Below, in pieces: positions 1 to 64,000 of a DNA stretch of 64,000 nucleotides (the first letter of the stretch is position 1; each line of letters starts with the position of its first letter). Source of the stretch: Hominimerdicola alba 8 (GTDB lineage: Bacteria; Bacillota; Clostridia; Oscillospirales; Ruminococcaceae). The notes beneath the pieces are model-generated. The model was not told the origin of the DNA and ran no database searches. It saw nothing but the letters and a program-made list of their open reading frames with translations. The stretch is taken from contig NZ_ADKM02000018.1 in NCBI RefSeq assembly GCF_000178155.2, forward strand, positions 1 through 64,000, in the 5' to 3' direction. The translations under genes were made by a program, and so were the position numbers.

Positions 1-58
1 CTTCTGCCGACCTTATATATCATCTGTCTGTCATGCGCACCGTTAAGCCATGCACATC

Positions 59-1429
59 TCACTTCCTGAAAACGCTTTTTTTGCTGTAGACCGCGTAGGA
101 ACGTTCATCATCGTTCACCGCATCTTCCAGCGCCTTTTCAGCCATGTCGTAAAGTTCGTCATAGTCGCCGCTGCTGTGAGGGAACACCGCCGCGCCTATA
201 CATATCTGCATATCACCCTGATTTGCCAGCATCACCGAGTTCATATGCTCGCTCAGCTTCACAAGGCTGTCTTTCAGCGCATCGTTCGCCTTGAACAGGT
301 CATACTGGGTGAAGTTCGCCATAACTATGAACTTGCCCTCGCCTATCCTGCCGACTATGTTCTCAGATGTCGGGTCGTCTGTGCCGAAGAACTCTGCCAG
401 ACCGCGATAGGTCTTGATTATCGAGCCGTTGTATCCCGCTCTGCCGTAGCGCTTGCCCAGTTCTTCCATATTGACTATCTTCACCAGCGCCAGCATGTAT
501 GTCGAGCCTGCCGCGCAGGTTTCCAGCCTGTCTGCTATGGTGTTCTCAGCCTCTTCCGCGTTGGTTATGCCTGTAAGCATATCCACTTCGGGTGTCAGCA
601 TCGGTGAGCCGCCCAACGACTGTTCGTCCTTTGTACGCACCACATACATGACAGTCAGCACCGCCATAGTCAGCACCATCAGCACCGCCACTTCCAGCGC
701 CAGCTTCTTATAGAATTCATAAATGGCTGTCATGTCCTTTATCAGCACGATCTTCCAGCCGTTGTCGAGCGTCCTGCAAACCTGAACTGCGGTATCTGTG
801 ATAACAGCGTAGCTGCCGCCCTCTCCCTCTTCAGGTTCGAGAGTTCCTTCGCTGTTGGATACCGACATTATCACATTGCCGTCACCGTCCTCCAGCAGCA
901 TGCCCACTTTGTCTTTCAGTTCAGCATCAGTCAGCATATATCGCAGTTCATCAGTGTAAAATCCGCCTACGAACAGCGTGTGTTCATTGGCGCGGCATAT
1001 GTAAAACACCTTGTTGAAATTGCCATCTATGCCTGTCACCCATATCCTGCGCTTTTCGCCCAGCATATCGGTCAGCACAGGGTATATCTTTCCGTCATCA
1101 TCGCCCAGCAGTTCCCGCGAACCCTCCGACAGCTTGCCTGCCGCCGCATCATTTCGGTAGAGCAGTGTGAAATCGCAGTAATTGTCGATAAGACTCAGCC
1201 CCGTGACCTTGTTCTTCAGTTCAGATAACCTGCGGGTCATATCATACTCGCTCATAGTCGAGAAGTCAGCCGCATCAAAATCGGTATACTCGCTGTCAGC
1301 CATCAGTGTAACGCTTGCATCTTCCAGCTTTGCGAGCTGCATATCCAGTCCCGAAGCCGCCTGCTGTGCGGATATCCTGAGCATCTCGGCTTCATTTTCC
1401 AGTTGTTTGTCATAGTGGATATACCCCAT
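59..1429 (-). CDS. Membrane sensor protein with degenerate GGDEF domain
   Basis: 456 aa. Residues 1-240 look like an extracytoplasmic sensor (Cache-like, weak call), one membrane helix lies at about 243-264, and residues 284-450 resemble a GGDEF domain, with DMLTGITN in place of the usual DxLTGLxN. The active-site loop reads GEGKF (363-367) instead of GGDEF and no inhibitory RxxD is evident, so cyclase activity is unlikely; a c-di-GMP or GTP-binding or scaffolding role is possible. Sensors of this layout normally have a first membrane helix before the sensor domain. Here an in-frame TAA lies one codon upstream of the chosen ATG, so that helix is absent. The gene may be an N-terminally eroded paralogue. 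It diverges from the rubrerythrin gene. Confidence 0.7.
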   Translation of the reverse strand: MGYIHYDKQLENEAEMLRISAQQAASGLDMQLAKLEDASVTLMADSEYTDFDAADFSTMSEYDMTRRLSELKNKVTGLSLIDNYCDFTLLYRNDAAAGKLSEGSRELLGDDDGKIYPVLTDMLGEKRRIWVTGIDGNFNKVFYICRANEHTLFVGGFYTDELRYMLTDAELKDKVGMLLEDGDGNVIMSVSNSEGTLEPEEGEGGSYAVITDTAVQVCRTLDNGWKIVLIKDMTAIYEFYKKLALEVAVLMVLTMAVLTVMYVVRTKDEQSLGGSPMLTPEVDMLTGITNAEEAENTIADRLETCAAGSTYMLALVKIVNMEELGKRYGRAGYNGSIIKTYRGLAEFFGTDDPTSENIVGRIGEGKFIVMANFTQYDLFKANDALKDSLVKLSEHMNSVMLANQGDMQICIGAAVFPHSSGDYDELYDMAEKALEDAVNDDERSYAVYSKKSVFRK

Positions 1430-1505
1430 AAATTAAAAAACCCCTTTTGTCAAAATAGACAAAATTCGTATAGAATATTCTACTCCCCGTAAGGCGCGGT
1501 TAGTC

Positions 1506-1555
1506 TTGACAAAGAGGGACTTTTCGTGCGATAATCAAAAAAAGTCCAAAGGAGG
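1506..1555 (+). promoter_or_regulatory. Sigma-A-type promoter and RBS of rubrerythrin
   Basis: TTGACA at 1506-1511 and GATAAT at 1530-1535 are separated by 18 nt. AGGAGG at 1550-1555 precedes the ATG at 1563, which rules out the longer reading that begins at 1506 inside the promoter. Confidence 0.7.
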
Positions 1556-1562
1556 AATTAAC

Positions 1563-2111
1563 ATGAAGAAGTTTGTATGTACGATCTGCGGTTATATCTA
1601 TGAGGGCGAGTCTGCTCCCGAAAAGTGTCCCCAGTGCAACGCTCCCGCATCAAAGTTCGATGAACTTAAGGAAGCGGCTGAACTGACATGGGCTGATGAG
1701 CACAGAGTCGGCATCGCACAGGGTCTTGACCCTGAGATAGTTGCAGGTCTTAAGGAAAATTTCAACGGCGAGTGCAGTGAGGTAGGCATGTATCTGGCTA
1801 TGGCAAGGGTCGCTTACAGAGAGGGCTATCCCGAAGTTGGTCTGTATTATGAGAAGGCGGCTTGGGAAGAGGCTGAGCATGCGGCTAAGTTCGCTGAACT
1901 GCTGGGCGAGGTCGTAACACCTTCCACAAAGAAGAACCTTGAAATGAGATACATGGCTGAGAACGGCGCATGCGAAGGCAAGATGAAGCTGGCAAAACGC
2001 GCTAAGGAACTGGGCTATGATGCAGTACACGACACCGTTCACGAGATGGCTAAGGACGAAGCAAGACACGGCTGCGGCTTCAAGGGTCTGTATGACAGAT
2101 ATTTCAAGTAA
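1563..2111 (+). CDS. Reverse rubrerythrin (N-terminal rubredoxin)
   Basis: 182 aa. A rubredoxin-like FeS4 site comes first (CTIC at 6-9 and CPQC at 22-25), followed by a ferritin-like diiron domain with EEAEH and DEARHG motifs. In classic rubrerythrin the order is reversed; this layout is the 'reverse rubrerythrin' of clostridia, which reduces hydrogen peroxide (and oxygen) to water with electrons from NADH via rubredoxin reductase and partners. It is cytoplasmic and supports an obligate anaerobe coping with oxygen. The gene is monocistronic, with its own promoter and a strong terminator. The start is fixed by AGGAGG 7 nt upstream. Confidence 0.92.
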
Positions 2112-2127
2112 TATGTACGCATAACGC

Positions 2128-2161
2128 AAAAGGCATGAGGATATCTCCCCATGCCTTTTTT
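2128..2161. terminator. Bidirectional terminator between rubrerythrin and four-helix gene
   Basis: The stem AAAAGGCATG / CATGCCTTTT is followed by T-runs on both strands and serves the two convergent genes. Confidence 0.85.
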
Positions 2162-2170
2162 TGTGCCTTT

Positions 2171-2605
2171 TTACAGAAATGCCCTCATATCGGCTGAAAG
2201 CTGTTCCTCGATGGATATGAGCTTTTTGGTGATGTCTTTGGAATATTCCTCAGCGGCGGCGTACTGGTTGAGGTACTTTGAAAGTGACTTTATGCCCATA
2301 TTGCACCCATCGGTGATGAACTCTGCGGCGGCGCTGTCAGTGTCTTTGGTGACCAGCTTGAAGTTCGCCTTGATACTGCCCATGACCTCAGCTATCATCG
2401 GCGGGTCTTTGCCGTCATCTCCGAAACGGTCAAGGCGGCGGGCTATCTCACGGGACATCTCCATGTGCTGAGCTTTGCTGTGGTCAAGCACCTTTTTCAG
2501 CGGCTCGCTCAGCCGAAACTCCATCGTGTCCTCAATTGAAGAAACTCCCATCTTCACGCCCGCATCGCACTCCCTCAGCAGGCGTATGGTGTCTTTTTCT
2601 ATCAT
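2171..2605 (-). CDS. Four-helix-bundle ferritin-like protein of unknown role
   Basis: 144 aa from the ATG at 2605, which has an AAAGGAC ribosome site; the reading frame continues upstream but without start support. The protein is soluble and mostly helical. It contains MIEKDTIRLLRECDAGVKMG near the start and ITDGCNMGIKSLSKYLNQY near residue 110, and resembles the uncharacterised DUF2383-like four-helix proteins common in Clostridia. Carboxylates and histidine (SKAQHMEMSREI) are spaced as in helical bundles, but I cannot show a metal site. Monocistronic, convergent with rubrerythrin. The family assignment is from recall of similar proteins; function unknown. Confidence 0.7.
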   Translation of the reverse strand: MIEKDTIRLLRECDAGVKMGVSSIEDTMEFRLSEPLKKVLDHSKAQHMEMSREIARRLDRFGDDGKDPPMIAEVMGSIKANFKLVTKDTDSAAAEFITDGCNMGIKSLSKYLNQYAAAEEYSKDITKKLISIEEQLSADMRAFL

Positions 2606-2663
2606 GCTATCAGTCCTTTCGGTGTTGATGATCTTATTATTGCCGAAATGCCGCGCAAGTATA

Positions 2664-2718
2664 CAAAAAGGCGGCACCGCCTCTCCGCCCCCTTACGGGG
2701 ACGCAGTCTGGTGCCGCC
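2664..2718 (-). terminator. Terminator of lipoprotein gene
   Basis: Inverted repeat GGCGGCACC (2670-2678) / GGTGCCGCC (2710-2718), followed on the minus strand by TTTTT. Confidence 0.75.
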
Positions 2719-2734
2719 ACTCACTGTCAAATTG

Positions 2735-3331
2735 TTATTTCGCCGCGATATCCAGCTTGTAAACAGCTGTCAGCGGTTCGGCATCGGGAAGTTCTATCCC
2801 CGAAATATCGGGCGCATCGAGCGAACTGAAATACACCTCGCCATCAGCGATGTAAACAGGCGCACCGTCAATGCCGTGACCCTGTATAAAGCCCTTGCCC
2901 GCTTCAAAAAGTTCAGTCTGCGCGTTATCAGCGCCGCCGCCCGAAACATTGCCGTCTTCTGCCGTTGAAATGCACATCAGCAGGCGGTCGTCAGCCTTGT
3001 CGATGATGAAATATTCATATCCGCGTGCTTTGGCAGACCACACACCGTCATCAAGGGTGAAGTCATAAGCCATCTGCGGTTCGGCAAGCCAGAGGTCATC
3101 GGGGTTTCTGAACACCTCAGCCACCATGCTGTTTTCAGGGGCTTGCAGATAAGCGCTGTACTCACTGTTCAGGTATTCGCTTATTATCCTGCATTTCTCG
3201 GTCATATCGGGCTTATCTATGCCGCTGATGTCAACAGTCTGCCTGACCGCAGGCTGACTATCGCTGACGACTTTGCCGCATGCCGAAAATACCGTCGCAC
3301 AAGCAAAGATCAAAGGTATCATCTTTTTCAT
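2735..3331 (-). CDS. Putative lipoprotein of unknown function
   Basis: 198 aa from the ATG at 3331, which has a GGAGGTG site; a longer reading upstream runs through the promoter and is rejected. Residues 1-18 form a lipoprotein signal (MKKMIPLIFACATVFSAC, lipobox FSAC, lipidated Cys18), so the protein should be anchored on the outer face of the membrane. The mature part is acidic with mixed alpha/beta composition and no motif I recognise. Own promoter and terminator. Confidence 0.75.
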   Translation of the reverse strand: MKKMIPLIFACATVFSACGKVVSDSQPAVRQTVDISGIDKPDMTEKCRIISEYLNSEYSAYLQAPENSMVAEVFRNPDDLWLAEPQMAYDFTLDDGVWSAKARGYEYFIIDKADDRLLMCISTAEDGNVSGGGADNAQTELFEAGKGFIQGHGIDGAPVYIADGEVYFSSLDAPDISGIELPDAEPLTAVYKLDIAAK

Positions 3332-3385
3332 AGTGAAGCACCTCCGAACTGATATATTGTACGTTGTCTGTTCATTTATGACATC

Positions 3386-3414
3386 ATTATACCACTTTCC
3401 TCCCCCGATTTCAA
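3386..3414 (-). promoter_or_regulatory. Promoter of the lipoprotein gene
   Basis: On the minus strand, TTGAAA (3409-3414) and TATAAT (3386-3391) are separated by 17 nt. Confidence 0.75.
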
Positions 3415-3502
3415 CAGTTAACGGCAGTTCTGTAACCATTTTTGTACATCTGCACATTTTGAGCGCACACTTTTCCGCCCTTTTCACAATTCGGGAGGGT
3501 CG

Positions 3503-3533
3503 AAAAAAGCGGCACGCTGTTTCGCATGCCGCC
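3503..3533 (-). terminator. Terminator of aquaporin gene
   Basis: GC-rich hairpin GGCGGCATGC / GCGTGCCGC followed by six T on the minus strand. Confidence 0.8.
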
Positions 3534-3547
3534 CTCTTTATCGCTTG

Positions 3548-4249
3548 TTACTTTTCTGCCGACAGGAATTTGTAAGTGAATGCCGCCAGTGCCGAACCTG
3601 CGAAAGGTCCCACGATGAACACCCACAGTTCCTTTATGGGCTGATCGTTGTCGAAGATAGCCGCGAATACTGCGGGGAACAGGCTTCTTGCGGGGTTTAC
3701 CGATGTGCCTGTCAGACCGATGCCCAGTATGTGTACCAGCACCAGCGTCAGACCGATGATGAGTCCGCCGAAAGAACCGTGGCCCGCCTTGCTGTCGGTA
3801 ACGCCCAGTATGGTCAGCACAAAGATGAATGTGAGAACTATCTCAACTACCAGACCTGCCGCGATACTGCCGTTAACACCGCCCAGACCGTTCGCGCCGA
3901 AGCCGCCTGTCTTGTCCTCAACGCCGCCCAGCGTGAAGATTATCGCCAGTATAGCCGAACCCAGAAGCGAACCCGCGCACTGTGAAAGCACATAGCCCAC
4001 AAACTCACTGCCTGTCATGCCGCCCTTTATCAGAACGCCCAGCGATACCGCAGGGTTTATGTGACAGCCCGAAATGTTGCCCACGCAGTAAGCCATTCCC
4101 ACTATCACCAGACCGAAAGCCAGCGCGGTGAGTATGTAGCCGCCGCCGTTCACGGCATCACAGCCCACCAGCATGGCAGTGCCGCAGCCGCAGGTCACAA
4201 GCACGCATGTGCCGATGCACTCGGCAAGATACTTTTTCATTTTTTCCAT
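3548..4249 (-). CDS. MIP-family aquaporin / glycerol channel
   Basis: 233 aa membrane channel for water and/or small solutes such as glycerol. Both half-helix signatures are present: NPAVS after GCHI in the first half and NPARS after GTSV in the second, with the selectivity-filter arginine in NPARS. The length and six hydrophobic segments fit the family. Short loops and a His in GCHINPAV suggest an AqpZ-like water channel rather than GlpF, but the substrate cannot be settled by eye. Strong AGGAGG before the ATG at 4249; an alternative Met lies 3 codons in. Monocistronic with its own terminator. Confidence 0.88.
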   Translation of the reverse strand: MEKMKKYLAECIGTCVLVTCGCGTAMLVGCDAVNGGGYILTALAFGLVIVGMAYCVGNISGCHINPAVSLGVLIKGGMTGSEFVGYVLSQCAGSLLGSAILAIIFTLGGVEDKTGGFGANGLGGVNGSIAAGLVVEIVLTFIFVLTILGVTDSKAGHGSFGGLIIGLTLVLVHILGIGLTGTSVNPARSLFPAVFAAIFDNDQPIKELWVFIVGPFAGSALAAFTYKFLSAEK

Positions 4250-4521
4250 GTCAAGACCTCCTCTTAAATGTCAGAAAAACGCGCGTTTGCGCAGTTGCCG
4301 CCGATGTCCCCCGCCCGACGGGGCAGAGTTTACCATTTAAATTATATCCGAGTTCGGGCGGCTTGTCCAGCGAAAACGGACGGATTTTACATTGTATCTT
4401 TAAAATTATACTTTTTAGACAATCACGCCGCGTGATAATTGGGCAATTACACCGTCCCGAACGCCCCGCGCATAACTATCCCCAATACGCCCGCGAACCG
4501 CCCGTCATAAAACGGAGGGCA
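4250..4521. other. Intergenic region between aquaporin start and uxuB stop
   Basis: 272 bases. It must hold the aquaporin promoter; a minus-strand TATAAT occurs near 4405-4415, but no well-placed -35 box was found. No terminator for uxuB, repeat or small gene was recognised. Confidence 0.4.
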
Positions 4522-6126
4522 TCATTCCGCCGACACCGCATCGTGCAGGACTTTTCTGACTGCCCCCGCACCTGCCAGCATCTTGTCGAGGTAAGCGGCT
4601 ATCTTATCTGCCAGCCCGACACTCACAAGGTCAGCGCCGAAGAGAGCTTCGTTTTTCAGCACTGATTCAACAGCCGCCCTGTCACAGCCCTTGCCGAACC
4701 ATTCGGGGCGGACTGTCTTCTGCATCTCGTCAAGCATCGGGTCGGCGCTGAGTTCCATCGGTGCGCCGTCATCTCCGACAGCTGTCAGGTATCTCAGCCA
4801 AGCCGCTATGACGAGTGGTATCATCTCCAGTTTTGATGCACTGCCCTTTTCGGCATACGCACGCACCGTCCCGCCGAAGCGTATGGCAAGTTTCTGGCTG
4901 GTATCGGTGGCTATGCGCTGGGGGGTATCGGGCAGATAGCTGTTAGGCAGACGTTCTTCAAGCACCTCTCTGAGGAAGTTTTCGGGGCTTATCATGTGCG
5001 GGTCGATGACCACAGGCAGACCCTCCTTATACCCCAGACGGTACACCAGCGCTTTCAGGTCGCTGTCTTCCATCTCTTCCGATATCTTCTTATGCCCCAG
5101 CAGACAGCCGAAAACTGCCAGCGCAGTGTGCAGAGGGTTAAGGCAGGTCATAACTTTCATCTTCTCAGCCCTGTCCACCGACTCTCTGTCGGTCATGTAA
5201 ACGCCCGCCTTTTCAAGGGGCGGTCTGCCGTTGGGGAAATCGTCCTCTATGACCAGATATTCGGGCATCTCGGCATTTACGAAAGGCGCTGTGAAAGTGC
5301 CGCGCGAAGTTTTTACAGGCGACATGCCCTCAACGCCCAGCGCAGTCAGTTCGCCGCATATGGTGCTGTCGGGGCGCGGGGTTATCTTGTCTATCATGCT
5401 CCAGGGGAAGCTGACTTTCGGGCTTTTGAGCCATTCCACGAAATCAGCGCCGCAGAAGCCGCGCCTGCACCAGCCCTCAGCTATGGTCAGCACGCTTTCT
5501 TTCAGCTTTTCACCGTTGCGGCTGCAATTATCCATGCTGACGAGAGCGACAGGTGTGCCGCCCGCGCAGAACCTTTCATACATGAGCGCCGCCGTCACCG
5601 ACATGGCAGAGCGCAGTTCACCCGACATGCCGTCGTCGATATCGGCTTGCACATACGGCAGTATATCGCCGTTCATATCTTTTACGGCATAGCCTTTCTC
5701 GGTTATGGTGTAGGATATCATTTGCAGGCTGTCACTTTTCGCGATAGTTCCGAGTTTCGCCATACCCTCGCCTTTTGCGCACACAGCGCCGCCGATACTG
5801 CCTATCACCCGCAGATATTTCTCGCCCCTTGCGGGCAGACCCACCAGCAGTGAGAGGTCATCGTATGGGTCGTATATCTTATCGATAGTTTCTGTATCGA
5901 AGCTGTCGGCGGCTATTATGCCGCTGTCCATATCGCCCTGACAGATAAGATCATCAGCCAGCCTTGCGATATACCCGCGAAAGATGTTGCCCCCGCCGAA
6001 ATGCACCCAACGCGGGGCTTTTTCGGTGTTTCGCTTTATCATATCGGTATCGTACAGCGGCAGTATGAAGCCTTTCTCCTGCCAGAGGGCTTTTTCGCTG
6101 ACGATGCTTTGGGTATTGAGTTTCAT
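4522..6126 (-). CDS. uxuB: Fructuronate reductase (mannonate oxidoreductase) family
   Basis: 534 aa NAD-dependent long-chain mannitol dehydrogenase family enzyme. It should interconvert D-fructuronate and D-mannonate in glucuronate breakdown. The N-terminal nucleotide-binding motif HFGGGNIFRG is at 42-51. The C-terminal catalytic region contains KMKVMTCLNPLHTALAVFG (about 325-345), matching the K...N..H pattern of the family. It lies 11 nt downstream of kdgK in the same direction, and the nearby uxuA supports the uxu assignment over mannitol or altronate enzymes. Tagaturonate reductase (UxaB) is the main alternative. Confidence 0.87.
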   Translation of the reverse strand: MKLNTQSIVSEKALWQEKGFILPLYDTDMIKRNTEKAPRWVHFGGGNIFRGYIARLADDLICQGDMDSGIIAADSFDTETIDKIYDPYDDLSLLVGLPARGEKYLRVIGSIGGAVCAKGEGMAKLGTIAKSDSLQMISYTITEKGYAVKDMNGDILPYVQADIDDGMSGELRSAMSVTAALMYERFCAGGTPVALVSMDNCSRNGEKLKESVLTIAEGWCRRGFCGADFVEWLKSPKVSFPWSMIDKITPRPDSTICGELTALGVEGMSPVKTSRGTFTAPFVNAEMPEYLVIEDDFPNGRPPLEKAGVYMTDRESVDRAEKMKVMTCLNPLHTALAVFGCLLGHKKISEEMEDSDLKALVYRLGYKEGLPVVIDPHMISPENFLREVLEERLPNSYLPDTPQRIATDTSQKLAIRFGGTVRAYAEKGSASKLEMIPLVIAAWLRYLTAVGDDGAPMELSADPMLDEMQKTVRPEWFGKGCDRAAVESVLKNEALFGADLVSVGLADKIAAYLDKMLAGAGAVRKVLHDAVSAE

Positions 6127-6137
6127 AGCAATTCTCC

Positions 6138-7151
6138 TTATCTTTGTACCTGTGCCGAGCCGTTCCCGAACGCCAGTGCTTTCACTTCATCGGCAGACAT
6201 CAGGTTGCAGTCGCCCTCTACCGAGAGTTTCAGGCAGGAAGCCGCCGCCGCGAACTCCACCGCATCATGGGTGGACATACCCTCAGACAGGGCGTATATC
6301 AGCCCCGCCGCGAAGCTGTCGCCGCCGCCCACGCGGTCAACCACATGGGAGGTATACTCGCGGCTGAAGCAGTGCTGTTCGCCGTCATACAGCAGAGCCG
6401 CCCAGCGGTTGTCCTCCGCACTGAGGGTAGTGCGCAGTGTTATGGCGACTTTTTTCAGCCCGAAGCGTTCTCTCAGCTGTTCAGCCACAGCTTTGTAGGC
6501 GTTATAATCGCTGTCATCGCGGGCGTTGGTGGGTATGCCGAAGAGTTCTTCCGCCTGATCTCTTCCGCCGATGTAGATATCGGTATAGCGGAGTATCTCA
6601 GCCATGACCCGACCCGCAGTTTCCTTATCCCACAGTTTGCGGCGGAAATTTATATCACAGCTGACAGTCAGACCCATCTCCTTAGCGGTCCTGACGGCTT
6701 CAAGTGCGGCTTTGGCGGCTTCACCGCCCAGCGCGGGGGTTATGCCCGTTATGTGGAACCAGTCAGCGCCCGCGAGAAGTCCGCGCCAGTCATAGTCTTC
6801 CGCCTTAGCGGTGGCAAAAGCCGAACCTGCCCTGTCATAGATGACTTTTGAGGGTCTTTGCGCGGCACCTTTTTCGATGAAATAAATGCCTATCCTGTCA
6901 CCGCCGCGAATGACCGCAGAGGTATCCACCCCGTACTGACGGAGTGTATTTATCGCCGCCTGACCTATCTCATGGGCAGGCAGTCGGCTGACGAACTTTG
7001 CATCATACCCGAACTGCACCAGCGAAACGGCGGTATTTGCTTCACCGCCGCCATATACCACGCCGAAGCTGTCCGCCTGAATAAATCTTTTATGTTCTTC
7101 GGGTGAGAGCCGCATAAGCAGTTCCCCGAATGTTACTACTTTTCTTGCCAT
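6138..7151 (-). CDS. kdgK: 2-keto-3-deoxygluconate kinase (PfkB family)
   Basis: 337 aa ribokinase/PfkB sugar kinase that phosphorylates 2-keto-3-deoxygluconate to KDPG, the step after mannonate dehydratase. The substrate-side motif GGGEANTAVSLVQFG is at 34-48. The ATP and anion-hole motif DRVGGGDSFAAG is at 272-283, with catalytic Asp278. KDGK function is inferred from the uxuA and uxuB neighbours. The ribosome site is weak (GGTGA), and the 5' side runs straight into repeat block A with no clear promoter of its own, so expression may depend on read-through from uxuA across the repeat. Confidence 0.88.
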   Translation of the reverse strand: MARKVVTFGELLMRLSPEEHKRFIQADSFGVVYGGGEANTAVSLVQFGYDAKFVSRLPAHEIGQAAINTLRQYGVDTSAVIRGGDRIGIYFIEKGAAQRPSKVIYDRAGSAFATAKAEDYDWRGLLAGADWFHITGITPALGGEAAKAALEAVRTAKEMGLTVSCDINFRRKLWDKETAGRVMAEILRYTDIYIGGRDQAEELFGIPTNARDDSDYNAYKAVAEQLRERFGLKKVAITLRTTLSAEDNRWAALLYDGEQHCFSREYTSHVVDRVGGGDSFAAGLIYALSEGMSTHDAVEFAAAASCLKLSVEGDCNLMSADEVKALAFGNGSAQVQR

Positions 7152-7187
7152 ATCTGTTCACCATTTTTTATTAGTTTTTTGTTTGAT

Positions 7188-7670
7188 TTTTTGGGGTAGG
7201 GCGGGGGCTTGCTCCCGCCGTGTTACACCGCCACGCCGTGTTACATAACACCACCATGTTTAACGCCGAATTATCGGGTCACCGCCGCGAGGATTTGCCG
7301 TTTTATCGCGGGGGTGTGCGGCAAACTTGGGGTAGGGCGGGGGCTTGCTCCCGCCGCTTGATTATCGCCATGCCGTGTTAAAACGCCGAATTATCGGGTC
7401 ACCGCCGCGAGGGTTCGCCGTTTTATCGCGAGTGTGTGCGGCAAACTTGGGGTAGGGCGGGGGCTTGCTCCCGCCGCTTGATTATCGCCATGCCGTGTTA
7501 AAACGCCGAATTATCGGGTCATCGCCGAAAGGGTTTGCCGTTTTATCGCGAGTGTGTGCGGGTCGAACGGCGGGAGCAAGCCCCCGCCCTACACTATTGA
7601 CAGTTACCCGCCAAAACAGCCCGCTTTCGGTCATGTCAATAATTATGAATTATGAATTATGAATTAAAAC
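7188..7670. repeat. Mosaic repeat block A1 with 120-bp tandem units
   Basis: Three tandem units; 7321-7440 and 7441-7560 are near-identical with an exact 120-bp period, and a divergent unit precedes them. Each starts with a G-rich/C-rich hairpin (GGCGGGGGCTTGCTCCCGCC) and contains GCCGAATTATCGGGTCA and GCCGTTTTATCGCG. The block ends with an inverted copy of the hairpin and an ATGAATT heptamer array (about 7642-7665). No credible gene. It separates uxuA from kdgK. Confidence 0.85.
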
Positions 7671-8196
7671 ACGCCCTACACCTTAGAATTGCGTTTCACG
7701 TAAGGGAGCGATGACCGACCGCCGCGAAAGTCTGCCTTTTTTATCACTTTGGAGCTATGACCGACCGCCGAAGACGCTGTCGCTGTTCGGCTAGATGTCG
7801 CGGGCAATTCGTCGCACGCACATGGTTTCTGCGGGGCGAGAATTTTGAGCACGCTCTTTTCTTTGCGAATTGCCCGCTCTTTTTTTGTAGGGCGGGGGCG
7901 TTCGCGACTGTGTCGGCGTTACTCTCGCCGTTGTTTACCGCCACGCCGTTGTTTACCGCCGCTTGTGGACGTTCATTTTGCTATGCTTTTATTGCTTGAT
8001 GTGCATTTTGGCTTTGTGCTTCGGTGATTGAGGGCTCTGCCCTCAAACTCCCGCAAGCCTGCTGGCGCGAGGCTTGACCGCGCGCTTTTTCTCGCGCATA
8101 GCTTTGTGTTCTTACTCGGCTTTGTTGGGCGGCAAAGTGACCGCTGAAACTGCCCACTTTCGCCCCTGCCAATAATTATGAATTATGAATTATCCA
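7671..8196. repeat. Mosaic repeat block A2
   Basis: Contains an inverted pair GCGGGCAATTCG / CGAATTGCCCGC around 7799-7883, the palindrome TTGAGGGCTCTGCCCTCAA, CAAGCC/GGCTTG arms, and the conserved end GCCAATAATTATGAATTATG. On the minus strand this end reads out of uxuA and provides its stop codon. The short open frames here are near-identical DNA repeated elsewhere and show no sign of coding. Confidence 0.85.
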
Positions 8197-9241
8197 AGCA
8201 GTCCCATACGCCTAAAATGTACATGATGCCTAATGCTCTGTCATATAAGCCGTATCCGGGACGGCATTTCTCCCCCCAGATGTGCCTGCCGTGATCGGGA
8301 CGTATGTAACCATCAAAGCCGCAGTCATGGTACGCCTTTATGATGTCAAGGATACCCACATCTCCGTCACAGTCACGGTGTGATGTTTCACTGAAATCTC
8401 CGTTGTCAAAGTGCTTCACATTGCGTATGTGCGCAAACGCGATGCGATCACAGTGCTTGCGTACTATCTCAGCTACGTTGTTAGCAGGGTTCGACCCCAG
8501 CGACCCCGAACATAAGGTCAGACAGTTGTAAGGGTCATCTACCATTTTCAGGAAACGTTCCACCGCCGCTTCATCGGTGATAAGGCGCGGCAGACCAAAT
8601 ATGTCCCAGGGCGGATCATCGGGGTGTATAGCCATTTTGATGCCGCTCTCATGGCAGGTGGGCATTATCGCTTCAAGGAAATACTTGAGGTTCGCCCAGA
8701 GCGCCTCCTTGTCAACGTTCTTGTACAGTGCGAAAAGTTCTTTAAGGTTGGCGAGCCTTTCAGGTTCCCAGCCGGGCATCGTGTAGCCCTTAGTTTCTTT
8801 GAGAATGTACGCCGCCATCTCCTCAGGGTCTTGCTTTATCTTGCTTTTTTCGTAATACAGCGCGGTCGAACCATCGGGCAGTGGGTGGAACAGGTCAGTC
8901 CTCGTCCAGTCAAAGACAGGCATAAAGTTGTAGCATACCACTTTCACGCCGAATTCGCTGAGGTTCCTGAGCGTCTGCTTGTAGTTTTCGATATAGAGAT
9001 CACGGTTCTTGCCAGCGGTCTTGATATCGTCATGAACGTTCACCGACTCAACTACTTCCATGCCGAAGCCGTACTTGTCAAGCTGATCTTTTACAGCCTG
9101 TATCTCAGCCTTTTCCCAGACTTCGCCTGGCTGTTTTTCATGCAGTGCCCAGACTATCTCGGTGACACCGGGTATTTGTCTGATATCAGCGAGAGATATG
9201 CTGTCATTGCCCTCGCCGTACCATCGGAAAGACATTTTCAT
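8183..9241 (-). CDS. uxuA: D-mannonate dehydratase
   Basis: 352 aa TIM-barrel metalloenzyme converting D-mannonate to 2-keto-3-deoxygluconate. Family motifs visible: AIHPDDPPWDIFGLPR, a metal-site Cys in CSGSLGSNPANN, the HIRNVKH segment, and RPDHGRH near the C terminus. The length fits Gram-positive UxuA. AAGGAGG precedes the ATG at 9241. The final codons (AAT TCA TAA) lie within the TTCATAA heptamer array of repeat A2, so the native stop has apparently been replaced by repeat DNA. With kdgK and uxuB it handles glucuronate, probably from pectin or glucuronoxylan. Confidence 0.93.
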   Translation of the reverse strand: MKMSFRWYGEGNDSISLADIRQIPGVTEIVWALHEKQPGEVWEKAEIQAVKDQLDKYGFGMEVVESVNVHDDIKTAGKNRDLYIENYKQTLRNLSEFGVKVVCYNFMPVFDWTRTDLFHPLPDGSTALYYEKSKIKQDPEEMAAYILKETKGYTMPGWEPERLANLKELFALYKNVDKEALWANLKYFLEAIMPTCHESGIKMAIHPDDPPWDIFGLPRLITDEAAVERFLKMVDDPYNCLTLCSGSLGSNPANNVAEIVRKHCDRIAFAHIRNVKHFDNGDFSETSHRDCDGDVGILDIIKAYHDCGFDGYIRPDHGRHIWGEKCRPGYGLYDRALGIMYILGVWDCLDNS

Positions 9242-9275
9242 ACGCTTACCTCCTTATTTTCCGATTTTCAAGAAT

Positions 9276-9304
9276 ATTATACTGCAAAGCGGTCATAAAT
9301 ACAA
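9276..9304 (-). promoter_or_regulatory. Promoter of uxuA
   Basis: On the minus strand, TTGTAT (9299-9304) and TATAAT (9276-9281) are separated by 17 nt, about 35 nt before the start codon. Confidence 0.6.
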
Positions 9305-9421
9305 GTAAAAATAAGCTATTCGCACATAAGGCACTGTAAACGATTATCAAGCCTGACTTCGGGGAAAAACGCAGTTCGGTCGGCAACAGGCGGGTTACCG
9401 ATTATTGCGTTTTTGTGATAC

Positions 9422-10032
9422 ATAATCATTGGCATGACCGCAAGAAAGCGCGAACTAAGCCGCCCAACAAAGCCGAGTAAGAACACAAAGCTATGCGCGA
9501 GTCAAAGCGGTCGGTCAAGCCCGCCGCCAGAGGGCTTGCGGGAGTTTGAGGGCAGAGCCCTCAATCACCGAAGCGCAAAGCCAAAATGCACATCAAGCAG
9601 TAAAAGCAAAGCAAAACCAAAGCCCACAAGTCGGATAAGCAAAGCAAATTTTCCGACCAAAGAGCGGGCAATTCGCCAGAAATCAGCGGGGCGCACAAAC
9701 CTCCGACAAACGCAGTCCTTTCGGGGCAAGACGAATTGCCCGCGACGTCCAGCCGAACAGCGGAGCGTCTTCGGCGGTCGGTCATCGCTCACCAGCGTGA
9801 AACGCAATTCTAAGGTGTAGGGCGGGGGCTTGCTCCCGCCGCTCGACCCGCACACACCCGCGATAAAACGGCAAAACCTCGCGGCGGTGACCCGATAATT
9901 TGGCGGTAAACACGGTGGTGTGATATAACACGGCGGGGGCAAGCCCCCGCCCTACCCGAATTTTGTCAAACCCACGATAAAACGGCTTACTTTCGTTCAT
10001 GCCAATAATTATGAATCATGAATTATGAATTA
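9422..10032. repeat. Mosaic repeat block B with inverted termini
   Basis: The left end ATAATCATTGGCATGACCG is an inverted match to the right end, which reads TTCATGCCAATAATTATGAA before the heptamers. Inside are the TTGAGGGC palindrome, the GCGGGCAATTCG/CGAATTGCCCGC pair, the CGTGAAACGCAATTCTAAGG module and two hairpins of the GGCGGGGGC type. It is in the opposite orientation to A2 for most modules. The inverted ends give it the look of a non-autonomous mobile element of about 610 bp. Confidence 0.75.
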
Positions 10033-10113
10033 AGAATTGCCCACAAATCCCGCTTATAAGGGGAGGTTACTTGTGTATATCGCTAAAACTTCGTTTTCTT
10101 CTTCCTGCCTTGC

Positions 10114-10142
10114 TTTACAAGCGCGATATTTAGTGCTATAAT
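10114..10142 (+). promoter_or_regulatory. Promoter of licD-like gene
   Basis: TTTACA (10114-10119), 17 nt spacer, TATAAT (10137-10142) with an extended -10 TG. Confidence 0.75.
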
Positions 10143-10173
10143 ATACTTTGGCAAATTGCAGGGAGGTGCGGAA

Positions 10174-11598
10174 ATGTTGTATAACAAGGTCATCAAAGAC
10201 TATATGGACGACTGGGCTTCACGTTCCGCTAAGGCTGAATGTATCAGGTTCAAAAGGTTATCTCAGCGCGGTATGATGCTATCATGTACTGATGTGCAGA
10301 TAAATGAGGTCATCGCTGAGGTGGCTGAGATTATGGAGTTCCGCTGTACCGATATCTCACTGTCTGACAATGAGGTGAAGGTGTGCTTTTACATGTCTTT
10401 CGCAAAAGGCGATATGATGGGCGAAGTTCCCGATGTGCTTGTCACCGATATCCCGCGCATTGCCGAAAAATTCAGGAACAAGTGCGCGGTGCTGTATACG
10501 GGCGCAGTCTTCGGGGCAGGCTTTGAACACAGCGCCGTTCCCCGCCCAAACAGCGCAACTGTCATACACGATGTCATCGGCGGAATGTTCTTCATGGCGT
10601 GCCGCACGCTGAAAAAAGGTGTGTACTACGCGGGCTTCGGCGGGTGCAGCATCAAGGCGAAAGCCCTCGCATCGGGCGGATATCTGCCTGTGATGACTTA
10701 TGAGGACGCGCTCTTCATGGTGAAGTTTCAGCGCGAACGCCCCGATGAACTGTTCTGCTTTGACAACACCTACGGCGGCAGACTGGCTGACCTGCACAAA
10801 GCGCTCTTCACATGCCTTGATGAGTTCGACAGGATATGCAGAGCGAACGGCATAAAGTATTTTCTGGGCGGCGGGTCACTGCTGGGCGCAGTCCGTCACG
10901 GCGGCATGATACCCTGGGACGATGACATGGACGTTATGATGCTCCGCGATGACTACAGGCGCTTTCTCGAAGTGGTGGGAAGTGAGATAGACGATGAGAA
11001 GTTCTTCTTCCAGTCGGCTGAAACTGACAGCGATTACCACAGCATCTTCACCAAGATACGGCTGAACGGCACAGTTTTCACCACGCGGTTCTCGTCCCGT
11101 TTCGGCAGTTCGCATCAGGGCATATTCCTTGACATTTTCGTGCATGACAAGACGGCTGACATAAAGCCGCTGCAAAAACTGCATGTTTTCGCCACGCTGT
11201 TCGCGCGGTCGATGGTCTTCCACAAATGGGAGGGCACGCCGATGCACTTCTACGGCAAAGCGAAACTGCTGTGCAGGCTGGCGACATGGTACATAAAGCG
11301 CACCGACATGAAAAAGCTGGAGCGCATACAGGAGAGGGTCGTGACATTCTTCGACCGTTTCCCGACACACAGTCTGTATGACGGCACAGGCGAACATCTG
11401 CGGCATGGGGCATTTCCTGCGCGGTGGCTGAAAAAGTCGGCAGAGATGAAGTTCGGTGACAGGTCATATCCCGTCCCCGCAGGTTACGACAAATATCTGC
11501 GCTATTCATACGGCGACTACATGACCCTTATCCCCGCAAGCCTGCGCAAGGCGGGGCATGATATAGTCAGGTTCGATCTGGGTGAGTACGGTCGGTAA
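10174..11598 (+). CDS. LicD-family phosphotransferase with N-terminal extension
   Basis: 474 aa from the ATG at 10174 with GGGAGG 7 nt upstream; a TTG 18 bases earlier is rejected. The C-terminal half (about 205-440) is a LicD/FKTN-type nucleotidyltransferase-fold domain, with GGGSLLGAVRH at 232-242 and the acidic catalytic cluster WDDDMDV at 248-254. LicD proteins attach phosphocholine or other phospho-polyols to surface glycans. The first ~200 residues are an extension I do not recognise. It heads a set with a TagB/F-like and a TarI/IspD-like gene, which suggests a CDP-activated polyol-phosphate donor. No membrane segment is seen. Confidence 0.85.
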   Translation: MLYNKVIKDYMDDWASRSAKAECIRFKRLSQRGMMLSCTDVQINEVIAEVAEIMEFRCTDISLSDNEVKVCFYMSFAKGDMMGEVPDVLVTDIPRIAEKFRNKCAVLYTGAVFGAGFEHSAVPRPNSATVIHDVIGGMFFMACRTLKKGVYYAGFGGCSIKAKALASGGYLPVMTYEDALFMVKFQRERPDELFCFDNTYGGRLADLHKALFTCLDEFDRICRANGIKYFLGGGSLLGAVRHGGMIPWDDDMDVMMLRDDYRRFLEVVGSEIDDEKFFFQSAETDSDYHSIFTKIRLNGTVFTTRFSSRFGSSHQGIFLDIFVHDKTADIKPLQKLHVFATLFARSMVFHKWEGTPMHFYGKAKLLCRLATWYIKRTDMKKLERIQERVVTFFDRFPTHSLYDGTGEHLRHGAFPARWLKKSAEMKFGDRSYPVPAGYDKYLRYSYGDYMTLIPASLRKAGHDIVRFDLGEYGR

Positions 11599-11772
11599 AA
11601 GGGCTGAACTTCCTGCATGACACGGCACAGCGCCGAAAGGGGCGCGGGCGTTCGGCAAAAGGGCGCGGGAGGATATCATCTCCCGCAGGGCGGCGCGTTA
11701 TATGGCAAAGCCGCGACACGGCGGCAGGCTGACTGTTCCCGCGCGGGGCAAAAGTGTAAATTTTGGGAATAA

Positions 11773-11914
11773 AATACGTGGTTATCCCGCTGACACACCG
11801 CAAAAACGGCGGTTTTACGGAACTTAAGGTGGTTGGCGAATATCTTTAAGATATGGGGCGCTCAATTTGTTTACCGCATTTTCAGACGGTGTGCCAAAGG
11901 GATAGTCATAATAA
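11773..11914. repeat. Short inverted-repeat element (GGGATAG family), copy 1
   Basis: About 140 bp bounded by imperfect inverted ends: GTTATCCCGCTGACACACC on the left and GGTGTGCCAAAGGGATAG on the right. Its internal sequence GAACTTAAGGT..TTGGCG and TTTGTTTACCGCATTTT recurs at 56.6-56.8 kb. It lies directly before the TagB-like gene. The preceding 11599-11772 stretch is GC-rich with one hairpin (GCGGGAG/CTCCCGC near 11667-11690) and no gene. Confidence 0.75.
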
Positions 11915-11938
11915 AATAAATCGGAGGAATAAAAGGAA

Positions 11939-13228
11939 ATGAGCGAGTATAAGGTACAGGGCAAGATAGGACAGATAGAAAGGCGCGCGGCTGAAAAGGC
12001 GTTCTTCAAATTTCTTTTCATGCGTGCAAGGCAGAAATCCGACCTGTTCATATCTTATCTGACCAAGACATATATCTCTTACAGCACACGCGACAAGGTC
12101 GAAAAGGACAAGATAGTTTTCATGCACTACAACGATGTTTATCAGTGCAATCCCAAGTACATCATCGAGGAGATACTCAGACAGGGGCTTGACTACGACA
12201 TAGTTTTCGTGACCTCAAAGGCACATATGAACGAGTTCCCGCTGCCATTCCCCGAAGGTGTGAGAGTGGTGAGGAGAAACTCCCTCGAACACTTCTATGA
12301 AGCCGCCACCGCAAGGGTGTGGGTAGATAACGCTGTGTGCTTCCCCTGGAACTATGTTCCCAAAAAGAAGAACCAGATATATATAAACACATGGCATGGT
12401 TCGATGGGTCTTAAGAGGATAGACGCATCGAACATAACCAACAAGCACTGGCGCGATGCCGCTGAGATAGCGGGCAGGATAACCAATTTCATGATATCCG
12501 ACTCGGAGTTTGAAACTATGGTATACCGCACCACTCACTGGCCTGACGAGAGGGTAAAGGTGCTTGAATACGGTCACCCCAGAAATGATATTCTCTTCTG
12601 CGATGACAAAAAGCGGGCTGAACTGAAAGCTAAGGTCTGTGAATTTTTCGATATCGAAGAGGACTGCAACCTGATACTTTACGCGCCGACTTTCCGCGAT
12701 GCGAGAAATCTCGACTGCTACGACCTCGACTACAACAGGGTCATCGCGGCGGCAGAAGCACGCTTCGGCGGCAAGTGGAAGATAATCAACCGCTACCACT
12801 TCAAGGTGGCTAAGAAGCTGGCAGGTGTCAAGGCTATAAAGAACAATCCCGATATCCTCAGCGGCAACACCTACGATGATATACAGGAACTCATGGCAGT
12901 GTGCGATATCGGCATCACCGACTATTCCAGCTGGATATGCGATTTCGTGCTGACAGGCAGACCGGGCTTCATCTACGCCAACGACCTGAAAGCCTACGAC
13001 AAGGAGAGGGGCTTCTACTATCCGCTCGACAGCACGCCTTTCCCCATAGCCGAGAACAACGATCAGCTTGAAGCTAACATACTTAGCTTCGATGCCGGCA
13101 AGTACGCCGCCGACAAGGAAGAATTCCTCAAAGCACGCGGCAGCAAGGAAGACGGCAGGGCGGCTGAGAGAGTCGTATCTCTGCTGAAGAGATACATGAA
13201 AGAAAAGAAACATAATAAGGAGGACTAA
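11939..13228 (+). CDS. CDP-glycerol:glycerophosphotransferase family protein (TagB/TagF-like)
   Basis: 429 aa glycosyltransferase-B-fold enzyme that transfers glycerol-phosphate or ribitol-phosphate from a CDP donor to a wall polymer. Family motifs: NTWHGSMGLKRID (about 142-154), YAPTFRD (about 238-244) and ITDYSSWICDF (about 324-334). It probably acts at the cytoplasmic membrane face. The start ATG follows GGAGG by 12 nt with a second AAGG nearby. The stop is 4 nt before the TarI/IspD-like gene, so the two are cotranscribed, and that partner would supply the CDP-polyol. Confidence 0.9.
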   Translation: MSEYKVQGKIGQIERRAAEKAFFKFLFMRARQKSDLFISYLTKTYISYSTRDKVEKDKIVFMHYNDVYQCNPKYIIEEILRQGLDYDIVFVTSKAHMNEFPLPFPEGVRVVRRNSLEHFYEAATARVWVDNAVCFPWNYVPKKKNQIYINTWHGSMGLKRIDASNITNKHWRDAAEIAGRITNFMISDSEFETMVYRTTHWPDERVKVLEYGHPRNDILFCDDKKRAELKAKVCEFFDIEEDCNLILYAPTFRDARNLDCYDLDYNRVIAAAEARFGGKWKIINRYHFKVAKKLAGVKAIKNNPDILSGNTYDDIQELMAVCDIGITDYSSWICDFVLTGRPGFIYANDLKAYDKERGFYYPLDSTPFPIAENNDQLEANILSFDAGKYAADKEEFLKARGSKEDGRAAERVVSLLKRYMKEKKHNKED

Positions 13229-13232
13229 TCAC

Positions 13233-13985
13233 ATGAATATAGCAGTTATCTTCGCAGGCGGAAGCGGCGTGAGAATGGGCGCGGGCATACCCAAACAGTT
13301 CCTTGAGATAAACGGCAAGCCCATCATAGTACACACGCTGGAACTTTTCGAGAACCACAACGAGATAGACAAAATATACATCGTGATGCTGGAGGACTAT
13401 ATCCCCTACATGAACAAGCTGGTGAAGAAATTCGCATTGAGCAAGGTGTGCGGCATAGTCAAGGGCGGCGAAACAGGTCAGGATTCCATCTACAACGGTC
13501 TTAAAAAGGCACAGAGCGAGAACCCCGATGACTCCATCGTACTGATACATGACGGTGTCCGTCCTTGGGTCAGCTACGATACCATCTGCAACAACATCGA
13601 GGGTGTAAAGAAGAACGGCAACGCCATCACCTGCACCCCATGCTTTGAGACCATACTGATGTCCACCACAGGCAAGACTGTCGAAACAGTACCCTACCGC
13701 AAGGACACCTACGCGGCGCAGGCACCCCAGAGTTTCTATCTGGGCGAGATAATCGCAGACCACGACAAGGTCCGCGCCACCGAGAACCGCTATGACAATC
13801 TGGTGGACTCCTGCACGCTTATCAAGAGCATCGGCAAGGAAGCCCACATGGTAGAGGGCAATCGCGGCAACATAAAGGTCACCACCCCCGAAGATGTCTA
13901 CATGTACCGCGCACTTATCCAGTACCGCGAGAACGAACAGGCATTCGGCATCGGCTCGACCCCCGACATTCTCAAACAGAAATGA
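13233..13985 (+). CDS. IspD/TarI-family cytidylyltransferase (probable polyol-phosphate type)
   Basis: 250 aa. It makes a CDP-activated alcohol from CTP. The N-terminal nucleotide loop FAGGSGVRMGAGIPKQFLE is at 7-25; HDGVRPWV (about 109-116), QAPQSF (about 167-172) and NIKVTTPED (about 213-221) are family hallmarks. The wording IPKQFLEINGKPIIVHT and the position behind a TagB/F-like gene favour ribitol-5-phosphate cytidylyltransferase (TarI) over the isoprenoid enzyme IspD, but this is inference. AAGGAGG precedes the start. It is the last gene of the set and is followed by a strong terminator. Confidence 0.85.
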   Translation: MNIAVIFAGGSGVRMGAGIPKQFLEINGKPIIVHTLELFENHNEIDKIYIVMLEDYIPYMNKLVKKFALSKVCGIVKGGETGQDSIYNGLKKAQSENPDDSIVLIHDGVRPWVSYDTICNNIEGVKKNGNAITCTPCFETILMSTTGKTVETVPYRKDTYAAQAPQSFYLGEIIADHDKVRATENRYDNLVDSCTLIKSIGKEAHMVEGNRGNIKVTTPEDVYMYRALIQYRENEQAFGIGSTPDILKQK

Positions 13986-13986
13986 T

Positions 13987-14023
13987 AATATCCCCCGACT
14001 GCAAAACACAGTCGGGGGATATT
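13987..14023. terminator. Strong terminator after TarI/IspD-like gene
   Basis: A 14-bp perfect stem (ATATCCCCCGACTG / CAGTCGGGGGATAT) with a 7-nt loop. It also caps the minus-strand transcripts arriving from 14.1 kb. Confidence 0.85.
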
Positions 14024-14033
14024 GTTGGGCATG

Positions 14034-14113
14034 AAAAACGCCGAAGAAGAGCAGTTCTCCTGCGTTTATTGTGAATGATGTGTGTGGTATTAAACATCTT
14101 CAGATATATTATA
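14034..14113 (-). ncRNA. Candidate small RNA 1
   Basis: A consensus minus-strand promoter (TTGACA 14131-14136, 17 nt, TATAAT 14108-14113) should start a transcript near 14100. It would end about 66 nt later at a 12-bp hairpin (AACGCAGGAGAA / TTCTTCGGCGTT, one mismatch) followed by five T. No ORF fits inside. Its 3' part resembles the candidate downstream of the second promoter. Confidence 0.45.
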
Positions 14114-14136
14114 CACCATTTTTTACTATTTGTCAA
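14108..14136 (-). promoter_or_regulatory. Consensus minus-strand promoter (left copy)
   Basis: TTGACA-17-TATAAT, a perfect sigma-A match, within a sequence duplicated at 14353-14381. Confidence 0.8.
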
Positions 14137-14199
14137 GCCCTGAACAGGTATTTTCCCCGCGCCGATGGCGGGAGAAGGTGACCTCCGGCGGAGGTTATC

Positions 14200-14316
14200 A
14201 TGAACCTGATATCTGCTGTTGAAACATTACGGCTTCTGTATATGGCTGAACAGCAGAAAAAAGAAGCAGTCAGCATAAACGCCGAGGAACCGCCATTCCT
14301 CGGCGTTTTTTTGTGA
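14200..14316 (+). CDS. Possible 38-residue peptide with sequestered ribosome site
   Basis: ATG at 14200 follows GGAGG by 5 nt. The ribosome site forms the 3' arm of a hairpin (ACCTCC 14181-14186, GGC, GGAGGT 14190-14195), which would mask it. The peptide begins MNLISAVETLRLLYMAEQQ and ends GVFL; its last codons overlap a terminator hairpin. It is not a clear membrane peptide. The minus-strand promoter at 14353-14381 would make an antisense RNA over its 3' end. It may be a real small gene under antisense control or a chance frame. Confidence 0.3.
   Translation: MNLISAVETLRLLYMAEQQKKEAVSINAEEPPFLGVFL
14279..14312 (+). terminator. Hairpin terminator within the duplicated block
   Basis: ACGCCGAGGAA / TTCCTCGGCGT stem followed by TTTTTTT on the plus strand. 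Confidence 0.75.
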
Positions 14317-14352
14317 TTACTGATGGAGTTGATCAGTACCTTTATTGTCTAT

Positions 14353-14381
14353 ATTGTACACCGTTTTTCCCGATTTGTCAA
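14353..14381 (-). promoter_or_regulatory. Consensus minus-strand promoter (right copy)
   Basis: TTGACA (14376-14381), 17 nt, TACAAT (14353-14358). It shares the -35 flank GGCTTGACAAAT with the left copy. The predicted transcript begins with a TACTGAT/ATCAGTA hairpin and runs antisense to the 38-codon frame. Confidence 0.75.
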
Positions 14382-14436
14382 GCCCTGTGATATCATTCCC
14401 TCATTGTCGGGCGGGGGACGATAATGGATCGACAGA

Positions 14437-15801
14437 TCAGCTTATGAGCCAGTTGAGTATCTGGAAGTTGGGCTTATCGTCGCCGCTGATGAATTCTACG
14501 GTGACGGTGTGTTCTGCCGCTTCATCAGAAGAGAATATCTCATCGGCTTTGGCGTAGTTGCCCCAGCCGCCGGGAAAATCGCCGTCAATGATGACGGGTT
14601 CATTGTCATCGACCTTGACTGCCACCTGACCGAAATCGCCCTTGATATTTTTCAGATACAGCATACCCAGATTTTTGCAGTTTATCTTGAAAGTCGCACT
14701 GCCGCCCGACTCACTGCCCCAGCCGCCGTTGAAGTTAGCGAACTGTATGCGCTTGGTGAAAGTTCCCGCATCGACCACCTCAACAGTTTCGGGGGTGTCC
14801 ATCGAACCCAGTGAAGCGCCCGCAAATTTGTCGCCTGTGGGGGACTCTACCGCCGCAGGGTCAAAGGGGGTGACTTCCTTATTTTCGTTTTCGAGGTTCT
14901 CCTTGACCTGCTCAAAGAGGTTCAGCACGCACTGCGCCATAACAGCGTGACCCGCATCGTTGGGGTGAACGTTGTCGTTGGAGGTATCCTTCCACTGGAA
15001 ATTGCCCGCATCTATTTCGGGTATGATGGCATCGTGGTAGGATATGAACGGTATGTCGTAGGTCTGCGCGACCTTTAAATGCGCATTCTGTGGTGAGCCG
15101 CCGCCTTCGGTGGAAGGCTCGATAATTATTACAGCAGGCTGAGTTTCCATAGCAAGGCACTGTCTTACAAGGCTGTCCATCGTAGACTGATACAGCTCGT
15201 TGTCCTGATCGTTTATAAACTCGATGAAGATGATATCGCTCTCTTCGGGGACATCACGCGAAGCCCTGTGTACCGCGCAATAAGAGTCAGTCGCGCCGAT
15301 GCCCGCATTAGTACCCAGCACATAGTAGCCCATATTTTCTTCCCACCATGCGTTTATCAGGTTGGTGTACTGCTTTGCGGAACCTGTCGCGCCCGAACCT
15401 GCTGTGATGGAGTCGCCCAGATAACAGATATTGGTTATCGCTTTGGGGTCATCGACTGCGCGCTGTAACTTTGCGGCTAAACGCGAAGTATCGCCGCGAT
15501 AGAGAAGCGATCTGCCCAGCATATTTTCGGTCGCTCCTTTGGTAAAATCGTAAGCGCCGTCATTGACGGGGTACTGTGCGAGAAGCTGAGCGGAGAGCGA
15601 GTCATCTGCGGGAGTTTCCGCCGTTTCTGCGGTGCTTTCGGCTTCTTCGGGCGTGCTTTCAGCGGGAGCTTCTGCTGAACTTTCGGCAGAATTTGCGGCT
15701 GAGTTTTCAGCTTTTGCGGAACTGTCAGCGTTTCCGCCACAGCCGACAAAAGCTGTAGCACAGACAGATAATGCAAGTAATAAAGCGAGAGTTTTTTTCA
15801 T
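14437..15801 (-). CDS. SGNH/GDSL-hydrolase lipoprotein, probable carbohydrate esterase
   Basis: 454 aa. Lipoprotein signal with lipobox Cys21; a Ser/Ala/Glu-rich linker spans about 25-70. The SGNH hydrolase domain covers about 95-300, with block I GDSI (nucleophile Ser131) and block V DNVH (Asp276, His279). The C-terminal 340-454 is a beta-rich domain with two NGGWG/PGGWG motifs, perhaps carbohydrate binding. Surface-anchored deacetylation of plant polysaccharide is a reasonable guess, since such esterases accompany dockerin proteins in ruminococci. AAAGGAA precedes the ATG. The substrate is unknown. Confidence 0.8.
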   Translation of the reverse strand: MKKTLALLLALSVCATAFVGCGGNADSSAKAENSAANSAESSAEAPAESTPEEAESTAETAETPADDSLSAQLLAQYPVNDGAYDFTKGATENMLGRSLLYRGDTSRLAAKLQRAVDDPKAITNICYLGDSITAGSGATGSAKQYTNLINAWWEENMGYYVLGTNAGIGATDSYCAVHRASRDVPEESDIIFIEFINDQDNELYQSTMDSLVRQCLAMETQPAVIIIEPSTEGGGSPQNAHLKVAQTYDIPFISYHDAIIPEIDAGNFQWKDTSNDNVHPNDAGHAVMAQCVLNLFEQVKENLENENKEVTPFDPAAVESPTGDKFAGASLGSMDTPETVEVVDAGTFTKRIQFANFNGGWGSESGGSATFKINCKNLGMLYLKNIKGDFGQVAVKVDDNEPVIIDGDFPGGWGNYAKADEIFSSDEAAEHTVTVEFISGDDKPNFQILNWLIS

Positions 15802-15839
15802 AATAATATTCCTTTCATTTTTATAATTTCCTATTTTGA

Positions 15840-16834
15840 TCCATAATTATTGGCACGAACGACGCCTTTTGTAATTCATAATTCATAATTCATAATTGTT
15901 GACATGACCAAAAGTGAGCCGTTTTATCGCGGGTGTGTGCGGGTCGAACGGCGTTCGCGACTGTGTCGGCATAACCCCCGCCGTGTTACATCACACCACC
16001 GTGTTTACCGCCAAATTATCGGGGATTTTCACGATGGTTCGCCGTTTTATTGCGGGTGTGGCAAACTTGGGGTAGGGTGGGGGCTTGCTCCCGCCGCTTG
16101 ATTATCGCCATGCCGCGTTACACCGCCAAATTATCGGGGATTTTCGCGATGGTTCGCCGTTTTATCGCATGTGTGCGGCAAACTTTGGGTAGGGCGGGGG
16201 CTTGCCCCCGCCGTGTTACATCACACCACCGTGTTTACCGCCGAATTATCGGGGATTTCCGCGATGGTTCGCCATTTTATCGCGGGTGTGGCAAAATTGG
16301 GGTAGGGTGGGGGCTTGCCCCCACCGTGTTACACCGCCAAATTATCGTGGATTTCCGCGATGGTTCGCCGTTTTATCGCGGGTGTGTGCGGGTCGAACGG
16401 CGAGAGTAACGCCGACACAGTCGCGAACGCCCCCGCCCTACACTATTGACAGGCTTATCCTTTGGAGCTATGACCGACCGCCGAAGACGCTCCGCTGTTC
16501 GGCTAGTGGACGCGGGCAATTCGTCGCACGCACATGGTTTCTGCGGGTCGAAAATTTTGAGCACGCTCTTTTCTATGCGAATTGCCCGCTTTTGGCTTGC
16601 TTTGGTCGAATGCTTTGACCTCTTACCGTCCTTGCTTTGTTCGCCCAACTTGTTTTGTTTGTCGCTTGTGGACTGCTTCCCCGATTGAGGGCTCTGCCCT
16701 CAAACTCCCGCAAGCCTGCTGGCGCGAGGCTTGACCGCGCGCTTTGGTTCGCGCATAGCTTTGTGTTCTTACTTCACTTTGTTGGGCGGCACAGCATTCT
16801 CGCGTTCATGCCAATAATTATGAATTATGAATTC
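15840..16834. repeat. Mosaic repeat block C with inverted termini
   Basis: The left end CATAATTATTGGCACGAACG mirrors the right end CGTTCATGCCAATAATTATG. A heptamer array also lies inside at about 15871-15898. It contains four degenerate ~120-bp units (hairpin GGGCGGGGGCTTGC plus GTTCGCCGTTTTATCGCG), an inverted hairpin copy, the GCGGGCAATTCG/GCGAATTGCCCGC pair and the TTGAGGGCTCTGCCCTCAA palindrome. No gene. Confidence 0.8.
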
Positions 16835-16972
16835 ATTATACACCATCTTTGTGAATTTTTCAATAGTCTGCCCGCTAAAGCAAGCGAAAATCGTATGGAA
16901 AAGTCTTGTGCATTGTGCCAAAAATCTCAGTTTAATTTTGTCCTGTTGCATATAGCAAAATCAGGTCAAAAA

Positions 16973-16981
16973 TGCTATAAT
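16973..16981 (+). promoter_or_regulatory. Extended -10 promoter of macA-like gene
   Basis: TGCTATAAT matches an extended -10; no good -35 box lies 17 nt upstream. It is placed about 115 nt before the start codon, just outside repeat C. Confidence 0.45.
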
Positions 16982-17095
16982 AAAGTAGTATGTGATATAG
17001 CGAACGATATTAATATCAATATATATCCTGCGATCACAGCCACAATAATGTATATGCCGTTTGTCATAAATACCAACAGTCTTGGAGGACTTGTT

Positions 17096-18157
17096 ATGAG
17101 ATCAAAAAAAATAACAGAACTATTCCGCCGTACTCTGCCCGCTGTGATGTGCGCGGCTACAGTCCTGATAAGTTCGGGGTGCTACCTGCTGCCCGATGAG
17201 GAAGAAGCCGCCGTTCCGCCTGCCGTCAAAGCAAGCGAGGTCAGCTATACCACAGTTACGGCGAAACGCAAGGATATCGAGAAAAAACTTACCTCGACAG
17301 GTACAGTCACCGCCGAAAGGCAGTACGACCTCAGCTATGAAAAACAGAGCGGTGTCATATCTCAGTTCCATGTGCGTGCGGGCGACCGTGTGGCTGAGGG
17401 CGACCCCATCTGTGAGATAGATACCACCGACCTCGATGACCAGATAGCCGAAAAGGAACTCTATCTGCAAAAGGCTAAACTCAATGTCGATATGATATGG
17501 GAGAGCGGCGGCACGCAGGCGCAGATAGACTCGGCTTATGTTGATGTTCAGCTGATAGAACGCGAACTCAACAAGCTAAAAGCCAACAAAGAGGGCGCTG
17601 TGCTTCGTTCACCCATTGACGGCGTAGTTTCTCAGCTGGCAGATGTCCGCGCGGGTGACAGTGTAAATTCGGGGCAGACAGTAGCTACTGTCATAGACAC
17701 CACCGCTCTGTACATTGCTGTCAAGCCTGATGACCTGACCAAATTCCCTGTTGACACCAAAGTGCAGATACGCATTGACCAGAACTTTTATGATGGCACA
17801 GTTTTCATGGATCCGAACGCCCTTGCAGAATATCAGGCTGAGGTGAAGGCGAGCCACGATGAAGAGGACAAGACGGGCATTGCCTACGAAGCTGACACCA
17901 TATACGTTCGTTTTGACGGTGAAGCGCCAGCCGATGCGTTAGGACAGCTTGCTGATGTGATACTTGTGCTTGACAGAGTCGAGAATGCTATAGTCATATC
18001 AAACAATCTCATTAAAAAAGTTGACGGTGAGCAAGTAGTCTACCTTTTAAAAGACGGTGAAAAAGTTGCGGTACCTGTAGAAGTCGGGTTATCGACTGGT
18101 TCGCAGTCGGAGATACTTTCGGGAGTATCTGAGGGTGACGAACTGGTACTTAAGTAA
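17096..18157 (+). CDS. MacA/HlyD-type efflux adaptor lipoprotein
   Basis: 353 aa from the ATG at 17096 with TTGGAGG upstream; the much longer open reading upstream runs through repeat C and is rejected. Lipobox SSGC with Cys29. A barrel-sandwich/lipoyl-type hybrid is split around a coiled-coil hairpin: GVISQFHVRAGDRVAEGDPI in the first half and SPIDGVVSQLADVRAGDSV in the second. It couples to ABC permeases of the MacB/FtsX type, and such a permease is the next gene but lies 760 bp away, across repeat D. The TAA stop overlaps the first base pairs of the repeat's heptamer array. Confidence 0.85.
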   Translation: MRSKKITELFRRTLPAVMCAATVLISSGCYLLPDEEEAAVPPAVKASEVSYTTVTAKRKDIEKKLTSTGTVTAERQYDLSYEKQSGVISQFHVRAGDRVAEGDPICEIDTTDLDDQIAEKELYLQKAKLNVDMIWESGGTQAQIDSAYVDVQLIERELNKLKANKEGAVLRSPIDGVVSQLADVRAGDSVNSGQTVATVIDTTALYIAVKPDDLTKFPVDTKVQIRIDQNFYDGTVFMDPNALAEYQAEVKASHDEEDKTGIAYEADTIYVRFDGEAPADALGQLADVILVLDRVENAIVISNNLIKKVDGEQVVYLLKDGEKVAVPVEVGLSTGSQSEILSGVSEGDELVLK

Positions 18158-18840
18158 TTCATAATTCATAATTCATAATTATTGGCAGGGGCGAAAGCGA
18201 GTCGGTTCAACGGAAAAGAGAGCGAACCATGACGCGGACAAAGTGAAGTAAGAACACAAAGCTGTGCGCGAACCAAAGCGCGCGGTCAAGCCTCGCGCCA
18301 GCAGGCTTGCGGGAGTTTGAGGGCAGAGCCCTCAATCACCGAAGCGCAAAGCCAAAATGCACATCAAGCAGTAAAAGCAAAGCAAAACCAAAGCCCACAA
18401 GTCGGATAAGCAAAGCAAATTTTCCGACCAAAGAGCGGGCAATTCGCCAGAAATCAGCGGGGCGCACAAACCTCCGACAAACGCAGTTCTTTCGGGGCAA
18501 GACGAATTGCCCGCGTCATCTAGCCGAACAGCGGAGCGTCTTCGGCGGTCGGTCAGCACTCCAAAGGATAAGCCTGTCAATAGTTCAAGGCACAAAACCC
18601 GGTGGGCGGGTGGGCGGGCGCACTCCAAAGAAAAGCATGTCAAGGTTCAACGCACACACCCACGATAAAACGGCAAAATATCGCGAAAATCCCCGATAAT
18701 TCGGCGGTGTAACGCGGTGGGACGGCAAACACGGCATAGCGGCGATAAACGGCAAATCATCGCGGCGATGACCCGATAATTCGGTGATAATCAAGCGGCG
18801 GGAGCAAGCCCCCGCCCTACCCCAAGTTTGCCGCACATGC
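18155..18840. repeat. Mosaic repeat block D
   Basis: Begins at the stop codon of the macA-like gene with the TTCATAA heptamers and ATTATTGGCAGGGGCGAAAG. It then carries the TTGAGGGCAGAGCCCTCAA palindrome, the GCGGGCAATTCG/CGAATTGCCCGC pair and a hairpin GGCGGGAGCAAGCCCCCGCC near its right end. No second heptamer array is present. Open frames seen here are repeat DNA. Confidence 0.8.
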
Positions 18841-18920
18841 GGGAAACGTCAAAACCGCGTTCCCGCAACTAAAATATTTATACCTTTATTTATTAAGACA
18901 AGCAAGGAGCAAATACTGTA

Positions 18921-21872
18921 ATGTTTACACTTCTGCTTCGCAAAATGCGAAATACAAAATGGATGGTCTTCTGCCTGCTGATAGGCTTTATAATGGCTTC
19001 GGCAATGATGAGTACCATTCCCATATACATGAATGCTTCCCTACAGCGCATGCTGGTCAAGGATATGGACGCTTTTCAGGAAGAATTTATGATATATCCC
19101 GGCTCTTACAATACCTCTAAATCTTTCAGGAGCGGCATGGCGACCGACTCTCAGCTGCAAGCCATGAAAGATTATGTCAAAACGGTCGATGAACAGTTTG
19201 CCGCACTTGACCTGCCAGATGTGGGCAGTAAAAAGGTCATGCTGGATACTTACCTCTACTGCAAATCGTTCTCAATAGCTGACGGCGAATCTGCCGCAAG
19301 GCTGACTGTCGGCGGCATGTCGGATATCACCGAACATTCTGCGGCGGCTTCGGGACGCATGATGCAGAAAGGTCAGCGCGATGACGGCGTTTTTGAGTGC
19401 ATGGCTACCGAAAGATCCCTTAAGACCAACGGTCTTGCACTTGATACCGTCTATGAGATAGCTAATGTCATGGGCGGCGATGCCTCCATCAAGATAGAGA
19501 TAGTCGGTCTGCTTGATGTTGCCGATGAAAATGACCCCTACTGGGCTGAGGGCATAGATGAAGCCTACACCGCAACAGTCTTTACCGACTATGATACCAT
19601 GCTTGACGAAATGTTACCCACAGGCGCGGTCAACCTCTCAAAGGCAAGCTATAACTATTTCATCGACTACACCCGCCTCGATATCGCACAGCTGGGCGGC
19701 ATAAACAACAGCTACAACAAGCAGAAAGAAACTTTCAAAAAGAGCGGCATCGGCTTCACAATGCCCGCTAAGGATATCCTCTCCGACTACGCAAAGCGCT
19801 CGGAACAGCTGACACTTTTGCTCTGGCTGCTGCAAATACCTGTCATACTGATGATAATTTTCTACCTGTTCATGGTGTCAAAGCTGAACATCGAACAGGA
19901 GAAGAACGAGATAGCTGTTTTCAAGAGCAGAGGTGCTTCAAACAGGCAAGTTCTGGGCATCTACGCGATGGAGTCGATGGTGCTGGGCATCATCACGGCG
20001 GCGGCAGGACCTTTTGCGGGACTGGGGCTTTGCAGGATACTCGGCGCGTCCAACGGCTTTCTGGAGTTCGTCAACCGCCGCGCAATGCCCGTCAGACTGA
20101 CGGCTGAGGCGTTCATATATGCGGCGGCGGCAGTGCTGGTGTTCTTCGTGACCACCCTCGTGCCGATAATCCCCGCATCAAAGACCACCATAGTCGAACA
20201 CAAACAGTCAAAAGCCAAAAAGAAAAAGCACGCTCTCTGGGAGAAAGTCGGGCTTGATATCATTCTTGCGGGCGGTTCGTTCGCGTGGCTGTACTACTAC
20301 AACCGCACTCAGGCAAAACTCCTTGAACTTGGTGTCACCGACACCACCGCCACCGTCAACCCGCTTATGTTCGTCACCTCGACCGCTTTCATACTGGGTC
20401 TGGGGCTGTTCCTTATAAGGGTATACCCGCTGTTCATACGCATCATAAGCCGCATCGGTCAGCGCTTCTGGTCACCTGCACAGTACGTTTCACTGACCAA
20501 CATCGGGCGTTCGACCACAGGCAGGGAAAGATTTCTCATGCTGTTTCTGGTGCTGACCGTTTCACTGGGCGTATTCTTCGCGAACACCGCACGCGCCCTC
20601 AACCGCAACGCTGAGGAAACTGTATACTACGCCAACGGCGCTGACATCGTGCTGACCGAAGAGTGGTATTCCAGCAAGACCGAAGCCGCACAGAAAAGTG
20701 CCGCGCCCACAAACGGCGCACCTCAGCAGGCGGCAGAAGAACCCGAAGAAGAGGACACTGCCACTGTCGTGACCTACACTGAACCTGTTTTCGAGCGTTT
20801 TGAGAAGCTGGCAGGTGTCAGCCACACCGCAAAGGTCTTCCGCCGCGATGGTGTGACCCTGAAAAGCAGTAAGATGACGGTGGTGAAGCGCTCAGCGAAA
20901 TCTGACAGCAAAAAGCGCGAGGACTACCTCGACCAGAACATGAACGCGAAGTCAGCCAACACCGACAAGAACGTTCAGCTGATGACCATACAGCCCGCAG
21001 ATTTCGCAGAGGTCATAAACTTTGAACCGCGCCTTCTGCCGACACACATCAACAACTATCTTGAAGCGCTGGCAGAGTATACGCCCGGTGTCATACTTTC
21101 CTCGTCATTCCGCGATTACGGTCTTGAACTGGGCGACACAGTCGAGTGTGAGTGGGGCGCTAACGACCCATTTGATGTGACAGTGCTGGCGTTTGCCGAC
21201 TACTGGCCGTCCCTCGACCCATACGCCGAAGCGGGCGATGGAAGCTACATGGATTTCGCCGTAATGAATTTTGACTATGTAAATGTACAGACCAACATGG
21301 AACCATATCAGGTGTGGATAGACCTTGAAGATGACGCATCGGTACAGGATTTCTACAACTCGGTAGAGGCGGCGCACATCGAGGTCACAGGCATGACTTC
21401 TGCCAAGCAGGAACTTATAGCCAAGAAGAATGACCCGATGTTACAGGGCATGAACGGTGCGCTGACGCTGGGCTTCATCACGATAATGATAATGTGCATC
21501 ATCGGTTTCCTTATCTACTGGATACTTTCGATCAAGAGCCGCACTTTGCAGTTCGGCATACTGCGTGCAATGGGCATGAAGTACCGCGAGATAATCGCGA
21601 TGATAGTATACGAGCAGATACTTGTATCGGGTGTGGCGATACTGGCGGCGATATTCATCGGCGGCATCACCAGCGAGTTATTCGTGCCGCTGTTCCAGAG
21701 CGTACTTGATGTAAGCAGTCGTGTTCCCGAATTTGTGGTTATACCACAGCGTTCGGATTATCTCAAGCTGTACGCTGTCATAGCGGCTATGCTGTTGGTA
21801 GGTTTCTTAGTACTGGGCAGACTTATCGGCAGGATAAATATTTCAAAGGCGCTCAAGCTGGGCGAAGACTAA
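18921..21872 (+). CDS. FtsX/MacB-type ABC transporter permease
   Basis: 983 aa. N-terminal membrane helix at about 13-35, an extracytoplasmic domain to about 290, then a helix bundle with the FtsX core motif INIEQEKNEIAVFKSRGASNRQVLGIYAMES (written in part). A second long soluble domain (about 560-830) follows, then a second bundle containing ILRAMGMKYREIIAMIVYEQ. Duplicated FtsX domains of this size export lipoproteins, peptides or antibiotics, or act mechanically on the envelope. No ATPase gene is adjacent, so it must use one encoded elsewhere. Preceded by AAGGAG. It pairs with the adaptor upstream. Confidence 0.85.
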   Translation: MFTLLLRKMRNTKWMVFCLLIGFIMASAMMSTIPIYMNASLQRMLVKDMDAFQEEFMIYPGSYNTSKSFRSGMATDSQLQAMKDYVKTVDEQFAALDLPDVGSKKVMLDTYLYCKSFSIADGESAARLTVGGMSDITEHSAAASGRMMQKGQRDDGVFECMATERSLKTNGLALDTVYEIANVMGGDASIKIEIVGLLDVADENDPYWAEGIDEAYTATVFTDYDTMLDEMLPTGAVNLSKASYNYFIDYTRLDIAQLGGINNSYNKQKETFKKSGIGFTMPAKDILSDYAKRSEQLTLLLWLLQIPVILMIIFYLFMVSKLNIEQEKNEIAVFKSRGASNRQVLGIYAMESMVLGIITAAAGPFAGLGLCRILGASNGFLEFVNRRAMPVRLTAEAFIYAAAAVLVFFVTTLVPIIPASKTTIVEHKQSKAKKKKHALWEKVGLDIILAGGSFAWLYYYNRTQAKLLELGVTDTTATVNPLMFVTSTAFILGLGLFLIRVYPLFIRIISRIGQRFWSPAQYVSLTNIGRSTTGRERFLMLFLVLTVSLGVFFANTARALNRNAEETVYYANGADIVLTEEWYSSKTEAAQKSAAPTNGAPQQAAEEPEEEDTATVVTYTEPVFERFEKLAGVSHTAKVFRRDGVTLKSSKMTVVKRSAKSDSKKREDYLDQNMNAKSANTDKNVQLMTIQPADFAEVINFEPRLLPTHINNYLEALAEYTPGVILSSSFRDYGLELGDTVECEWGANDPFDVTVLAFADYWPSLDPYAEAGDGSYMDFAVMNFDYVNVQTNMEPYQVWIDLEDDASVQDFYNSVEAAHIEVTGMTSAKQELIAKKNDPMLQGMNGALTLGFITIMIMCIIGFLIYWILSIKSRTLQFGILRAMGMKYREIIAMIVYEQILVSGVAILAAIFIGGITSELFVPLFQSVLDVSSRVPEFVVIPQRSDYLKLYAVIAAMLLVGFLVLGRLIGRINISKALKLGED

Positions 21873-21879
21873 CACAAAA

Positions 21880-21911
21880 AAAGACCGTTCCCGCGCGGGG
21901 ACGGTCTTTTA
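21880..21911 (+). terminator. Terminator of FtsX permease gene
   Basis: AAAGACCGT...ACGGTCTTTT hairpin with a GC-rich middle and a T-tail, 7 nt after the stop. Confidence 0.85.
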
Positions 21912-21939
21912 TATTGGTGCGGGAAGGTGTTATGCTGAC

Positions 21940-22515
21940 TTGCGCCCCCCGCCCTACACCTTAGAATTGCGTTTCACGTAAGGGAGCGATGACCGACCGC
22001 CGCGAGGGTTTGCCGTTTTATCGCGGGGGTGTGCGGGTCGAACGGCGAGAGTAACGCCGACACAGTCGCGAACGCCCCCGCCCTACACTATTGACAGGCT
22101 TATCCTTTGGAGCGATGACCGACCGCCGAAGACGCTGTCGCTGTTCGGCTGGTGGACGCGGGCAATTCGTCTTGCCCCGAAAGAACTGCGTTTGTCGGAG
22201 GTTTGTGCACCCCGCTGATTTCTGGCGAATTGCCCGCTCTTTAGTCGGAAAATTTGCTTTGCTTATCCGACTTGTGGGCTTTGGTTTTGCTTTGCTTTTA
22301 CTGCTTGATGTGCATTTTGGCTTTGCGCTTCGGTGATTGAGGGCTCTGCCCTCAAACTCCCGCAAGCCTGCTGGCGCGAGGCTTGACCGCGCGCTTTTTC
22401 TCGCGCATAGCTTTGTGTTCTTACTTCACTTTGTTGGGCGGCAAAGTGACCGCTGAAACAGCCCGCTTTCGCCCCTGCCAATAATTATGAATTATGAATT
22501 ATGAATTATGAATTA
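21940..22515. repeat. Mosaic repeat block E
   Basis: Starts with CGCCCTACACCTTAGAATTG, as A2 does, and contains the inverted GCGGGCAATTCG/CGAATTGCCCGC pair with the long insert type seen in B and D, and the TTGAGGGC palindrome. It ends in CGCCCCTGCCAATAATTATG plus four ATGAATT heptamers that run into the epimerase gene's 3' end. Confidence 0.8.
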
Positions 22516-23569
22516 TAATCATGCTTTTTATCAAACGGTCAAACATCTCTTTTAAGCCGACTTCCGCATGCCACCCCAGCGCTTCTGCTTTGTCGGTGGC
22601 AAGGTTCATCTTGACTTTCGGATTGTACCCCAGCTTGGTCACATCTTCCACTATGTTGAATTTCAGTGAAGTCCCACTGTCAGGGTAGTTGTCAATGAGC
22701 ATCTGCGCCATGTCTTTTATGGAGATGAGCGTGTCCTTATTGGCAACATTGTATGCCTCCGCATTCTCACCCTTAAGAAGAACGGTCAGTATGCCCGTCA
22801 CCGCATCGCTGATGTAGCAGTAGTTGCGTTCGGTCGAACCGTCTGTCATAAGCACTATGTCCGTACCCTCAATGATTGCCCTCGCAAACTGCGCGAAAAC
22901 TCTGCCGTCGTTATATCCGACACCTGCACCCATGCTCTGGCAGAGCCTTGCAACTTTTACAGGCACACCGTATTCGTGCGCATAAGAGGTACACAGCGTT
23001 TCCACTATCCTCTTGCCCTCAGAATAACTGCTTCTCACACTCATCGGGTCGATACTGCCGAATGTCTTTTCGTCCACCGAGTCAAGCGAGAGATCCACCA
23101 CACCGTAGACCTCCAGCGATGAAAGGTATACCATGCCCTCCACCTGCTTTGACTTCGCCAGTTCCAGCAGATTTTTCGTACCGTTTATCGCCGTGAAGAT
23201 GGTTTCCACAGGGTAGTCAACAAAAGCCTTTGAACTTGTTATGCTCGCACCGTGTATTATAAAGTCGATGCCGCCCTCATAGCTGTACGGGTCGTTTACG
23301 TCCTGCACCAGCAGTTCAAGCGCCGACTTGTCAGCGTACTTAAAAAGTTCCTCCGCCTTTTCCCTGTTTCTCACCGCCGCGATGACTTTCATGCCCAGCC
23401 CGCGCTCAGCATTCGCGTTCAGCAGTGTCATGACCATCTGCCCGCCGATAAGACCTGTCGCGCCTGTCACCAGCACAGTCCTGCCCTTAAATCTCTCCCA
23501 GTCGATGAACTCAGCCGCCGAAGCGTGCTCAACATCTTCCTGCATTATCCTGTTGTCTGATAGCTTCAT
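22499..23569 (-). CDS. NAD-dependent epimerase/dehydratase (extended SDR)
   Basis: 356 aa from the ATG at 23569 with GAGGGAGG upstream; a Met 10 codons earlier lacks a site. Rossmann motif TGATGLIGG at about 35-43 and the catalytic YxxxK as YSEGK at about 183-187. The family interconverts nucleotide sugars; the wording WERFKGRTVLVTGATGLIGG resembles epimerases that accompany LicD-type surface polymer clusters, a possible link to the 10-14 kb genes. The last codons (IHNS and TAA) are supplied by heptamers of repeat E. Cytoplasmic; exact substrate unknown. 50 nt downstream of dusB in the same direction. Confidence 0.8.
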   Translation of the reverse strand: MKLSDNRIMQEDVEHASAAEFIDWERFKGRTVLVTGATGLIGGQMVMTLLNANAERGLGMKVIAAVRNREKAEELFKYADKSALELLVQDVNDPYSYEGGIDFIIHGASITSSKAFVDYPVETIFTAINGTKNLLELAKSKQVEGMVYLSSLEVYGVVDLSLDSVDEKTFGSIDPMSVRSSYSEGKRIVETLCTSYAHEYGVPVKVARLCQSMGAGVGYNDGRVFAQFARAIIEGTDIVLMTDGSTERNYCYISDAVTGILTVLLKGENAEAYNVANKDTLISIKDMAQMLIDNYPDSGTSLKFNIVEDVTKLGYNPKVKMNLATDKAEALGWHAEVGLKEMFDRLIKSMIIIHNS

Positions 23570-23619
23570 AGTTATTCCTCCCTCGTTATTTTTGGACATT
23601 CGCCTCAGCGGATATCCGT

Positions 23620-24597
23620 TTATTCGCCCATCTGCCCGATGACCCTTGCCGCCATCTCCTCAGCCTGCTCATAAGTCGAAAGTTCGCCGCATTCTGCCCT
23701 CAGCTTTGCCGAGTTCGGCAGACCTTTCACATACCACGCCACATTCTTGCGCGCCTCTTTCATGCCGCGTTCCTCGCCCTTGTATTTGCAGAGATACCCG
23801 CAGTGTTTCAGCATTATCTCCATGCGCTCTTTCACCGTCAGCGGGGGAAGGACTTCCCCTGTTTCCAGATAATGTCTTATCTCGCGGAACACCCAAGGTC
23901 TGCCGTAGCTTCCCCGCGCCAGCATCACAAGGTCACAGCCTGTCTGCTCGTACATCTGCTTACAGCTTTCGCCGTCGGTCACATCTCCGTTGCCGAACAC
24001 AGGCACACTCACCGCCTGCTTCACCTGCCTGATGATCTCCCGATCGGCTTCCCCCGAATAGAACTGCGCCCGCGTCCTGCCGTGTACCGCCATAGCCGCC
24101 ACGCCCGTCTGTTCAAGGGCTTTTGCGAACTCTACCGCGTTTATGCTCGTGTCGTCCCACCCTGCGCGGAACTTCACCGTCACGGGACACCCCGCGTTCT
24201 TCACCGTTTCGCGGGCTATCTCCACCGCGCGGGGGATATCTTTCATCAGCGCCGAACCCGAACCGTTCCCGACTATCTTCGGCACAGGACAGCCCATGTT
24301 TATATCGATGATATCGGGCTTATATTCCCCCAGCAGATAAGCCGCTTTGCCCATATAATACGGGTCTTCACCGAATATTTGCAGTGCATACGGACGCTCC
24401 TGCGGCTCTATCTCACACAGTTCACCTGTCTTGCGGTCGCCGTAGCACAGCCCCTTTGATGATATCATCTCGCTGACCATGTAAGCCGCCCCGAATTCTC
24501 TGCAAAGCAGTCTGTAAGACTTGTCCGCCACCGAAGCCATCGGTGCAAGCGCCGCAGTCTTTTCTATCTTCACACCGCCGATGTCAATGTATTCCAT
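23620..24597 (-). CDS. dusB: tRNA-dihydrouridine synthase, DusB type
   Basis: 325 aa from the ATG at 24597 (GGGAG 9 nt upstream; a TTG two codons earlier is too close). FMN enzyme that reduces uridines in the tRNA D-loop. Motifs: APMASVADKSYR near the start, IDINMGCPVPKIVGNGSGSALM with the active-site Cys at about 103, KFRAGWDD, AVHGRTRAQFYSG, and GNGDVTDG. C-terminal helical domain present; length normal. Confidence 0.92.
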   Translation of the reverse strand: MEYIDIGGVKIEKTAALAPMASVADKSYRLLCREFGAAYMVSEMISSKGLCYGDRKTGELCEIEPQERPYALQIFGEDPYYMGKAAYLLGEYKPDIIDINMGCPVPKIVGNGSGSALMKDIPRAVEIARETVKNAGCPVTVKFRAGWDDTSINAVEFAKALEQTGVAAMAVHGRTRAQFYSGEADREIIRQVKQAVSVPVFGNGDVTDGESCKQMYEQTGCDLVMLARGSYGRPWVFREIRHYLETGEVLPPLTVKERMEIMLKHCGYLCKYKGEERGMKEARKNVAWYVKGLPNSAKLRAECGELSTYEQAEEMAARVIGQMGE

Positions 24598-24607
24598 ATT
24601 CAACTCC

Positions 24608-24638
24608 CAAAAACGGAGACCGCTTGACGATCTCCGCT
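24608..24638 (-). terminator. Terminator of 90-aa gene
   Basis: CGGAGATC / GGTCTCCG stem (one G-T pair) followed by TTTTT on the minus strand, just upstream of dusB. Confidence 0.7.
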
Positions 24639-24709
24639 TATCATTTTACTATTTCTTTCTGTTTTTGCGAGAAAAGACTATTTTGCGCAAAACAGTCCCC
24701 CACGCCCCG

Positions 24710-24982
24710 TCAAGCCTTGACTTTCAGCCACGCGCAGGCGATATCCAGTGCATCATACAGGCTTTCGGTATCGGTCTGCTTGTCGATGGTCGGCTTTGTC
24801 AGGTCGGTTGACATCTTTCTTATCTTCACCTTGTCAGCGACTTCCAGATCACCGACTTTCTTTGTGTGCTTTATCTCCATCCAAACCACGAACTCGTCAT
24901 ACATATTGCCGTAATAAAGCTGATTGCCCTTTCTCACCAGAGGAAGTCCCTTGTATGTGAAAAATTTCTTTGTTTCGCTCAT
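24710..24982 (-). CDS. Conserved small hypothetical protein
   Basis: 90 aa, basic, soluble, mixed alpha/beta, no Cys pairs and no membrane segment. N-terminal half is strand-rich (YKGLPLVRKGNQLYYGNMYDEFVVW); the C-terminal half is helical (DTESLYDALDIACAWLKVK). GGCGGAGAG ribosome site before the ATG and its own terminator support a real gene. I do not recognise a family; no context links it to its neighbours. Confidence 0.65.
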   Translation of the reverse strand: MSETKKFFTYKGLPLVRKGNQLYYGNMYDEFVVWMEIKHTKKVGDLEVADKVKIRKMSTDLTKPTIDKQTDTESLYDALDIACAWLKVKA

Positions 24983-25110
24983 TTATCTCTCCGCCTTTCT
25001 GAATGTTTGTCGTTTAATGTTTCTCTCCGCCGAACGATGATCCGTTCCGCGCCTTTTTTCTTATCTTTTTGGTGATGACCGACCGCATATCTGCCGAAGT
25101 CAGCCGATAT

Positions 25111-26613
25111 TTAATAAGTGTCGCTCACCTTGCCGCCGTTGTACAGGCTGTCCATGTTGGACTTAAGGCTGTCCACCCATGTGCTTTGTATCCTGAACGA
25201 GGTCTTGCCGTTGAGCTTTACGATGTAACGCCTTGCAGTGTCCTTGTACAGTTCTATGACATCTTCGCCGCCGTCTTTGCGTATCTCTTTTATGACCACC
25301 TGCGGCTCTCCCTCAGGGTCATCAAAGCATATCTCGTTGGTGGGGCACCCCATGATGAACTGGTAAAGGCTCTTGTACTGGTAGATGTCGATATCCTTGC
25401 CGCCGACCTTTACCGCCGTCACATCAGCCGCCTTGCCGTTTTCATCGGTGTCGCTGCTGCCGCCGTTGGTGGTCATTTCGTAGACCGTTTCCTCGCCGTC
25501 GAACTCGATGCTCATTTTTTCCAGATCCACCAGATAGTTAGAGGTCATCAGATTTGATATGACATCTTCTATCTTGAAAGTCACCCAAGGAAGGCTCGCT
25601 TCGGGTATGATGTATACCGCGTTACAGCCCGCCGCGCCCTCGATGGTGCAGTAATAGCCCAGCAGAACAGGCGTGTCGGTTTCAGCCACGCTTTCATCAA
25701 AGGCTTCATTGCCCACCGACAGCTTGTAGTCGTAGTCCTCACCTTTCAGCGTCACCACGCATCGCGGCTCATCAAGCCCGTACTCTTTAAGCGTTGCTTC
25801 ATCGTTCGATGCCGTTACGCACTTGTACGCCGTCAGACCCCACATGCCGTGTGTCACCGCGCTTGAACCCGTAATGTTAAGATATGCGAATATCGGCTCG
25901 CTTATTACCTGACTTGACATCATGCCCTCGATGTTCTTCGGGTCGTTCTCGAATACCACCTTGTAGTCCCAGTCGCTTCTTGTGACAGTTTCCTTGCCGT
26001 ACTCAGGCCATTCGCTGTCACTGACAGGCTTATCTATCAGCACCAGGTCGGCAAAGTCCTCCGCGCCGCTGAGGAAGTATTTCAGCCGCGAACCCAACAC
26101 CATCTGCACCATATCAGTGCCCTCGACACAGACATAGTTGTACTTGCTGTCAGGCGCTTCATCGCCCACCAGCACCTTTACAGTATCGCCGTTGCTGTAG
26201 CTTACGGTGAAATTCGCCTGCGGTTCTGCCAGACCGTACTTCGCCATATCATCAGCATGTTCCTCCGCGATCTTTGAAGCCTCCAGCATCTCACATTTTG
26301 ATATCACATCGTCTATCATAGCCTTGTTCTGCTCAACAGAGTTTATCTCCTCTATCGTCCATGAACTTTTGCCCGATGCAGGCTTATCCAGCGTGAAGCC
26401 GCCCGCCGCATTCTCAGCCGTCAGCGATGTCACCTCAGCCTCGTCAGAGTAAAGCACGTAATAGTGTTCTGTCTCTGCCGCCGAAGATGACTCAGCCGCT
26501 GAACTGTCTTCCTTTTTGGCATCGCCGTCCGAAGCGTTCAGAAAGACCAGCATTCCCGCCAGACTCGCCGCTATAACGCCGCATATGATGATGCCCTGTA
26601 CCTTACCGTTCAT
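25111..26613 (-). CDS. DUF4340-domain membrane protein of a Gld-like ABC system
   Basis: 500 aa. One N-terminal membrane helix (about 6-26) is followed by an acidic Ser/Ala linker and two or more DUF4340-type repeats, e.g. EVTSLTAENAAGGFTLDKP and repeated KYGLAEPQANFTV / EYGLDEPRCVVTL motifs. It is outside the membrane and probably a partner of the upstream GldG-like protein. Its ATG overlaps the stop of that gene, so the pair is translationally coupled. Last of four genes: ATPase, permease, GldG, DUF4340. Substrate unknown. Confidence 0.8.
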   Translation of the reverse strand: MNGKVQGIIICGVIAASLAGMLVFLNASDGDAKKEDSSAAESSSAAETEHYYVLYSDEAEVTSLTAENAAGGFTLDKPASGKSSWTIEEINSVEQNKAMIDDVISKCEMLEASKIAEEHADDMAKYGLAEPQANFTVSYSNGDTVKVLVGDEAPDSKYNYVCVEGTDMVQMVLGSRLKYFLSGAEDFADLVLIDKPVSDSEWPEYGKETVTRSDWDYKVVFENDPKNIEGMMSSQVISEPIFAYLNITGSSAVTHGMWGLTAYKCVTASNDEATLKEYGLDEPRCVVTLKGEDYDYKLSVGNEAFDESVAETDTPVLLGYYCTIEGAAGCNAVYIIPEASLPWVTFKIEDVISNLMTSNYLVDLEKMSIEFDGEETVYEMTTNGGSSDTDENGKAADVTAVKVGGKDIDIYQYKSLYQFIMGCPTNEICFDDPEGEPQVVIKEIRKDGGEDVIELYKDTARRYIVKLNGKTSFRIQSTWVDSLKSNMDSLYNGGKVSDTY

Positions 26614-28301
26614 TACTTATTCTTTCTCCTTAACCACACAACAAGTCCCACAATAAGCACCGCCACAGGTATTATGACGATGAATGTCCACATCAGCACG
26701 CTCTTTTTGCTCTGGTCGATATCGAAAGCAGTGCCTTTGATGGTCTTCGGCTTGATGAACACGCCGTCTGTCTTGTGAGTGATGCCGTTGAGCACACTGA
26801 AGAAATACTCGCTGTTGCCGTACTGTTCAGCCGACATTATATTCGACTGCAACAGATACTCCGAGCCGAAGCACAGCAGGTTGCTGTAAGTGGTGTCGCC
26901 GCTGCCGTCATCGGCAAACTTAGCCTTTGAACCGATGGCGAAATAGCACTGCTGACCTCTCGTCAGCGTGTCGGTCGGCACCTGTATGTTGTTCTCGTTG
27001 TATTCCAGTTCGGCAGTATAGGCGTTGCCCGTACTCTGTACATACTTCTCGGTGGTGACCATGTTCTGCTCATCAAACAGTGTGTTGACAGGTCTTGTGT
27101 ACATCGAACTTATCACTAAGTCCTTTGAAAGTATATCCTGACTGAAATTGTCCGATAACTCGCCCGCCACCGTCACGAACGGGTAGTTTATATAGTTCTC
27201 GCCGTAAGTTTCACAGATAACGCCCTCGCCTATCTCCAGACCGTATTCTGCCAGAAATTCGTCAAGGTTAGGTGTCTTGTCCTGACTGTATGATGCGATG
27301 TAGATAAGCTGCTTGCCCAGTTCACCGCCGTTGTTCATATAGTCGCTGACCTTCTGCACCTCTTCGGGCAGATAGTCAACGGTAGGCGCACCTATCACAG
27401 CGATATCAGTGCCTTCGGGGATATCTTCCTTAGTTATGTCTATCTCGCTGACATTGTAGCCGTTAGCCACCAGCAGTGTCCTGAAATAACTCAGCGGCGA
27501 ACCGCCCGATATCAGGTCTTTCACCTCGCTCCTGCCCGTCAGGAAGCATACGTCCACAGGATTCGGGTCGGTGACAGTCATCAGCGCCGATGTGAAAGCC
27601 TGCTCAGCATTCGATGACTCCACATAACTTCCGTAGTAAGCCAGCAGGTTCATATCATTGCCTGCCTGTTCTCTCAGCATTTCGATGCTGTAGCCCGACT
27701 GTGAAAGCTGTGTTACCAGCTGGTCATTAAAGGTCAGCAGATCCACCATGCCCAGCTTTCTTGTGCGCTTGACAGTTTCGCCGTCCACCACGCTGTCAGT
27801 TTCAAATATGATGTCAAACGCCGATATCGTGTCGCTGTAATTCTTTATGACATCGGGGTTCGAGTCTATATCCACAAATCTGTAGGATATGTGGTGGTTC
27901 ATTTTGCAGTAGTTTTTCAGCAGTTCTACAGCCTGCTTGTTGTATGCCGAGTAGTTGATGTAGGTGTCTTCATCGGCAAATATGGTCACAAGCACGTCCC
28001 TGTCAACTTTCTTCACATATTCCTCCGACTGTTCGGTCATCGAATATATCTTATCCTTTGTCAGGTCTATGGTGATGGGATACCTCTCAAACAGCACCGT
28101 TGTCACCACGTTCACCAGCACCAGCAGTGCTAAAAATACACAGGTGAACACCGTTGCCATAGTGCCGTGCTTCAGCTTCTTCGCCGCGCCCTCACTGCGC
28201 TCTTTCTTCGGCTTTTCGGGCTTTTCAGCCTTTTCCTCTTCAACTATCTGTTTCAGCACGTCTTTAACGTCTGATGATACTTTCTCTTCGTCCTTTTCCA
28301 T
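26613..28301 (-). CDS. GldG-like ABC-associated membrane protein
   Basis: 562 aa from the ATG at 28301 with AAGGGG 11 nt upstream; a GTG three codons earlier overlaps that site. A charged cytoplasmic N terminus (about 1-45) is followed by a membrane helix (about 48-70), a large outer domain of the GldG/IFT52-like type (AVIGAPTVDYLPEEVQKVSDYMNNGGELG), and a C-terminal helix ending in RRKNK. In Bacteroidetes GldG works with GldA/GldF in gliding motility; clostridial versions lack that context and are uncharacterised. Coupled to genes on both sides. Confidence 0.85.
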   Translation of the reverse strand: MEKDEEKVSSDVKDVLKQIVEEEKAEKPEKPKKERSEGAAKKLKHGTMATVFTCVFLALLVLVNVVTTVLFERYPITIDLTKDKIYSMTEQSEEYVKKVDRDVLVTIFADEDTYINYSAYNKQAVELLKNYCKMNHHISYRFVDIDSNPDVIKNYSDTISAFDIIFETDSVVDGETVKRTRKLGMVDLLTFNDQLVTQLSQSGYSIEMLREQAGNDMNLLAYYGSYVESSNAEQAFTSALMTVTDPNPVDVCFLTGRSEVKDLISGGSPLSYFRTLLVANGYNVSEIDITKEDIPEGTDIAVIGAPTVDYLPEEVQKVSDYMNNGGELGKQLIYIASYSQDKTPNLDEFLAEYGLEIGEGVICETYGENYINYPFVTVAGELSDNFSQDILSKDLVISSMYTRPVNTLFDEQNMVTTEKYVQSTGNAYTAELEYNENNIQVPTDTLTRGQQCYFAIGSKAKFADDGSGDTTYSNLLCFGSEYLLQSNIMSAEQYGNSEYFFSVLNGITHKTDGVFIKPKTIKGTAFDIDQSKKSVLMWTFIVIIPVAVLIVGLVVWLRRKNK

Positions 28302-28314
28302 CTGCGACACCCCC

Positions 28315-29052
28315 TTAACTCCAGCGGCGCTTTTCGAGCACTCTCACTGTCAGGAACAGGAACGCCACCATAGCGCTGATGAAAAATACCACGTTCGAGA
28401 AATTGAACACGCCGTATGTGAAATCAAAATACCGCTCGCTGAAAGACACCTGCGTCAGCGCAGTCCTTATGCCCTCAACGACCTTAGTGTACCAGTGTCC
28501 CTCGTCCAGCGCAGGCAGAAGTGAGCCTATCACCGACAGAAACGACACCGCTATCAGCACGATAAAGCTGATGACCGCCGCCACCACCTGATTTTCGGTG
28601 AATGACGAGCAGAAAATGCCGATGGCGATGAACGCACCGCCCACCAGCAGAAGTGCCAGTATGTTGCCGACCACCACGTTCCAGTCGGGGTCACCGTAGA
28701 CCGATACCACCACAGCCATCACAGCCGTGATGGATACGCCCACAGCGTACACCAGAAAAGCCGCAAAGAACTTGCCCGCAACTATCCCGCCCAGACTCAC
28801 CGGAGCGGTCAGCAGACACTGGTCTGTCCTCGTGCGCTTCTCGTCCGCGATGGTGCGCATGGTCAGTATCGGTATCAGCACGATTATTATGGTCAGCAGT
28901 GATGAAAACAGGCTGTCCAGCTTGGTGTAGCCGCTGCTCAGGCTGTCCACCGAGAACATTATGCCCGCATACGCGAAAAATGCCGCGATAAATATATAAC
29001 CTATCGGTGAGGTAAAATAACTCCTCACCTCACGCCTGAATACAGCGCCCAT
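28315..29052 (-). CDS. ABC-2-type permease (GldF-like)
   Basis: 245 aa, six predicted membrane helices. It begins MGAVFRREVRSYFTSPIGYIF, a typical ABC-2/GldF start (RRELRxYFxSPxAYxF). PILTMRTIADEKRTRTDQCLLTAPVS is the conserved cytoplasmic segment. The start overlaps the ATPase stop (TGATG), giving coupling. Forms the membrane channel with the ATPase at 29052-30023. Confidence 0.9.
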   Translation of the reverse strand: MGAVFRREVRSYFTSPIGYIFIAAFFAYAGIMFSVDSLSSGYTKLDSLFSSLLTIIIVLIPILTMRTIADEKRTRTDQCLLTAPVSLGGIVAGKFFAAFLVYAVGVSITAVMAVVVSVYGDPDWNVVVGNILALLLVGGAFIAIGIFCSSFTENQVVAAVISFIVLIAVSFLSVIGSLLPALDEGHWYTKVVEGIRTALTQVSFSERYFDFTYGVFNFSNVVFFISAMVAFLFLTVRVLEKRRWS

Positions 29053-30023
29053 CAGTCATCAGCCCCCTCTTCTTCATCAATAGCGGGTATCTTCTCGCCC
29101 ATCGTCAGTTTCAGGAATATATCTTCTAGATTCATCTCAGCGCTCTTCAGTTCCAGTATCGTGAAACCGTTCTGCGCCATAACTTTAAAGAGGTCATAGC
29201 GTATCTCACTGCCCTCTCTCGCTTCAATGCGGTAGTCGCAGATATGCCCCTTGTGTTCGGCATCGCAGTATACCTTGTCAACACCGTCTATCTTCTGCAA
29301 AAGTCGCATCACAGTTTCCTTGCCGCCGTCTATCTTGCAGATGAACTTGCTGTCGCCCGTCAGCTTGTGTGACAGGTTCTCTTCGGTGTCGTTAGCCACC
29401 ACTCTGCCCTCGTTTATCACGACTATCCTGTCGCACACCGCCTGCACCTCACTGAGTATGTGCGATGACAGTATCACCGTATGGTTCTTGCCCAGCTTGC
29501 GTATCAGCGTCCTTATCTCGATTATCTGCTTCGGGTCGAGTCCCACAGTCGGTTCGTCCAGTATCAGCACCTTAGGATTGCCCACCAATGCCTGCGCCAG
29601 CCCGACTCTCTGCTTGTAGCCCTTTGACAGGTTCTTTATCAGCCTGTTGTAAACGTGGTCTATCTTCACAAGACTGCATATATCCTGCAAATGGGATATC
29701 TTCGGCAGTTTGCACTTTTTCAGGTCGTATATGAAATACAGATACTCCTTCACCGTCATATCGAGATACAGCGGCGGTATCTCAGGCAGATACCCGATGT
29801 TCTTCTTAGCCTTCACAGGTTCTTCCAGAATATCCACCCCGTCTATCAGCGCCTTGCCCGATGTGCAGGATATGTACCCCGTAAGTATGTTCATCGTGGT
29901 GGATTTTCCCGCACCGTTAGGTCCCAGAAAGCCCAGCACTTCACCGTCCTCAGCCTTGAACGATATGTTGTTGACGGCTTTTTTGTCGCCGTAATGTTTG
30001 GATAATTCGATTACCTCTATCAA
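29052..30023 (-). CDS. ABC transporter ATP-binding protein (GldA-like)
   Basis: 323 aa assuming a TTG start at 30023, which has GGGAGG 8 nt upstream; the longer frame to 30113 lacks such a site. Walker A GPNGAGKST (about 37-45), signature LSKGYKQRVGLAQ (about 134), Walker B VLILDEPTVGLD and the H-loop SSHILSEV. A C-terminal domain of about 90 residues, typical of drug/GldA-type ATPases, follows. First gene of the four-gene operon. A minus-strand TATAAT near 30200 may be its promoter, but the -35 is poor. Confidence 0.88.
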   Translation of the reverse strand: MIEVIELSKHYGDKKAVNNISFKAEDGEVLGFLGPNGAGKSTTMNILTGYISCTSGKALIDGVDILEEPVKAKKNIGYLPEIPPLYLDMTVKEYLYFIYDLKKCKLPKISHLQDICSLVKIDHVYNRLIKNLSKGYKQRVGLAQALVGNPKVLILDEPTVGLDPKQIIEIRTLIRKLGKNHTVILSSHILSEVQAVCDRIVVINEGRVVANDTEENLSHKLTGDSKFICKIDGGKETVMRLLQKIDGVDKVYCDAEHKGHICDYRIEAREGSEIRYDLFKVMAQNGFTILELKSAEMNLEDIFLKLTMGEKIPAIDEEEGADD

Positions 30024-30267
30024 CTCATTTTCCTCCCAACGGAAAATCAATTTACTGTAAGTCACCGCGCGGACAGCCGCAGCGATGCCCCGCACATCTA
30101 TAGTAAACGACATAATATTTCATACCTGTCCCGCTCACAGATACGATCATCGCATTATACGCGGGCAGTCATGTGGAATTTTTTATGTCTGTTACTATAA
30201 TTATACACGACCGTTGTGTGCATACTGTGACAAAAGCCCGAAAACCTGAACTTTTCAGTCCGGAACA

Positions 30268-31095
30268 TCACATGATGTCTTCGCCGTCAGTCGCAACCGT
30301 GTTGTCGGACATTCTGCCCAGCCTTTTCAGAATGTAGCTGACACTGTATGCCGATGCGTCGTCATCTTCGCCCATCACCTTGCACCCCGATGCGACCATC
30401 TGTAATTCGCCGCTGTCATCGGGCGCATGCAGTGAGAAGCAGTAGTTCTGCGGGCTTACCGTGTATTCGCAGTAATCGCCCCCGAATTTCAGAAGTTTCT
30501 GCGATACCGCGTCCACATCTGCCGCATCTTCGAGCGTTATGTATATCTGCATGCCGTTGGTCTTCATCTGCGCCCAGCTTTTAAGTTCTGTGTCCACATA
30601 GCTGACACCGCTCTTGCTGTCAAGGTCGGCTTCCAGTATCTCATCAGACGGGTCGAAAAGGTCATAGCACTCGGCTATCACCGTCAGTGTGAAACCGTCG
30701 CCCTCATACTTAAATGGGTCTTCTGCGCTCTGCACACAGTCGAAATTCGGCTTTATCAGCTGTTCATAAAGTTCATCGTTAACTGCCAGTCCTATCTGCC
30801 CCTCCACAAAATTGAGCATCTGCCAGTTACACTCGTACTTCGCAAAGTCTTCGTCACTTTCTATATCCAGTGTTATCTCTTTGGTCTTTTCACTGCCCTT
30901 CTTGTCAGTGAAAGTTATCTCCCAGACATTCTGTTCTTCGTTACACTTCTCAGCATTCTTCTTTATGCTGTAGTTCCCGCCGAATGTGTATTCGAGGAAA
31001 TCCTTGTGTACCTTCGCAATATCGGGATCGCTCCCGCCGCCGCACCCGCACAGCATCAGCGCCGCACAGCATGCCATACAGACTGCTTTTCTCAT
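30268..31095 (-). CDS. Putative lipoprotein of unknown function
   Basis: 275 aa. Signal MRKAVCMACCAALMLCGC with lipobox Cys18. The mature part is acidic and alpha/beta; it ends in a short basic/acidic tail. No family recognised. It overlaps the ribF stop by 4 nt (ATGA), so it is the distal gene of the translation operon and probably translated by coupling. Confidence 0.7.
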   Translation of the reverse strand: MRKAVCMACCAALMLCGCGGGSDPDIAKVHKDFLEYTFGGNYSIKKNAEKCNEEQNVWEITFTDKKGSEKTKEITLDIESDEDFAKYECNWQMLNFVEGQIGLAVNDELYEQLIKPNFDCVQSAEDPFKYEGDGFTLTVIAECYDLFDPSDEILEADLDSKSGVSYVDTELKSWAQMKTNGMQIYITLEDAADVDAVSQKLLKFGGDYCEYTVSPQNYCFSLHAPDDSGELQMVASGCKVMGEDDDASAYSVSYILKRLGRMSDNTVATDGEDIM

Positions 31096-32018
31096 CGCTC
31101 GTCAACTCCGTAAAATCTCCGCACTTTGTCGGTATCCTTAGCTATCTGCGCCCGCAGTTCGTCGATGCTGTCAAAGCCCTTTTCGGGTCTGATGAACTTG
31201 TCCAGCATTATCTCGATCTTCTGCCCGTACAGATCGCCCTCAAAATCCAGTATAAAAGTTTCCGCCAGCGGAGCGTCATGGGCTTTCAGCGTCGGCTTCA
31301 CACCGATGTTCGTCACCCCGAACTTCTCTTCGCCCCCGACAGTCACCCTTGTGGCGTATACCCCGAATTTCGGCATTATCTGTCCGCGCGGTATCGTCTG
31401 GTTCATTGTCGGGAAATTCCATGTGCGCCCCAGTTCCCTGCCGTGTTCCACCTCCAGCTTAAGGCTGAAGATGTAACCCAGCATTTCGTTGGCTTTCTCT
31501 ATCTTACCTGTCCGTATGCACTCGCGTATCATGGTCGAACTGACTTCCTCGCCCTTGTAACTCAGCTTGTCGCAGACGATCACCTCGATACCATATATCC
31601 GCCCGTAAAGTTCCAGTGATGAACAGTCGCCCTCAGCGCCTTTTCCAAATCGGAAATCGTCACCGCAGACCACTGCCCTGCACCCCAGCACTCCCACAAG
31701 TATATCCCGCACGAATGCCTCAGCGCTCATATCCTTAAGTTCCTCAAAACTTGGCGAATACAGAAGTTCAACACCCAGATCCCCGAAATGCCTGCGCTTC
31801 TCTTCATCGCTCAGTATCATTTCGAGCCTTCCGTCATGCCCCTTTGAGGTCACCGTATTCGTCTTGAAAGTGAACACCGCAGACTGCGCCCCCAGCTCTT
31901 TCGCCAGCGACACCGCAGTGTTTATGACCAGCCTGTGTCCCCTGTGTACACCGTCAAACAGCCCCAGCGCACAGACAGTTCCGTTTTCGGGCTTGATGCC
32001 CCCGCTTATCTCTTTCAA
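31092..32018 (-). CDS. ribF: Bifunctional riboflavin kinase / FAD synthetase
   Basis: 308 aa. Makes FMN and then FAD from riboflavin. The N-terminal adenylyltransferase half has GLFDGVHRGHR (about 19-29, HxGH) and SSTMIR; the C-terminal kinase half has GRTWNFPTMNQ (GxPTxN-like; the usual GFPTAN is altered) and FILDFEGDLYGQ. The start is a TTG at 32018 preceded by AAAGGAC. It sits 126 nt downstream of truB, as is common in Firmicutes. Confidence 0.9.
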   Translation of the reverse strand: MKEISGGIKPENGTVCALGLFDGVHRGHRLVINTAVSLAKELGAQSAVFTFKTNTVTSKGHDGRLEMILSDEEKRRHFGDLGVELLYSPSFEELKDMSAEAFVRDILVGVLGCRAVVCGDDFRFGKGAEGDCSSLELYGRIYGIEVIVCDKLSYKGEEVSSTMIRECIRTGKIEKANEMLGYIFSLKLEVEHGRELGRTWNFPTMNQTIPRGQIMPKFGVYATRVTVGGEEKFGVTNIGVKPTLKAHDAPLAETFILDFEGDLYGQKIEIMLDKFIRPEKGFDSIDELRAQIAKDTDKVRRFYGVDER

Positions 32019-32144
32019 TCAAAGTCAGTCCTTTAAAACCCATCTCTTATACCGAACGCCCTGCTTTCGGTATGTCAGCCCAAAGCGCCTTGCGCCCTCA
32101 GGCACCAACTCATATCCTTCCGCCAACGGACACACCCGCACCCG

Positions 32145-33056
32145 TCAATTGCTGAAGAAATTCTTTATGCTCCGAAACTCGCCATCGACCATCTGTGCTA
32201 TTCCCAGAAATACACCGTCAGCACCGTATACCCGATGTATTTTACTGTCATCTGCTTCCAGACCGACCTGCTCGCCCCTCAGCTTCACGCCGTTTTTGTA
32301 CAGCCCTGTCAGCCTGTCGTCCAGCCTGACCTCTTTGTAAAAGCCGAAGACCTTGTCCAGCGGCATCAGCACGCTCTGTACGCCCTCGCACATCACACGC
32401 CCTTCTATCTCTTCTATCCTCATGCAGTCTTTCAGCTCTATGCCTGTCGAGTAAGTCCTCACCAGCGAGGTCATGGTCGCACAGCAGCCCATCGCCTCAC
32501 CGATGTCGTTGATAAGCGTCCTCACATACGTACCTTTACTGCACATTATCTTAAGACGACCCAGACACATGTGCTCATCATAGTCCAGCACACGTATTGC
32601 CCTCACCACTATCGGTCTTGCTTCGCGCTCGATGGTCTTGCCCTCACGCGCCAGTTCATACAGCTTCTTCCCGCCGACTTTTACTGCCGAATACATCGGC
32701 GGCACCTGCATTATCTCGCCCACAAATTCTGGCAGAGCGTCAGCCAGTTCCCTGATGCTCACGCGCTTGCTCGAACGCTTTATCACTTCGCCCGTGATAT
32801 CCTGTGTGTCAGTGGCTATGCCTGTCCTGAACTCCGCGATATACTCTTTTTCGGTATCGGGCATCACATCGCACGCTTTTGTCGCCTGACCGACCAGTAC
32901 AGGCAGTACACCCTCAGCCATCGGGTCAAGAGTTCCCCCGTGACCTATCTTGCGCACATGCAGTACGCCCCTGAGTTTAGCCACAACATCGAACGATGTC
33001 CAGTCCATCGGCTTGTATACACCTATAACTCCGCTGATATCTTCTTCCATCATCAT
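32145..33056 (-). CDS. truB: tRNA pseudouridine-55 synthase
   Basis: 303 aa. Converts U55 in the T-loop of tRNA to pseudouridine. Motif GVYKPMDWTSFDVV near the N terminus and catalytic GHGGTLDPMAEGVLPV with Asp at about 42; KGTYVRTLINDIGEAMG in the middle. Three consecutive ATG codons at the start; the first overlaps the nrnA stop (ATGATG). C-terminal PUA-like extension present. Confidence 0.94.
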   Translation of the reverse strand: MMMEEDISGVIGVYKPMDWTSFDVVAKLRGVLHVRKIGHGGTLDPMAEGVLPVLVGQATKACDVMPDTEKEYIAEFRTGIATDTQDITGEVIKRSSKRVSIRELADALPEFVGEIMQVPPMYSAVKVGGKKLYELAREGKTIEREARPIVVRAIRVLDYDEHMCLGRLKIMCSKGTYVRTLINDIGEAMGCCATMTSLVRTYSTGIELKDCMRIEEIEGRVMCEGVQSVLMPLDKVFGFYKEVRLDDRLTGLYKNGVKLRGEQVGLEADDSKIHRVYGADGVFLGIAQMVDGEFRSIKNFFSN

Positions 33057-34003
33057 TTTCCGAGCACCTGTTCAGCCCTTTCCAGCAGCTTTGCTTTTAC
33101 CTCTTCCAGCGTTCCGCGTATCTCACAGCCCGCCGCACGTATGTGACCGCCGCCTCCAAAATAATTGCAGAACGCCGATGCGTCCATATCCTCAGTAGTC
33201 CTGACAGATATCTTGAATACCCTCTCATGCCTCTGCTTTACGGTAATGCCTATCACTACCCCCTCAGCCGAGAGCGGTATAGATGCCAGACCATCAAACT
33301 CAGCCTGGTCTACCCCACAGCTTTCCATAAGTTCGGTGGTTATACATATCATCGCGCACCTGTCATGCAGATGGTACTCCATCTTGCCTGTGACTATCTG
33401 CTCTATCTTGATGCGCCCCTTGCTCTTCACATCGAACATTCTGCGGTTCACATTGGCAAAGTCGATGTCATACGCCATCAGTTCTGCCGCCGCAAGGTGC
33501 GTGTCGGGTCGGGTGTTCTCATACTTGAAACACCCCGTATCGGTGGCGATGCCCGTGTAAAGGCACTTTGCGGTGATATCGCTTATCTTCCGCCCCGATG
33601 ACTTGAATATCTTGTAGAGTATATGTGCCGCCGCCGCAGTGTCGCCCTCAACGTGTGACAGCTTGGCAAAATGCTTGTTCGAGATGTGATGGTCTATACA
33701 GAGATCCACCACCCCTTTTTCCTGATACGCCGCCAGACCGCTGCCCATCAGTGCAGGGTCGGCAACATCCACCGCTATGATATACTCAGGCTCGAACTCC
33801 TGCGGTGCGTAGTCAACATACATAAAATCATACCTGTCGGGGAAGCCGTCAGAATTTACCACATTCGCCATTTTTCCCATCTCACGCAGAAAATAGCACA
33901 GCCCGAAGCCGCTGCCCAGCGTGTCACCGTCAGGGCTTTTGTGCGTGATTATGAGAAATTTGTCATGCGACTCAAAAATATCAATGATCTCGCTGTATTC
34001 CAT
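33053..34003 (-). CDS. nrnA: DHH phosphoesterase, NrnA-type oligoribonuclease/pAp phosphatase
   Basis: 316 aa. DHH-DHHA1 enzyme degrading nanoRNAs and 3'-phosphoadenosine-5'-phosphate, possibly pGpG as well, which would connect to the two GGDEF proteins. Metal motifs HKSPDGDTLGSG (about 21-32), VDVADP, and DLCIDHHISN (DHH at about 119-121); substrate motif GGGGHIRAAGCEI at the C terminus. Lies between rbfA and truB as in many Firmicutes. Confidence 0.9.
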   Translation of the reverse strand: MEYSEIIDIFESHDKFLIITHKSPDGDTLGSGFGLCYFLREMGKMANVVNSDGFPDRYDFMYVDYAPQEFEPEYIIAVDVADPALMGSGLAAYQEKGVVDLCIDHHISNKHFAKLSHVEGDTAAAAHILYKIFKSSGRKISDITAKCLYTGIATDTGCFKYENTRPDTHLAAAELMAYDIDFANVNRRMFDVKSKGRIKIEQIVTGKMEYHLHDRCAMICITTELMESCGVDQAEFDGLASIPLSAEGVVIGITVKQRHERVFKISVRTTEDMDASAFCNYFGGGGHIRAAGCEIRGTLEEVKAKLLERAEQVLGK

Positions 34004-34241
34004 CTATGATCCCTTTCTATAAGACCCGCGCAGACGGTCACCCGCCTGCCGAAACAATGCTGTTAAAGCCCGCACGCTCTCCCCCGACAGCCATAGTATG
34101 CGTGCCATTATCAGGATAAGCACGACCGCTCACCGAAACTGCCGCGCCCACCATCTCAATTACCGACGTGCATCGTAAACGCCCGCCGTTCCCGATCTTT
34201 ATTGCGTTCAAAGCCCTCTCAGCCGCCGCTGCAGCCGACTG

Positions 34242-34640
34242 TCAGTCTTCGCCGTTTTCCTCATCGACCTCGTCTTCAGCTTCATCAGCCGTATCCCTGA
34301 CCAGTTCTCTGAGTTTTTTAGTTATAGCCGCCGAATGCTCGATAGAGTCATCAGCCACGAATTTCAGTTCAGGGCATTTTTTCAGCCCCAGAACATTAGA
34401 TATCTCCCTTTTGAGGTACCCTGTAGCCGACTCAAAGCCTTTGACAGCTTTTTTAGCTTCATCAATGCCTTTAAAGCTGGAGATATAGACCCTGCAAAAA
34501 GACCCGTCCCTTGCCACATCACAGCGCACAACTGTCAGGAACTCGCCGCCGTTTATTCTGGGGTCTTTCAGGTCTGCCATTTTACCGGATATTATCCGTC
34601 TTATATCTTCGGACATACGTCCTGCCTTGTGTGATGCCAT
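34242..34640 (-). CDS. rbfA: 30S ribosome-binding factor A
   Basis: 132 aa from the ATG at 34640 (TAGGAGT upstream; longer upstream reading rejected). KH-fold factor for late 30S maturation and cold adaptation. Motifs: SEDIRRIISGKMADLKDPRI near the N terminus and LKKCPELKFVADDSIEHSAAI in the C-terminal half. A strongly acidic tail (DEAEDEVDEENGED) follows. Separated from infB by repeat F. Confidence 0.92.
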   Translation of the reverse strand: MASHKAGRMSEDIRRIISGKMADLKDPRINGGEFLTVVRCDVARDGSFCRVYISSFKGIDEAKKAVKGFESATGYLKREISNVLGLKKCPELKFVADDSIEHSAAITKKLRELVRDTADEAEDEVDEENGED

Positions 34641-34740
34641 TTGAACTCCTATCTTAAAATGTGAGACGAAGCCCCATGCCCCGACCATCAGCTTTCCCGA
34701 TGCGGTGTGCTGATGTGTTCCGTCAGACATCAAGGCTTTG

Positions 34741-35081
34741 CCGAACCCACGTTATTCTGTTTTTATCTTATTTTTGGGGACTCGCCCCGAAGTCACGCCG
34801 AAGACGCTCCGCTGTTTAACGACGGCAAAGCTGTCGCGCTTGCGGGCTTTCGCTTTGTTCGCCCAACCGGTTTTGCTTATTGCGTTGCTTTCTGCTTCCC
34901 CGATTGAGGGCTCTGCCCTCAAACTCCCGCAAGCCCTCTGGCGGCGGGCTTGACCGACCGCTTTGGCTCGCGCATAGCTTTGTGTTCTTACTCGGCTTTG
35001 TTGGGCGGCAAAGTGACCGCTGAAACGGCATTCTCGCGCCCCTGCCAATAATTATGAATTATGAATTATGAATTATGAATT
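34741..35081. repeat. Mosaic repeat block F inside the translation operon
   Basis: Shares GACGCTCCGCTGTT, TTGAGGGCTCTGCCCTCAA, CTTTGTGTTCTTACTC and GTTGGGCGGCAAAGTGACC with the other blocks and ends CCTGCCAATAATTATG plus four ATGAATT heptamers. The heptamers abut the infB stop codon (TGA then AATTCATAATTC on the minus strand). It interrupts infB-rbfA. The stretch 34641-34740 has no gene. Confidence 0.8.
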
Positions 35082-37715
35082 TCATTCACGGTATTCTTCC
35101 ATAACGTATCCCTCAAAGATGTCCCCTTCCTTGATGTCGGAGAATTTCTCTAAAGTGATACCGCATTCAAAGCCTTCGCTGACTTCCTTTGCATCGTCCT
35201 TGAATCGCTTCAATGAACTCATCTTGTCGTCAGCTATGATTATGCCGTCACGTACTACTCTTATAAGGTCGTTCCTGCCTATCTTGCCATCAAGTACATA
35301 ACAGCCCGCTACTGTGCCCACAGAACTTATCTTGTATACCTGCCTTACCTCAACACGCGCTGTTTCTACCTCGCGGAACTTAGGTGCAAGCATGCCCTTC
35401 ATAGCATCGGTTATCTCTTCTATCGCATCGTAGATTATGCGGTACAGCCTGATGTCAACACCGTCCTGCTCAGCATTTGCTTTCGCAACAGGGTCGGGTC
35501 TTACGTTAAATCCTACGATTATCGCATTCGATGCGTTCGCAAGCATTACATCGCTCTCGTTTACCGCACCGACTGCGCCATGTATTACTCTTACTCTTAC
35601 TTCTTCGTTCGAGATCTTCTCCAGCGACTGCTTTACAGCTTCCACAGAACCCTGAACATCTGCCTTTACGATGATAGGCAGTTCCTTCATCTCGCCTTCG
35701 GATATCTGCGAGAACAGATTGTCCAGCGTTACCTTCTGGAACTTCCTGAACTCGTCTTCCTTAGCTTCGTGCTTACGCTGTTCTACCAGTTCTCTTGCCA
35801 GCTTCTCGTCCTCTACCGCGTTGAAAGTTTCGCCCGCGGTAGGTACTTCGCCCAGACCTGTTATCTCCACAGGTGTCGAAGGACCTGCTTCGCTGATGGG
35901 TCTGCCCCTGAAATCTGTCATAGTCCTTATCCTGCCGACAGATGTGCCCGCAATAATGACATCGCCCGAATGCAGTGTGCCGTTCTGTACCAGCAGTGTA
36001 GCCACAGGGCCCTTGCCCTTGTCAAGCCTTGCCTCGATGACAGCACCCTTAGCCAGCCTGTGAGGATTAGCTTTCAGTTCCTTTACCTCAGCAACCAGCA
36101 GTACGTTTTCAAGCAGTTCATCAATGCCCATGCCCGTCTTTGCAGATACAGGCACCGCGATAACATCGCCGCCCCACTCTTCTACTACCAGTTCATGTTC
36201 GGTAAGCTGCTGCTTTACTCTGTCAGGGTCAGCGCCCTCTTTATCCATCTTGTTTATCGCAACTATCACCGATACGCCCGCCGCCTTAGCATGGTTTATC
36301 GATTCAACTGTCTGCGGCATGATACCGTCATCAGCCGCAACGACCAGTATTGCGATATCGGTTATGTTCGCTCCTCTCGCTCTCATCGAAGTAAATGCTT
36401 CGTGACCGGGAGTGTCCAAGAAAGTTATCTTCTGTCCGTTGCACTTTACCTGATATGCACCGATATGCTGTGTGATGCCGCCTGCTTCACCCTCTGCAAC
36501 GTTCGCATTTCTTATCCTGTCCAGTATCGAAGTCTTGCCGTGATCGACGTGACCCATTACGACTACTACAGGGCAGCGCTCTTCCAGATCCTCAGGTGCA
36601 TCTGCTTCGTCCTCGATAAGTCTTTCCTCGATGGTGATGTGTACTTCCTTCTCGACCTTTGCGCCCAGTTCCTCAGCCACCAGTGATGCGGTATCAAAGT
36701 CCACCACTTCATTGATAGATGCGAACACGCCCAGACCCATCAGCTTCTTGATGACTTCGGTAGCAGTAACTTTCAGCCTGCTTGCCAGTTCGCTGACAAC
36801 TATCTCTTCGGGTATCATTACCTTGAGCTGCTGCTTTCTCGCCTTTTCAAGAGCCATTCTGTTCAGCTTATCCTGCTCTGTCTCCTTCTTGTGCGAGTGC
36901 TGCTGCTTCTTGTACTGCTGCGACTTCTGGGTTATCTTCTGCTTCTTGCGGAAGTTGTCGTTCTTGTTGCCCTGTTTGCTGGTAGCCATGTTGTCGTACT
37001 TTTCATTGTACTTGTCCAGTTCGATGTAGCTGCCGCGTGTGTCAACAGTTCTTCTTGAAGAATTCTGCCTGTCATCACTGCTCTCCGAAACGGTATAGCC
37101 CTTGTCATCGCTGCCCCCGAACGAACTGCCGCCGCCCAGCTGCATCTTGACACCGTGTTCCTGCTTCTTTGCTTCCTTCTTCTCTTTCTTCTTATCCTGC
37201 TTCCTCTCGGCAGGCTTAGGCTCTTCCGCCTTGACCTCAGGCTTCTTCTCTTCGGTCTTTACTTCGGTTTTTACTTCTGCCTTTACCTCAGCAGTCTTAG
37301 GCTGTTCCTCAGTCTTCGGCTCTGCCTTAGCCTCAGTCTTTGGCTTCTCCTCAGCCTTTACCTCAGCCTTAGCCTCGACCTTAGGCTTTTCTTCGGTCTT
37401 AGGCTTTTCTTCGGTCTTAGGCTCGTTCTTCTTGACCTCGTTCTTCTTCTCAGCCGCCTTAGGCTCAGGCTTTTTATCCTCTGCCGCAGGCTTTACAGTA
37501 TTTGCGAAATACTCATCAAAGTTTTCCACCTGAATGTTCTGGGTAAAATACTCGAACACGTAATTCACTTCATCAACGTCCAGCGAAGCCTGATTTTTCC
37601 TTACAACAGTATCACGCTTTTCCAGACATTTTATAACATCATCATTTGAAAGTTCAAGGCTTTTCGCCAGAACATTGAGCTTTATCTTCTTAGTGGTTTT
37701 CGTACTCACAGGCAT
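35082..37715 (-). CDS. infB: Translation initiation factor IF-2
   Basis: 877 aa from the ATG at 37715 with AAGGAGG; the frame is open further upstream but that part spans an inverted-repeat element. GTPase that brings initiator tRNA to the 30S subunit. N-terminal IF2N motif ([21 protein letters not shown]), a long Lys/Glu/Pro repeat linker (about 85-190, [11 protein letters not shown] type), a second IF2N ([19 protein letters not shown]), then the G domain with [16 protein letters not shown] and NKMDK, and beta-barrel domains. Flanked by ylxQ and rbfA. Confidence 0.96.
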
Positions 37716-37885
37716 TATCCTCCTTATCTTGAATGGGGGTACAGCCCCATTTGACGGCGTTTTCAGCTGACCTGCCGCACATAACTTTACCTTTTGCCCG
37801 AAGCGGCAGTCTGCGCACGCCCCGTCAGTCCGCCCGCGCCGATATACCGCCGCGCCGTCCCGACTCTCATTTTCTCTAAACTTCT

Positions 37886-37980
37886 CTCGGCTATCCCTTC
37901 CGCCCACCACACATCTGCGCGGTGTCAGTCGTTCTCCTATCCACATATCGCTCGTTTGGTGAACCAAAGGGATAGCCAAG
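37886..37980. repeat. Short inverted-repeat element (GGGATAG family), copy 3
   Basis: About 95 bp with inverted ends CTCGGCTATCCCTTCCGCCC and CCAAAGGGATAGCCAAG. It sits between ylxQ and infB, leaving a 269-nt gap in the operon. Confidence 0.7.
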
Positions 37981-37984
37981 TCCC

Positions 37985-38320
37985 TTACAGGTCGAACTCT
38001 TCCCTGTCAATGGCTATCTCTTCCAGCCCTTTGACGCAGGACTTAGCAAAACCCGCATCTGTCATAGCCAGTACACCCGTCCGCTTGCCGATGCCCAGCG
38101 CTATCTCGTCCATCGTCAGACCCAGCGCATACAGCTTTGCATCGTACCTTGCGCAAGTGTATCTTACCTCTTTCAGCGACTTCACCGAAAGGTCACTCGC
38201 CACGAACACCGCCCGCGCATTTCCCAGCGCACAAGCGTCCTTTACCATGTCCATGCCCATCACGAGCTTGCCCGCCTTGCGGCACATCGAGATAAGTCCC
38301 GTCTTGTTCTTGTCACTCAC
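37985..38320 (-). CDS. ylxQ: YlxQ, L7Ae-family RNA-binding protein
   Basis: 111 aa. L7Ae/L30e/S12e fold; binds RNA, probably kink-turns. [22 protein letters not shown] at the N terminus and [13 protein letters not shown] follow the family pattern. GTG start at 38320 overlapping the end of ylxR by 8 nt; GGGAG upstream. Standard position between ylxR and infB. Confidence 0.9.
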
Positions 38321-38588
38321 CGCCGTTCAGCTCCCTTTCCATCATGTCGTATATCTCATCATCTATCCTGCATGCGAAGCTCTTTTCAAGCCGCCTTGCT
38401 TTCCTCGCCTTTTTAAGACACTCCGCATCTGCACATATATATGCGCCTCTGCCCGCTTTCTTGCCTGTCAGGTCAAGGCTTATCTCGCCCTCTTTCGAGC
38501 GCACCACCCTGACCAGTTCTTTCTTAGGCTTCATCTCCGAACAGCCCAGACACATTCTCATCGGTATCTTCTTCGGCTTTACAGGCAT
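38313..38588 (-). CDS. ylxR: YlxR family RNA-binding protein (DUF448)
   Basis: 91 aa. MRMCLGCSEMKPKKELVRVVR and GRGAYICADAECLKKARK are the family signature. Small basic protein reported in other bacteria to bind RNase P RNA; its role here is inferred from family. Starts 1 nt after the nusA stop. Confidence 0.92.
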   Translation of the reverse strand: MPVKPKKIPMRMCLGCSEMKPKKELVRVVRSKEGEISLDLTGKKAGRGAYICADAECLKKARKARRLEKSFACRIDDEIYDMMERELNGGE

Positions 38589-38589
38589 A

Positions 38590-39708
38590 TCATTCAGCCT
38601 CGTCCTCAGCCGCTTCTTCGGGCGCGTTCTCAGGAACTATGTCGATCTTGTAGCCTGTCAGACCTGCCGCCAGCTTCGCATTCTGTCCCTTGTTGCCTAT
38701 CGCCAGCGAGAACTGATTGTTCGGCACTACCACGCGGCACTTCTTGATGACTCTCTCAAACTCCTTCTCCTCGCCCTTGTGCTCTATCCTCACCTCAGGC
38801 TCCAGCAGTTCGACTTTCAGCACCTCAGCAGGTGCCAGCGCCTTAGCTATGAACTGTTCTTCGTCCTCTACCCAGTTTATGACATCTATCTTCTCGCCCT
38901 TGAGTTCCTGACATACAGCGGTTATCCTCGACTTCTTCGGACCGATGCAGGCACCCACAGCATCAACGTTCGGGTCTTTCGACCATACCGCAATCTTGCT
39001 TCTTACGCCCTCAGTACGCGATATCGCCTTTACCTCAACGGTGCCGTCAGCAATTTCGGGAACTTCCAGTTCAAACAATCTCTTTACCAGATCTTTGTGA
39101 GTTCTCGACAGCTTGACAACAGGCTGTCTTTTCTCGCTGTCACCCAGACTCACGATATACACCTTTATCTTGTCGCCCTCTTTCAGTACCTCACCGGGTA
39201 TCTGCTCACTGCGGTAGAAGTAGTGCTCGTTCTTGTCGATGGTGATTATCGCATTGCCCGTTGCAGGCTCGACCTTCTGTACAGTGGCAGTGACTATCTC
39301 ATGCTCTCTGTCCTTGTACTGCTCTATCAGCTTGTTTCTCTCGAAATCCTTGATATCGTGCTTTATCGACTGCTTTGCGAACTGCGCCGCAACTCTGCCT
39401 ATTTTCGCAGGATTGACAGGTATCTCAACAAAGTCGCCCACCTTTATGTCGGGGTCGTATGCCTGCGCCTCACCGATGTATATCTCGTTCTCAGGTTCGT
39501 CAACGAACATTACCTTCATTACTTCCTTAAGAATGTACATCTCCAGCTTGCCTGTGGCAGGGTCGATATCGACTCTCACGTTCTCACTGCCTGTTTCCTT
39601 CTTTATCGCCTTTGTTATGGCATCTCTTATCTTCTCGATCAGCACTTCCCTGTCGATCTCGTTCTCGCTGACCAGATCTGCCAGCGCATTAAAAAACTGC
39701 TCGTTCAT
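38590..39708 (-). CDS. nusA: Transcription elongation/termination factor NusA
   Basis: 372 aa, the short Firmicutes form. N-terminal RNAP-binding domain (1-125), S1 domain (about 130-200, EIVTATVQKVEPATGNAIITI), two KH domains (DPNVDAVGACIGPKKSRITAV and VVPNNQFSLAIGNKGQNAKLAAGLTG), and an acidic tail (EEAAEDEAE). Second gene of the operon after rimP. Confidence 0.95.
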   Translation of the reverse strand: MNEQFFNALADLVSENEIDREVLIEKIRDAITKAIKKETGSENVRVDIDPATGKLEMYILKEVMKVMFVDEPENEIYIGEAQAYDPDIKVGDFVEIPVNPAKIGRVAAQFAKQSIKHDIKDFERNKLIEQYKDREHEIVTATVQKVEPATGNAIITIDKNEHYFYRSEQIPGEVLKEGDKIKVYIVSLGDSEKRQPVVKLSRTHKDLVKRLFELEVPEIADGTVEVKAISRTEGVRSKIAVWSKDPNVDAVGACIGPKKSRITAVCQELKGEKIDVINWVEDEEQFIAKALAPAEVLKVELLEPEVRIEHKGEEKEFERVIKKCRVVVPNNQFSLAIGNKGQNAKLAAGLTGYKIDIVPENAPEEAAEDEAE

Positions 39709-39793
39709 TTTTTATGACCAATCCTTCCTGAATGTATCTTTCGGGTCGCCCCGCATGTATTTTCCGTCTGTAAAAAAGCTGTCAGCCGACGCC

Positions 39794-40345
39794 CTAGTCG
39801 AACTTGGCACCCGCCAGTTCCGACTCTAAGTCGCCGTCATCGAACAGCTTGACAAAAGCGCAGTCGCTCAGCCTGAACTGTACGTTCTCCACACCGTCGC
39901 CGTTCTCGTCAAGCGTCTGGCAGGCTATTACCTTCTCTTCGTCATCATACCCCACCAGCCCCACGATGAACTCGCGCTCACCGTTCTCATCGGGTCTTAT
40001 CAGCCGCACCCGCACAGCATCACCGATGCAGACTTCAAAGTGTATCGGCTTTCTCAGTTCTCTTCCCAGTCCGGGACTGCCGCATTCAAACACGTAACTC
40101 TGCGCTATCGGGTCTTCATCGTCAAGTATCTTGTTGAACGGTCTTGTGAAGTTCTCGCAGTCTTCCATAGTCACGCCGCCGTCCTTGTCGATAAGCACCC
40201 TCAGATACCACGTAGCGCCCTCTTTCTCAAACCTCACGTCCCACAGGAAAAGCCCCAGTTCATCTGCCAGCGGCTGTGCCAGTTCAGTCACCCGCTCGAC
40301 AGTGTTCTTCTTCGGACGGTCTGCCCCGCCCTTACCTTTACTCAT
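39794..40345 (-). CDS. rimP: Ribosome maturation factor RimP
   Basis: 183 aa. Needed for 30S assembly. Family pieces: ADELGLFLWDVRFEKEGATWYLRVLIDKDGGVTMEDCENFTR (residues ~30-70) and ESPGL-type motif present as ECGSPGLGRELRK. First gene of the translation operon, with a promoter and leader upstream. Confidence 0.92.
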   Translation of the reverse strand: MSKGKGGADRPKKNTVERVTELAQPLADELGLFLWDVRFEKEGATWYLRVLIDKDGGVTMEDCENFTRPFNKILDDEDPIAQSYVFECGSPGLGRELRKPIHFEVCIGDAVRVRLIRPDENGEREFIVGLVGYDDEEKVIACQTLDENGDGVENVQFRLSDCAFVKLFDDGDLESELAGAKFD

Positions 40346-40495
40346 TCTTATCTTCTGCCCCCTATTTTCAGGAAATACGCCGCACCGACATTTTTCCCGC
40401 AGTGTCTATACAAACACAAAAGACCGGAGGTTTTAATTCCAGTCTTTCGTCAAGCCTATTGCTGATATTATACCACATTACAGTACATTTTGCAA
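40346..40495 (-). promoter_or_regulatory. Promoter and structured leader of the rimP-nusA operon
   Basis: On the minus strand TTGCAA (40490-40495), 17 nt, TATAAT (40467-40472). The ~115-nt leader contains a hairpin AAAGACTGGA / TCCGGTCTTT (about 40416-40447) followed by TTTTGTG, which could act as an attenuator. Nothing else was recognised up to 40558. Confidence 0.6.
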
Positions 40496-40558
40496 GGTCT
40501 GACGGGAATTTTTACAGGAAATTTACAAACAGATACCTAATAAACGGTAAACAGTCTG

Positions 40559-40963
40559 TTAACTGCCCTCTTTTTTACCCTTTTTGCCCTTGCCGTCTTC
40601 AAGATCTTCCAGCCGCCCCGCAGTCCTGCGTTTGCGCCTGCCCTCGACAAAATCCAGCGGTACCGTGAACAGTATGCCCGTGTTCGGCTGTGAAAGGTCG
40701 CCCACCGTGTTATATATCACTCTCCGCGCGATGTCCAGCTGGTCGTTCTCTATCACCGAGATGATGGTCTTGTTGTCGTCTTCGTCACCGCTGAACATTC
40801 CGCGTATCGATGAACTCAGGAAACTTGAATTCATCTTCGACAAAGTCATCGCCATGCCCGATGACGGTATTATGGTAGCGCCGCCTATACCCGCCGCCGA
40901 AAGTCCCTCCAGCAGGTATTCCAGCGCTTCGGTCTTATTCAGTATCAGTACCATGAGTTTCAT
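40559..40963 (-). CDS. PII-like signalling-fold protein
   Basis: 134 aa. Begins MKLMVLILNKTEALEYLLEGLSAAGI, a GlnB-like beta-alpha-beta start. The central region (SSGMAMTLSKMNSS...GDEDDNKTIISVIE) would be the T-loop area, but the uridylylation Tyr context of GlnB is not seen. NTGILFTVPLDFVEG is a typical final strand; a Lys/Gly-rich tail follows. It probably senses a nucleotide or small metabolite; the partner is unknown, since no amtB is adjacent. Confidence 0.65.
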   Translation of the reverse strand: MKLMVLILNKTEALEYLLEGLSAAGIGGATIIPSSGMAMTLSKMNSSFLSSSIRGMFSGDEDDNKTIISVIENDQLDIARRVIYNTVGDLSQPNTGILFTVPLDFVEGRRKRRTAGRLEDLEDGKGKKGKKEGS

Positions 40964-41070
40964 AAGTCATCACTTTCCTTGATATTTACACTTGCCCCGA
41001 CTCCTGCGCCGTACCCTTATGAAATGTCAGCGTGAACGCCGTCAGTGACCGCCCCGCGCCTTTTGCCGAC

Positions 41071-42015
41071 CTACTTCTCAGCCGACTTTGCTATAGCCTC
41101 ACCGCCGCCTATCTCAGGGGTAGTTTCTGCCGCCTTCTCTTTCAGCTTCTCTATAAATTTGTCGCTTATCGTGAAGTTTTCGTCATTCTCAGCCCATGTA
41201 CCCTCAGGCACCATCTTCTCGGCAGGCACTATGCCGCCCGAAAGCATATCCTTGATATAAGATTTCTGCAATTTGAAATCGTCTATGTTCATGTCGGTGT
41301 CGCTGTTTGTCGTGATTATATTGTAAAGATTATCCAGATTGTCGCGGGTTATGTTTGAATGCAGGAACATGTTGTTTATCAGCGATTCCATCGCAAGTCC
41401 CAGAAATTCGTTGTTGCCCTGCTTGCCGTTCGAGAATACAGGGTACTGTGTCAGAAGCCTTATCTGCCTGCCTGCCAGCGTCACCAGTTCGCCTTTTCTT
41501 ATCGAGATATCGTTAGCATCATTTTCCTTTGAAAGATAGTAAAGTTCTTCGGTCGCCTGATAGGTTATGCCGCCGTAGATGTCGCACACCCTCTCGAATG
41601 ATTCGTTGGTCAGTGTGGCATAGTTGTCCACCTTCATGCCAAGCGTTGCTTCCACAGCTTCCTTTACGCCTGCCATGCCCGCATCAGCGTAGGTGTCGCG
41701 CATCGACACCTTGTTCTGACTGTTCAGCGTCAGCGCAGGTATAGGCACCACAAGTATGCTGTTGTCGGTGGGGTCAATCCTTATCAGCGTCATCTCAGAA
41801 AGTACGCCCTTGCTGTTGACCCTTGCAAAAAGGTCGTTGAAAGTGTGTACCGTTACTACCGCTTCCTCTTCCTCTTCCTTGCCTATAATGTTGAACGTTT
41901 TCAGCAGATATACCGAGATCATGGATATCAGCGCCATGAAGACCAGCACCGTCACCACGTATACCAGCGCAACAGGCGCCTGCGACCTCTTTTTCCTCTT
42001 TTTGGCAAATGACAT
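41071..42015 (-). CDS. LytR-CpsA-Psr (LCP)-like membrane protein, degenerate
   Basis: 314 aa. Short basic cytoplasmic N terminus, one membrane helix (about 16-42), then an LCP-like domain: LSEMTLIRIDPTDNSILVVPIPALTL, DTYADAGMAGVKEAVEATLGMKVDNYATL, and FERVCDIYGGITYQ. LCP enzymes attach wall polymers to peptidoglycan using Arg/Asp in an SIPRD motif; here the motif reads PIPALT, and the RSD and late Arg positions are also lost. It may be a regulatory paralogue. AAGGAGAAAG precedes the ATG. Confidence 0.7.
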   Translation of the reverse strand: MSFAKKRKKRSQAPVALVYVVTVLVFMALISMISVYLLKTFNIIGKEEEEEAVVTVHTFNDLFARVNSKGVLSEMTLIRIDPTDNSILVVPIPALTLNSQNKVSMRDTYADAGMAGVKEAVEATLGMKVDNYATLTNESFERVCDIYGGITYQATEELYYLSKENDANDISIRKGELVTLAGRQIRLLTQYPVFSNGKQGNNEFLGLAMESLINNMFLHSNITRDNLDNLYNIITTNSDTDMNIDDFKLQKSYIKDMLSGGIVPAEKMVPEGTWAENDENFTISDKFIEKLKEKAAETTPEIGGGEAIAKSAEK

Positions 42016-42148
42016 ATGATTCTTTCTCCTTACCTTATGTTGTTATACAGCTGTAAACCGCACAAATGCGGCATTTTAATACGATATCGCCATTCCTCAC
42101 GCACACCGTTCTATACGTCGGCATAACTTTGCTTCCGTCCGCCGCAGG

Positions 42149-42727
42149 TCATTCCACATAAAAATGCGAATTGTCCCGCTCGTCCAGCCTTATGATGTGC
42201 ATATCCAGCCCGGCGCGCCTTGCCATGTTGATAGTCTGCAAAGTGCCCGAACCCGCTGGCTTTTCCTTGTAGACCGCTATCATGCGCGATGAATGATCCA
42301 CCATGAACTGATTGCGCACACGGTACCTGCCCTTGTCACTGGCATTCCCCGTCACCACTACAGCTTCGGCGCACTGCATCAGCAGGCTGTGTATGTAGCG
42401 ATCCTTAACGCTGTTCAGTTCCCTGCGCTGTTCAGCATACGGAAGTACACAATACAGCTTTATATCCGGGTACCTCTTGTCGTTCATAACATCGAACATG
42501 ACAGAACCGCAAAGCAGATCCACACCCTCAGCCATACCTGTCATAAAATTCCTTGAACCCGCTTCATAGGCTTCTATTATGTGGAAATGCACGATACTCA
42601 GCAGATTACGCATACCCTGAGTTGAAAGATCCCCGTGAAAAGGAAGGTCACGATTTCTGTGACCCGTAAAACAACATGTACGTTCCCTATCGACCACCAG
42701 ATCTTTTGCTTCTACAAAAACAGCCAC
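42149..42727 (-). CDS. SLOG-family protein (DUF1273/YpsA-like)
   Basis: 192 aa from a GTG at 42727, preceded by GGAAGGCGG; the longer frame would place the start upstream of the promoter. Motif RTCCFTGHRNRDLP and later GMAEGVDLLCG (SLOG nucleotide-binding Rossmann fold) and VVTGNASDKGRYRVRNQFMVDHSSRMIAVYKE (in part). SLOG proteins bind nucleotide-derived ligands; YpsA influences cell division in Bacillus. Function here unknown. Confidence 0.8.
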   Translation of the reverse strand: MAVFVEAKDLVVDRERTCCFTGHRNRDLPFHGDLSTQGMRNLLSIVHFHIIEAYEAGSRNFMTGMAEGVDLLCGSVMFDVMNDKRYPDIKLYCVLPYAEQRRELNSVKDRYIHSLLMQCAEAVVVTGNASDKGRYRVRNQFMVDHSSRMIAVYKEKPAGSGTLQTINMARRAGLDMHIIRLDERDNSHFYVE

Positions 42728-42760
42728 ACAGTTCACCGCCTTCCGATAGCACTTATAGTC

Positions 42761-42789
42761 ATTATAACACACATTTTCCCATTTTTCAA
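42761..42789 (-). promoter_or_regulatory. Promoter of SLOG gene
   Basis: TTGAAA (42784-42789), 17 nt, TATAAT (42761-42766) on the minus strand. Confidence 0.7.
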
Positions 42790-42964
42790 TACCCTTTTTT
42801 CGATTTTGCCCCTGACTCAGCCGCCGTCGTACAGACTCCGCCATCTCCCAATGTCCCGCGTGCTGTCAGCTGTGACCTGTTCAGCAGGTGCGATATAGTT
42901 TAAAACTATATCTACCTATAGCGTTTTCATATATGCTTATATCCCGCTGTCGGAACAGTCCCAC

Positions 42965-42993
42965 TTGCAAAAATCATAGCAGTATGATATAAT
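42965..42993 (+). promoter_or_regulatory. Promoter of dockerin beta-propeller gene
   Basis: TTGCAA (42965-42970), 17 nt, TATAAT (42988-42993). The leader of about 50 nt shows no riboswitch-like fold or B12 box. Confidence 0.7.
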
Positions 42994-43050
42994 TACCTTG
43001 TTATAGGACATACAGATGCCCCAAATTTCTAACAGAACGGAGAATGTAAA

Positions 43051-44946
43051 ATGAGAAAAAGACCCGCTAAATTCCTGAGCGCTTTCTGCGCCGCTGTACT
43101 GGCTGTAAACGCGGCGGCTGTTTCCGCTATGGCAGAAAATACCGTCACCGATGCAGAAACTGCCCCCTATACCTATGACTGCCCCATCTTCACCGATGCC
43201 GATGATTCTGTGCTGTACTGGGCAACACAGGTAGGCTGGGATAAGGACTGGTGGTCGGATGCACCATCGGGCATAACTGCCGCCGATAACGGATATCTCT
43301 ATGTCTGCTCGGCTTACAGCATCTACAAGCTGGATAAATATACAGGCAAGATAGCAGGCAGCGGCAAGATGGCAGGTCAGGCTTCATATGCCACCAAAGG
43401 TCCTGCTTATGCTGACGGCAAAGTTTTCATGGCACTGGATAACGGCACTGTTCAGGCGTTCGATGCCGACACGCTCGAATCTCTCTGGATATACAAGAAC
43501 AAGCTGGGCGGCAGTCCTACCTGTGATATCGTTGTCAATGACGGCAAGATATATACAGGCTTCTGGAACGGTGAAGATGTCGATGCCGACTACGTTTGCC
43601 TCGACACTTCCGACCCCGATGCAGATACCACGAACGAACAGATAGAAGCTGACTGGGAGTTCACCAACTGCGGCGGCTACTACTGGACAACTGCCGCTTT
43701 CACCGATGACTACATCTTCATCGGCAGAGAGAACGGCGTTGCAGGCACCGAAGCCGATGAACCGCTCGGACTGATAAAGATAGATAAGAAGACCCTCGAA
43801 GCATCACTTCTCACAGGCGGCATAAAAAACGATGTCCGCAGTAAGATAGTCACTTACGGCAATAAACTCATCTTTACCGACCGTTCGGGCACCCTCTATT
43901 CGGTCGATGCGAACACAGGCGTTACTTCCTCATACAAGCTGGCAGAACAGCTGGGTCTTGAGGGCTTCACCTGCACCTCCACACCGATAATCGAAAACGG
44001 CAGAGTGTATATCACCCTTAACGGCACAGGCTGGGGCGACTATAACGGCTCGATGATAGCTGTATTCGACTACGTGGGCGGCGAGTTCCCGTTTGAACTT
44101 GCATATACCGTTGAAACAAAGTACGCTTGTCAGGCTGACGGCATCTTCGCAGGTGTTGACGCTGACGGCTATAATACCATCTACTACGTTGAGAACGGCT
44201 ATCCGGGTACTATCCGTGTGCTGAAAGATAAAAAGGGTATGACCGCACCTGTAAATACTGTCACCGAAACAGACGGCGACGGCAAGGAACACATCTGCCC
44301 CGACTTCGTTTTCAAGCCGCAGGGCGCACATTCACAGTACTGCGCGGTAGACCCCGTGTTTGACCCGCAGACAGGTCTTATCTTCGTAAGATATGACTCT
44401 TTCAACATTCTCGCTGTAGGTCCTGCCACAAAAGATATAGAATTTACAGCAGATGACATAACTATCCATCGCGGCGGCAAAGAAACTCTCGTTTACATGG
44501 CTGACCAGACTCCTACCGACTGCGACTATACGCTGAGCGTATGGAACACCACAGGCATATACGACTACGACCCGACAGAATACACCACTTTCAGCGTTGA
44601 CAAGTTCACCACCGATGACGAGATACTGACTGTTTCTTTCGGATTTGGTCTGTACACAGGCACAGGAAGCGCACCTGAATGCACTACCGATGTTGAAGTG
44701 CTGGTAGCCGAAACAGAAGACCAGTACAAGCGCGCACTGGCACAGCGCGGCGATGTCAACGGCGACGGTGTCGTAAATGTCACCGATGTTTCGCTCATCG
44801 CGGCACATGTCAAGAGTGTCAGGAAGATAGACAAGTACAGCATGAATGCCGCCGACACTAATGCTGACGGCGCTGTGAATGTCAGCGATATCTCCCTTGC
44901 CGCCGCACAGGTCAAGAGCGTCAAGAAGATAGACAAGGCAAGATAA
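43051..44946 (+). CDS. Secreted PQQ-like beta-propeller protein with C-terminal dockerin
   Basis: 631 aa. Signal peptide about 1-29 (ends AVSAMA). Residues 45-470 contain repeated propeller blades (DNGYLYVCSAYSIYKLDKYTGK, DGKVFMALDNGTVQAFDADTLES, GNKLIFTDRSGTLYSVDANTG) of the PQQ/quinoprotein-like type but without an obvious enzyme site. A small beta domain follows, then a type I dockerin at 564-631 with two calcium loops (DVNGDGVVNVTD, DTNADGAVNVSD). Dockerins plug proteins into a cohesin scaffold on the cell surface. It opens the same-strand run of DUF4430 and ECF genes, which makes a ligand-capture role as plausible as a fibre-binding one. Confidence 0.85.
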   Translation: MRKRPAKFLSAFCAAVLAVNAAAVSAMAENTVTDAETAPYTYDCPIFTDADDSVLYWATQVGWDKDWWSDAPSGITAADNGYLYVCSAYSIYKLDKYTGKIAGSGKMAGQASYATKGPAYADGKVFMALDNGTVQAFDADTLESLWIYKNKLGGSPTCDIVVNDGKIYTGFWNGEDVDADYVCLDTSDPDADTTNEQIEADWEFTNCGGYYWTTAAFTDDYIFIGRENGVAGTEADEPLGLIKIDKKTLEASLLTGGIKNDVRSKIVTYGNKLIFTDRSGTLYSVDANTGVTSSYKLAEQLGLEGFTCTSTPIIENGRVYITLNGTGWGDYNGSMIAVFDYVGGEFPFELAYTVETKYACQADGIFAGVDADGYNTIYYVENGYPGTIRVLKDKKGMTAPVNTVTETDGDGKEHICPDFVFKPQGAHSQYCAVDPVFDPQTGLIFVRYDSFNILAVGPATKDIEFTADDITIHRGGKETLVYMADQTPTDCDYTLSVWNTTGIYDYDPTEYTTFSVDKFTTDDEILTVSFGFGLYTGTGSAPECTTDVEVLVAETEDQYKRALAQRGDVNGDGVVNVTDVSLIAAHVKSVRKIDKYSMNAADTNADGAVNVSDISLAAAQVKSVKKIDKAR

Positions 44947-45001
44947 GCCGAAAAACACAGGCTGTCCGTTACCATACCGACAGCTGAAAAACATAATGCT
45001 G

Positions 45002-45035
45002 AGGGCAGAGCGAAATCATATCTCGTTCTGCCTTT
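45002..45035 (+). terminator. Partial terminator after dockerin gene
   Basis: AGGGCAGAGCGA / TCGTTCTGCCTTT hairpin with only three T after it, so read-through to the next gene is possible. Confidence 0.5.
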
Positions 45036-45057
45036 AGGCGTATAAAGGGGCGCTTTT

Positions 45058-47028
45058 ATGGCAGACAAGAAAAGCCGCAGAACAGCTGTAACAGCAATGG
45101 CTGCCGCTGCCGTCATTACGGTGGGCGGGGTCTGCTTTGGTGCGCTTTTTTACCGAAATGCCCCGCGTTCGCTGACTGCCGCCGAAGTCATACACCGCGA
45201 AGCCGACCTGCCCGATATAACATTCAGCGGCACTGCCGATAACATCAGCAAAGCCGATGAAACGAGCAGTTCCCCCGAAAGTTCGCGCACTGACAGCAGT
45301 TCACAAGACAGTTCGGAGAGGGAGAGTTCTCTTTCGGAGAGTCTTCCCCGCACAGAAAGCCGTACACCCGCCGCAAGTGACGACAGCCGCTCAGGAAATA
45401 TACCGCAGAGCACTGAAACTGTCTATACATCGGCAGAAAGTTCACTTGCCGAGAACAGCAGTCTTACGGACGAGAGCCGCCCCGCCCCCACAGCGGTGCA
45501 GGCTGTCCCCGATGCGGGCACGCCCGCCAAAACAGCCCCAAGCGGCAAAGAAGCCGACCGCGAATACTTCACCACCTCGATAAATGACGGCGAAACTGTC
45601 AGCGAAAGTGTGTATTTCTTCACCATCGAGCATCTTGTGAAAGAACTTGAAGTGGTGCGCTGTGATGTGGAACTCAACGGTTCGGTGCTGACAGGCTACG
45701 CGGGCAAGTGCCGCCTTAAAGAGGGTGAGAACAGCATACGTGTCAGCTGTACCTACAAAGACGGCGACAACCGCGTTTACAGGGCATTCCGCGACTACAC
45801 GGTGAACCTTGTCAGCCCCGACAGCGCCATATATACCGACCTCACCGACTGCGATGTTTTTGAAAGCGCATTCAGCTTCACAGCCGAGTGCGAAGACGGT
45901 CTTTCGGTGTGGCTGAACGGCATACCTGTTGAGGGTGACGGGCGCTACACTGTTACCCTCAGCGAGGGCGAGAACATGATAAGGCTGTCATCGGGCAGGC
46001 GCGAACTGAATTTCTCGGTGACATACATACCTCTGCGTGAACTTGACATAATCACCGACCTTACCGACTGCACCGTTTACGGCAGTGAACTTGTTTTCAC
46101 AGCGCAGGCGGTCGGCAGTTCGCCAAAACTGACCGTACAGCTTAACCGCAAAACTCTGCGCGGTGACGGCGGTATCTATACAGCGGCACTGAATGACGGC
46201 ACCAACAGCATACATCTGCTTGCCCTTGACGGCGCAAAGCGGGTCGAAAAGACCTTTACGGTGACCTGCCTGCCCACCGCCGAAGAGGGTCGTTCGCCGT
46301 ACATAGCCGATATAAACCTCACAGATAATATGACCGTAAAGGGGAGCAGTTATTCGCTCAGCCTTAAAGCCGCCGACTATGAGGGCGGGCGCATCTACGC
46401 TGACGGCATCGAAGTAGCCTGCGGCGGTGCATCTGCCGAGCGCAGGTGGGAGGACTCACAGTCAACGGGGTATCTGCTGAAACTCCATGCAGGCGAGAAC
46501 AGCGTGTATATCCGCCTGAAAGACAGCATCGGCAGGACTGCCGAATTTTTCTACAGCATAAACTGCGAAGCGGCAGGCATCGGTGAAGAAGTCGGGCGCA
46601 TATCCATAAAAGCGCAGGCGGACATCTTAGGATTGGGCGTGCTTTGCGAAGATGACAGCTATCCCGTTTTAGAGGGCGAAACAGGCTTTGATACGATAGT
46701 GAGATTTCTGCGCGACAACGGATTTGAGGTAAGTTCGCGCGGCAGTGAGAACAGCCGCTATCTTGACAGGATATACAAAGAGGGCAGATTTGCGGGCGGT
46801 GCGCTTTCGGAAGAAGCCCTTGCATATACCGAAAGGGCGGGCATAAGCATCAACGGCGGCAAAGATGATGACTCACTGGGCGAATTTGACTACACCGCAG
46901 GTTCGGGCTGGTTATACAGCCGCGGCGGACGAAAGCCGTCTTACGCGATGTCGGCGGCAGTCTTTGCCGATGGTGAGGACATCGAACTGAGTTTCTCGCT
47001 GGATTTCGGCAATGATGTTGTGAAGTGA
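45058..47028 (+). CDS. Membrane-anchored beta-repeat protein with C-terminal DUF4430 domain
   Basis: 656 aa. Basic N terminus and one helix (about 8-30), Ser/Glu-rich spacer (about 60-165), then four beta-sandwich repeats, the second and third beginning alike (YTDLTDCDVFESAFSFTAE, ITDLTDCTVYGSELVFTAQ) and each ending in a GENxIRL/GTNSIHL strand. The last ~135 residues are a DUF4430 domain (VLEGETGFDTIVRFLRDNGF ... GSGWLYSRGG ... FADGEDIELSFS). DUF4430 corresponds to the beta domain of transcobalamin and intrinsic factor. I infer a surface cobalamin-binding protein held away from the membrane by the repeats. Confidence 0.8.
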   Translation: MADKKSRRTAVTAMAAAAVITVGGVCFGALFYRNAPRSLTAAEVIHREADLPDITFSGTADNISKADETSSSPESSRTDSSSQDSSERESSLSESLPRTESRTPAASDDSRSGNIPQSTETVYTSAESSLAENSSLTDESRPAPTAVQAVPDAGTPAKTAPSGKEADREYFTTSINDGETVSESVYFFTIEHLVKELEVVRCDVELNGSVLTGYAGKCRLKEGENSIRVSCTYKDGDNRVYRAFRDYTVNLVSPDSAIYTDLTDCDVFESAFSFTAECEDGLSVWLNGIPVEGDGRYTVTLSEGENMIRLSSGRRELNFSVTYIPLRELDIITDLTDCTVYGSELVFTAQAVGSSPKLTVQLNRKTLRGDGGIYTAALNDGTNSIHLLALDGAKRVEKTFTVTCLPTAEEGRSPYIADINLTDNMTVKGSSYSLSLKAADYEGGRIYADGIEVACGGASAERRWEDSQSTGYLLKLHAGENSVYIRLKDSIGRTAEFFYSINCEAAGIGEEVGRISIKAQADILGLGVLCEDDSYPVLEGETGFDTIVRFLRDNGFEVSSRGSENSRYLDRIYKEGRFAGGALSEEALAYTERAGISINGGKDDDSLGEFDYTAGSGWLYSRGGRKPSYAMSAAVFADGEDIELSFSLDFGNDVVK

Positions 47029-47029
47029 C

Positions 47030-47152
47030 CGCCATACACTCTTGACATGTTATCGCAAGAAAATGCGTCATGGTTTGCGCTTTCTTTCCGCCAGACCAGC
47101 TATCTTTCGCCCCTGCCAATAATTATGAATTGTGAATTATGAATTATGAATT
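47030..47152. repeat. Mosaic repeat end (block G)
   Basis: A short remnant: CTTTCGCCCCTGCCAATAAT followed by four ATGAATT-type heptamers (one mutated to GTGAATT), just before the ribosome site of the toroid gene. Confidence 0.7.
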
Positions 47153-47179
47153 ATATTATGATTCCGGAGTGTTTATTAC

Positions 47180-48352
47180 ATGAAATTTTTTCCTATCGCT
47201 TTTCTCTCTGCTGTGTTATGCCTTTCCCCCCTCACGGCTTCCGCTCTCGATGTTTCTGCCGCTAAAGGCTATGCACAAGGTATCATAACTTATGAAAAGG
47301 ATATAAATGATATCTCCCCCAACGAAAGCCTGCTGTCAGGCAAAATAGCCGATAATGCCGCCGAAGACAGTTCCGACTGGCTCGCCATCGGCGCGGTGAG
47401 ATACGGTCTGGAAAATGATACTTACTCCTACTACCTCAGCTGGAAAAAGAACATAAATGATAAGTATACCCATGACGGCGGTCTGCACCGCATGAAAGCC
47501 ACCGAATGGCACCGCGCTGTCCTCACCTGCCTCTGTCTTGGTGCCGACCCCTCCGACTTATCTGGCATCGACCTCCTCGAAGACGGCATTTTCAGCCGCG
47601 GCGATGCTTCCCCTCTCGATGCACAAGGGCTGAACGGTCTTGTCTGGGGTCTTATCGCCCTCGACAGCTGTGACTGGAAAGTTCCCGATGATGCAGAAGT
47701 TGACAGACTCGGAATAATAAGGGAGATAATAAATTCCCAAAACGAAGACGGCGGTTTTTCGATGGAAAGCGGCGCAGGCAGAAGTGACCCCGACCTCACC
47801 GCGATGGTATTGCAGTCCCTCGCCCCCTACCGCGAATGCAGTGAGGTCAGGCAGGTCATAACAGCGGCACTCGACTATCTTAACGATGAAAAGGACGATT
47901 TTTCCACCTGCGAAACATACGCGCAGGTCATCTGCGGACTTTGCTGTCTTGGAATCGACCCCGACAACGATGAACGTTTCAGCGGACTTACCGAAGAACT
48001 TGTCAGCTACGCCAACGACGACGGCGGTTTCGCCCACGAAAAAGACGGTGAAAGCAGTGAGATAGCCTCCGCGCAGGCACTTATCGCCCTGTGCAGTATC
48101 GACAGGCTTCGCGGCGGCGAGCGAAGCATCTACGACATGAACATCGGCGCTCCCGCAGAAATGACCGCCCAAAGCCTTGTTTCTGCGGCAAACGCCAAAG
48201 AGGTCAACACAAAGTCCCCCGTCACCGATGGTCTGCCATCGCCCATAAAGCACGAAAGCGTGCGCTTCAAACGCCTGCTGATAGCCTCGCTGACATCGGG
48301 CATAACGGTCGCGGTGGTCATCGGCGTGATACTTCGCAGAAAAAGGAGCTGA
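47180..48352 (+). CDS. Membrane-anchored alpha/alpha-toroid protein, transcobalamin alpha-domain-like
   Basis: 390 aa. Signal peptide about 1-22 (TASA). Residues 60-315 form alpha/alpha-barrel repeats of the prenyltransferase/squalene-cyclase type: NSQNEDGGFSMESGAGRSDPDLTAMVLQSLAPY and YANDDGGFAHEKDGESSEIASAQALIALC (in part). No DxDD or other cyclase motif is seen. The same fold is the alpha domain of intrinsic factor and transcobalamin. A C-terminal helix (about 363-385, LLIASLTSGITVAVVIGVIL) and RRKRS anchor it to the membrane with the toroid outside. Flanking DUF4430 and ECF genes point to cobalamin handling. GGAG ribosome site. Confidence 0.8.
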   Translation: MKFFPIAFLSAVLCLSPLTASALDVSAAKGYAQGIITYEKDINDISPNESLLSGKIADNAAEDSSDWLAIGAVRYGLENDTYSYYLSWKKNINDKYTHDGGLHRMKATEWHRAVLTCLCLGADPSDLSGIDLLEDGIFSRGDASPLDAQGLNGLVWGLIALDSCDWKVPDDAEVDRLGIIREIINSQNEDGGFSMESGAGRSDPDLTAMVLQSLAPYRECSEVRQVITAALDYLNDEKDDFSTCETYAQVICGLCCLGIDPDNDERFSGLTEELVSYANDDGGFAHEKDGESSEIASAQALIALCSIDRLRGGERSIYDMNIGAPAEMTAQSLVSAANAKEVNTKSPVTDGLPSPIKHESVRFKRLLIASLTSGITVAVVIGVILRRKRS

Positions 48353-48433
48353 CGCGGCAGTTGTACCGATACAACTCCCCCCGCGCCATGACATACCGCA
48401 AACAGCTATCCCCCAAAAAGAAAGGTGAAACTT

Positions 48434-49375
48434 ATGAACGAATTTCCTGCAAGGCTGAAAGAAAACCTGACAAAAGTGATAGTCGGCAAGGACGACACTA
48501 TCGAGATGCTGATAGCGGCAGTGCTGGCAGGCGGTCATGTGCTTCTTGAAGATGCACCGGGCACAGGCAAGACCACCCTTGCACTGGCACTGGCGAGAAG
48601 TCTGGGACTTAAATTCAAGCGCCTTCAGCTGACCCCCGACACGGTAGCATCTGACATAACAGGCTACTCGGCATATGACCCCGCAAAAGGCGGGATGGTC
48701 TTCCACGCGGGGGCGGCTATGACCAATTTACTGCTGGCAGACGAACTTAACCGCACATCGGGCAGAACTCAGTCTGCACTGCTGGAAGCTATGGAAGAGG
48801 GTCAGCTGACAGTTGACGGCGTGACCTACCCCCTGCCAAAGCCTTTCACCGTCATCGCCACACAGAACCCCGTCGGAACAGCGGGTACAGCGGCTATCCC
48901 ACTCTCTCAGCTTGACAGGTTCATGGTGCGGCTGAGTCTTGGTGCGCCCGACAGCGAGTCACTGAAAAAACTGCTGACCGACCGCGCATCGGCTGACCCC
49001 CTGGAAAGCGTTGAAGAAGTCTGCGGTGCTGAGGAACTGTCTGCCATAAAGGAAGATATCTCCGCCGTGACTTTCAGCGAAGAACTCACCGACTATGTAT
49101 GCGCGCTGTGGCAGGCTATAGCTGACAGCGAAGACACTCTCTGCGGCATATCGCCGCGCGGCGCTCTCGCACTTTGCAGGATAGCGCGCGCGGGCGCGTA
49201 TCTTGACGGGCGTGACTATGTAGTGCCATCGGATATAAGGGTCTGCTTTTCGGCAGTATGCGCTCACAGGCTGACCCTCACCCGCGAAGCAAAAGCGGCA
49301 GGCAGGTCGGCGGAAGATGTGCTTGCGGCAGTGCTCAGAGCAGTCCCCTGCCCCGAAAACAGGGGAAATAAATGA
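48434..49375 (+). CDS. MoxR-family AAA+ ATPase
   Basis: 313 aa from the ATG at 48434 (AAAGGTG upstream; a GTG within that site is rejected). Walker A APGTGKTT (about 41-48), Walker B LLLADELNR (about 99-107), and ATQNPVGTAGTAAIPLSQLDRF sensor region. MoxR ATPases act as chaperones for assembly of von Willebrand-type or membrane complexes and are usually found with DUF58 and transglutaminase-like genes, as here. Stop overlaps the DUF58 start (ATGA). Confidence 0.92.
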   Translation: MNEFPARLKENLTKVIVGKDDTIEMLIAAVLAGGHVLLEDAPGTGKTTLALALARSLGLKFKRLQLTPDTVASDITGYSAYDPAKGGMVFHAGAAMTNLLLADELNRTSGRTQSALLEAMEEGQLTVDGVTYPLPKPFTVIATQNPVGTAGTAAIPLSQLDRFMVRLSLGAPDSESLKKLLTDRASADPLESVEEVCGAEELSAIKEDISAVTFSEELTDYVCALWQAIADSEDTLCGISPRGALALCRIARAGAYLDGRDYVVPSDIRVCFSAVCAHRLTLTREAKAAGRSAEDVLAAVLRAVPCPENRGNK

Positions 49376-50298
49376 AGCGGGCGGCATTCACAGCACTCAT
49401 CGCGGTAGGGCTTATATTGTGGAAGTTTTCTGCGGCGGGGCTTTATCTGGCGGCGGCAGTCATCGCGGCGGGTGTCATTGCGGCGGCTGAAAATCTGGCT
49501 GACAAGGGTGAAGTCAAAGTCAGCTGTGACGAACTTTTCCCCAAAAAAGGTCACGCCCCTGTGCTGACTTTCGGCGGCAGAAAACGGCTGAAAGGTCGGG
49601 TGCTGTGCGAGAACATCGTCACAGGCGAGCGCAGTGCTTTTGATGTGAAGATCGGCAGAACGCGCAGTTTCGCCCTCCCCGCGCAGGCTGACTGCGGCGG
49701 GCTGTTCATTCGTTTCGTGCAGTTTTCGCGCTGTGACCTGCTGGGGCTTACGCGGCTCACAGTGGTCTGCCATGCGGACGGATATATCACCATAATGCCC
49801 GAAAACACCGATGTCAGCGCCCTTTTTGACCCGTCATCGGGCGAAGAGGAACTTGACGGCGCACGCGAACTGACAGGCGGCGAACCTCTGCGGCGGCTGA
49901 ACTACAAGCTGACCCACCGCTTCGGCAAACCGTATGTGAACATCTACTCGCCCGAAAATGCGGGAGATATATGGCTTTTCGGTGACTACGGGCTGGCTGA
50001 CGGCGCGGCAGATGCGGCAGAAAAACTCTGTGCGCTGGCGGCATTTCTCGAAGAGCGCGGCGTTCCTTTCGGGCTGGCACTGCCCTGCGGAGAAAATGAT
50101 GTTCAGCTGACCGACCGCGCTGACAGCGAGAGCGTCCTGCAAGCGGTACTGCACTTCCCGCTTTATTCATGCGAGGGTCACAGCGTACTGCCCGCACTGA
50201 TGACCCGCCTGCCCGATGATGTGCAGGTGCTTGCATTCACCCGCAATACTGCCTTTGAAGACGACCGCGTGACGATACTGAGAACCGTCAAAAACTAA
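49372..50298 (+). CDS. DUF58-domain membrane protein
   Basis: 308 aa. Two N-terminal membrane helices (about 4-45), then the beta-rich region typical of DUF58 proteins. The motif ELDGARELTGGEPLRRLNYKLTHRFGKPYVNIY (in part, about 160-190) is a variant of the family's R.Y..GD..R.I.W..sA segment. Likely partner of the MoxR ATPase; family role unclear. Coupled to both neighbours. Confidence 0.8.
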   Translation: MKRAAFTALIAVGLILWKFSAAGLYLAAAVIAAGVIAAAENLADKGEVKVSCDELFPKKGHAPVLTFGGRKRLKGRVLCENIVTGERSAFDVKIGRTRSFALPAQADCGGLFIRFVQFSRCDLLGLTRLTVVCHADGYITIMPENTDVSALFDPSSGEEELDGARELTGGEPLRRLNYKLTHRFGKPYVNIYSPENAGDIWLFGDYGLADGAADAAEKLCALAAFLEERGVPFGLALPCGENDVQLTDRADSESVLQAVLHFPLYSCEGHSVLPALMTRLPDDVQVLAFTRNTAFEDDRVTILRTVKN

Positions 50299-50314
50299 TC
50301 TTACAGGAGAAACC

Positions 50315-52105
50315 ATGAAAAACAGGCGTGACTTTCCTGCCGCACTGATATTCGCATTCGCGGCGGGGCTTTTGGTCTATATGCTGTCGGGGGTGACTGC
50401 GGGTGCGTCAGCCCTGCTTTTGTGTACCATCACGGCGGCGGCATCGAATAAATTCGGGCGGCTGTGGGGATTTGCACCTGCTGTCTGCGCAGTGGCGGCG
50501 GCAGTGGTATTTCGCCGCGAATTTATGGCAGAATGCGCCCTCTGCGCCGATGAATTTGCCTACCGCACAGCGGTCAGGGCGCAAACCCTCTATGCCCCTG
50601 TTTCGGGCGCGGCAGACAGCGCTTGGCTTGTCCTGCTTGCTTTCTGCGGGGCGGCATGTGCAGTGTATGCGGCTTTCGGCGCGAGGGTCTTCTGCCTCAC
50701 AGCGGCATTGTTCGCGGCGGCGGCAGAACTTTTCACAGACGTTCCCGCATGGGCGCTGTGTACGCTCATCGGGCTGACGGTCGGTGCGTTCTGCTTTGGC
50801 GAAAATGGCGGAAAAGCCTTGCTTTTAACGGCACTGACCGCTCTGCTGACAGCACCCGCATCACTGCTTGCTTTCCCCGAAACTCCCCCGAAAGGCGAAG
50901 TCACCGCATCGGGCGGTCTGCCCCTTTATCTGGCAGAAGAATATGAGCGCGCCGACCTGACAAAAAGCGAATACGCGCGTGCTTCTGCCATATTCTTAGC
51001 ACTTGAAGAACAGGGCTTCGACCCGCACATGCAGTCGGGTCTGCTTATCGAAGCGTCAGGCGAAGAACTCCCCCTTGACGATGTGACCGCACCCGAAGGT
51101 TATCAGCCCGCAAACATCTGCGCGGCTGACAGCGGCAGAACACAGGTCTGCCGACAGTTCGGTGAGAACGTCTTTCTGCTGATATCAAAGCTGAAAAGCG
51201 GCAGATACCTCGACTGTGAAGGGCTTTACAGGGAGTATGTCTACTCAGCCTACGGCAAGCTGACCGCTGACGAACAGCGCGAAATGGAAGAAAAATTCGG
51301 CATTGACGGTACCCTGCCCCTTGACCGCAAGCTGGCGGCTGTGAAGTCGGGCATAAACGCCAAAGTCACCGATGAGAGCGAACGTTCACCCCTTACCGTG
51401 AAACTGGCGCGAAGCTGTGGTCTGGCGGCGCGTGAAGTGCGCGGCGTTTACTTTGGTGCGATGCCTGCAAGCGGCAGGGCTGACCTTTCTGAGGGCGAAC
51501 AGAGAAGCTGGGTGGAAGTCTACATAGACGGTGCAGGCTGGGCAGTTTTTGAGAGCAAGCCCGAATATGCGGGCGCATCTCCCCTACTGCCCGAAGGTGC
51601 ATCACCTGACGGCGAAAGCACATTCAGTGACAGCGCAGAACAGTACATCTACGCCGCCGCGCCGCCCCGCACAGCGGCAGAGATACGCACCCCCGATAAG
51701 GCGAAAAAGCCCTCACCGACATGGGCGGCACTGCCTGCGGGCGCGGTCGTTCTTCTTATCTTTGCGGGTCGTGCAAGGGCTTTTGTGAGATGGCGAAAGC
51801 GCTCTTCAAAGGACTTCGGCAAAGCTGTGACAGCCTCGCATTTTCAGGGCAGAGAACTTCTTTCAGCGGCGCTTTGCATCAGCGAAAAACTCCCCCCCGA
51901 AGAAGCCGCATCACAGCTTGACGGTCTTCTGCGCACACGTTTCGAGCGCTCGGAGCGTGCATTCGAGCGAATGCGCTTTTCCGACCTCGCCGCAGACGAA
52001 GAGTCAGCAAAATGCGCGGCAGAATTCCACAAAGAAGCGCAGACAGCCGCCAAAAAATGCGGCTTGCGCAAGCGTTTCGCACTGTGGCTGAAAGGTCTTG
52101 TCTGA
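50315..52105 (+). CDS. TgpA-like transglutaminase-fold membrane protein, catalytic triad lost
   Basis: 596 aa. About five N-terminal membrane helices (1-190), an extracytoplasmic part with a transglutaminase-like core (about 340-440), a further membrane helix (about 470-490) and a cytoplasmic C terminus. In active proteins the core reads C..F...(L)RalGipaR, then HAWVEVY, then DPT. Here the corresponding segments read SPLTVKLARSCGLAAREVRG, RSWVEVYIDGAGW and VFESKP, so Cys, His and Asp are all replaced. Third member of the MoxR-DUF58-transglutaminase triad; probably structural rather than enzymatic. Confidence 0.8.
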   Translation: MKNRRDFPAALIFAFAAGLLVYMLSGVTAGASALLLCTITAAASNKFGRLWGFAPAVCAVAAAVVFRREFMAECALCADEFAYRTAVRAQTLYAPVSGAADSAWLVLLAFCGAACAVYAAFGARVFCLTAALFAAAAELFTDVPAWALCTLIGLTVGAFCFGENGGKALLLTALTALLTAPASLLAFPETPPKGEVTASGGLPLYLAEEYERADLTKSEYARASAIFLALEEQGFDPHMQSGLLIEASGEELPLDDVTAPEGYQPANICAADSGRTQVCRQFGENVFLLISKLKSGRYLDCEGLYREYVYSAYGKLTADEQREMEEKFGIDGTLPLDRKLAAVKSGINAKVTDESERSPLTVKLARSCGLAAREVRGVYFGAMPASGRADLSEGEQRSWVEVYIDGAGWAVFESKPEYAGASPLLPEGASPDGESTFSDSAEQYIYAAAPPRTAAEIRTPDKAKKPSPTWAALPAGAVVLLIFAGRARAFVRWRKRSSKDFGKAVTASHFQGRELLSAALCISEKLPPEEAASQLDGLLRTRFERSERAFERMRFSDLAADEESAKCAAEFHKEAQTAAKKCGLRKRFALWLKGLV

Positions 52106-52111
52106 ACGCAC

Positions 52112-52285
52112 GAAAATGCCCCGATCTATCAACACTCACACCGAAAAAATGTTGAAAAACAGGCTATGCGCGGCAGTTTCGGGCAGAGTGCAGGCAGTCC
52201 GATGATATGCAAACGCATAACTTCCCAAAACGCCCCGAATTATCAACATTTGCGGCTGAAAAATGTTGAAAGATCGGCGCATTCG
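52112..52285. promoter_or_regulatory. Tandem 58-bp stem-loop repeats upstream of DUF4430-ECF genes
   Basis: Two direct copies (52112-52170 and 52227-52285) of AAAAyGCCCCGA..TATCAACA...TGTTGAAA. Each contains a TCAACA/TGTTGA inverted repeat; in copy 2 the stem is 9 bp. They could be tandem operator sites or tandem RNA structures controlling the genes that follow. No cobalamin-riboswitch core was found here. Confidence 0.5.
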
Positions 52286-52341
52286 GATATTTACAGCAAC
52301 GGGCGCATGACAGCCCCATAAAAAAGAAAAGAGGTGACGGC

Positions 52342-52803
52342 GTGAAAAAACGGGATATATTGTTTTTTGGCGGGTGCGCGGCTGCGGCTGCGGCGCTTCT
52401 GCTGACGGTGGACATACAGACCCCCGCCGAGTACTACGCCGCTCACCCCACCGCAATAACCGAAGACGGCGCATTTATCGAACTTCGGGTGGACAGTTCC
52501 GCTGTGGCTGAGGGCGGCGTTATCTTAGACGGACGCTATGCCCTCGCTGAGGGTGACAGCGTTTTCGATGTGGTCGAACGTGTGCTGAGGGCTGAGGGCA
52601 TCTCTTTAGACTACAGCGGCGGCAGGAACATCTACGTGGACGGCATCAACGGCATATACGAACTCGACTACGGCGCACAGTCGGGCTGGATATATAAAGT
52701 GAACGGCACAGCCCCCGACATCAACTGCGGCGAATATCAGCCTGTTTCGGGCGACGACATCGAATTTGTCTACGTGACGGAATACTACGGGGGTGGCAGA
52801 TGA
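52342..52803 (+). CDS. Small membrane-anchored DUF4430 protein
   Basis: 153 aa from a GTG at 52342 with GAGGTG upstream. One N-terminal helix (about 7-23) then a DUF4430 domain: VDSSAVAEGGVILDGRYALAEGDSVFDVV (part), LDYSGGRNIYVDGINGIYELDYGAQSGWIYKVNG and GDDIEFVYVTEYY. The SGWxYxVNG signature is intact. DUF4430 is the beta-domain-like half of animal B12 carriers. The stop overlaps the ECF T start by 4 nt, which ties this candidate binding protein directly to the transporter. Confidence 0.88.
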   Translation: MKKRDILFFGGCAAAAAALLLTVDIQTPAEYYAAHPTAITEDGAFIELRVDSSAVAEGGVILDGRYALAEGDSVFDVVERVLRAEGISLDYSGGRNIYVDGINGIYELDYGAQSGWIYKVNGTAPDINCGEYQPVSGDDIEFVYVTEYYGGGR

Positions 52804-53660
52804 AGGCTTTTCACCCTTTAGCGCGGCTTGCGGCGACGACGGCTGTGCTGGTCATACTGATGTTCTGCCGTTCTGTCACTGCGGCGGCAGTGGGACTTGT
52901 GACGGGTCTTTGCTGTATCGGTCTTACAGACGGCAGAAAAAGCCTGCTGAAATGGCTCGGCGCGTCCCTGCTGACAGCGGCATTGATGGCGTTCATCGAC
53001 CCGCTGGTGTCCCATCGCGGCATGACCGTTCTTCTCTTCGTAAACGGCAGAGCCTACACGCTGGAGTCGATGCTCTACGGGCTTGAACTGGGGCTTTCGC
53101 TGGGCGGCGTGACAGTCTGGCTGACGGCTGGCAGACGACTCATCAGCGAGCGCGAGATGCTCTGCATGATGGGCAGGCTGTCCCCGAAACTTGCGCTGAC
53201 AGTCAGCATGACGCTGGGCTTCATTCCCCGCCTTGCCGAAACTCAGCGCCGCATAAGAGATGCACAGCGGGGCGCGGGTCTTTTTGCCGACAACAGCCCC
53301 ACAGGGCGCATGGGCGAAGCTATGGCAGTGTTCACCGCATGCGCGGCGCGGGCGGCTGAGAATGCGGCAGGCGCGGCAAGGTCGATGAACGCGCGGGGCT
53401 TCGGGCGGCATCGGCTGACATATTCTGACAGGCGAAAACTGCGCCGCGCAGATATTATCCTCACAGCCGCAGAAGTCCTGCTTACGGCGGTTTCACTGGT
53501 ATTTGCGGCGCTGGGCGGCGCAACAGAATTCTACCCTGCATTGAAATTCGGCAGATATGAACCCGCACTGGCCGTCATCTGCGGCGCGGCGGGTCTGCCT
53601 GCGGTCATAAGTCTTGCAAAGGAGGTCATCGAATGGAAGCTGTATCTGCCAAAGGGCTGA
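52800..53660 (+). CDS. ECF transporter T component (CbiQ/EcfT family)
   Basis: 286 aa. Membrane scaffold of an energy-coupling-factor importer: several helices in residues 10-115 and 205-275, and two Ala-Arg-x coupling signatures in the cytoplasmic helices, seen as AQRGAGLF and AARSMNARGFG. These contact the ATPases. Gene order T - A/A' - S is that of a dedicated (group I) ECF system. The end overlaps the ATPase start by 28 nt. Confidence 0.88.
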   Translation: MKAFHPLARLAATTAVLVILMFCRSVTAAAVGLVTGLCCIGLTDGRKSLLKWLGASLLTAALMAFIDPLVSHRGMTVLLFVNGRAYTLESMLYGLELGLSLGGVTVWLTAGRRLISEREMLCMMGRLSPKLALTVSMTLGFIPRLAETQRRIRDAQRGAGLFADNSPTGRMGEAMAVFTACAARAAENAAGAARSMNARGFGRHRLTYSDRRKLRRADIILTAAEVLLTAVSLVFAALGGATEFYPALKFGRYEPALAVICGAAGLPAVISLAKEVIEWKLYLPKG

Positions 53661-55228
53661 GTTTTCGGCATAACACAGCCAAAAAGCCCGCCCTTGAGGG
53701 CGTCCGACTGTCTGCGGCGGCGGGCGAACTTGTCATGCTGATGGGCAGTTCGGGAAGCGGCAAGACCACCCTCCTGCGGCTGTTAAAGCCCGAAATCGCG
53801 CCGCTGGGCGAAGTTTCGGGCGAGATACGCATATTCGGTGAAAAAGCCGCCGCCCCTCAGCCGAAAGTGGGCTATGTACCACAGCACCCCGAAGAGGGCT
53901 TCGTCAGTGACACAGTGCGCGGTGAGATAATGTTCGCGCCCGAAAATGCGGGGCTTTCACCCGAAGAGGTGCGGCGGCTGACCGCTGAAACGGTGTCGCG
54001 CTTCGGGCTGGGCAAACTCCTCACCCGCAAACTTGACGGTCTTTCGGGCGGCGAAAAACAGCTGGTCAGCCTGTGCGCCGCGATGGTCGTTCAGCCCGAC
54101 ATTCTCCTGCTTGACGAGCCTTTCAGCCGCCTTGACCCCGTTGCGGCTGAAAACATGGCGGCGCTGATACTGCGGGTCAACCGCGAACTCGGCGTGACGG
54201 TCATCGTGGCTGAACACTCGGCTGAACAGCTGTTTGCAGAGTGTGACAGGGTGGTATTCCTCGAAAACGGTCGTGTCACAGCAGACCTCCCCCCGCGCAA
54301 AGCGGCGGCTCTGCCTGCGGTGAGGGCTTATGCACCTGCGGCGGCGCGGGCTTTTGCGAATGCCGAACCCCTCCCGCTGACGGTGCGCGAGGGCCGCGAG
54401 ATGCTGGCTCACTCCGAACACCTTGTCGAAGTACCTCTGCCGCAAGGCAAAGTCTTCACCGAAAAAGTCCTCGAAGCCGACGGTCTGCGTTTCGCTTTCA
54501 CACGCGGCGGCGAGGATATCCTTGACGGCACAGACATCGTACTGCACAAGGGCGAATTTCTCGCGCTGGCAGGCGCTAACGGCAGTGGCAAGACCACTCT
54601 GCTGAGGGTGCTGGCAGGGCTGGCGCGACCTTACGCAGGCAAGCTGATGATAGGCGGCAAGCCCCCTAAAAAGGCGGCTCTGCGTGTCGGTATGCTCCCG
54701 CAGGAAGCGGCTGACCTCTTCTTACAGCCCACAGTCCTCGAAGATTACCGCTATGCGCTCAGAGCGATGGGCAAGCCCGAAAACATGGCAGAAGAGATGC
54801 TCGCGCGGCTTGGCGCGGAACATCTCGGCAATATGCACCCCTACGACCTCAGCGGCGGCGAATTACAGCTGTGCGCACTGGGACGTGTGCTTCTGTGTAA
54901 GCCCGATATACTCCTTGCAGACGAGCCGACAAAGGGTCTTGACCCCATTTCTGCAAGCCGCATCGGTCATCTGCTGAAAGAACTCTGCGCAGAGGGCAAA
55001 GCAGTGCTGGCAGTCACCCACGACCTTGAATTTGCCGCATGTCACGCCGACAGCTGTGCGCTTTTCTGCGGCGGCAGAGCCGAAAGCCTTATGCCGTCAC
55101 CGCACTTTTTCGCCCGCGCAGGCTTTTACAGCACCGCCGCAGGACGTATCTCGCGAGGCATGGTAAAAAACGCCTATCTCACCGAACATTTGCAGGCGGC
55201 TTTCGGGGGTGGCACATATGATAGATAA
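53633..55228 (+). CDS. Fused ECF ATPase (EcfA-EcfA')
   Basis: 531 aa with two complete ABC domains in one chain. Domain 1: Walker A GSSGSGKTT (38-46), signature LSGGEKQL, Walker B ILLLDEPFSRLD. Domain 2: Walker A GANGSGKTT (about 315), signature LSGGELQL, Walker B ILLADEPTKGLD. Most clostridial ECF systems have separate ATPases of ~280 aa, so the fusion supports a dedicated transporter of the YkoD/CbiO2 kind. AAGGAGG precedes the ATG. Powers uptake with the T and S components on either side. Confidence 0.93.
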   Translation: MEAVSAKGLSFRHNTAKKPALEGVRLSAAAGELVMLMGSSGSGKTTLLRLLKPEIAPLGEVSGEIRIFGEKAAAPQPKVGYVPQHPEEGFVSDTVRGEIMFAPENAGLSPEEVRRLTAETVSRFGLGKLLTRKLDGLSGGEKQLVSLCAAMVVQPDILLLDEPFSRLDPVAAENMAALILRVNRELGVTVIVAEHSAEQLFAECDRVVFLENGRVTADLPPRKAAALPAVRAYAPAAARAFANAEPLPLTVREGREMLAHSEHLVEVPLPQGKVFTEKVLEADGLRFAFTRGGEDILDGTDIVLHKGEFLALAGANGSGKTTLLRVLAGLARPYAGKLMIGGKPPKKAALRVGMLPQEAADLFLQPTVLEDYRYALRAMGKPENMAEEMLARLGAEHLGNMHPYDLSGGELQLCALGRVLLCKPDILLADEPTKGLDPISASRIGHLLKELCAEGKAVLAVTHDLEFAACHADSCALFCGGRAESLMPSPHFFARAGFYSTAAGRISRGMVKNAYLTEHLQAAFGGGTYDR

Positions 55229-55895
55229 AAAAAGCGCCGCACTGCTGGCGGCGGCTCTGTCCATCATCGGGGCTGGCTGTGCCGCCTTTGCTGACAGGGC
55301 GGCAAGCTGGGTGATATGTTCGGCGGCGGTGGCAGTCTGCGGCGGTCTGCTGATACGCTTTGAGAAACGTCAGGACACTTCCGGCGACATCGCTCTCGCC
55401 GCAGTCATGACAGCCCTCGCAGTGGTGGGAAGGCTCATCTTCGCCGCTGTGCCCGCGTTCAAGCCCTGTGCGGCGGTCATAATACTGGCGGGCATATATC
55501 TGGGCGGCGAGCGCGGATTCACCATCGGGGCGCTGACTGCGCTGATATCGAATTTCTACTTTTCGCAGGGCATCTGGACACCTTTCCAGATGATGGTCTG
55601 GGGGCTGACAGGTCTGCTGGCTGGCGTGCTTGGCAGATATCTCCGCAACAACCGCGTATTTCTGGCGCTTTTCGGCATTCTTGCAGGGGCGGTCTACTCG
55701 GTAAGCCTTGATGTGTGCAGTATGCTTTGGCTGGGCGGCGGCTTTTCGGCAGAACGTTTCATCGGTCTGACGGCGGCATCTGCGTACTTCACCGTCAGCT
55801 ACATGCTGTCGAACGCAGTGTTCCTGCTTGTGTTCGTCAGACCCGCCGCGCGCATCTTCGACCGTCTGCGCGACAAATACGGCATCGGCAGATAG
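55218..55895 (+). CDS. ECF transporter substrate-binding (S) component, CbrT-like
   Basis: 225 aa from the ATG at 55218 (GGGGGTGG upstream); an in-frame GTG three codons earlier overlaps that site. Six membrane helices. The loop GIYLGGERGFTIGALTALISNFYFSQGIWTPFQMMVWGLTG (in part, about 95-135) matches the S-component group that includes the cobalamin binder CbrT (SNFxFGQGPWTPWQM pattern, from memory). This and the neighbouring DUF4430 genes make cobalamin or a corrinoid precursor the likely ligand. Overlaps the ATPase end by 11 nt. Followed by a strong terminator. Confidence 0.85.
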   Translation: MIDKKSAALLAAALSIIGAGCAAFADRAASWVICSAAVAVCGGLLIRFEKRQDTSGDIALAAVMTALAVVGRLIFAAVPAFKPCAAVIILAGIYLGGERGFTIGALTALISNFYFSQGIWTPFQMMVWGLTGLLAGVLGRYLRNNRVFLALFGILAGAVYSVSLDVCSMLWLGGGFSAERFIGLTAASAYFTVSYMLSNAVFLLVFVRPAARIFDRLRDKYGIGR

Positions 55896-55920
55896 CGAAC
55901 GTTTCGGCGTTCGCTTTTTT
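55895..55920 (+). terminator. Terminator of the ECF operon
   Basis: GCGAACG / CGTTCGC stem and six T immediately after the S-component stop. Confidence 0.85.
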
Positions 55921-55986
55921 GCATACCCCCCACAGCCGCCGCGCATCTCACCCGCAAACTCGCCCCCATAACTTTCCTTGACAGGA

Positions 55987-56529
55987 TCAGCTTTTGCGTG
56001 CTTTCCTCGAAGCTGTTCCCAGAATGCCCTTAAATTCCACCTCTGTGAAGTAACTCAGTTTGTATATCCTTTCACCATCGTCAATTGCACGTTCTATACA
56101 TTCCAGTTCCTTTGCGGCTTCATCTTCGCTTTCATACCAGCCGAGTATCACGGTATGCTCACCGAAAATACCTGTTCTGTCAACACCCACCAGTATATAA
56201 GGCGGCTCGTTTTTGGCTGGTGCGGCTATTTTTGAATATCTTACCGACAAAACGGCGGTGATACTGCCGTCATGTGAACAGATGTGTATGCGGCTGTCCA
56301 CTGCACAGCCCTTTTCGCTTTGCTCTTCCTGCGGTCGTATACCTATCAGTCTATCAGCCGAAACACCCAGCAGTGCCGATAATTCAGCCAGCTTTTCCGT
56401 TTCGGGCATACCCTTGCCCGACTCCCATTTCGACACTGCCTGCCTTGAAACACCCATTTTCTCAGCAAGCATTTCCTGAGTCATGCCCTTTTTCTTTCTT
56501 GCATTTCTGATGTTTTCGCCAATATCCAT
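55987..56529 (-). CDS. XRE-family transcriptional regulator
   Basis: 180 aa. N-terminal helix-turn-helix (about 6-60: IRNARKKKGMTQEMLAEKMG, SRQAVSKWESGKGMPE). The C-terminal ~110 residues are a small alpha/beta domain I do not recognise (YILVGVDRTGIFGEHTVILGWYESEDEAAKELE), perhaps ligand sensing. AGGAGG before the ATG. Convergent with the ECF operon; it may or may not control it. Confidence 0.85.
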   Translation of the reverse strand: MDIGENIRNARKKKGMTQEMLAEKMGVSRQAVSKWESGKGMPETEKLAELSALLGVSADRLIGIRPQEEQSEKGCAVDSRIHICSHDGSITAVLSVRYSKIAAPAKNEPPYILVGVDRTGIFGEHTVILGWYESEDEAAKELECIERAIDDGERIYKLSYFTEVEFKGILGTASRKARKS

Positions 56530-56577
56530 TTTCCGTCCTCCTGTTTTCTTAAAGCCGCCCGCCGGAATACCGTTAAC

Positions 56578-56785
56578 TGCGGTGTGTCAGCGGGATAACT
56601 ACGTTTATTAATATAATATGGTTATCCCGCTGACACACCACAAAAACAGCGGCTATACAGAACTTAAGGTTCTTGGCGTATATTTTTTCCCCCGCCTGCG
56701 GCGGGGAAAAATATACAACGCTCAATTATCATTTTGTTTACCGCATTTTTAGTTGGTGTGCTAAAGGGATAGTCATAATATAATT
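56578..56785. repeat. Short inverted-repeat element (GGGATAG family), copy 2, with extra inverted end
   Basis: GTTATCCCGCTGACACACC (56621-56639) and GGTGTGCTAAAGGGATAG (56755-56772) are its ends; the interior carries GAACTTAAGGTTCTTGGCG, TTTGTTTACCGCATTTT and a hairpin CCCCCGCCTGCGGCGGGG. A further inverted copy of the left end (GCGGTGTGTCAGCGGGATAAC) at 56580-56600 could pair with it to form a ~20-bp stem. Confidence 0.75.
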
Positions 56786-56902
56786 ATATCATATCATATT
56801 TTAAAAATCAACCAACCACAGCTTGCGTTTTGTCAACTCAAAGTTGCACCGTGTATTTGGGGAGATATATGCAAAAAGTCAAAACAATATTGCTATAAGT
56901 TA

Positions 56903-56931
56903 TTGACAAGCGGCTTTGTATCTGGTATACT
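56903..56931 (+). promoter_or_regulatory. Promoter of 192-aa / CotH operon
   Basis: TTGACA (56903-56908), 17 nt, TATACT (56926-56931). Confidence 0.8.
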
Positions 56932-56973
56932 TTTTACAAAACGCGAGCTTTCATATTTTTATAGGAGGTCGTA

Positions 56974-57552
56974 ATGTACACTAACGGCATAATAGTCCAG
57001 CGAAAGACAGATGCCCCCTGCGGTTACAGAGGTATAGACGGCAGCGGGTTCAGCTATGCAGTGGGCGAGAACTGGTTTCTCAGGTACGAGGAGAATTTTG
57101 AAGAGTATTACGATGAAAACATCGGGCTGACCTATTACGATGTCGGTGACCGCGAATGGGTTAACGCCTGCACCGACAGGGCGCATATCCGCCAATATAT
57201 CGAGGAAGCCGAAAAGCGCGGCATACCTTACAGGCTGATACTCTGTGAAAGCTGTGTCCCTCAGCCCATAATGGAAGATGTGCCGCAGAAAAAGACTTTT
57301 CTGGGCTACGACTACGCCTATTCGGACGGCGACAACTATTCGGCGGTGTACAACGAGATACCCTGTGTGTTTGACAGTTTCAGGCTGAACGAAAACGGTC
57401 TGTTCGACAGAGAAGAGGAACTTCAAAAGTATCTGGAGGCGCGTGAGAAATTCGTGCGCAGTCACCCGCCCCACACCCTTGAGGACGGCGGATTTGTCAT
57501 TTTCAGATTATGGGAGATAGACAGAAGTGAGTTTATGGGAGGTCAACCATGA
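56974..57552 (+). CDS. Hypothetical cytoplasmic protein upstream of CotH
   Basis: 192 aa, acidic, rich in Tyr, Glu and Asp, with no signal or membrane segment. Begins MYTNGIIVQRKTDAPCGYRG; WFLRYEENFEEYYDENIGLTYYDVG is strongly aromatic-acidic. AGGAGG ribosome site and consensus promoter. The stop overlaps the CotH start (ATGA), so the products are probably functionally linked. Family not recognised. Confidence 0.75.
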   Translation: MYTNGIIVQRKTDAPCGYRGIDGSGFSYAVGENWFLRYEENFEEYYDENIGLTYYDVGDREWVNACTDRAHIRQYIEEAEKRGIPYRLILCESCVPQPIMEDVPQKKTFLGYDYAYSDGDNYSAVYNEIPCVFDSFRLNENGLFDREEELQKYLEAREKFVRSHPPHTLEDGGFVIFRLWEIDRSEFMGGQP

Positions 57553-59570
57553 AAATAAAAGGCACACAACTCATCGCACTGGTCATGGCTGTGCTGACCC
57601 TTGCATCATGCGGCGGCAAGGCAGACAGCGCCAACGACAGCACAAAAAACACTGACAGCGGCAAGACCGTCAGCAGTGAGGGCGGTGAAACTTCAAACGA
57701 GGAAGAAAAGCCCGATACAGATGAAAAGCCGTCGGAAATATCAGATGAAAAGTCCGAAAAAGACGAAAAAGAGATCATACCCCCATCGGTGGAGTTCTCA
57801 CAGGCAAGCGGTGTCTACCCCGCAGGTCTTGAAATTAGCCTTACAGCGGCGGAAGAGGGCGATATCTATTACACCACAGACGGCAGTGACCCCACCACCT
57901 CAGAAACGGCAGTGAAGTACGAAAACGCCATAGCCGTCAGCGACAGAAAAAACGACCCGAACGTGGTGTCGGCTGTTGACCCTCTGCTTATAGCAGGCAA
58001 TTTCAACGAACCCAACAGCGAAAAGAACGGCTTTGTCAGCACTGTTTCCGCCCCCGCTGACAGCGCGGTGGATAAGTGTACTTCCATAAGGGCGGCGGTA
58101 AAGCGCGCCGACGGCAGTTTCGGCGGCATTGCGAACGCAAGCTATTTCATCGGCACGCCCGAAGAACATATCAAGGGGCTTGCCGAAAGCTGTAAAGCCG
58201 CAGGTCATGACCTTGCAGTTATCAGCCTTTCAATGGAATATGACGACCTCTTTGACAGCACCAAAGGCATCTATGTCAAGGGCGACCTCTTTGATGCTGA
58301 TATGGAGAAATTCCTCAGCAGCAAGCGCAGCCGCATAAAAGATGCCGAACAAGCCCGCCAGATGGACGCAAACTACAAACAGCGCGGCAAAGAATGGGAA
58401 AGACGCGCATCTGTCAGCTTTATGGAGTTTGGCACTGACGGCGCAGAAGAAAAATTCTCGCAGGACTGCGGCATTCGCATACAGGGCAACTACTCCCGTT
58501 CAGACCTGCAAAAAGGTCTGAGGCTTTACGCCCGCAAGGAATACGGCGGCAGTAACTTCCGCTATGCAGTGTTCGGTGAGGACTACCTGAACGATGCGGG
58601 CGAGGTCATGGATAAGTTCGATACGCTGGTGCTTCGCGCAGGCGGCAACTGCGCATTCACTGCGAAGTTCAACGACACCTACTGGCAGTCGCTGGTGCAT
58701 GAGTCTGCCTGCGACACAAAGCATTCCCGCCCCTGCGTGGTCTACCTCAACGGCGAATACTGGGGACTCTATGTGCTGGAAGAGGACTACTCCAACGACT
58801 TTTTTGAAGATGTACACGGCGTTGACAAATCGCAGGTGGTGGTCTACAAGGGCGATGCCGAAACTTACAAGTCGGGCTACAAGCTGGACGAGGGCGAAGT
58901 CCCCGATGGCAAGCCCGAAAACTACTATCTTGCAGACCTGAATTCATTCTTTGCCATGCACAAGGACGCTTCTTCCGATGAAGACTATGCGGCACTGTGC
59001 GAACTGGCAGACCCTCAGTCGGTGATGGATTATTTCGCCATCGAGTGCTGGATAAACAACAAGTGGGACTGGCCAGGCAAAAACTGGTCGATGTGGCGCA
59101 CCATCGAAAAAGACCCTGATAACCCTTATGCAGACGGTCGTTTCCGCTTTATGCTGTACGATGTTGAGTTCGGCGGGGTCAGCGGCAAAAGCGATGCCTC
59201 CACCAATACCATCAGGGAAGACAATTACAAGCCGAAAGGTCTGCTGGACATGGGCACAAATAACCCCGCAGTGCTGTGTTTCGCCTACATGATGACCAAC
59301 GAGGGCTTCAGGAACGAGTTCTATGACAGGATACAGGGACTCAGCGAGAACGAGTTTGAGAAAACGGCGGCGCTTGCAAAGTTACAGGCGTTCGAGGACG
59401 AATATTCGCCGCTGTACGACCAGTTCTTTGAAAGATACCCCGACACGGGAAGCACCGAAAATGCTGTCAGCGGCGGCTATGCCAGCATACAGTGCATCCG
59501 CGATTTCCTTGAAGAACGCGCAGACAATATCGACCGTCTGGTAAAATACTGCGAAAAGAATTTATCCTGA
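57549..59570 (+). CDS. CotH-kinase-family lipoprotein
   Basis: 673 aa. Lipoprotein signal with Cys21; Ser/Glu/Lys-rich spacer (about 25-75). A chitobiase-like C-terminal-type beta domain (about 77-120, YYTTDGSDPTTS) is followed by the CotH domain (about 210-640) with RIQGNYSR, DTLVLRAGGNC, YWGLYVLEEDYSNDFFED, NNKWDWPGKNWSMWR and FMLYDVEFGG. CotH proteins are atypical protein kinases; in spores they phosphorylate coat proteins, but surface lipoprotein versions are common in ruminococci and uncharacterised. Cotranscribed with the 192-aa gene and followed by a terminator. Confidence 0.9.
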   Translation: MKIKGTQLIALVMAVLTLASCGGKADSANDSTKNTDSGKTVSSEGGETSNEEEKPDTDEKPSEISDEKSEKDEKEIIPPSVEFSQASGVYPAGLEISLTAAEEGDIYYTTDGSDPTTSETAVKYENAIAVSDRKNDPNVVSAVDPLLIAGNFNEPNSEKNGFVSTVSAPADSAVDKCTSIRAAVKRADGSFGGIANASYFIGTPEEHIKGLAESCKAAGHDLAVISLSMEYDDLFDSTKGIYVKGDLFDADMEKFLSSKRSRIKDAEQARQMDANYKQRGKEWERRASVSFMEFGTDGAEEKFSQDCGIRIQGNYSRSDLQKGLRLYARKEYGGSNFRYAVFGEDYLNDAGEVMDKFDTLVLRAGGNCAFTAKFNDTYWQSLVHESACDTKHSRPCVVYLNGEYWGLYVLEEDYSNDFFEDVHGVDKSQVVVYKGDAETYKSGYKLDEGEVPDGKPENYYLADLNSFFAMHKDASSDEDYAALCELADPQSVMDYFAIECWINNKWDWPGKNWSMWRTIEKDPDNPYADGRFRFMLYDVEFGGVSGKSDASTNTIREDNYKPKGLLDMGTNNPAVLCFAYMMTNEGFRNEFYDRIQGLSENEFEKTAALAKLQAFEDEYSPLYDQFFERYPDTGSTENAVSGGYASIQCIRDFLEERADNIDRLVKYCEKNLS

Positions 59571-59586
59571 TTTTTCCAATATTCCC

Positions 59587-59622
59587 AAAAACGCACCTGC
59601 GGTATCATTCGCGGGTGCGTTT
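59587..59622 (+). terminator. Terminator of CotH gene
   Basis: AAACGCACC..GCG / CGC.GGTGCGTTT hairpin. Confidence 0.75.
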
Positions 59623-59636
59623 GACTTTTTCGGGGA

Positions 59637-59668
59637 ACAAAAAAGCACCCGCATCATCTGCGGGTGCG
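59637..59668 (-). terminator. Terminator of membrane-protein gene
   Basis: GCACCCGC / GCGGGTGC stem with TTTTTT on the minus strand. Confidence 0.85.
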
Positions 59669-59679
59669 CATATTCGTTT

Positions 59680-60672
59680 TTACTGACCGCCGTTCGGGTC
59701 GATGGGCTTGCCCGTCATAGGGTCAAACTTGTTCTGCTGTGGCTGAACATTTATCGGCTGACCTGTCATCGGGTCAAAGTTGTTCTGCTGTGGCTGAACG
59801 TTTATCGGCTGACCTGTCATGGGGTCAAAATTGTTCTGCTGTGGCTGAACGTTTATCGGCTGACCTGTCATCGGGTCAAAGTTGTTCTGCTGCATCGGCT
59901 GAGCATACTGTACAGGTGCAGAAGCGCCTGTCAGCGCACCGAAGTCAAGCATGAGCGACTGACCTTCATTCGGAACGATTCTGTCATATACCAGCAGAGG
60001 CATAGCCATGACCAGAACGAAATTCGTATAACCGAAGAAGCCGGGCAGATAAACGTAGAAAAGTCCCAGCAGACCGCTGATTACGATGTATACCATGTAG
60101 TAAGCAGTACCTATCATACCGCCGTAAACGAACATAGCCTGATTGCCCTGACCTCTTGTTTCCTGATAACCGTACAGCACCATCACAGCGCAAAGTCCGA
60201 AGATACCTACCGATATGCTGCCGATGGGGAATATCCAGAAGATAGCCGCGATGCCCATTATGCCGTAAACAACTATCAGGTGGTTCTTCCTGCCTGCGGG
60301 TCTTATAACACCCAGATAGTAAGCGGCGATAGCAACGGTAAGTATGAACTGTACAAAATTAGAAAGCACCGAAGTCACCGGAGGATTGCCCGATGCGATG
60401 ATCCTTATGAGCATTATCAGCCTTGTGACTACCAGTGAACCCGCAAACGACAGCTTGAATATCTTGTCGTGATGCTTGTTCAGCAGCAGTATCAGACCCG
60501 CGAGAACGGGCACTGTCTGATAGATGATGGTGAATATGCTGAAAAGATCGCTCCCCCACCTTATCATGTTGATGAACATTTTCAGTATGCTTGCGCCCGC
60601 ATCAAAAAACAGCACGTATGCAAGCAGCTTTGCTATCAGGTTATGATCCCTGTACTTTTCCAGAACTTCCAT
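59680..60672 (-). CDS. Polytopic membrane protein with tandem Pro/Gln/Asn repeat tail
   Basis: 330 aa. Seven or eight membrane helices in residues 15-235, with no family signature I recognise. The C-terminal 75 residues consist of four tandem copies of FDPMTGQPINVQPQQNN (17 aa, last copy ending FDPMTGKPIDPNGGQ), encoded by 51-bp DNA repeats at 59695-59897. Such FDPMTGxP tails are seen on clostridial membrane proteins and are probably cytoplasmic interaction or disorder segments. AGGAGG before the ATG. Confidence 0.75.
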   Translation of the reverse strand: MEVLEKYRDHNLIAKLLAYVLFFDAGASILKMFINMIRWGSDLFSIFTIIYQTVPVLAGLILLLNKHHDKIFKLSFAGSLVVTRLIMLIRIIASGNPPVTSVLSNFVQFILTVAIAAYYLGVIRPAGRKNHLIVVYGIMGIAAIFWIFPIGSISVGIFGLCAVMVLYGYQETRGQGNQAMFVYGGMIGTAYYMVYIVISGLLGLFYVYLPGFFGYTNFVLVMAMPLLVYDRIVPNEGQSLMLDFGALTGASAPVQYAQPMQQNNFDPMTGQPINVQPQQNNFDPMTGQPINVQPQQNNFDPMTGQPINVQPQQNKFDPMTGKPIDPNGGQ

Positions 60673-60698
60673 GTTTATGACCTCCTAAAATAAACCAT

Positions 60699-60728
60699 GA
60701 AAAGCGCCGTTGCGTTGGCAGCGGCGCA
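60699..60728 (-). terminator. Terminator of zinc-ribbon gene
   Basis: GCGCCGCTGC / GCAACGGCGC stem with TTTTC on the minus strand. Confidence 0.75.
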
Positions 60729-60747
60729 TCATTTAACGTTAGTTTTA

Positions 60748-61029
60748 TCAGAACTGCTCTTCCTTCATCTTAGCGAAGCACTCACTGCAATATACAGGTC
60801 TGTCCTCACGGGGCTTGAAAGGGATAGTAGCCTCGCCGCCGCAAGCTGCGCAAACTGCGGTGTAGGTCTGTCTTTCAGCTCTGCCCGAAGATTTTCTCGC
60901 ATCTCTGCAAGCCTTGCATCTCTGAGGCTCATTGGTGAAGCCTTTCTCTGCATAGAACTCCTGCTCGCCTGCGGTGAATACGAACTCGTTACCGCATTCC
61001 TTACATACTAATGTCTTGTCCTCGTACAT
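60748..61029 (-). CDS. Zinc-ribbon domain protein
   Basis: 93 aa. Two zinc ribbons: CKECG (9-13) with RCKACR (about 37-42), and CAACGG (about 60-65) with YCSECF (about 80-85). The N-terminal EFVFTAGEQEFYAEKGFTNEPQRC pattern is a recognised bacterial zinc-ribbon family (zf-trcl-like). Small soluble nucleic-acid- or protein-binding factor; function unknown. GAGGTAAG ribosome site. Confidence 0.85.
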   Translation of the reverse strand: MYEDKTLVCKECGNEFVFTAGEQEFYAEKGFTNEPQRCKACRDARKSSGRAERQTYTAVCAACGGEATIPFKPREDRPVYCSECFAKMKEEQF

Positions 61030-61133
61030 TTTCTCTTACCTCGATCTTAAAAATAGAATAATGGTTGTTCCGCCGCTGACGGTATCGCACCGCCCGCCTA
61101 TCGGCTGCCCCTGACGGGCTTACGGCGTTATTG

Positions 61134-61718
61134 TCATATGAATATGCCCCGCAGCTTCCGCCTTACCCTCTGCATGGTGTTGTTTACAGATTTCTCGGTA
61201 GTGCCCAGCGCCTCAGCCGTCTGCCGATGTGACAGCCCCGCAAGGAACCTGCGCAATACCTGCCACTCCTTTTCCGAAAGCTCCTCCGCTATCCTCTTGA
61301 AAAGTTCATCATACTCCTCACGGTCAATGACCAGCCTTTCAGGGTCGGACTCAATGCTTCGGTCGGTGAGTTTCACCAGTTCCTCCTCAGGAAGTGTGCT
61401 GCCGCTGTACCTGCTGTCGTGCATAATGTATGACAGCATGCTGTGCCTTATACAGACCCCCGCATAAGTGGCAAAACCTGCCCCCCTGTCAGGACGGTAA
61501 CTGTTCACCGCCTTCAAAAGAGCCATCATGCCCTCCTGCACAAGATCCTTTATCATCTGTTCACGCCCTGCCTTTGGTGCAAGACCTGCCGCGATATATT
61601 CCGTCAGACTGACATATCTCAGCAAAAGTGCAGTGAGCGCAGCCTTGTCATCGACAGCCAGCCTGACCAGCTCTTCATCACTGAGCTGTTCATGATCTCT
61701 CAAAAAACCGCTATCCAC
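61134..61718 (-). CDS. Sigma-70-family RNA polymerase sigma factor
   Basis: 194 aa with a GTG start. Region 2 is seen as DLVQEGMMALLKAVNSYRPDRGAGFATYAGVCIRHSML (in part, about 65-100); region 4 as LSEKEWQVLRRFLAGLSHRQTAEALGTTEKSVNNTMQRVRRKL (about 145-190). Lacks regions 1 and 3, so it is an alternative factor of SigH/small-sporulation type rather than a strict ECF factor. Own consensus promoter. Confidence 0.85.
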   Translation of the reverse strand: MDSGFLRDHEQLSDEELVRLAVDDKAALTALLLRYVSLTEYIAAGLAPKAGREQMIKDLVQEGMMALLKAVNSYRPDRGAGFATYAGVCIRHSMLSYIMHDSRYSGSTLPEEELVKLTDRSIESDPERLVIDREEYDELFKRIAEELSEKEWQVLRRFLAGLSHRQTAEALGTTEKSVNNTMQRVRRKLRGIFI

Positions 61719-61759
61719 TGTACACCGCCTTAATCACTGATACACTCCAACGTAAACTT

Positions 61760-61788
61760 ATCATAACATTTTCCAAACAATAAGTCAA
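61760..61788 (-). promoter_or_regulatory. Promoter of sigma-factor gene
   Basis: TTGACT (61783-61788), 17 nt, TATGAT (61760-61765) on the minus strand. Confidence 0.7.
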
Positions 61789-61974
61789 GAGATTGAATTA
61801 AATTATTTGTCAATTTTTAATTTTTTGTAACAACACACATATTCACCCTGTATTTATTGGCAATTATGATTATGACTGACCCTTTGTTACCCCACCCCGA
61901 CAAGCCTGCTTCTGCCGTTCAGCCGTATAACAGACAGTACATTAATTGATTTAAATTATACAACATAATTTCAG

Positions 61975-62003
61975 TTGACTATTTGGTAAATTTATGGTAT
62001 AAT
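61975..62003 (+). promoter_or_regulatory. Promoter of PBP1-like/GGDEF gene
   Basis: TTGACT (61975-61980), 17 nt, TATAAT (61998-62003). The rest of the A+T-rich 61789-61974 stretch shows no gene. Confidence 0.75.
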
Positions 62004-62070
62004 GTACAGAAGGAAAGCTATAATAAGACATAATTAATTACTGACTATATAAAATTAAGGTGGTAAGTCT

Positions 62071-63999
62071 ATGTCCAGACGAAAAACTATAGCACTGCTC
62101 AATCTTATGCCTGAAACTACTCACAGCAACAACATTGCAAGAGGTATCTTCGGTCAATGTCAGAAATACGGCTACAATGTGGCTTCCTTTGCTTCGATGA
62201 CCCCGCTCTCTTTCTATTATCAGGATTATGCCGATGGCGAGCGGGCGATATACGACCTGCCGGATTACAGCGGTTTTGACGGTATCGTGATAGATGCCAT
62301 CCCGCTGACCGACCAGAGCGTACCCGAATTTCCGCCGCATCTGGCAGAATTATTAAAAGACGCAAAATGCCCCGTCGTATGTATGGGTGTCGGCATCGGT
62401 GACTACAAGGTCATAACCAGCAGCAACGATTTCAATCTGCGTGAGATCGTCAGGCATGTGGTATGTTATCACGGCAAGCGCGATATCATCGTGCTGACAG
62501 GTCCGAAAGGCAAACATGAAGCTGAGGACAGACTGACGATATTCCTTGATGAACTTGAAAAGCTGGGCGTTGATGTCCCCGAAGAGAATATCGTATACGG
62601 CAATTTCTGGTATGACTGCGGCACTGCCCTTGCTGATGAGATACTTTCAGGCAAGCGCAAACTGCCCGAAGCTGTCATATCCGCCAGTGACCATATGGCA
62701 CTGGGTCTGGTGGACAGACTGTCAAAAAAAGGCATAAAGATACCCGAACAAATGATAGCTGTGGGATTTGAGGCTACGCAGGAGGCTCTGCTGGGCGAAG
62801 TGTCGCTGTCCTCTTTCGAGTCTAACTTCACCAAAACTGCCGCCAATGCGGTTGACTACATACATTCGATAATAGACCCCGATGTGCCTTTACAGCCCTA
62901 CGAACCGCAGGCAGATAAGATATTCCACCCCGCCATGAGCTGCGGGTGCGAACCCGATCTGCGCAGAGCGGCGCACGCTTTCAAAGATGCGCTTTATTAC
63001 AGGAGCCGTAATTACACTGAGGAAGAACTTATGGACAATATAGACATCGGTCTGCTGATGGAGAACTATGTGCCTGAGATACTTACTTCTTCCGAAACGC
63101 CCGATGCCTGCATGGAAAACATCTACCATAACAGCTACCTTACACTGCCTTTTCTTAACTTCGGTCTGTGTCTGCGCGAAGACTGGCTCACTGCAAGCCA
63201 GTCCGACCTTAACGGCTTCACCGATAAGATGATACTGGCAGTTGCAAACTCAAAGGTGGGCGACCTCAATTACCACGAAGCCGAAAAACGTGTGGTATTC
63301 GACCGCAGGATAATGCACCCCGCCTTGCAGAATTACACCGAAGAACCCTGTGTTTTCTACTTTTCGGCAGTACATTACAGCAACAGGGTGCTGGGCTACA
63401 CCATGCTTCAGCGTAAGCTGACCGACCGCCATATACTCAATGTTGTGTTCCGCAACTGGCTGAGGAACGTAAACAGCGCCTTGCAGATGGTGCGTACCCG
63501 CAACAGGTATGTAATGCTATCCATAAGAGACAATATGACAGGACTGTACAACAGGCGCGGCATGTACGAGCGCTTTGAGAAGATGCGTGCGGCGGCAAAG
63601 CCCGAAGACAGGCTGTTCACAGCAGTCATAGACATGGACGGTCTTAAGTATGTCAACGACACTTTCGGTCATAACGAAGGTGACTACGGCATAAATGCCG
63701 TCAGCAGAGCGGCACAGCAGTCGGCGCGGACGGAAGAATTCTGTGTGCGTGCAGGCGGTGACGAATTCTATGTGATAGGTATAGGCAGTTACGCTGATGA
63801 CGAGTGCGAATACAGATGCGCCGCATATCTGGCGGCACTGGCTGATATATCCGCAAACAGCGGCAAGCCCTACCCCATAAGCGCAAGTATAGGCTGTGCG
63901 CTGGGCGATGCGGGCGACTTCGACCTTGAAGAACTCCTGCGGACGGCTGATGAAGAGATGTACCGCTTCAAAGTCATGCGCAAAAAACACCGCCAATAA
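62071..63999 (+). CDS. Diguanylate cyclase with N-terminal LacI/PBP1-like sensor
   Basis: 642 aa, no signal or membrane helix. Residues 5-285 are a periplasmic-binding-protein-like domain of the LacI/GalR C-terminal type (ISASDHMALGLVDRLSKKGIKIPEQMIAVGFE) without the DNA-binding helix-turn-helix. Residues 300-465 are an undefined GAF-like middle region. The C-terminal GGDEF domain has DNMTGLYNRRGM, DMDGLKYVNDTFGH and an intact RAGGDEFYV site, so it should make c-di-GMP. A cytoplasmic sugar or metabolite probably regulates the cyclase. Ends with TAA just inside the window. Confidence 0.88.
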   Translation: MSRRKTIALLNLMPETTHSNNIARGIFGQCQKYGYNVASFASMTPLSFYYQDYADGERAIYDLPDYSGFDGIVIDAIPLTDQSVPEFPPHLAELLKDAKCPVVCMGVGIGDYKVITSSNDFNLREIVRHVVCYHGKRDIIVLTGPKGKHEAEDRLTIFLDELEKLGVDVPEENIVYGNFWYDCGTALADEILSGKRKLPEAVISASDHMALGLVDRLSKKGIKIPEQMIAVGFEATQEALLGEVSLSSFESNFTKTAANAVDYIHSIIDPDVPLQPYEPQADKIFHPAMSCGCEPDLRRAAHAFKDALYYRSRNYTEEELMDNIDIGLLMENYVPEILTSSETPDACMENIYHNSYLTLPFLNFGLCLREDWLTASQSDLNGFTDKMILAVANSKVGDLNYHEAEKRVVFDRRIMHPALQNYTEEPCVFYFSAVHYSNRVLGYTMLQRKLTDRHILNVVFRNWLRNVNSALQMVRTRNRYVMLSIRDNMTGLYNRRGMYERFEKMRAAAKPEDRLFTAVIDMDGLKYVNDTFGHNEGDYGINAVSRAAQQSARTEEFCVRAGGDEFYVIGIGSYADDECEYRCAAYLAALADISANSGKPYPISASIGCALGDAGDFDLEELLRTADEEMYRFKVMRKKHRQ

Positions 64000-64000
64000 C

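Follow-up and report, generated by a model that had tools for sequence, protein, structure and literature searches.

Introduction

The animal B12 carriers intrinsic factor and transcobalamin combine an alpha/alpha toroid with a DUF4430-type beta-grasp domain (PMC1796856), and the two domains are part of one polypeptide. The same work, by Burroughs et al. in 2007, predicted B12 scavenging for bacterial proteins of the toroid/DUF4430 type that are encoded beside CbiO/CbiQ genes (PMC1796856). The operons described there contained a secreted transcobalamin-C-like protein, a toroid, CbiO/CbiQ-like genes, and a second paralogous SLBB (DUF4430) protein. A propeller fused to SLBB was also mentioned, and the hosts were usually without key B12 biosynthesis enzymes. 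The main text of that paper contained no match to the terms MoxR, riboswitch, methionine, or transglutaminase.

Four other described systems resemble parts of the locus analyzed here. ECF-CbrT of Lactobacillus delbrueckii (6FNP, PMC5997447) is a B12 transporter that also binds cobinamide and consists of an S component, EcfT, and two ATPases; the term DUF had no match in the text of that paper. BtuG of Bacteroides is a seven-bladed surface beta-propeller in B12 transport loci, described in that account as confined to Bacteroidetes (PMC6143338). The PFNA cluster of bifidobacteria places genes for an AAA-ATPase (MoxR), a DUF58 protein, and a transglutaminase-like protein beside a large FN3 surface protein and a kinase (PMC8430577). 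In streptococci, the MtaR and CmhR regulons have a MET box before methionine genes; the consensus TATAGTTTnAAACTATA was given in PMC2627894, and a matching site appeared in PMC5359408.

Results

We analyzed positions 1 to 64,000 of the forward strand of contig NZ_ADKM02000018.1 of Hominimerdicola alba 8 (GCF_000178155.2), a stretch of 64,000 nucleotides that we refer to as the window. The island of interest, which spans positions 43051 to 55895, and its flanking signals had the following features.

42892..42912, strand unassigned ("."): putative MET box GATATAGTTTAAAACTATATC, an inverted repeat with two 10-base arms and a single base between them
42965..42993, + strand: promoter-like site TTGCAA-17-TATAAT (consensus match only)
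43051..44946, + strand: secreted PQQ/BamB-type beta-propeller with a C-terminal dockerin (Pfam PQQ_2, E 9e-11; Dockerin_1)
45058..47028, + strand: membrane-anchored Ig/cadherin-like protein with a divergent C-terminal DUF4430 (residues about 510-652)
47180..48352, + strand: alpha/alpha toroid protein (putative alpha half) with a signal-like N-terminus and a C-terminal membrane helix ending RRKRS
48425..49375, + strand: MoxR-family AAA+ ATPase (Pfam AAA_3, E 2.3e-49)
49372..50298, + strand: DUF58-like membrane protein, assigned through the PF01882 matches of its counterparts
50315..52105, + strand: multi-helix membrane protein with a transglutaminase-like domain (Pfam Transglut_core)
52342..52803, + strand: membrane-anchored DUF4430 protein (putative beta half; Pfam DUF4430, E 1.7e-15)
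52800..53660, + strand: EcfT transmembrane coupling protein (weak CbiQ match, Pfam E 0.0013, below the cut-off)
53633..55228, + strand: fused EcfA-EcfA' ATPase with two ABC_tran stretches and ECF_ATPase_1/2 matches
55209..55895, + strand: CbrT-family ECF S component, by homology to 6fnp_A
55894..55915, + strand: terminator-like hairpin with a T run at the operon end (consensus match only)

The original prediction of ten same-strand genes was borne out, and four of the nine gene junctions overlapped by 4 to 28 bases. The predicted beta-propeller was confirmed by its PQQ_2 match, and the predicted membrane-anchored toroid by a Prenyltrans match, the signal-like N-terminus, and the C-terminal hydrophobic helix. 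The expected full ECF transporter was also present, with EcfT recognized by its weak CbiQ match together with a family profile. As for the two DUF4430 proteins that had been proposed, one was identified by Pfam and the divergent second by profile-profile comparison. The second DUF4430 gave no Pfam match in the window copy; when it was aligned with six homologues that did match DUF4430 (seven sequences in all), the comparison with the clear DUF4430 set yielded 99.7% probability (E 8.5e-26).

We then compared the toroid and DUF4430 proteins with their homologues. The Prenyltrans match of the toroid (E 1.5e-5, 25 bits) was just under the Pfam cut-off of 26.5. By sequence, squalene-hopene cyclases (E 1e-17) were far ahead of transcobalamin II (E 1.1), so a close relationship between the toroid and transcobalamin was not supported. 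The best PDB chains for the DUF4430 family profile were those of transcobalamin-2, with E values of 0.049 to 0.75 that were not significant alone. In contrast to the single polypeptide of the animal carriers, toroid and DUF4430 were found in separate genes in the window, in two membrane-anchored bacterial proteins. In 13 of 59 loci that contain the S component, however, the two were fused in the order toroid-helix-loop-helix-DUF4430, with two membrane helices joined by a short loop, and the split between the window proteins falls at that loop; L038 is one locus with such a fused homologue. An automatic label counted 19 of 59 loci as fused, a number that includes six loci with DUF4430 before the toroid. 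On the S component tree, this automatic label needs at least seven changes on well-supported branches. In one close pair (L029/L030), the proteins were split in one locus and fused in the other, which a frameshift or an assembly error may account for. The relatives that carry both in one protein strongly supported the idea of a split, intrinsic-factor-like clamp.

Residues 61-225 of the S component matched CbrT (6fnp_A, E 1.8e-8), which was its best match among solved structures. With the S family profile, CbrT (6fnp) was matched at E 2.6e-21 and the next chain at 6.8e-7. The likeness to CbrT that had been noted for a loop is homology that spans most of the S component. Unlike in ECF-CbrT (PMC5997447), EcfA and EcfA' are fused in the window and lie in one operon with the S component and the surface proteins.

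The neighborhood was examined in 59 S-anchored loci, the window among them; an S match was present in 63 genomes, of which 59 are represented. We counted genes encoded on the strand of the S component up to 12 kb away from it. An EcfT-profile match was found near 55 of the 59 S components, DUF4430 in 46 loci, and a toroid in 35; 13 loci, some on short contigs, had neither DUF4430 nor a toroid. The core genes recurred across Clostridia and Bacilli, and the gene neighborhood was conserved. In Siminovitchia thermophila, the whole set except the propeller was located behind one riboswitch. Named strains among the deposited relatives include Siminovitchia thermophila DSM 105453, Lysinibacillus macroides DSM 54, and Bacillus ndiopicus FF3.

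Scans with Rfam identified cobalamin-class riboswitches in 23 of 41 relatives' loci and none in the other 18. A family-wide search yielded at least eight further riboswitch loci within the fetched loci. Island genes were downstream on the riboswitch's strand in all 31 mapped cases (23 from the unselected scans of the 41 loci plus eight picked because they were inside fetched loci), and none were on the opposite strand. In one locus (L059), two island genes were also upstream of the riboswitch. Among toroid loci without EcfT or S, seven (a part of such loci) had no riboswitch, and two others (L026 and L032) had one each. A cobalamin riboswitch before the window operon was rejected: none was found in the window at the gathering threshold or in the 42100-43200 leader at a permissive threshold, and neither RF00174 nor RF01689 was found genome-wide in Hominimerdicola alba 8. 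In two relatives of the same genus, no RF00174 was found under stricter filters, and their island loci (L022 and L038) were also empty.

The propeller had been compared to BtuG. Designed propellers, PQQ enzymes, and BamB ranked best among its structure matches, and neither 3DSM nor any chain named BtuG was among the best 60 of 71. The sequence searches that we ran gave no relation to BtuG, so homology of the propeller to BtuG was not supported by sequence and BtuG is at most an analogy. Also, the window propeller is of the PQQ/BamB type with a dockerin, in contrast to the Bacteroides protein (PMC6143338).

The protein encoded at 49372..50298 had no Pfam family match of its own; among its counterparts, the one in L143 exceeded the cut-off for PF01882, and those in L026 and L133 fell slightly short of it. 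In alignments, the transglutaminase-like domain was without the Cys and His positions of the catalytic triad. The likeness of MoxR to Mg/Co-chelatase subunits was far under the cut-offs and was taken as general AAA+ similarity. A defense-system reading of the MoxR, transglutaminase-like, and propeller genes was rejected because PADLOC gave no match at E 1e-5. In contrast to the PFNA cluster (PMC8430577), the window has predicted B12 capture proteins in place of the FN3 protein and kinase, and its transglutaminase-like domain is without catalytic residues.

These observations bear on whether B12 is handled by the ECF-DUF4430-toroid core only, with the propeller, Ig, MoxR, DUF58, and transglutaminase-like proteins belonging to a neighboring surface-protein system, such as a cellulosome-related one. 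Such a division would fit the dockerin on the propeller, the 236-base gap between the transglutaminase-like gene and the DUF4430 gene (52342..52803), the position of the bifidobacterial genes next to an FN3 surface protein (PMC8430577), and the S loci, of which 51 of 59 were without a propeller and most were without MoxR. The positions of the riboswitches argue against it. A propeller homologue was the first island gene behind a cobalamin riboswitch in seven loci, including 6 of 6 propeller-DUF4430-ECF loci. In genome G154, a propeller-(Ig-)DUF4430-toroid-MoxR-DUF58-transglutaminase run without EcfT or S (L026) had its own cobalamin riboswitch, and the ECF operon (L094) had a separate second one. 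In Siminovitchia, the S gene was followed by MoxR-DUF58-transglutaminase in a single run headed by the riboswitch. We consider a core-only role unlikely.

The MET box had one match in the window and none in 100 shuffles, and it is probably a site for a LysR-type methionine regulator. In G158 and G197, a copy with 1 and 2 mismatches, respectively, occupies the same position ahead of the propeller gene. In its own genome, only two MET-box sites were found at up to two mismatches, one at the island and one at metF. In the near relative G197, the box was found at the island, metF, metE, and an SsuA-family transporter gene. B12-dependent MetH was present in the Hominimerdicola alba 8 genome, and a methionine regulator would be sensible for B12 genes because MetH needs B12. 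Unlike in the streptococcal regulons (PMC2627894, PMC5359408), the site in the window also heads a putative B12 capture operon. Across genomes, the MetH-type B12-binding domain PF02607 showed a weak link to the S component (55/63 versus 101/134 genomes, p 0.06; genome lists counted by hand).

Discussion

The homology to CbrT, the cobalamin riboswitches of relatives, the MET box common to metF, and the presence of MetH supported B12 or another corrinoid as the predicted substrate. We consider it very probable that the operon as a whole serves the surface capture and import of cobalamin (or related corrinoids). In this model, the toroid protein as alpha half and the DUF4430 protein as beta half would form a clamp of the transcobalamin type. 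A single membrane helix would anchor each half, and the two window proteins would replace the single toroid-helix-loop-helix-DUF4430 protein of relatives. The Ig-DUF4430 protein and the secreted propeller would be extra outer capture proteins. We infer that the clamp binds a corrinoid and passes it to the CbrT-type S component; EcfT and the double ATPase would power uptake, and MetH would use the imported B12. A probable task of the MoxR and DUF58 proteins, together with the degenerate transglutaminase-like protein, is to assemble the surface complex or keep it in place. A methionine regulator acting via the MET box probably activates the operon in this genus, and this control would replace the cobalamin riboswitch of many relatives. 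Several results weigh against the model: no cobalamin riboswitch was found in this genome or, for RF00174, in its two same-genus relatives; 18 of the 41 scanned loci gave none; 13 of 59 S loci had neither DUF4430 nor a toroid; PF02607 was linked only weakly to the S component; the toroid resembles squalene-hopene cyclases more than transcobalamin; the DUF4430 match to transcobalamin was not significant alone; and streptococcal MET boxes also control methionine uptake genes.

It is improbable that the main ligand is cobinamide or non-B12 cobamides from neighboring microbes rather than cobalamin, a reading consistent with the binding of cobinamide by CbrT (PMC5997447) and with CbiD, the sole biosynthesis enzyme searched, having no match in the Hominimerdicola alba 8 genome. 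Import of methionine or a sulfur-containing methionine precursor, with the surface proteins serving that transport, is very improbable. In its favor are the MET box shared with metF, and in G197 also with metE and the SsuA-family transporter gene, and the presence of this box ahead of metQ uptake genes in group B streptococci (PMC2627894). Against it, a methionine regulator suits B12 genes as well, CbrT is the closest solved structure to the S component, and in many relatives these genes are headed by cobalamin riboswitches.

To return to cobalamin capture, the original prediction knew of no characterized Gram-positive system of this composition; as a prediction, the core idea was already in print in 2007 (PMC1796856). 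Both the operons described there and the window have a second paralogous DUF4430 protein, and the window propeller is separate rather than fused to SLBB. New relative to that work are the split point at the membrane hairpin, the riboswitch link, the probable MET-box control, the separate propeller, and the recurrence of the propeller and the MoxR-DUF58-transglutaminase-like genes as partners.

A broader reading is quite possible and is offered tentatively. The locus may represent a widespread Gram-positive B12 capture system in which interchangeable toroid, propeller, and DUF4430 modules feed a CbrT-type ECF importer. The clamp would have been repeatedly fused or split at the membrane hairpin, assembly in some lineages would involve MoxR-DUF58 and a transglutaminase-like protein without catalytic residues, and control would alternate between riboswitch and methionine regulator. 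In this lineage, the dockerin may attach the propeller to a cellulosome-like scaffold.

For the proposed bacterial origin of animal B12 carriers, the locus offers added context, and it places the propeller and the MoxR-DUF58-transglutaminase-like genes within B12 regulons. It would also give a surface capture system that is open to experimental test, and relatives are available as named strains.

Gene content and layout of the island

The ten same-strand genes of the original prediction, including two DUF4430 proteins, a toroid, a propeller, and a full ECF set, were all present at 43051 to 55895 on the + strand. The genes of the island, in order, and two nearby genes were as follows.

42149 to 42844, - strand: divergent YpsA/SLOG-family gene, sharing a leader region with the island
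43051 to 44946, + strand: propeller with a C-terminal type I dockerin (residues 567 to 616)
+ strand: Ig/cadherin-like protein with a C-terminal DUF4430 domain
+ strand: alpha/alpha toroid
+ strand: MoxR ATPase
+ strand: DUF58-like protein
50315 to 52105, + strand: transglutaminase-like protein
+ strand: DUF4430 protein
+ strand: EcfT
+ strand: fused EcfA-EcfA'
+ strand: S component
57549 to 59570, beginning some 1.6 kb past the island: CotH kinase-domain protein with a chitobiase C-terminal domain

The last four genes overlapped by 4, 28, and 20 bases, and the MoxR and DUF58 genes by 4 bases; the widest intergenic gap (236 bases) lay directly 5' of the DUF4430 gene. By consensus matching, the first gene was preceded by a promoter-like site, and the last one ended in a terminator-like hairpin. 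The DUF4430 domain of the Ig/cadherin-like protein was divergent: Pfam matched it in six of seven aligned sequences, the window copy being the sole miss, and when profiles were compared, it matched the clear DUF4430 set with an E value of 8.5e-26. The dockerin, which was not shown by the propellers of other aligned genera, may attach the propeller to a cellulosome-like scaffold.

Conservation of the gene neighborhood

In a survey of 197 family genomes, relatives of the toroid and of the S component were found in 62 and 63 genomes, respectively, and both occurred in 45 (Fisher p 3e-16, from hand-compiled genome lists). We compared S loci from 59 of the 63 genomes, window included, counting partners on the same strand within 12 kb. 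EcfT was a partner in 55 loci, the ATPase in 54, DUF4430 in 46, the toroid in 35, and the propeller in 8, and 13 loci had neither DUF4430 nor toroid. Six loci carried a propeller and DUF4430 upstream of the ECF genes, with no toroid within 12 kb. At five loci (L033, L036, L037, L097, and L099), the double ATPase and S component formed one reading frame of about 850 to 920 residues.

A scan of named genomes beyond the family yielded at least 589 relatives. The best 80 loci, which included Lachnospiraceae, Ruminococcus, and Bacilli (Siminovitchia, Lysinibacillus, and Bacillus), encoded toroid and DUF4430 as one protein in 32 cases, as separate proteins in 19, and DUF4430 only in 5; neither was found within the stretch examined in 24.

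Split and fused forms of the proposed clamp

Toroid and DUF4430 formed one protein at 13 of the S-anchored loci and also at L053, which has no S component. In these fused proteins, two hydrophobic helices with a short basic loop lay between the domains. The window toroid ended in a helix followed by RRKRS, and the DUF4430 protein, separated from it by three other genes, began with MKKRD, a helix, and a DIQTPAEYY stretch that aligned with the corresponding stretch of the fused proteins. From these matches, the two window proteins appear to correspond to a fused protein divided at the loop, which agrees with the earlier proposal of separate alpha and beta halves. Among same-genus relatives, the split form occurred in G158 and the fused form in G065. 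The fused label, which also covered six loci with the opposite domain order, required at least seven gains or losses on well-supported branches when placed on a tree of the 59 S components. Repeated fusion and fission of two proteins is classic evidence of joint function.

Evidence for the substrate

A search of solved structures linked the S component, in which a CbrT-like loop had been noted, to CbrT. The best match was 6fnp chain A (E 1.8e-8), and the second and last match up to E 1 had an E value of 0.36; with a profile of 24 relatives, their E values were 2.6e-21 and 6.8e-7, respectively. The 6FNP structure is that of ECF-CbrT, a vitamin B12 transporter (PMC5997447). By sequence comparison, the toroid was nearer squalene cyclases than transcobalamin; for DUF4430, transcobalamin was the top-ranked match, yet not significant alone.

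Rfam models identified cobalamin-class riboswitches in 23 of 41 loci scanned, and 8 more fetched loci had one among the matches listed in a family-wide search. All 31 had toroid, propeller, DUF4430, EcfT, S, or MoxR genes downstream on the same strand, and none had island-type genes on the opposite strand; L059 also had two island-type genes upstream. Distances were measured for 30 loci: the first island gene 3' of the riboswitch encoded a toroid, a propeller, DUF4430, or EcfT and lay at 700 bases or less in 27 and at 1.1 to 1.3 kb in 3. In all six propeller-DUF4430-ECF loci, the riboswitch was 5' of the propeller. In Siminovitchia thermophila (Bacilli), it ended 47 bases 5' of an ORF for an LPXTG-anchored protein, followed by DUF4430, Ig-DUF4430, toroid, DUF4430, EcfT, EcfAA', S, MoxR, DUF58, and transglutaminase-like genes; in Lysinibacillus macroides, it lay about 170 bases 5' of a DUF4430-toroid-ECF run.

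None of seven scanned toroid loci without EcfT or S carried a riboswitch, and two further such loci, L026 and L032, did. Genome G154 had separate riboswitches for L026 (propeller, DUF4430, toroid, MoxR, DUF58, and transglutaminase-like genes) and L094 (a DUF4430-ECF operon). At L032 (987 to 7958), the riboswitch preceded genes for a toroid protein of 1998 residues and a DUF4430 protein. The 18 kb examined contained neither EcfT nor S, which suggests stand-alone surface B12 binding. Toroid proteins of about 395 to 553 residues without nearby EcfT, S, or cobalamin riboswitch were seen at L043, L044, L046, L048, and L050 to L052.

Transglutaminase-like protein and MoxR module

At what we take to be the catalytic triad positions, the transglutaminase-like proteins had Ser (L026 and L133) or Ala (L143) for Cys, and L022 likewise lacked the Cys. 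In the window and G158, the Cys stretch was gapped and the His was also replaced. Both residues were kept in L053, a locus with no EcfT or S. The domain may serve for binding or as a scaffold. A chaperone function in complex assembly is described for MoxR proteins, and in bifidobacteria similar MoxR-module genes adjoin the gene of an FN3 surface protein (PMC8430577); the module could have an assembly role here. Gene order and the riboswitches are the basis for the roles proposed for the propeller and MoxR module.

Relation to earlier predictions

Among the titles and abstract openings searched, with most subscription journals outside the scope, we found no experimentally characterized toroid/DUF4430-ECF B12 capture system. 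Burroughs et al. 2007 (PMC1796856) had already predicted that SLBB/toroid proteins encoded with CbiO/CbiQ scavenge B12 and that animals acquired the fused form by transfer. The island therefore appears to be a variant of an already predicted kind, whose proteins are proposed, from sequence, to bind and take up corrinoids.

A MET box upstream of the island

Searches of the own genome gave no cobalamin riboswitch, and neither same-genus relative had RF00174 among the matches listed in the family-wide search. Comparison of the window and G158 leaders revealed a conserved inverted repeat (42892 to 42912) matching the MET box TATAGTTTnAAACTATA, described as the site of streptococcal LysR-type methionine regulators (PMC2627894, PMC5359408). 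With up to two mismatches allowed, the own genome had two sites, this one and G000:C119:104813-104833 (locus L203), before metF (TIGR00676 above cut-off). No site was present in G065, which has the fused form. G197, whose S relative (L116) was 94% identical to the window's, had four, before the propeller gene, metF, metE (incomplete at the locus end), and an SsuA-family ABC transporter gene. At L206, a protein resembling the YpsA/SLOG-family one flanked the MET box on its other side. MetH was present in the own genome, and CbiD had no match there. These findings and the MET box shared by the island and metF connect the operon with methionine synthesis that depends on B12.
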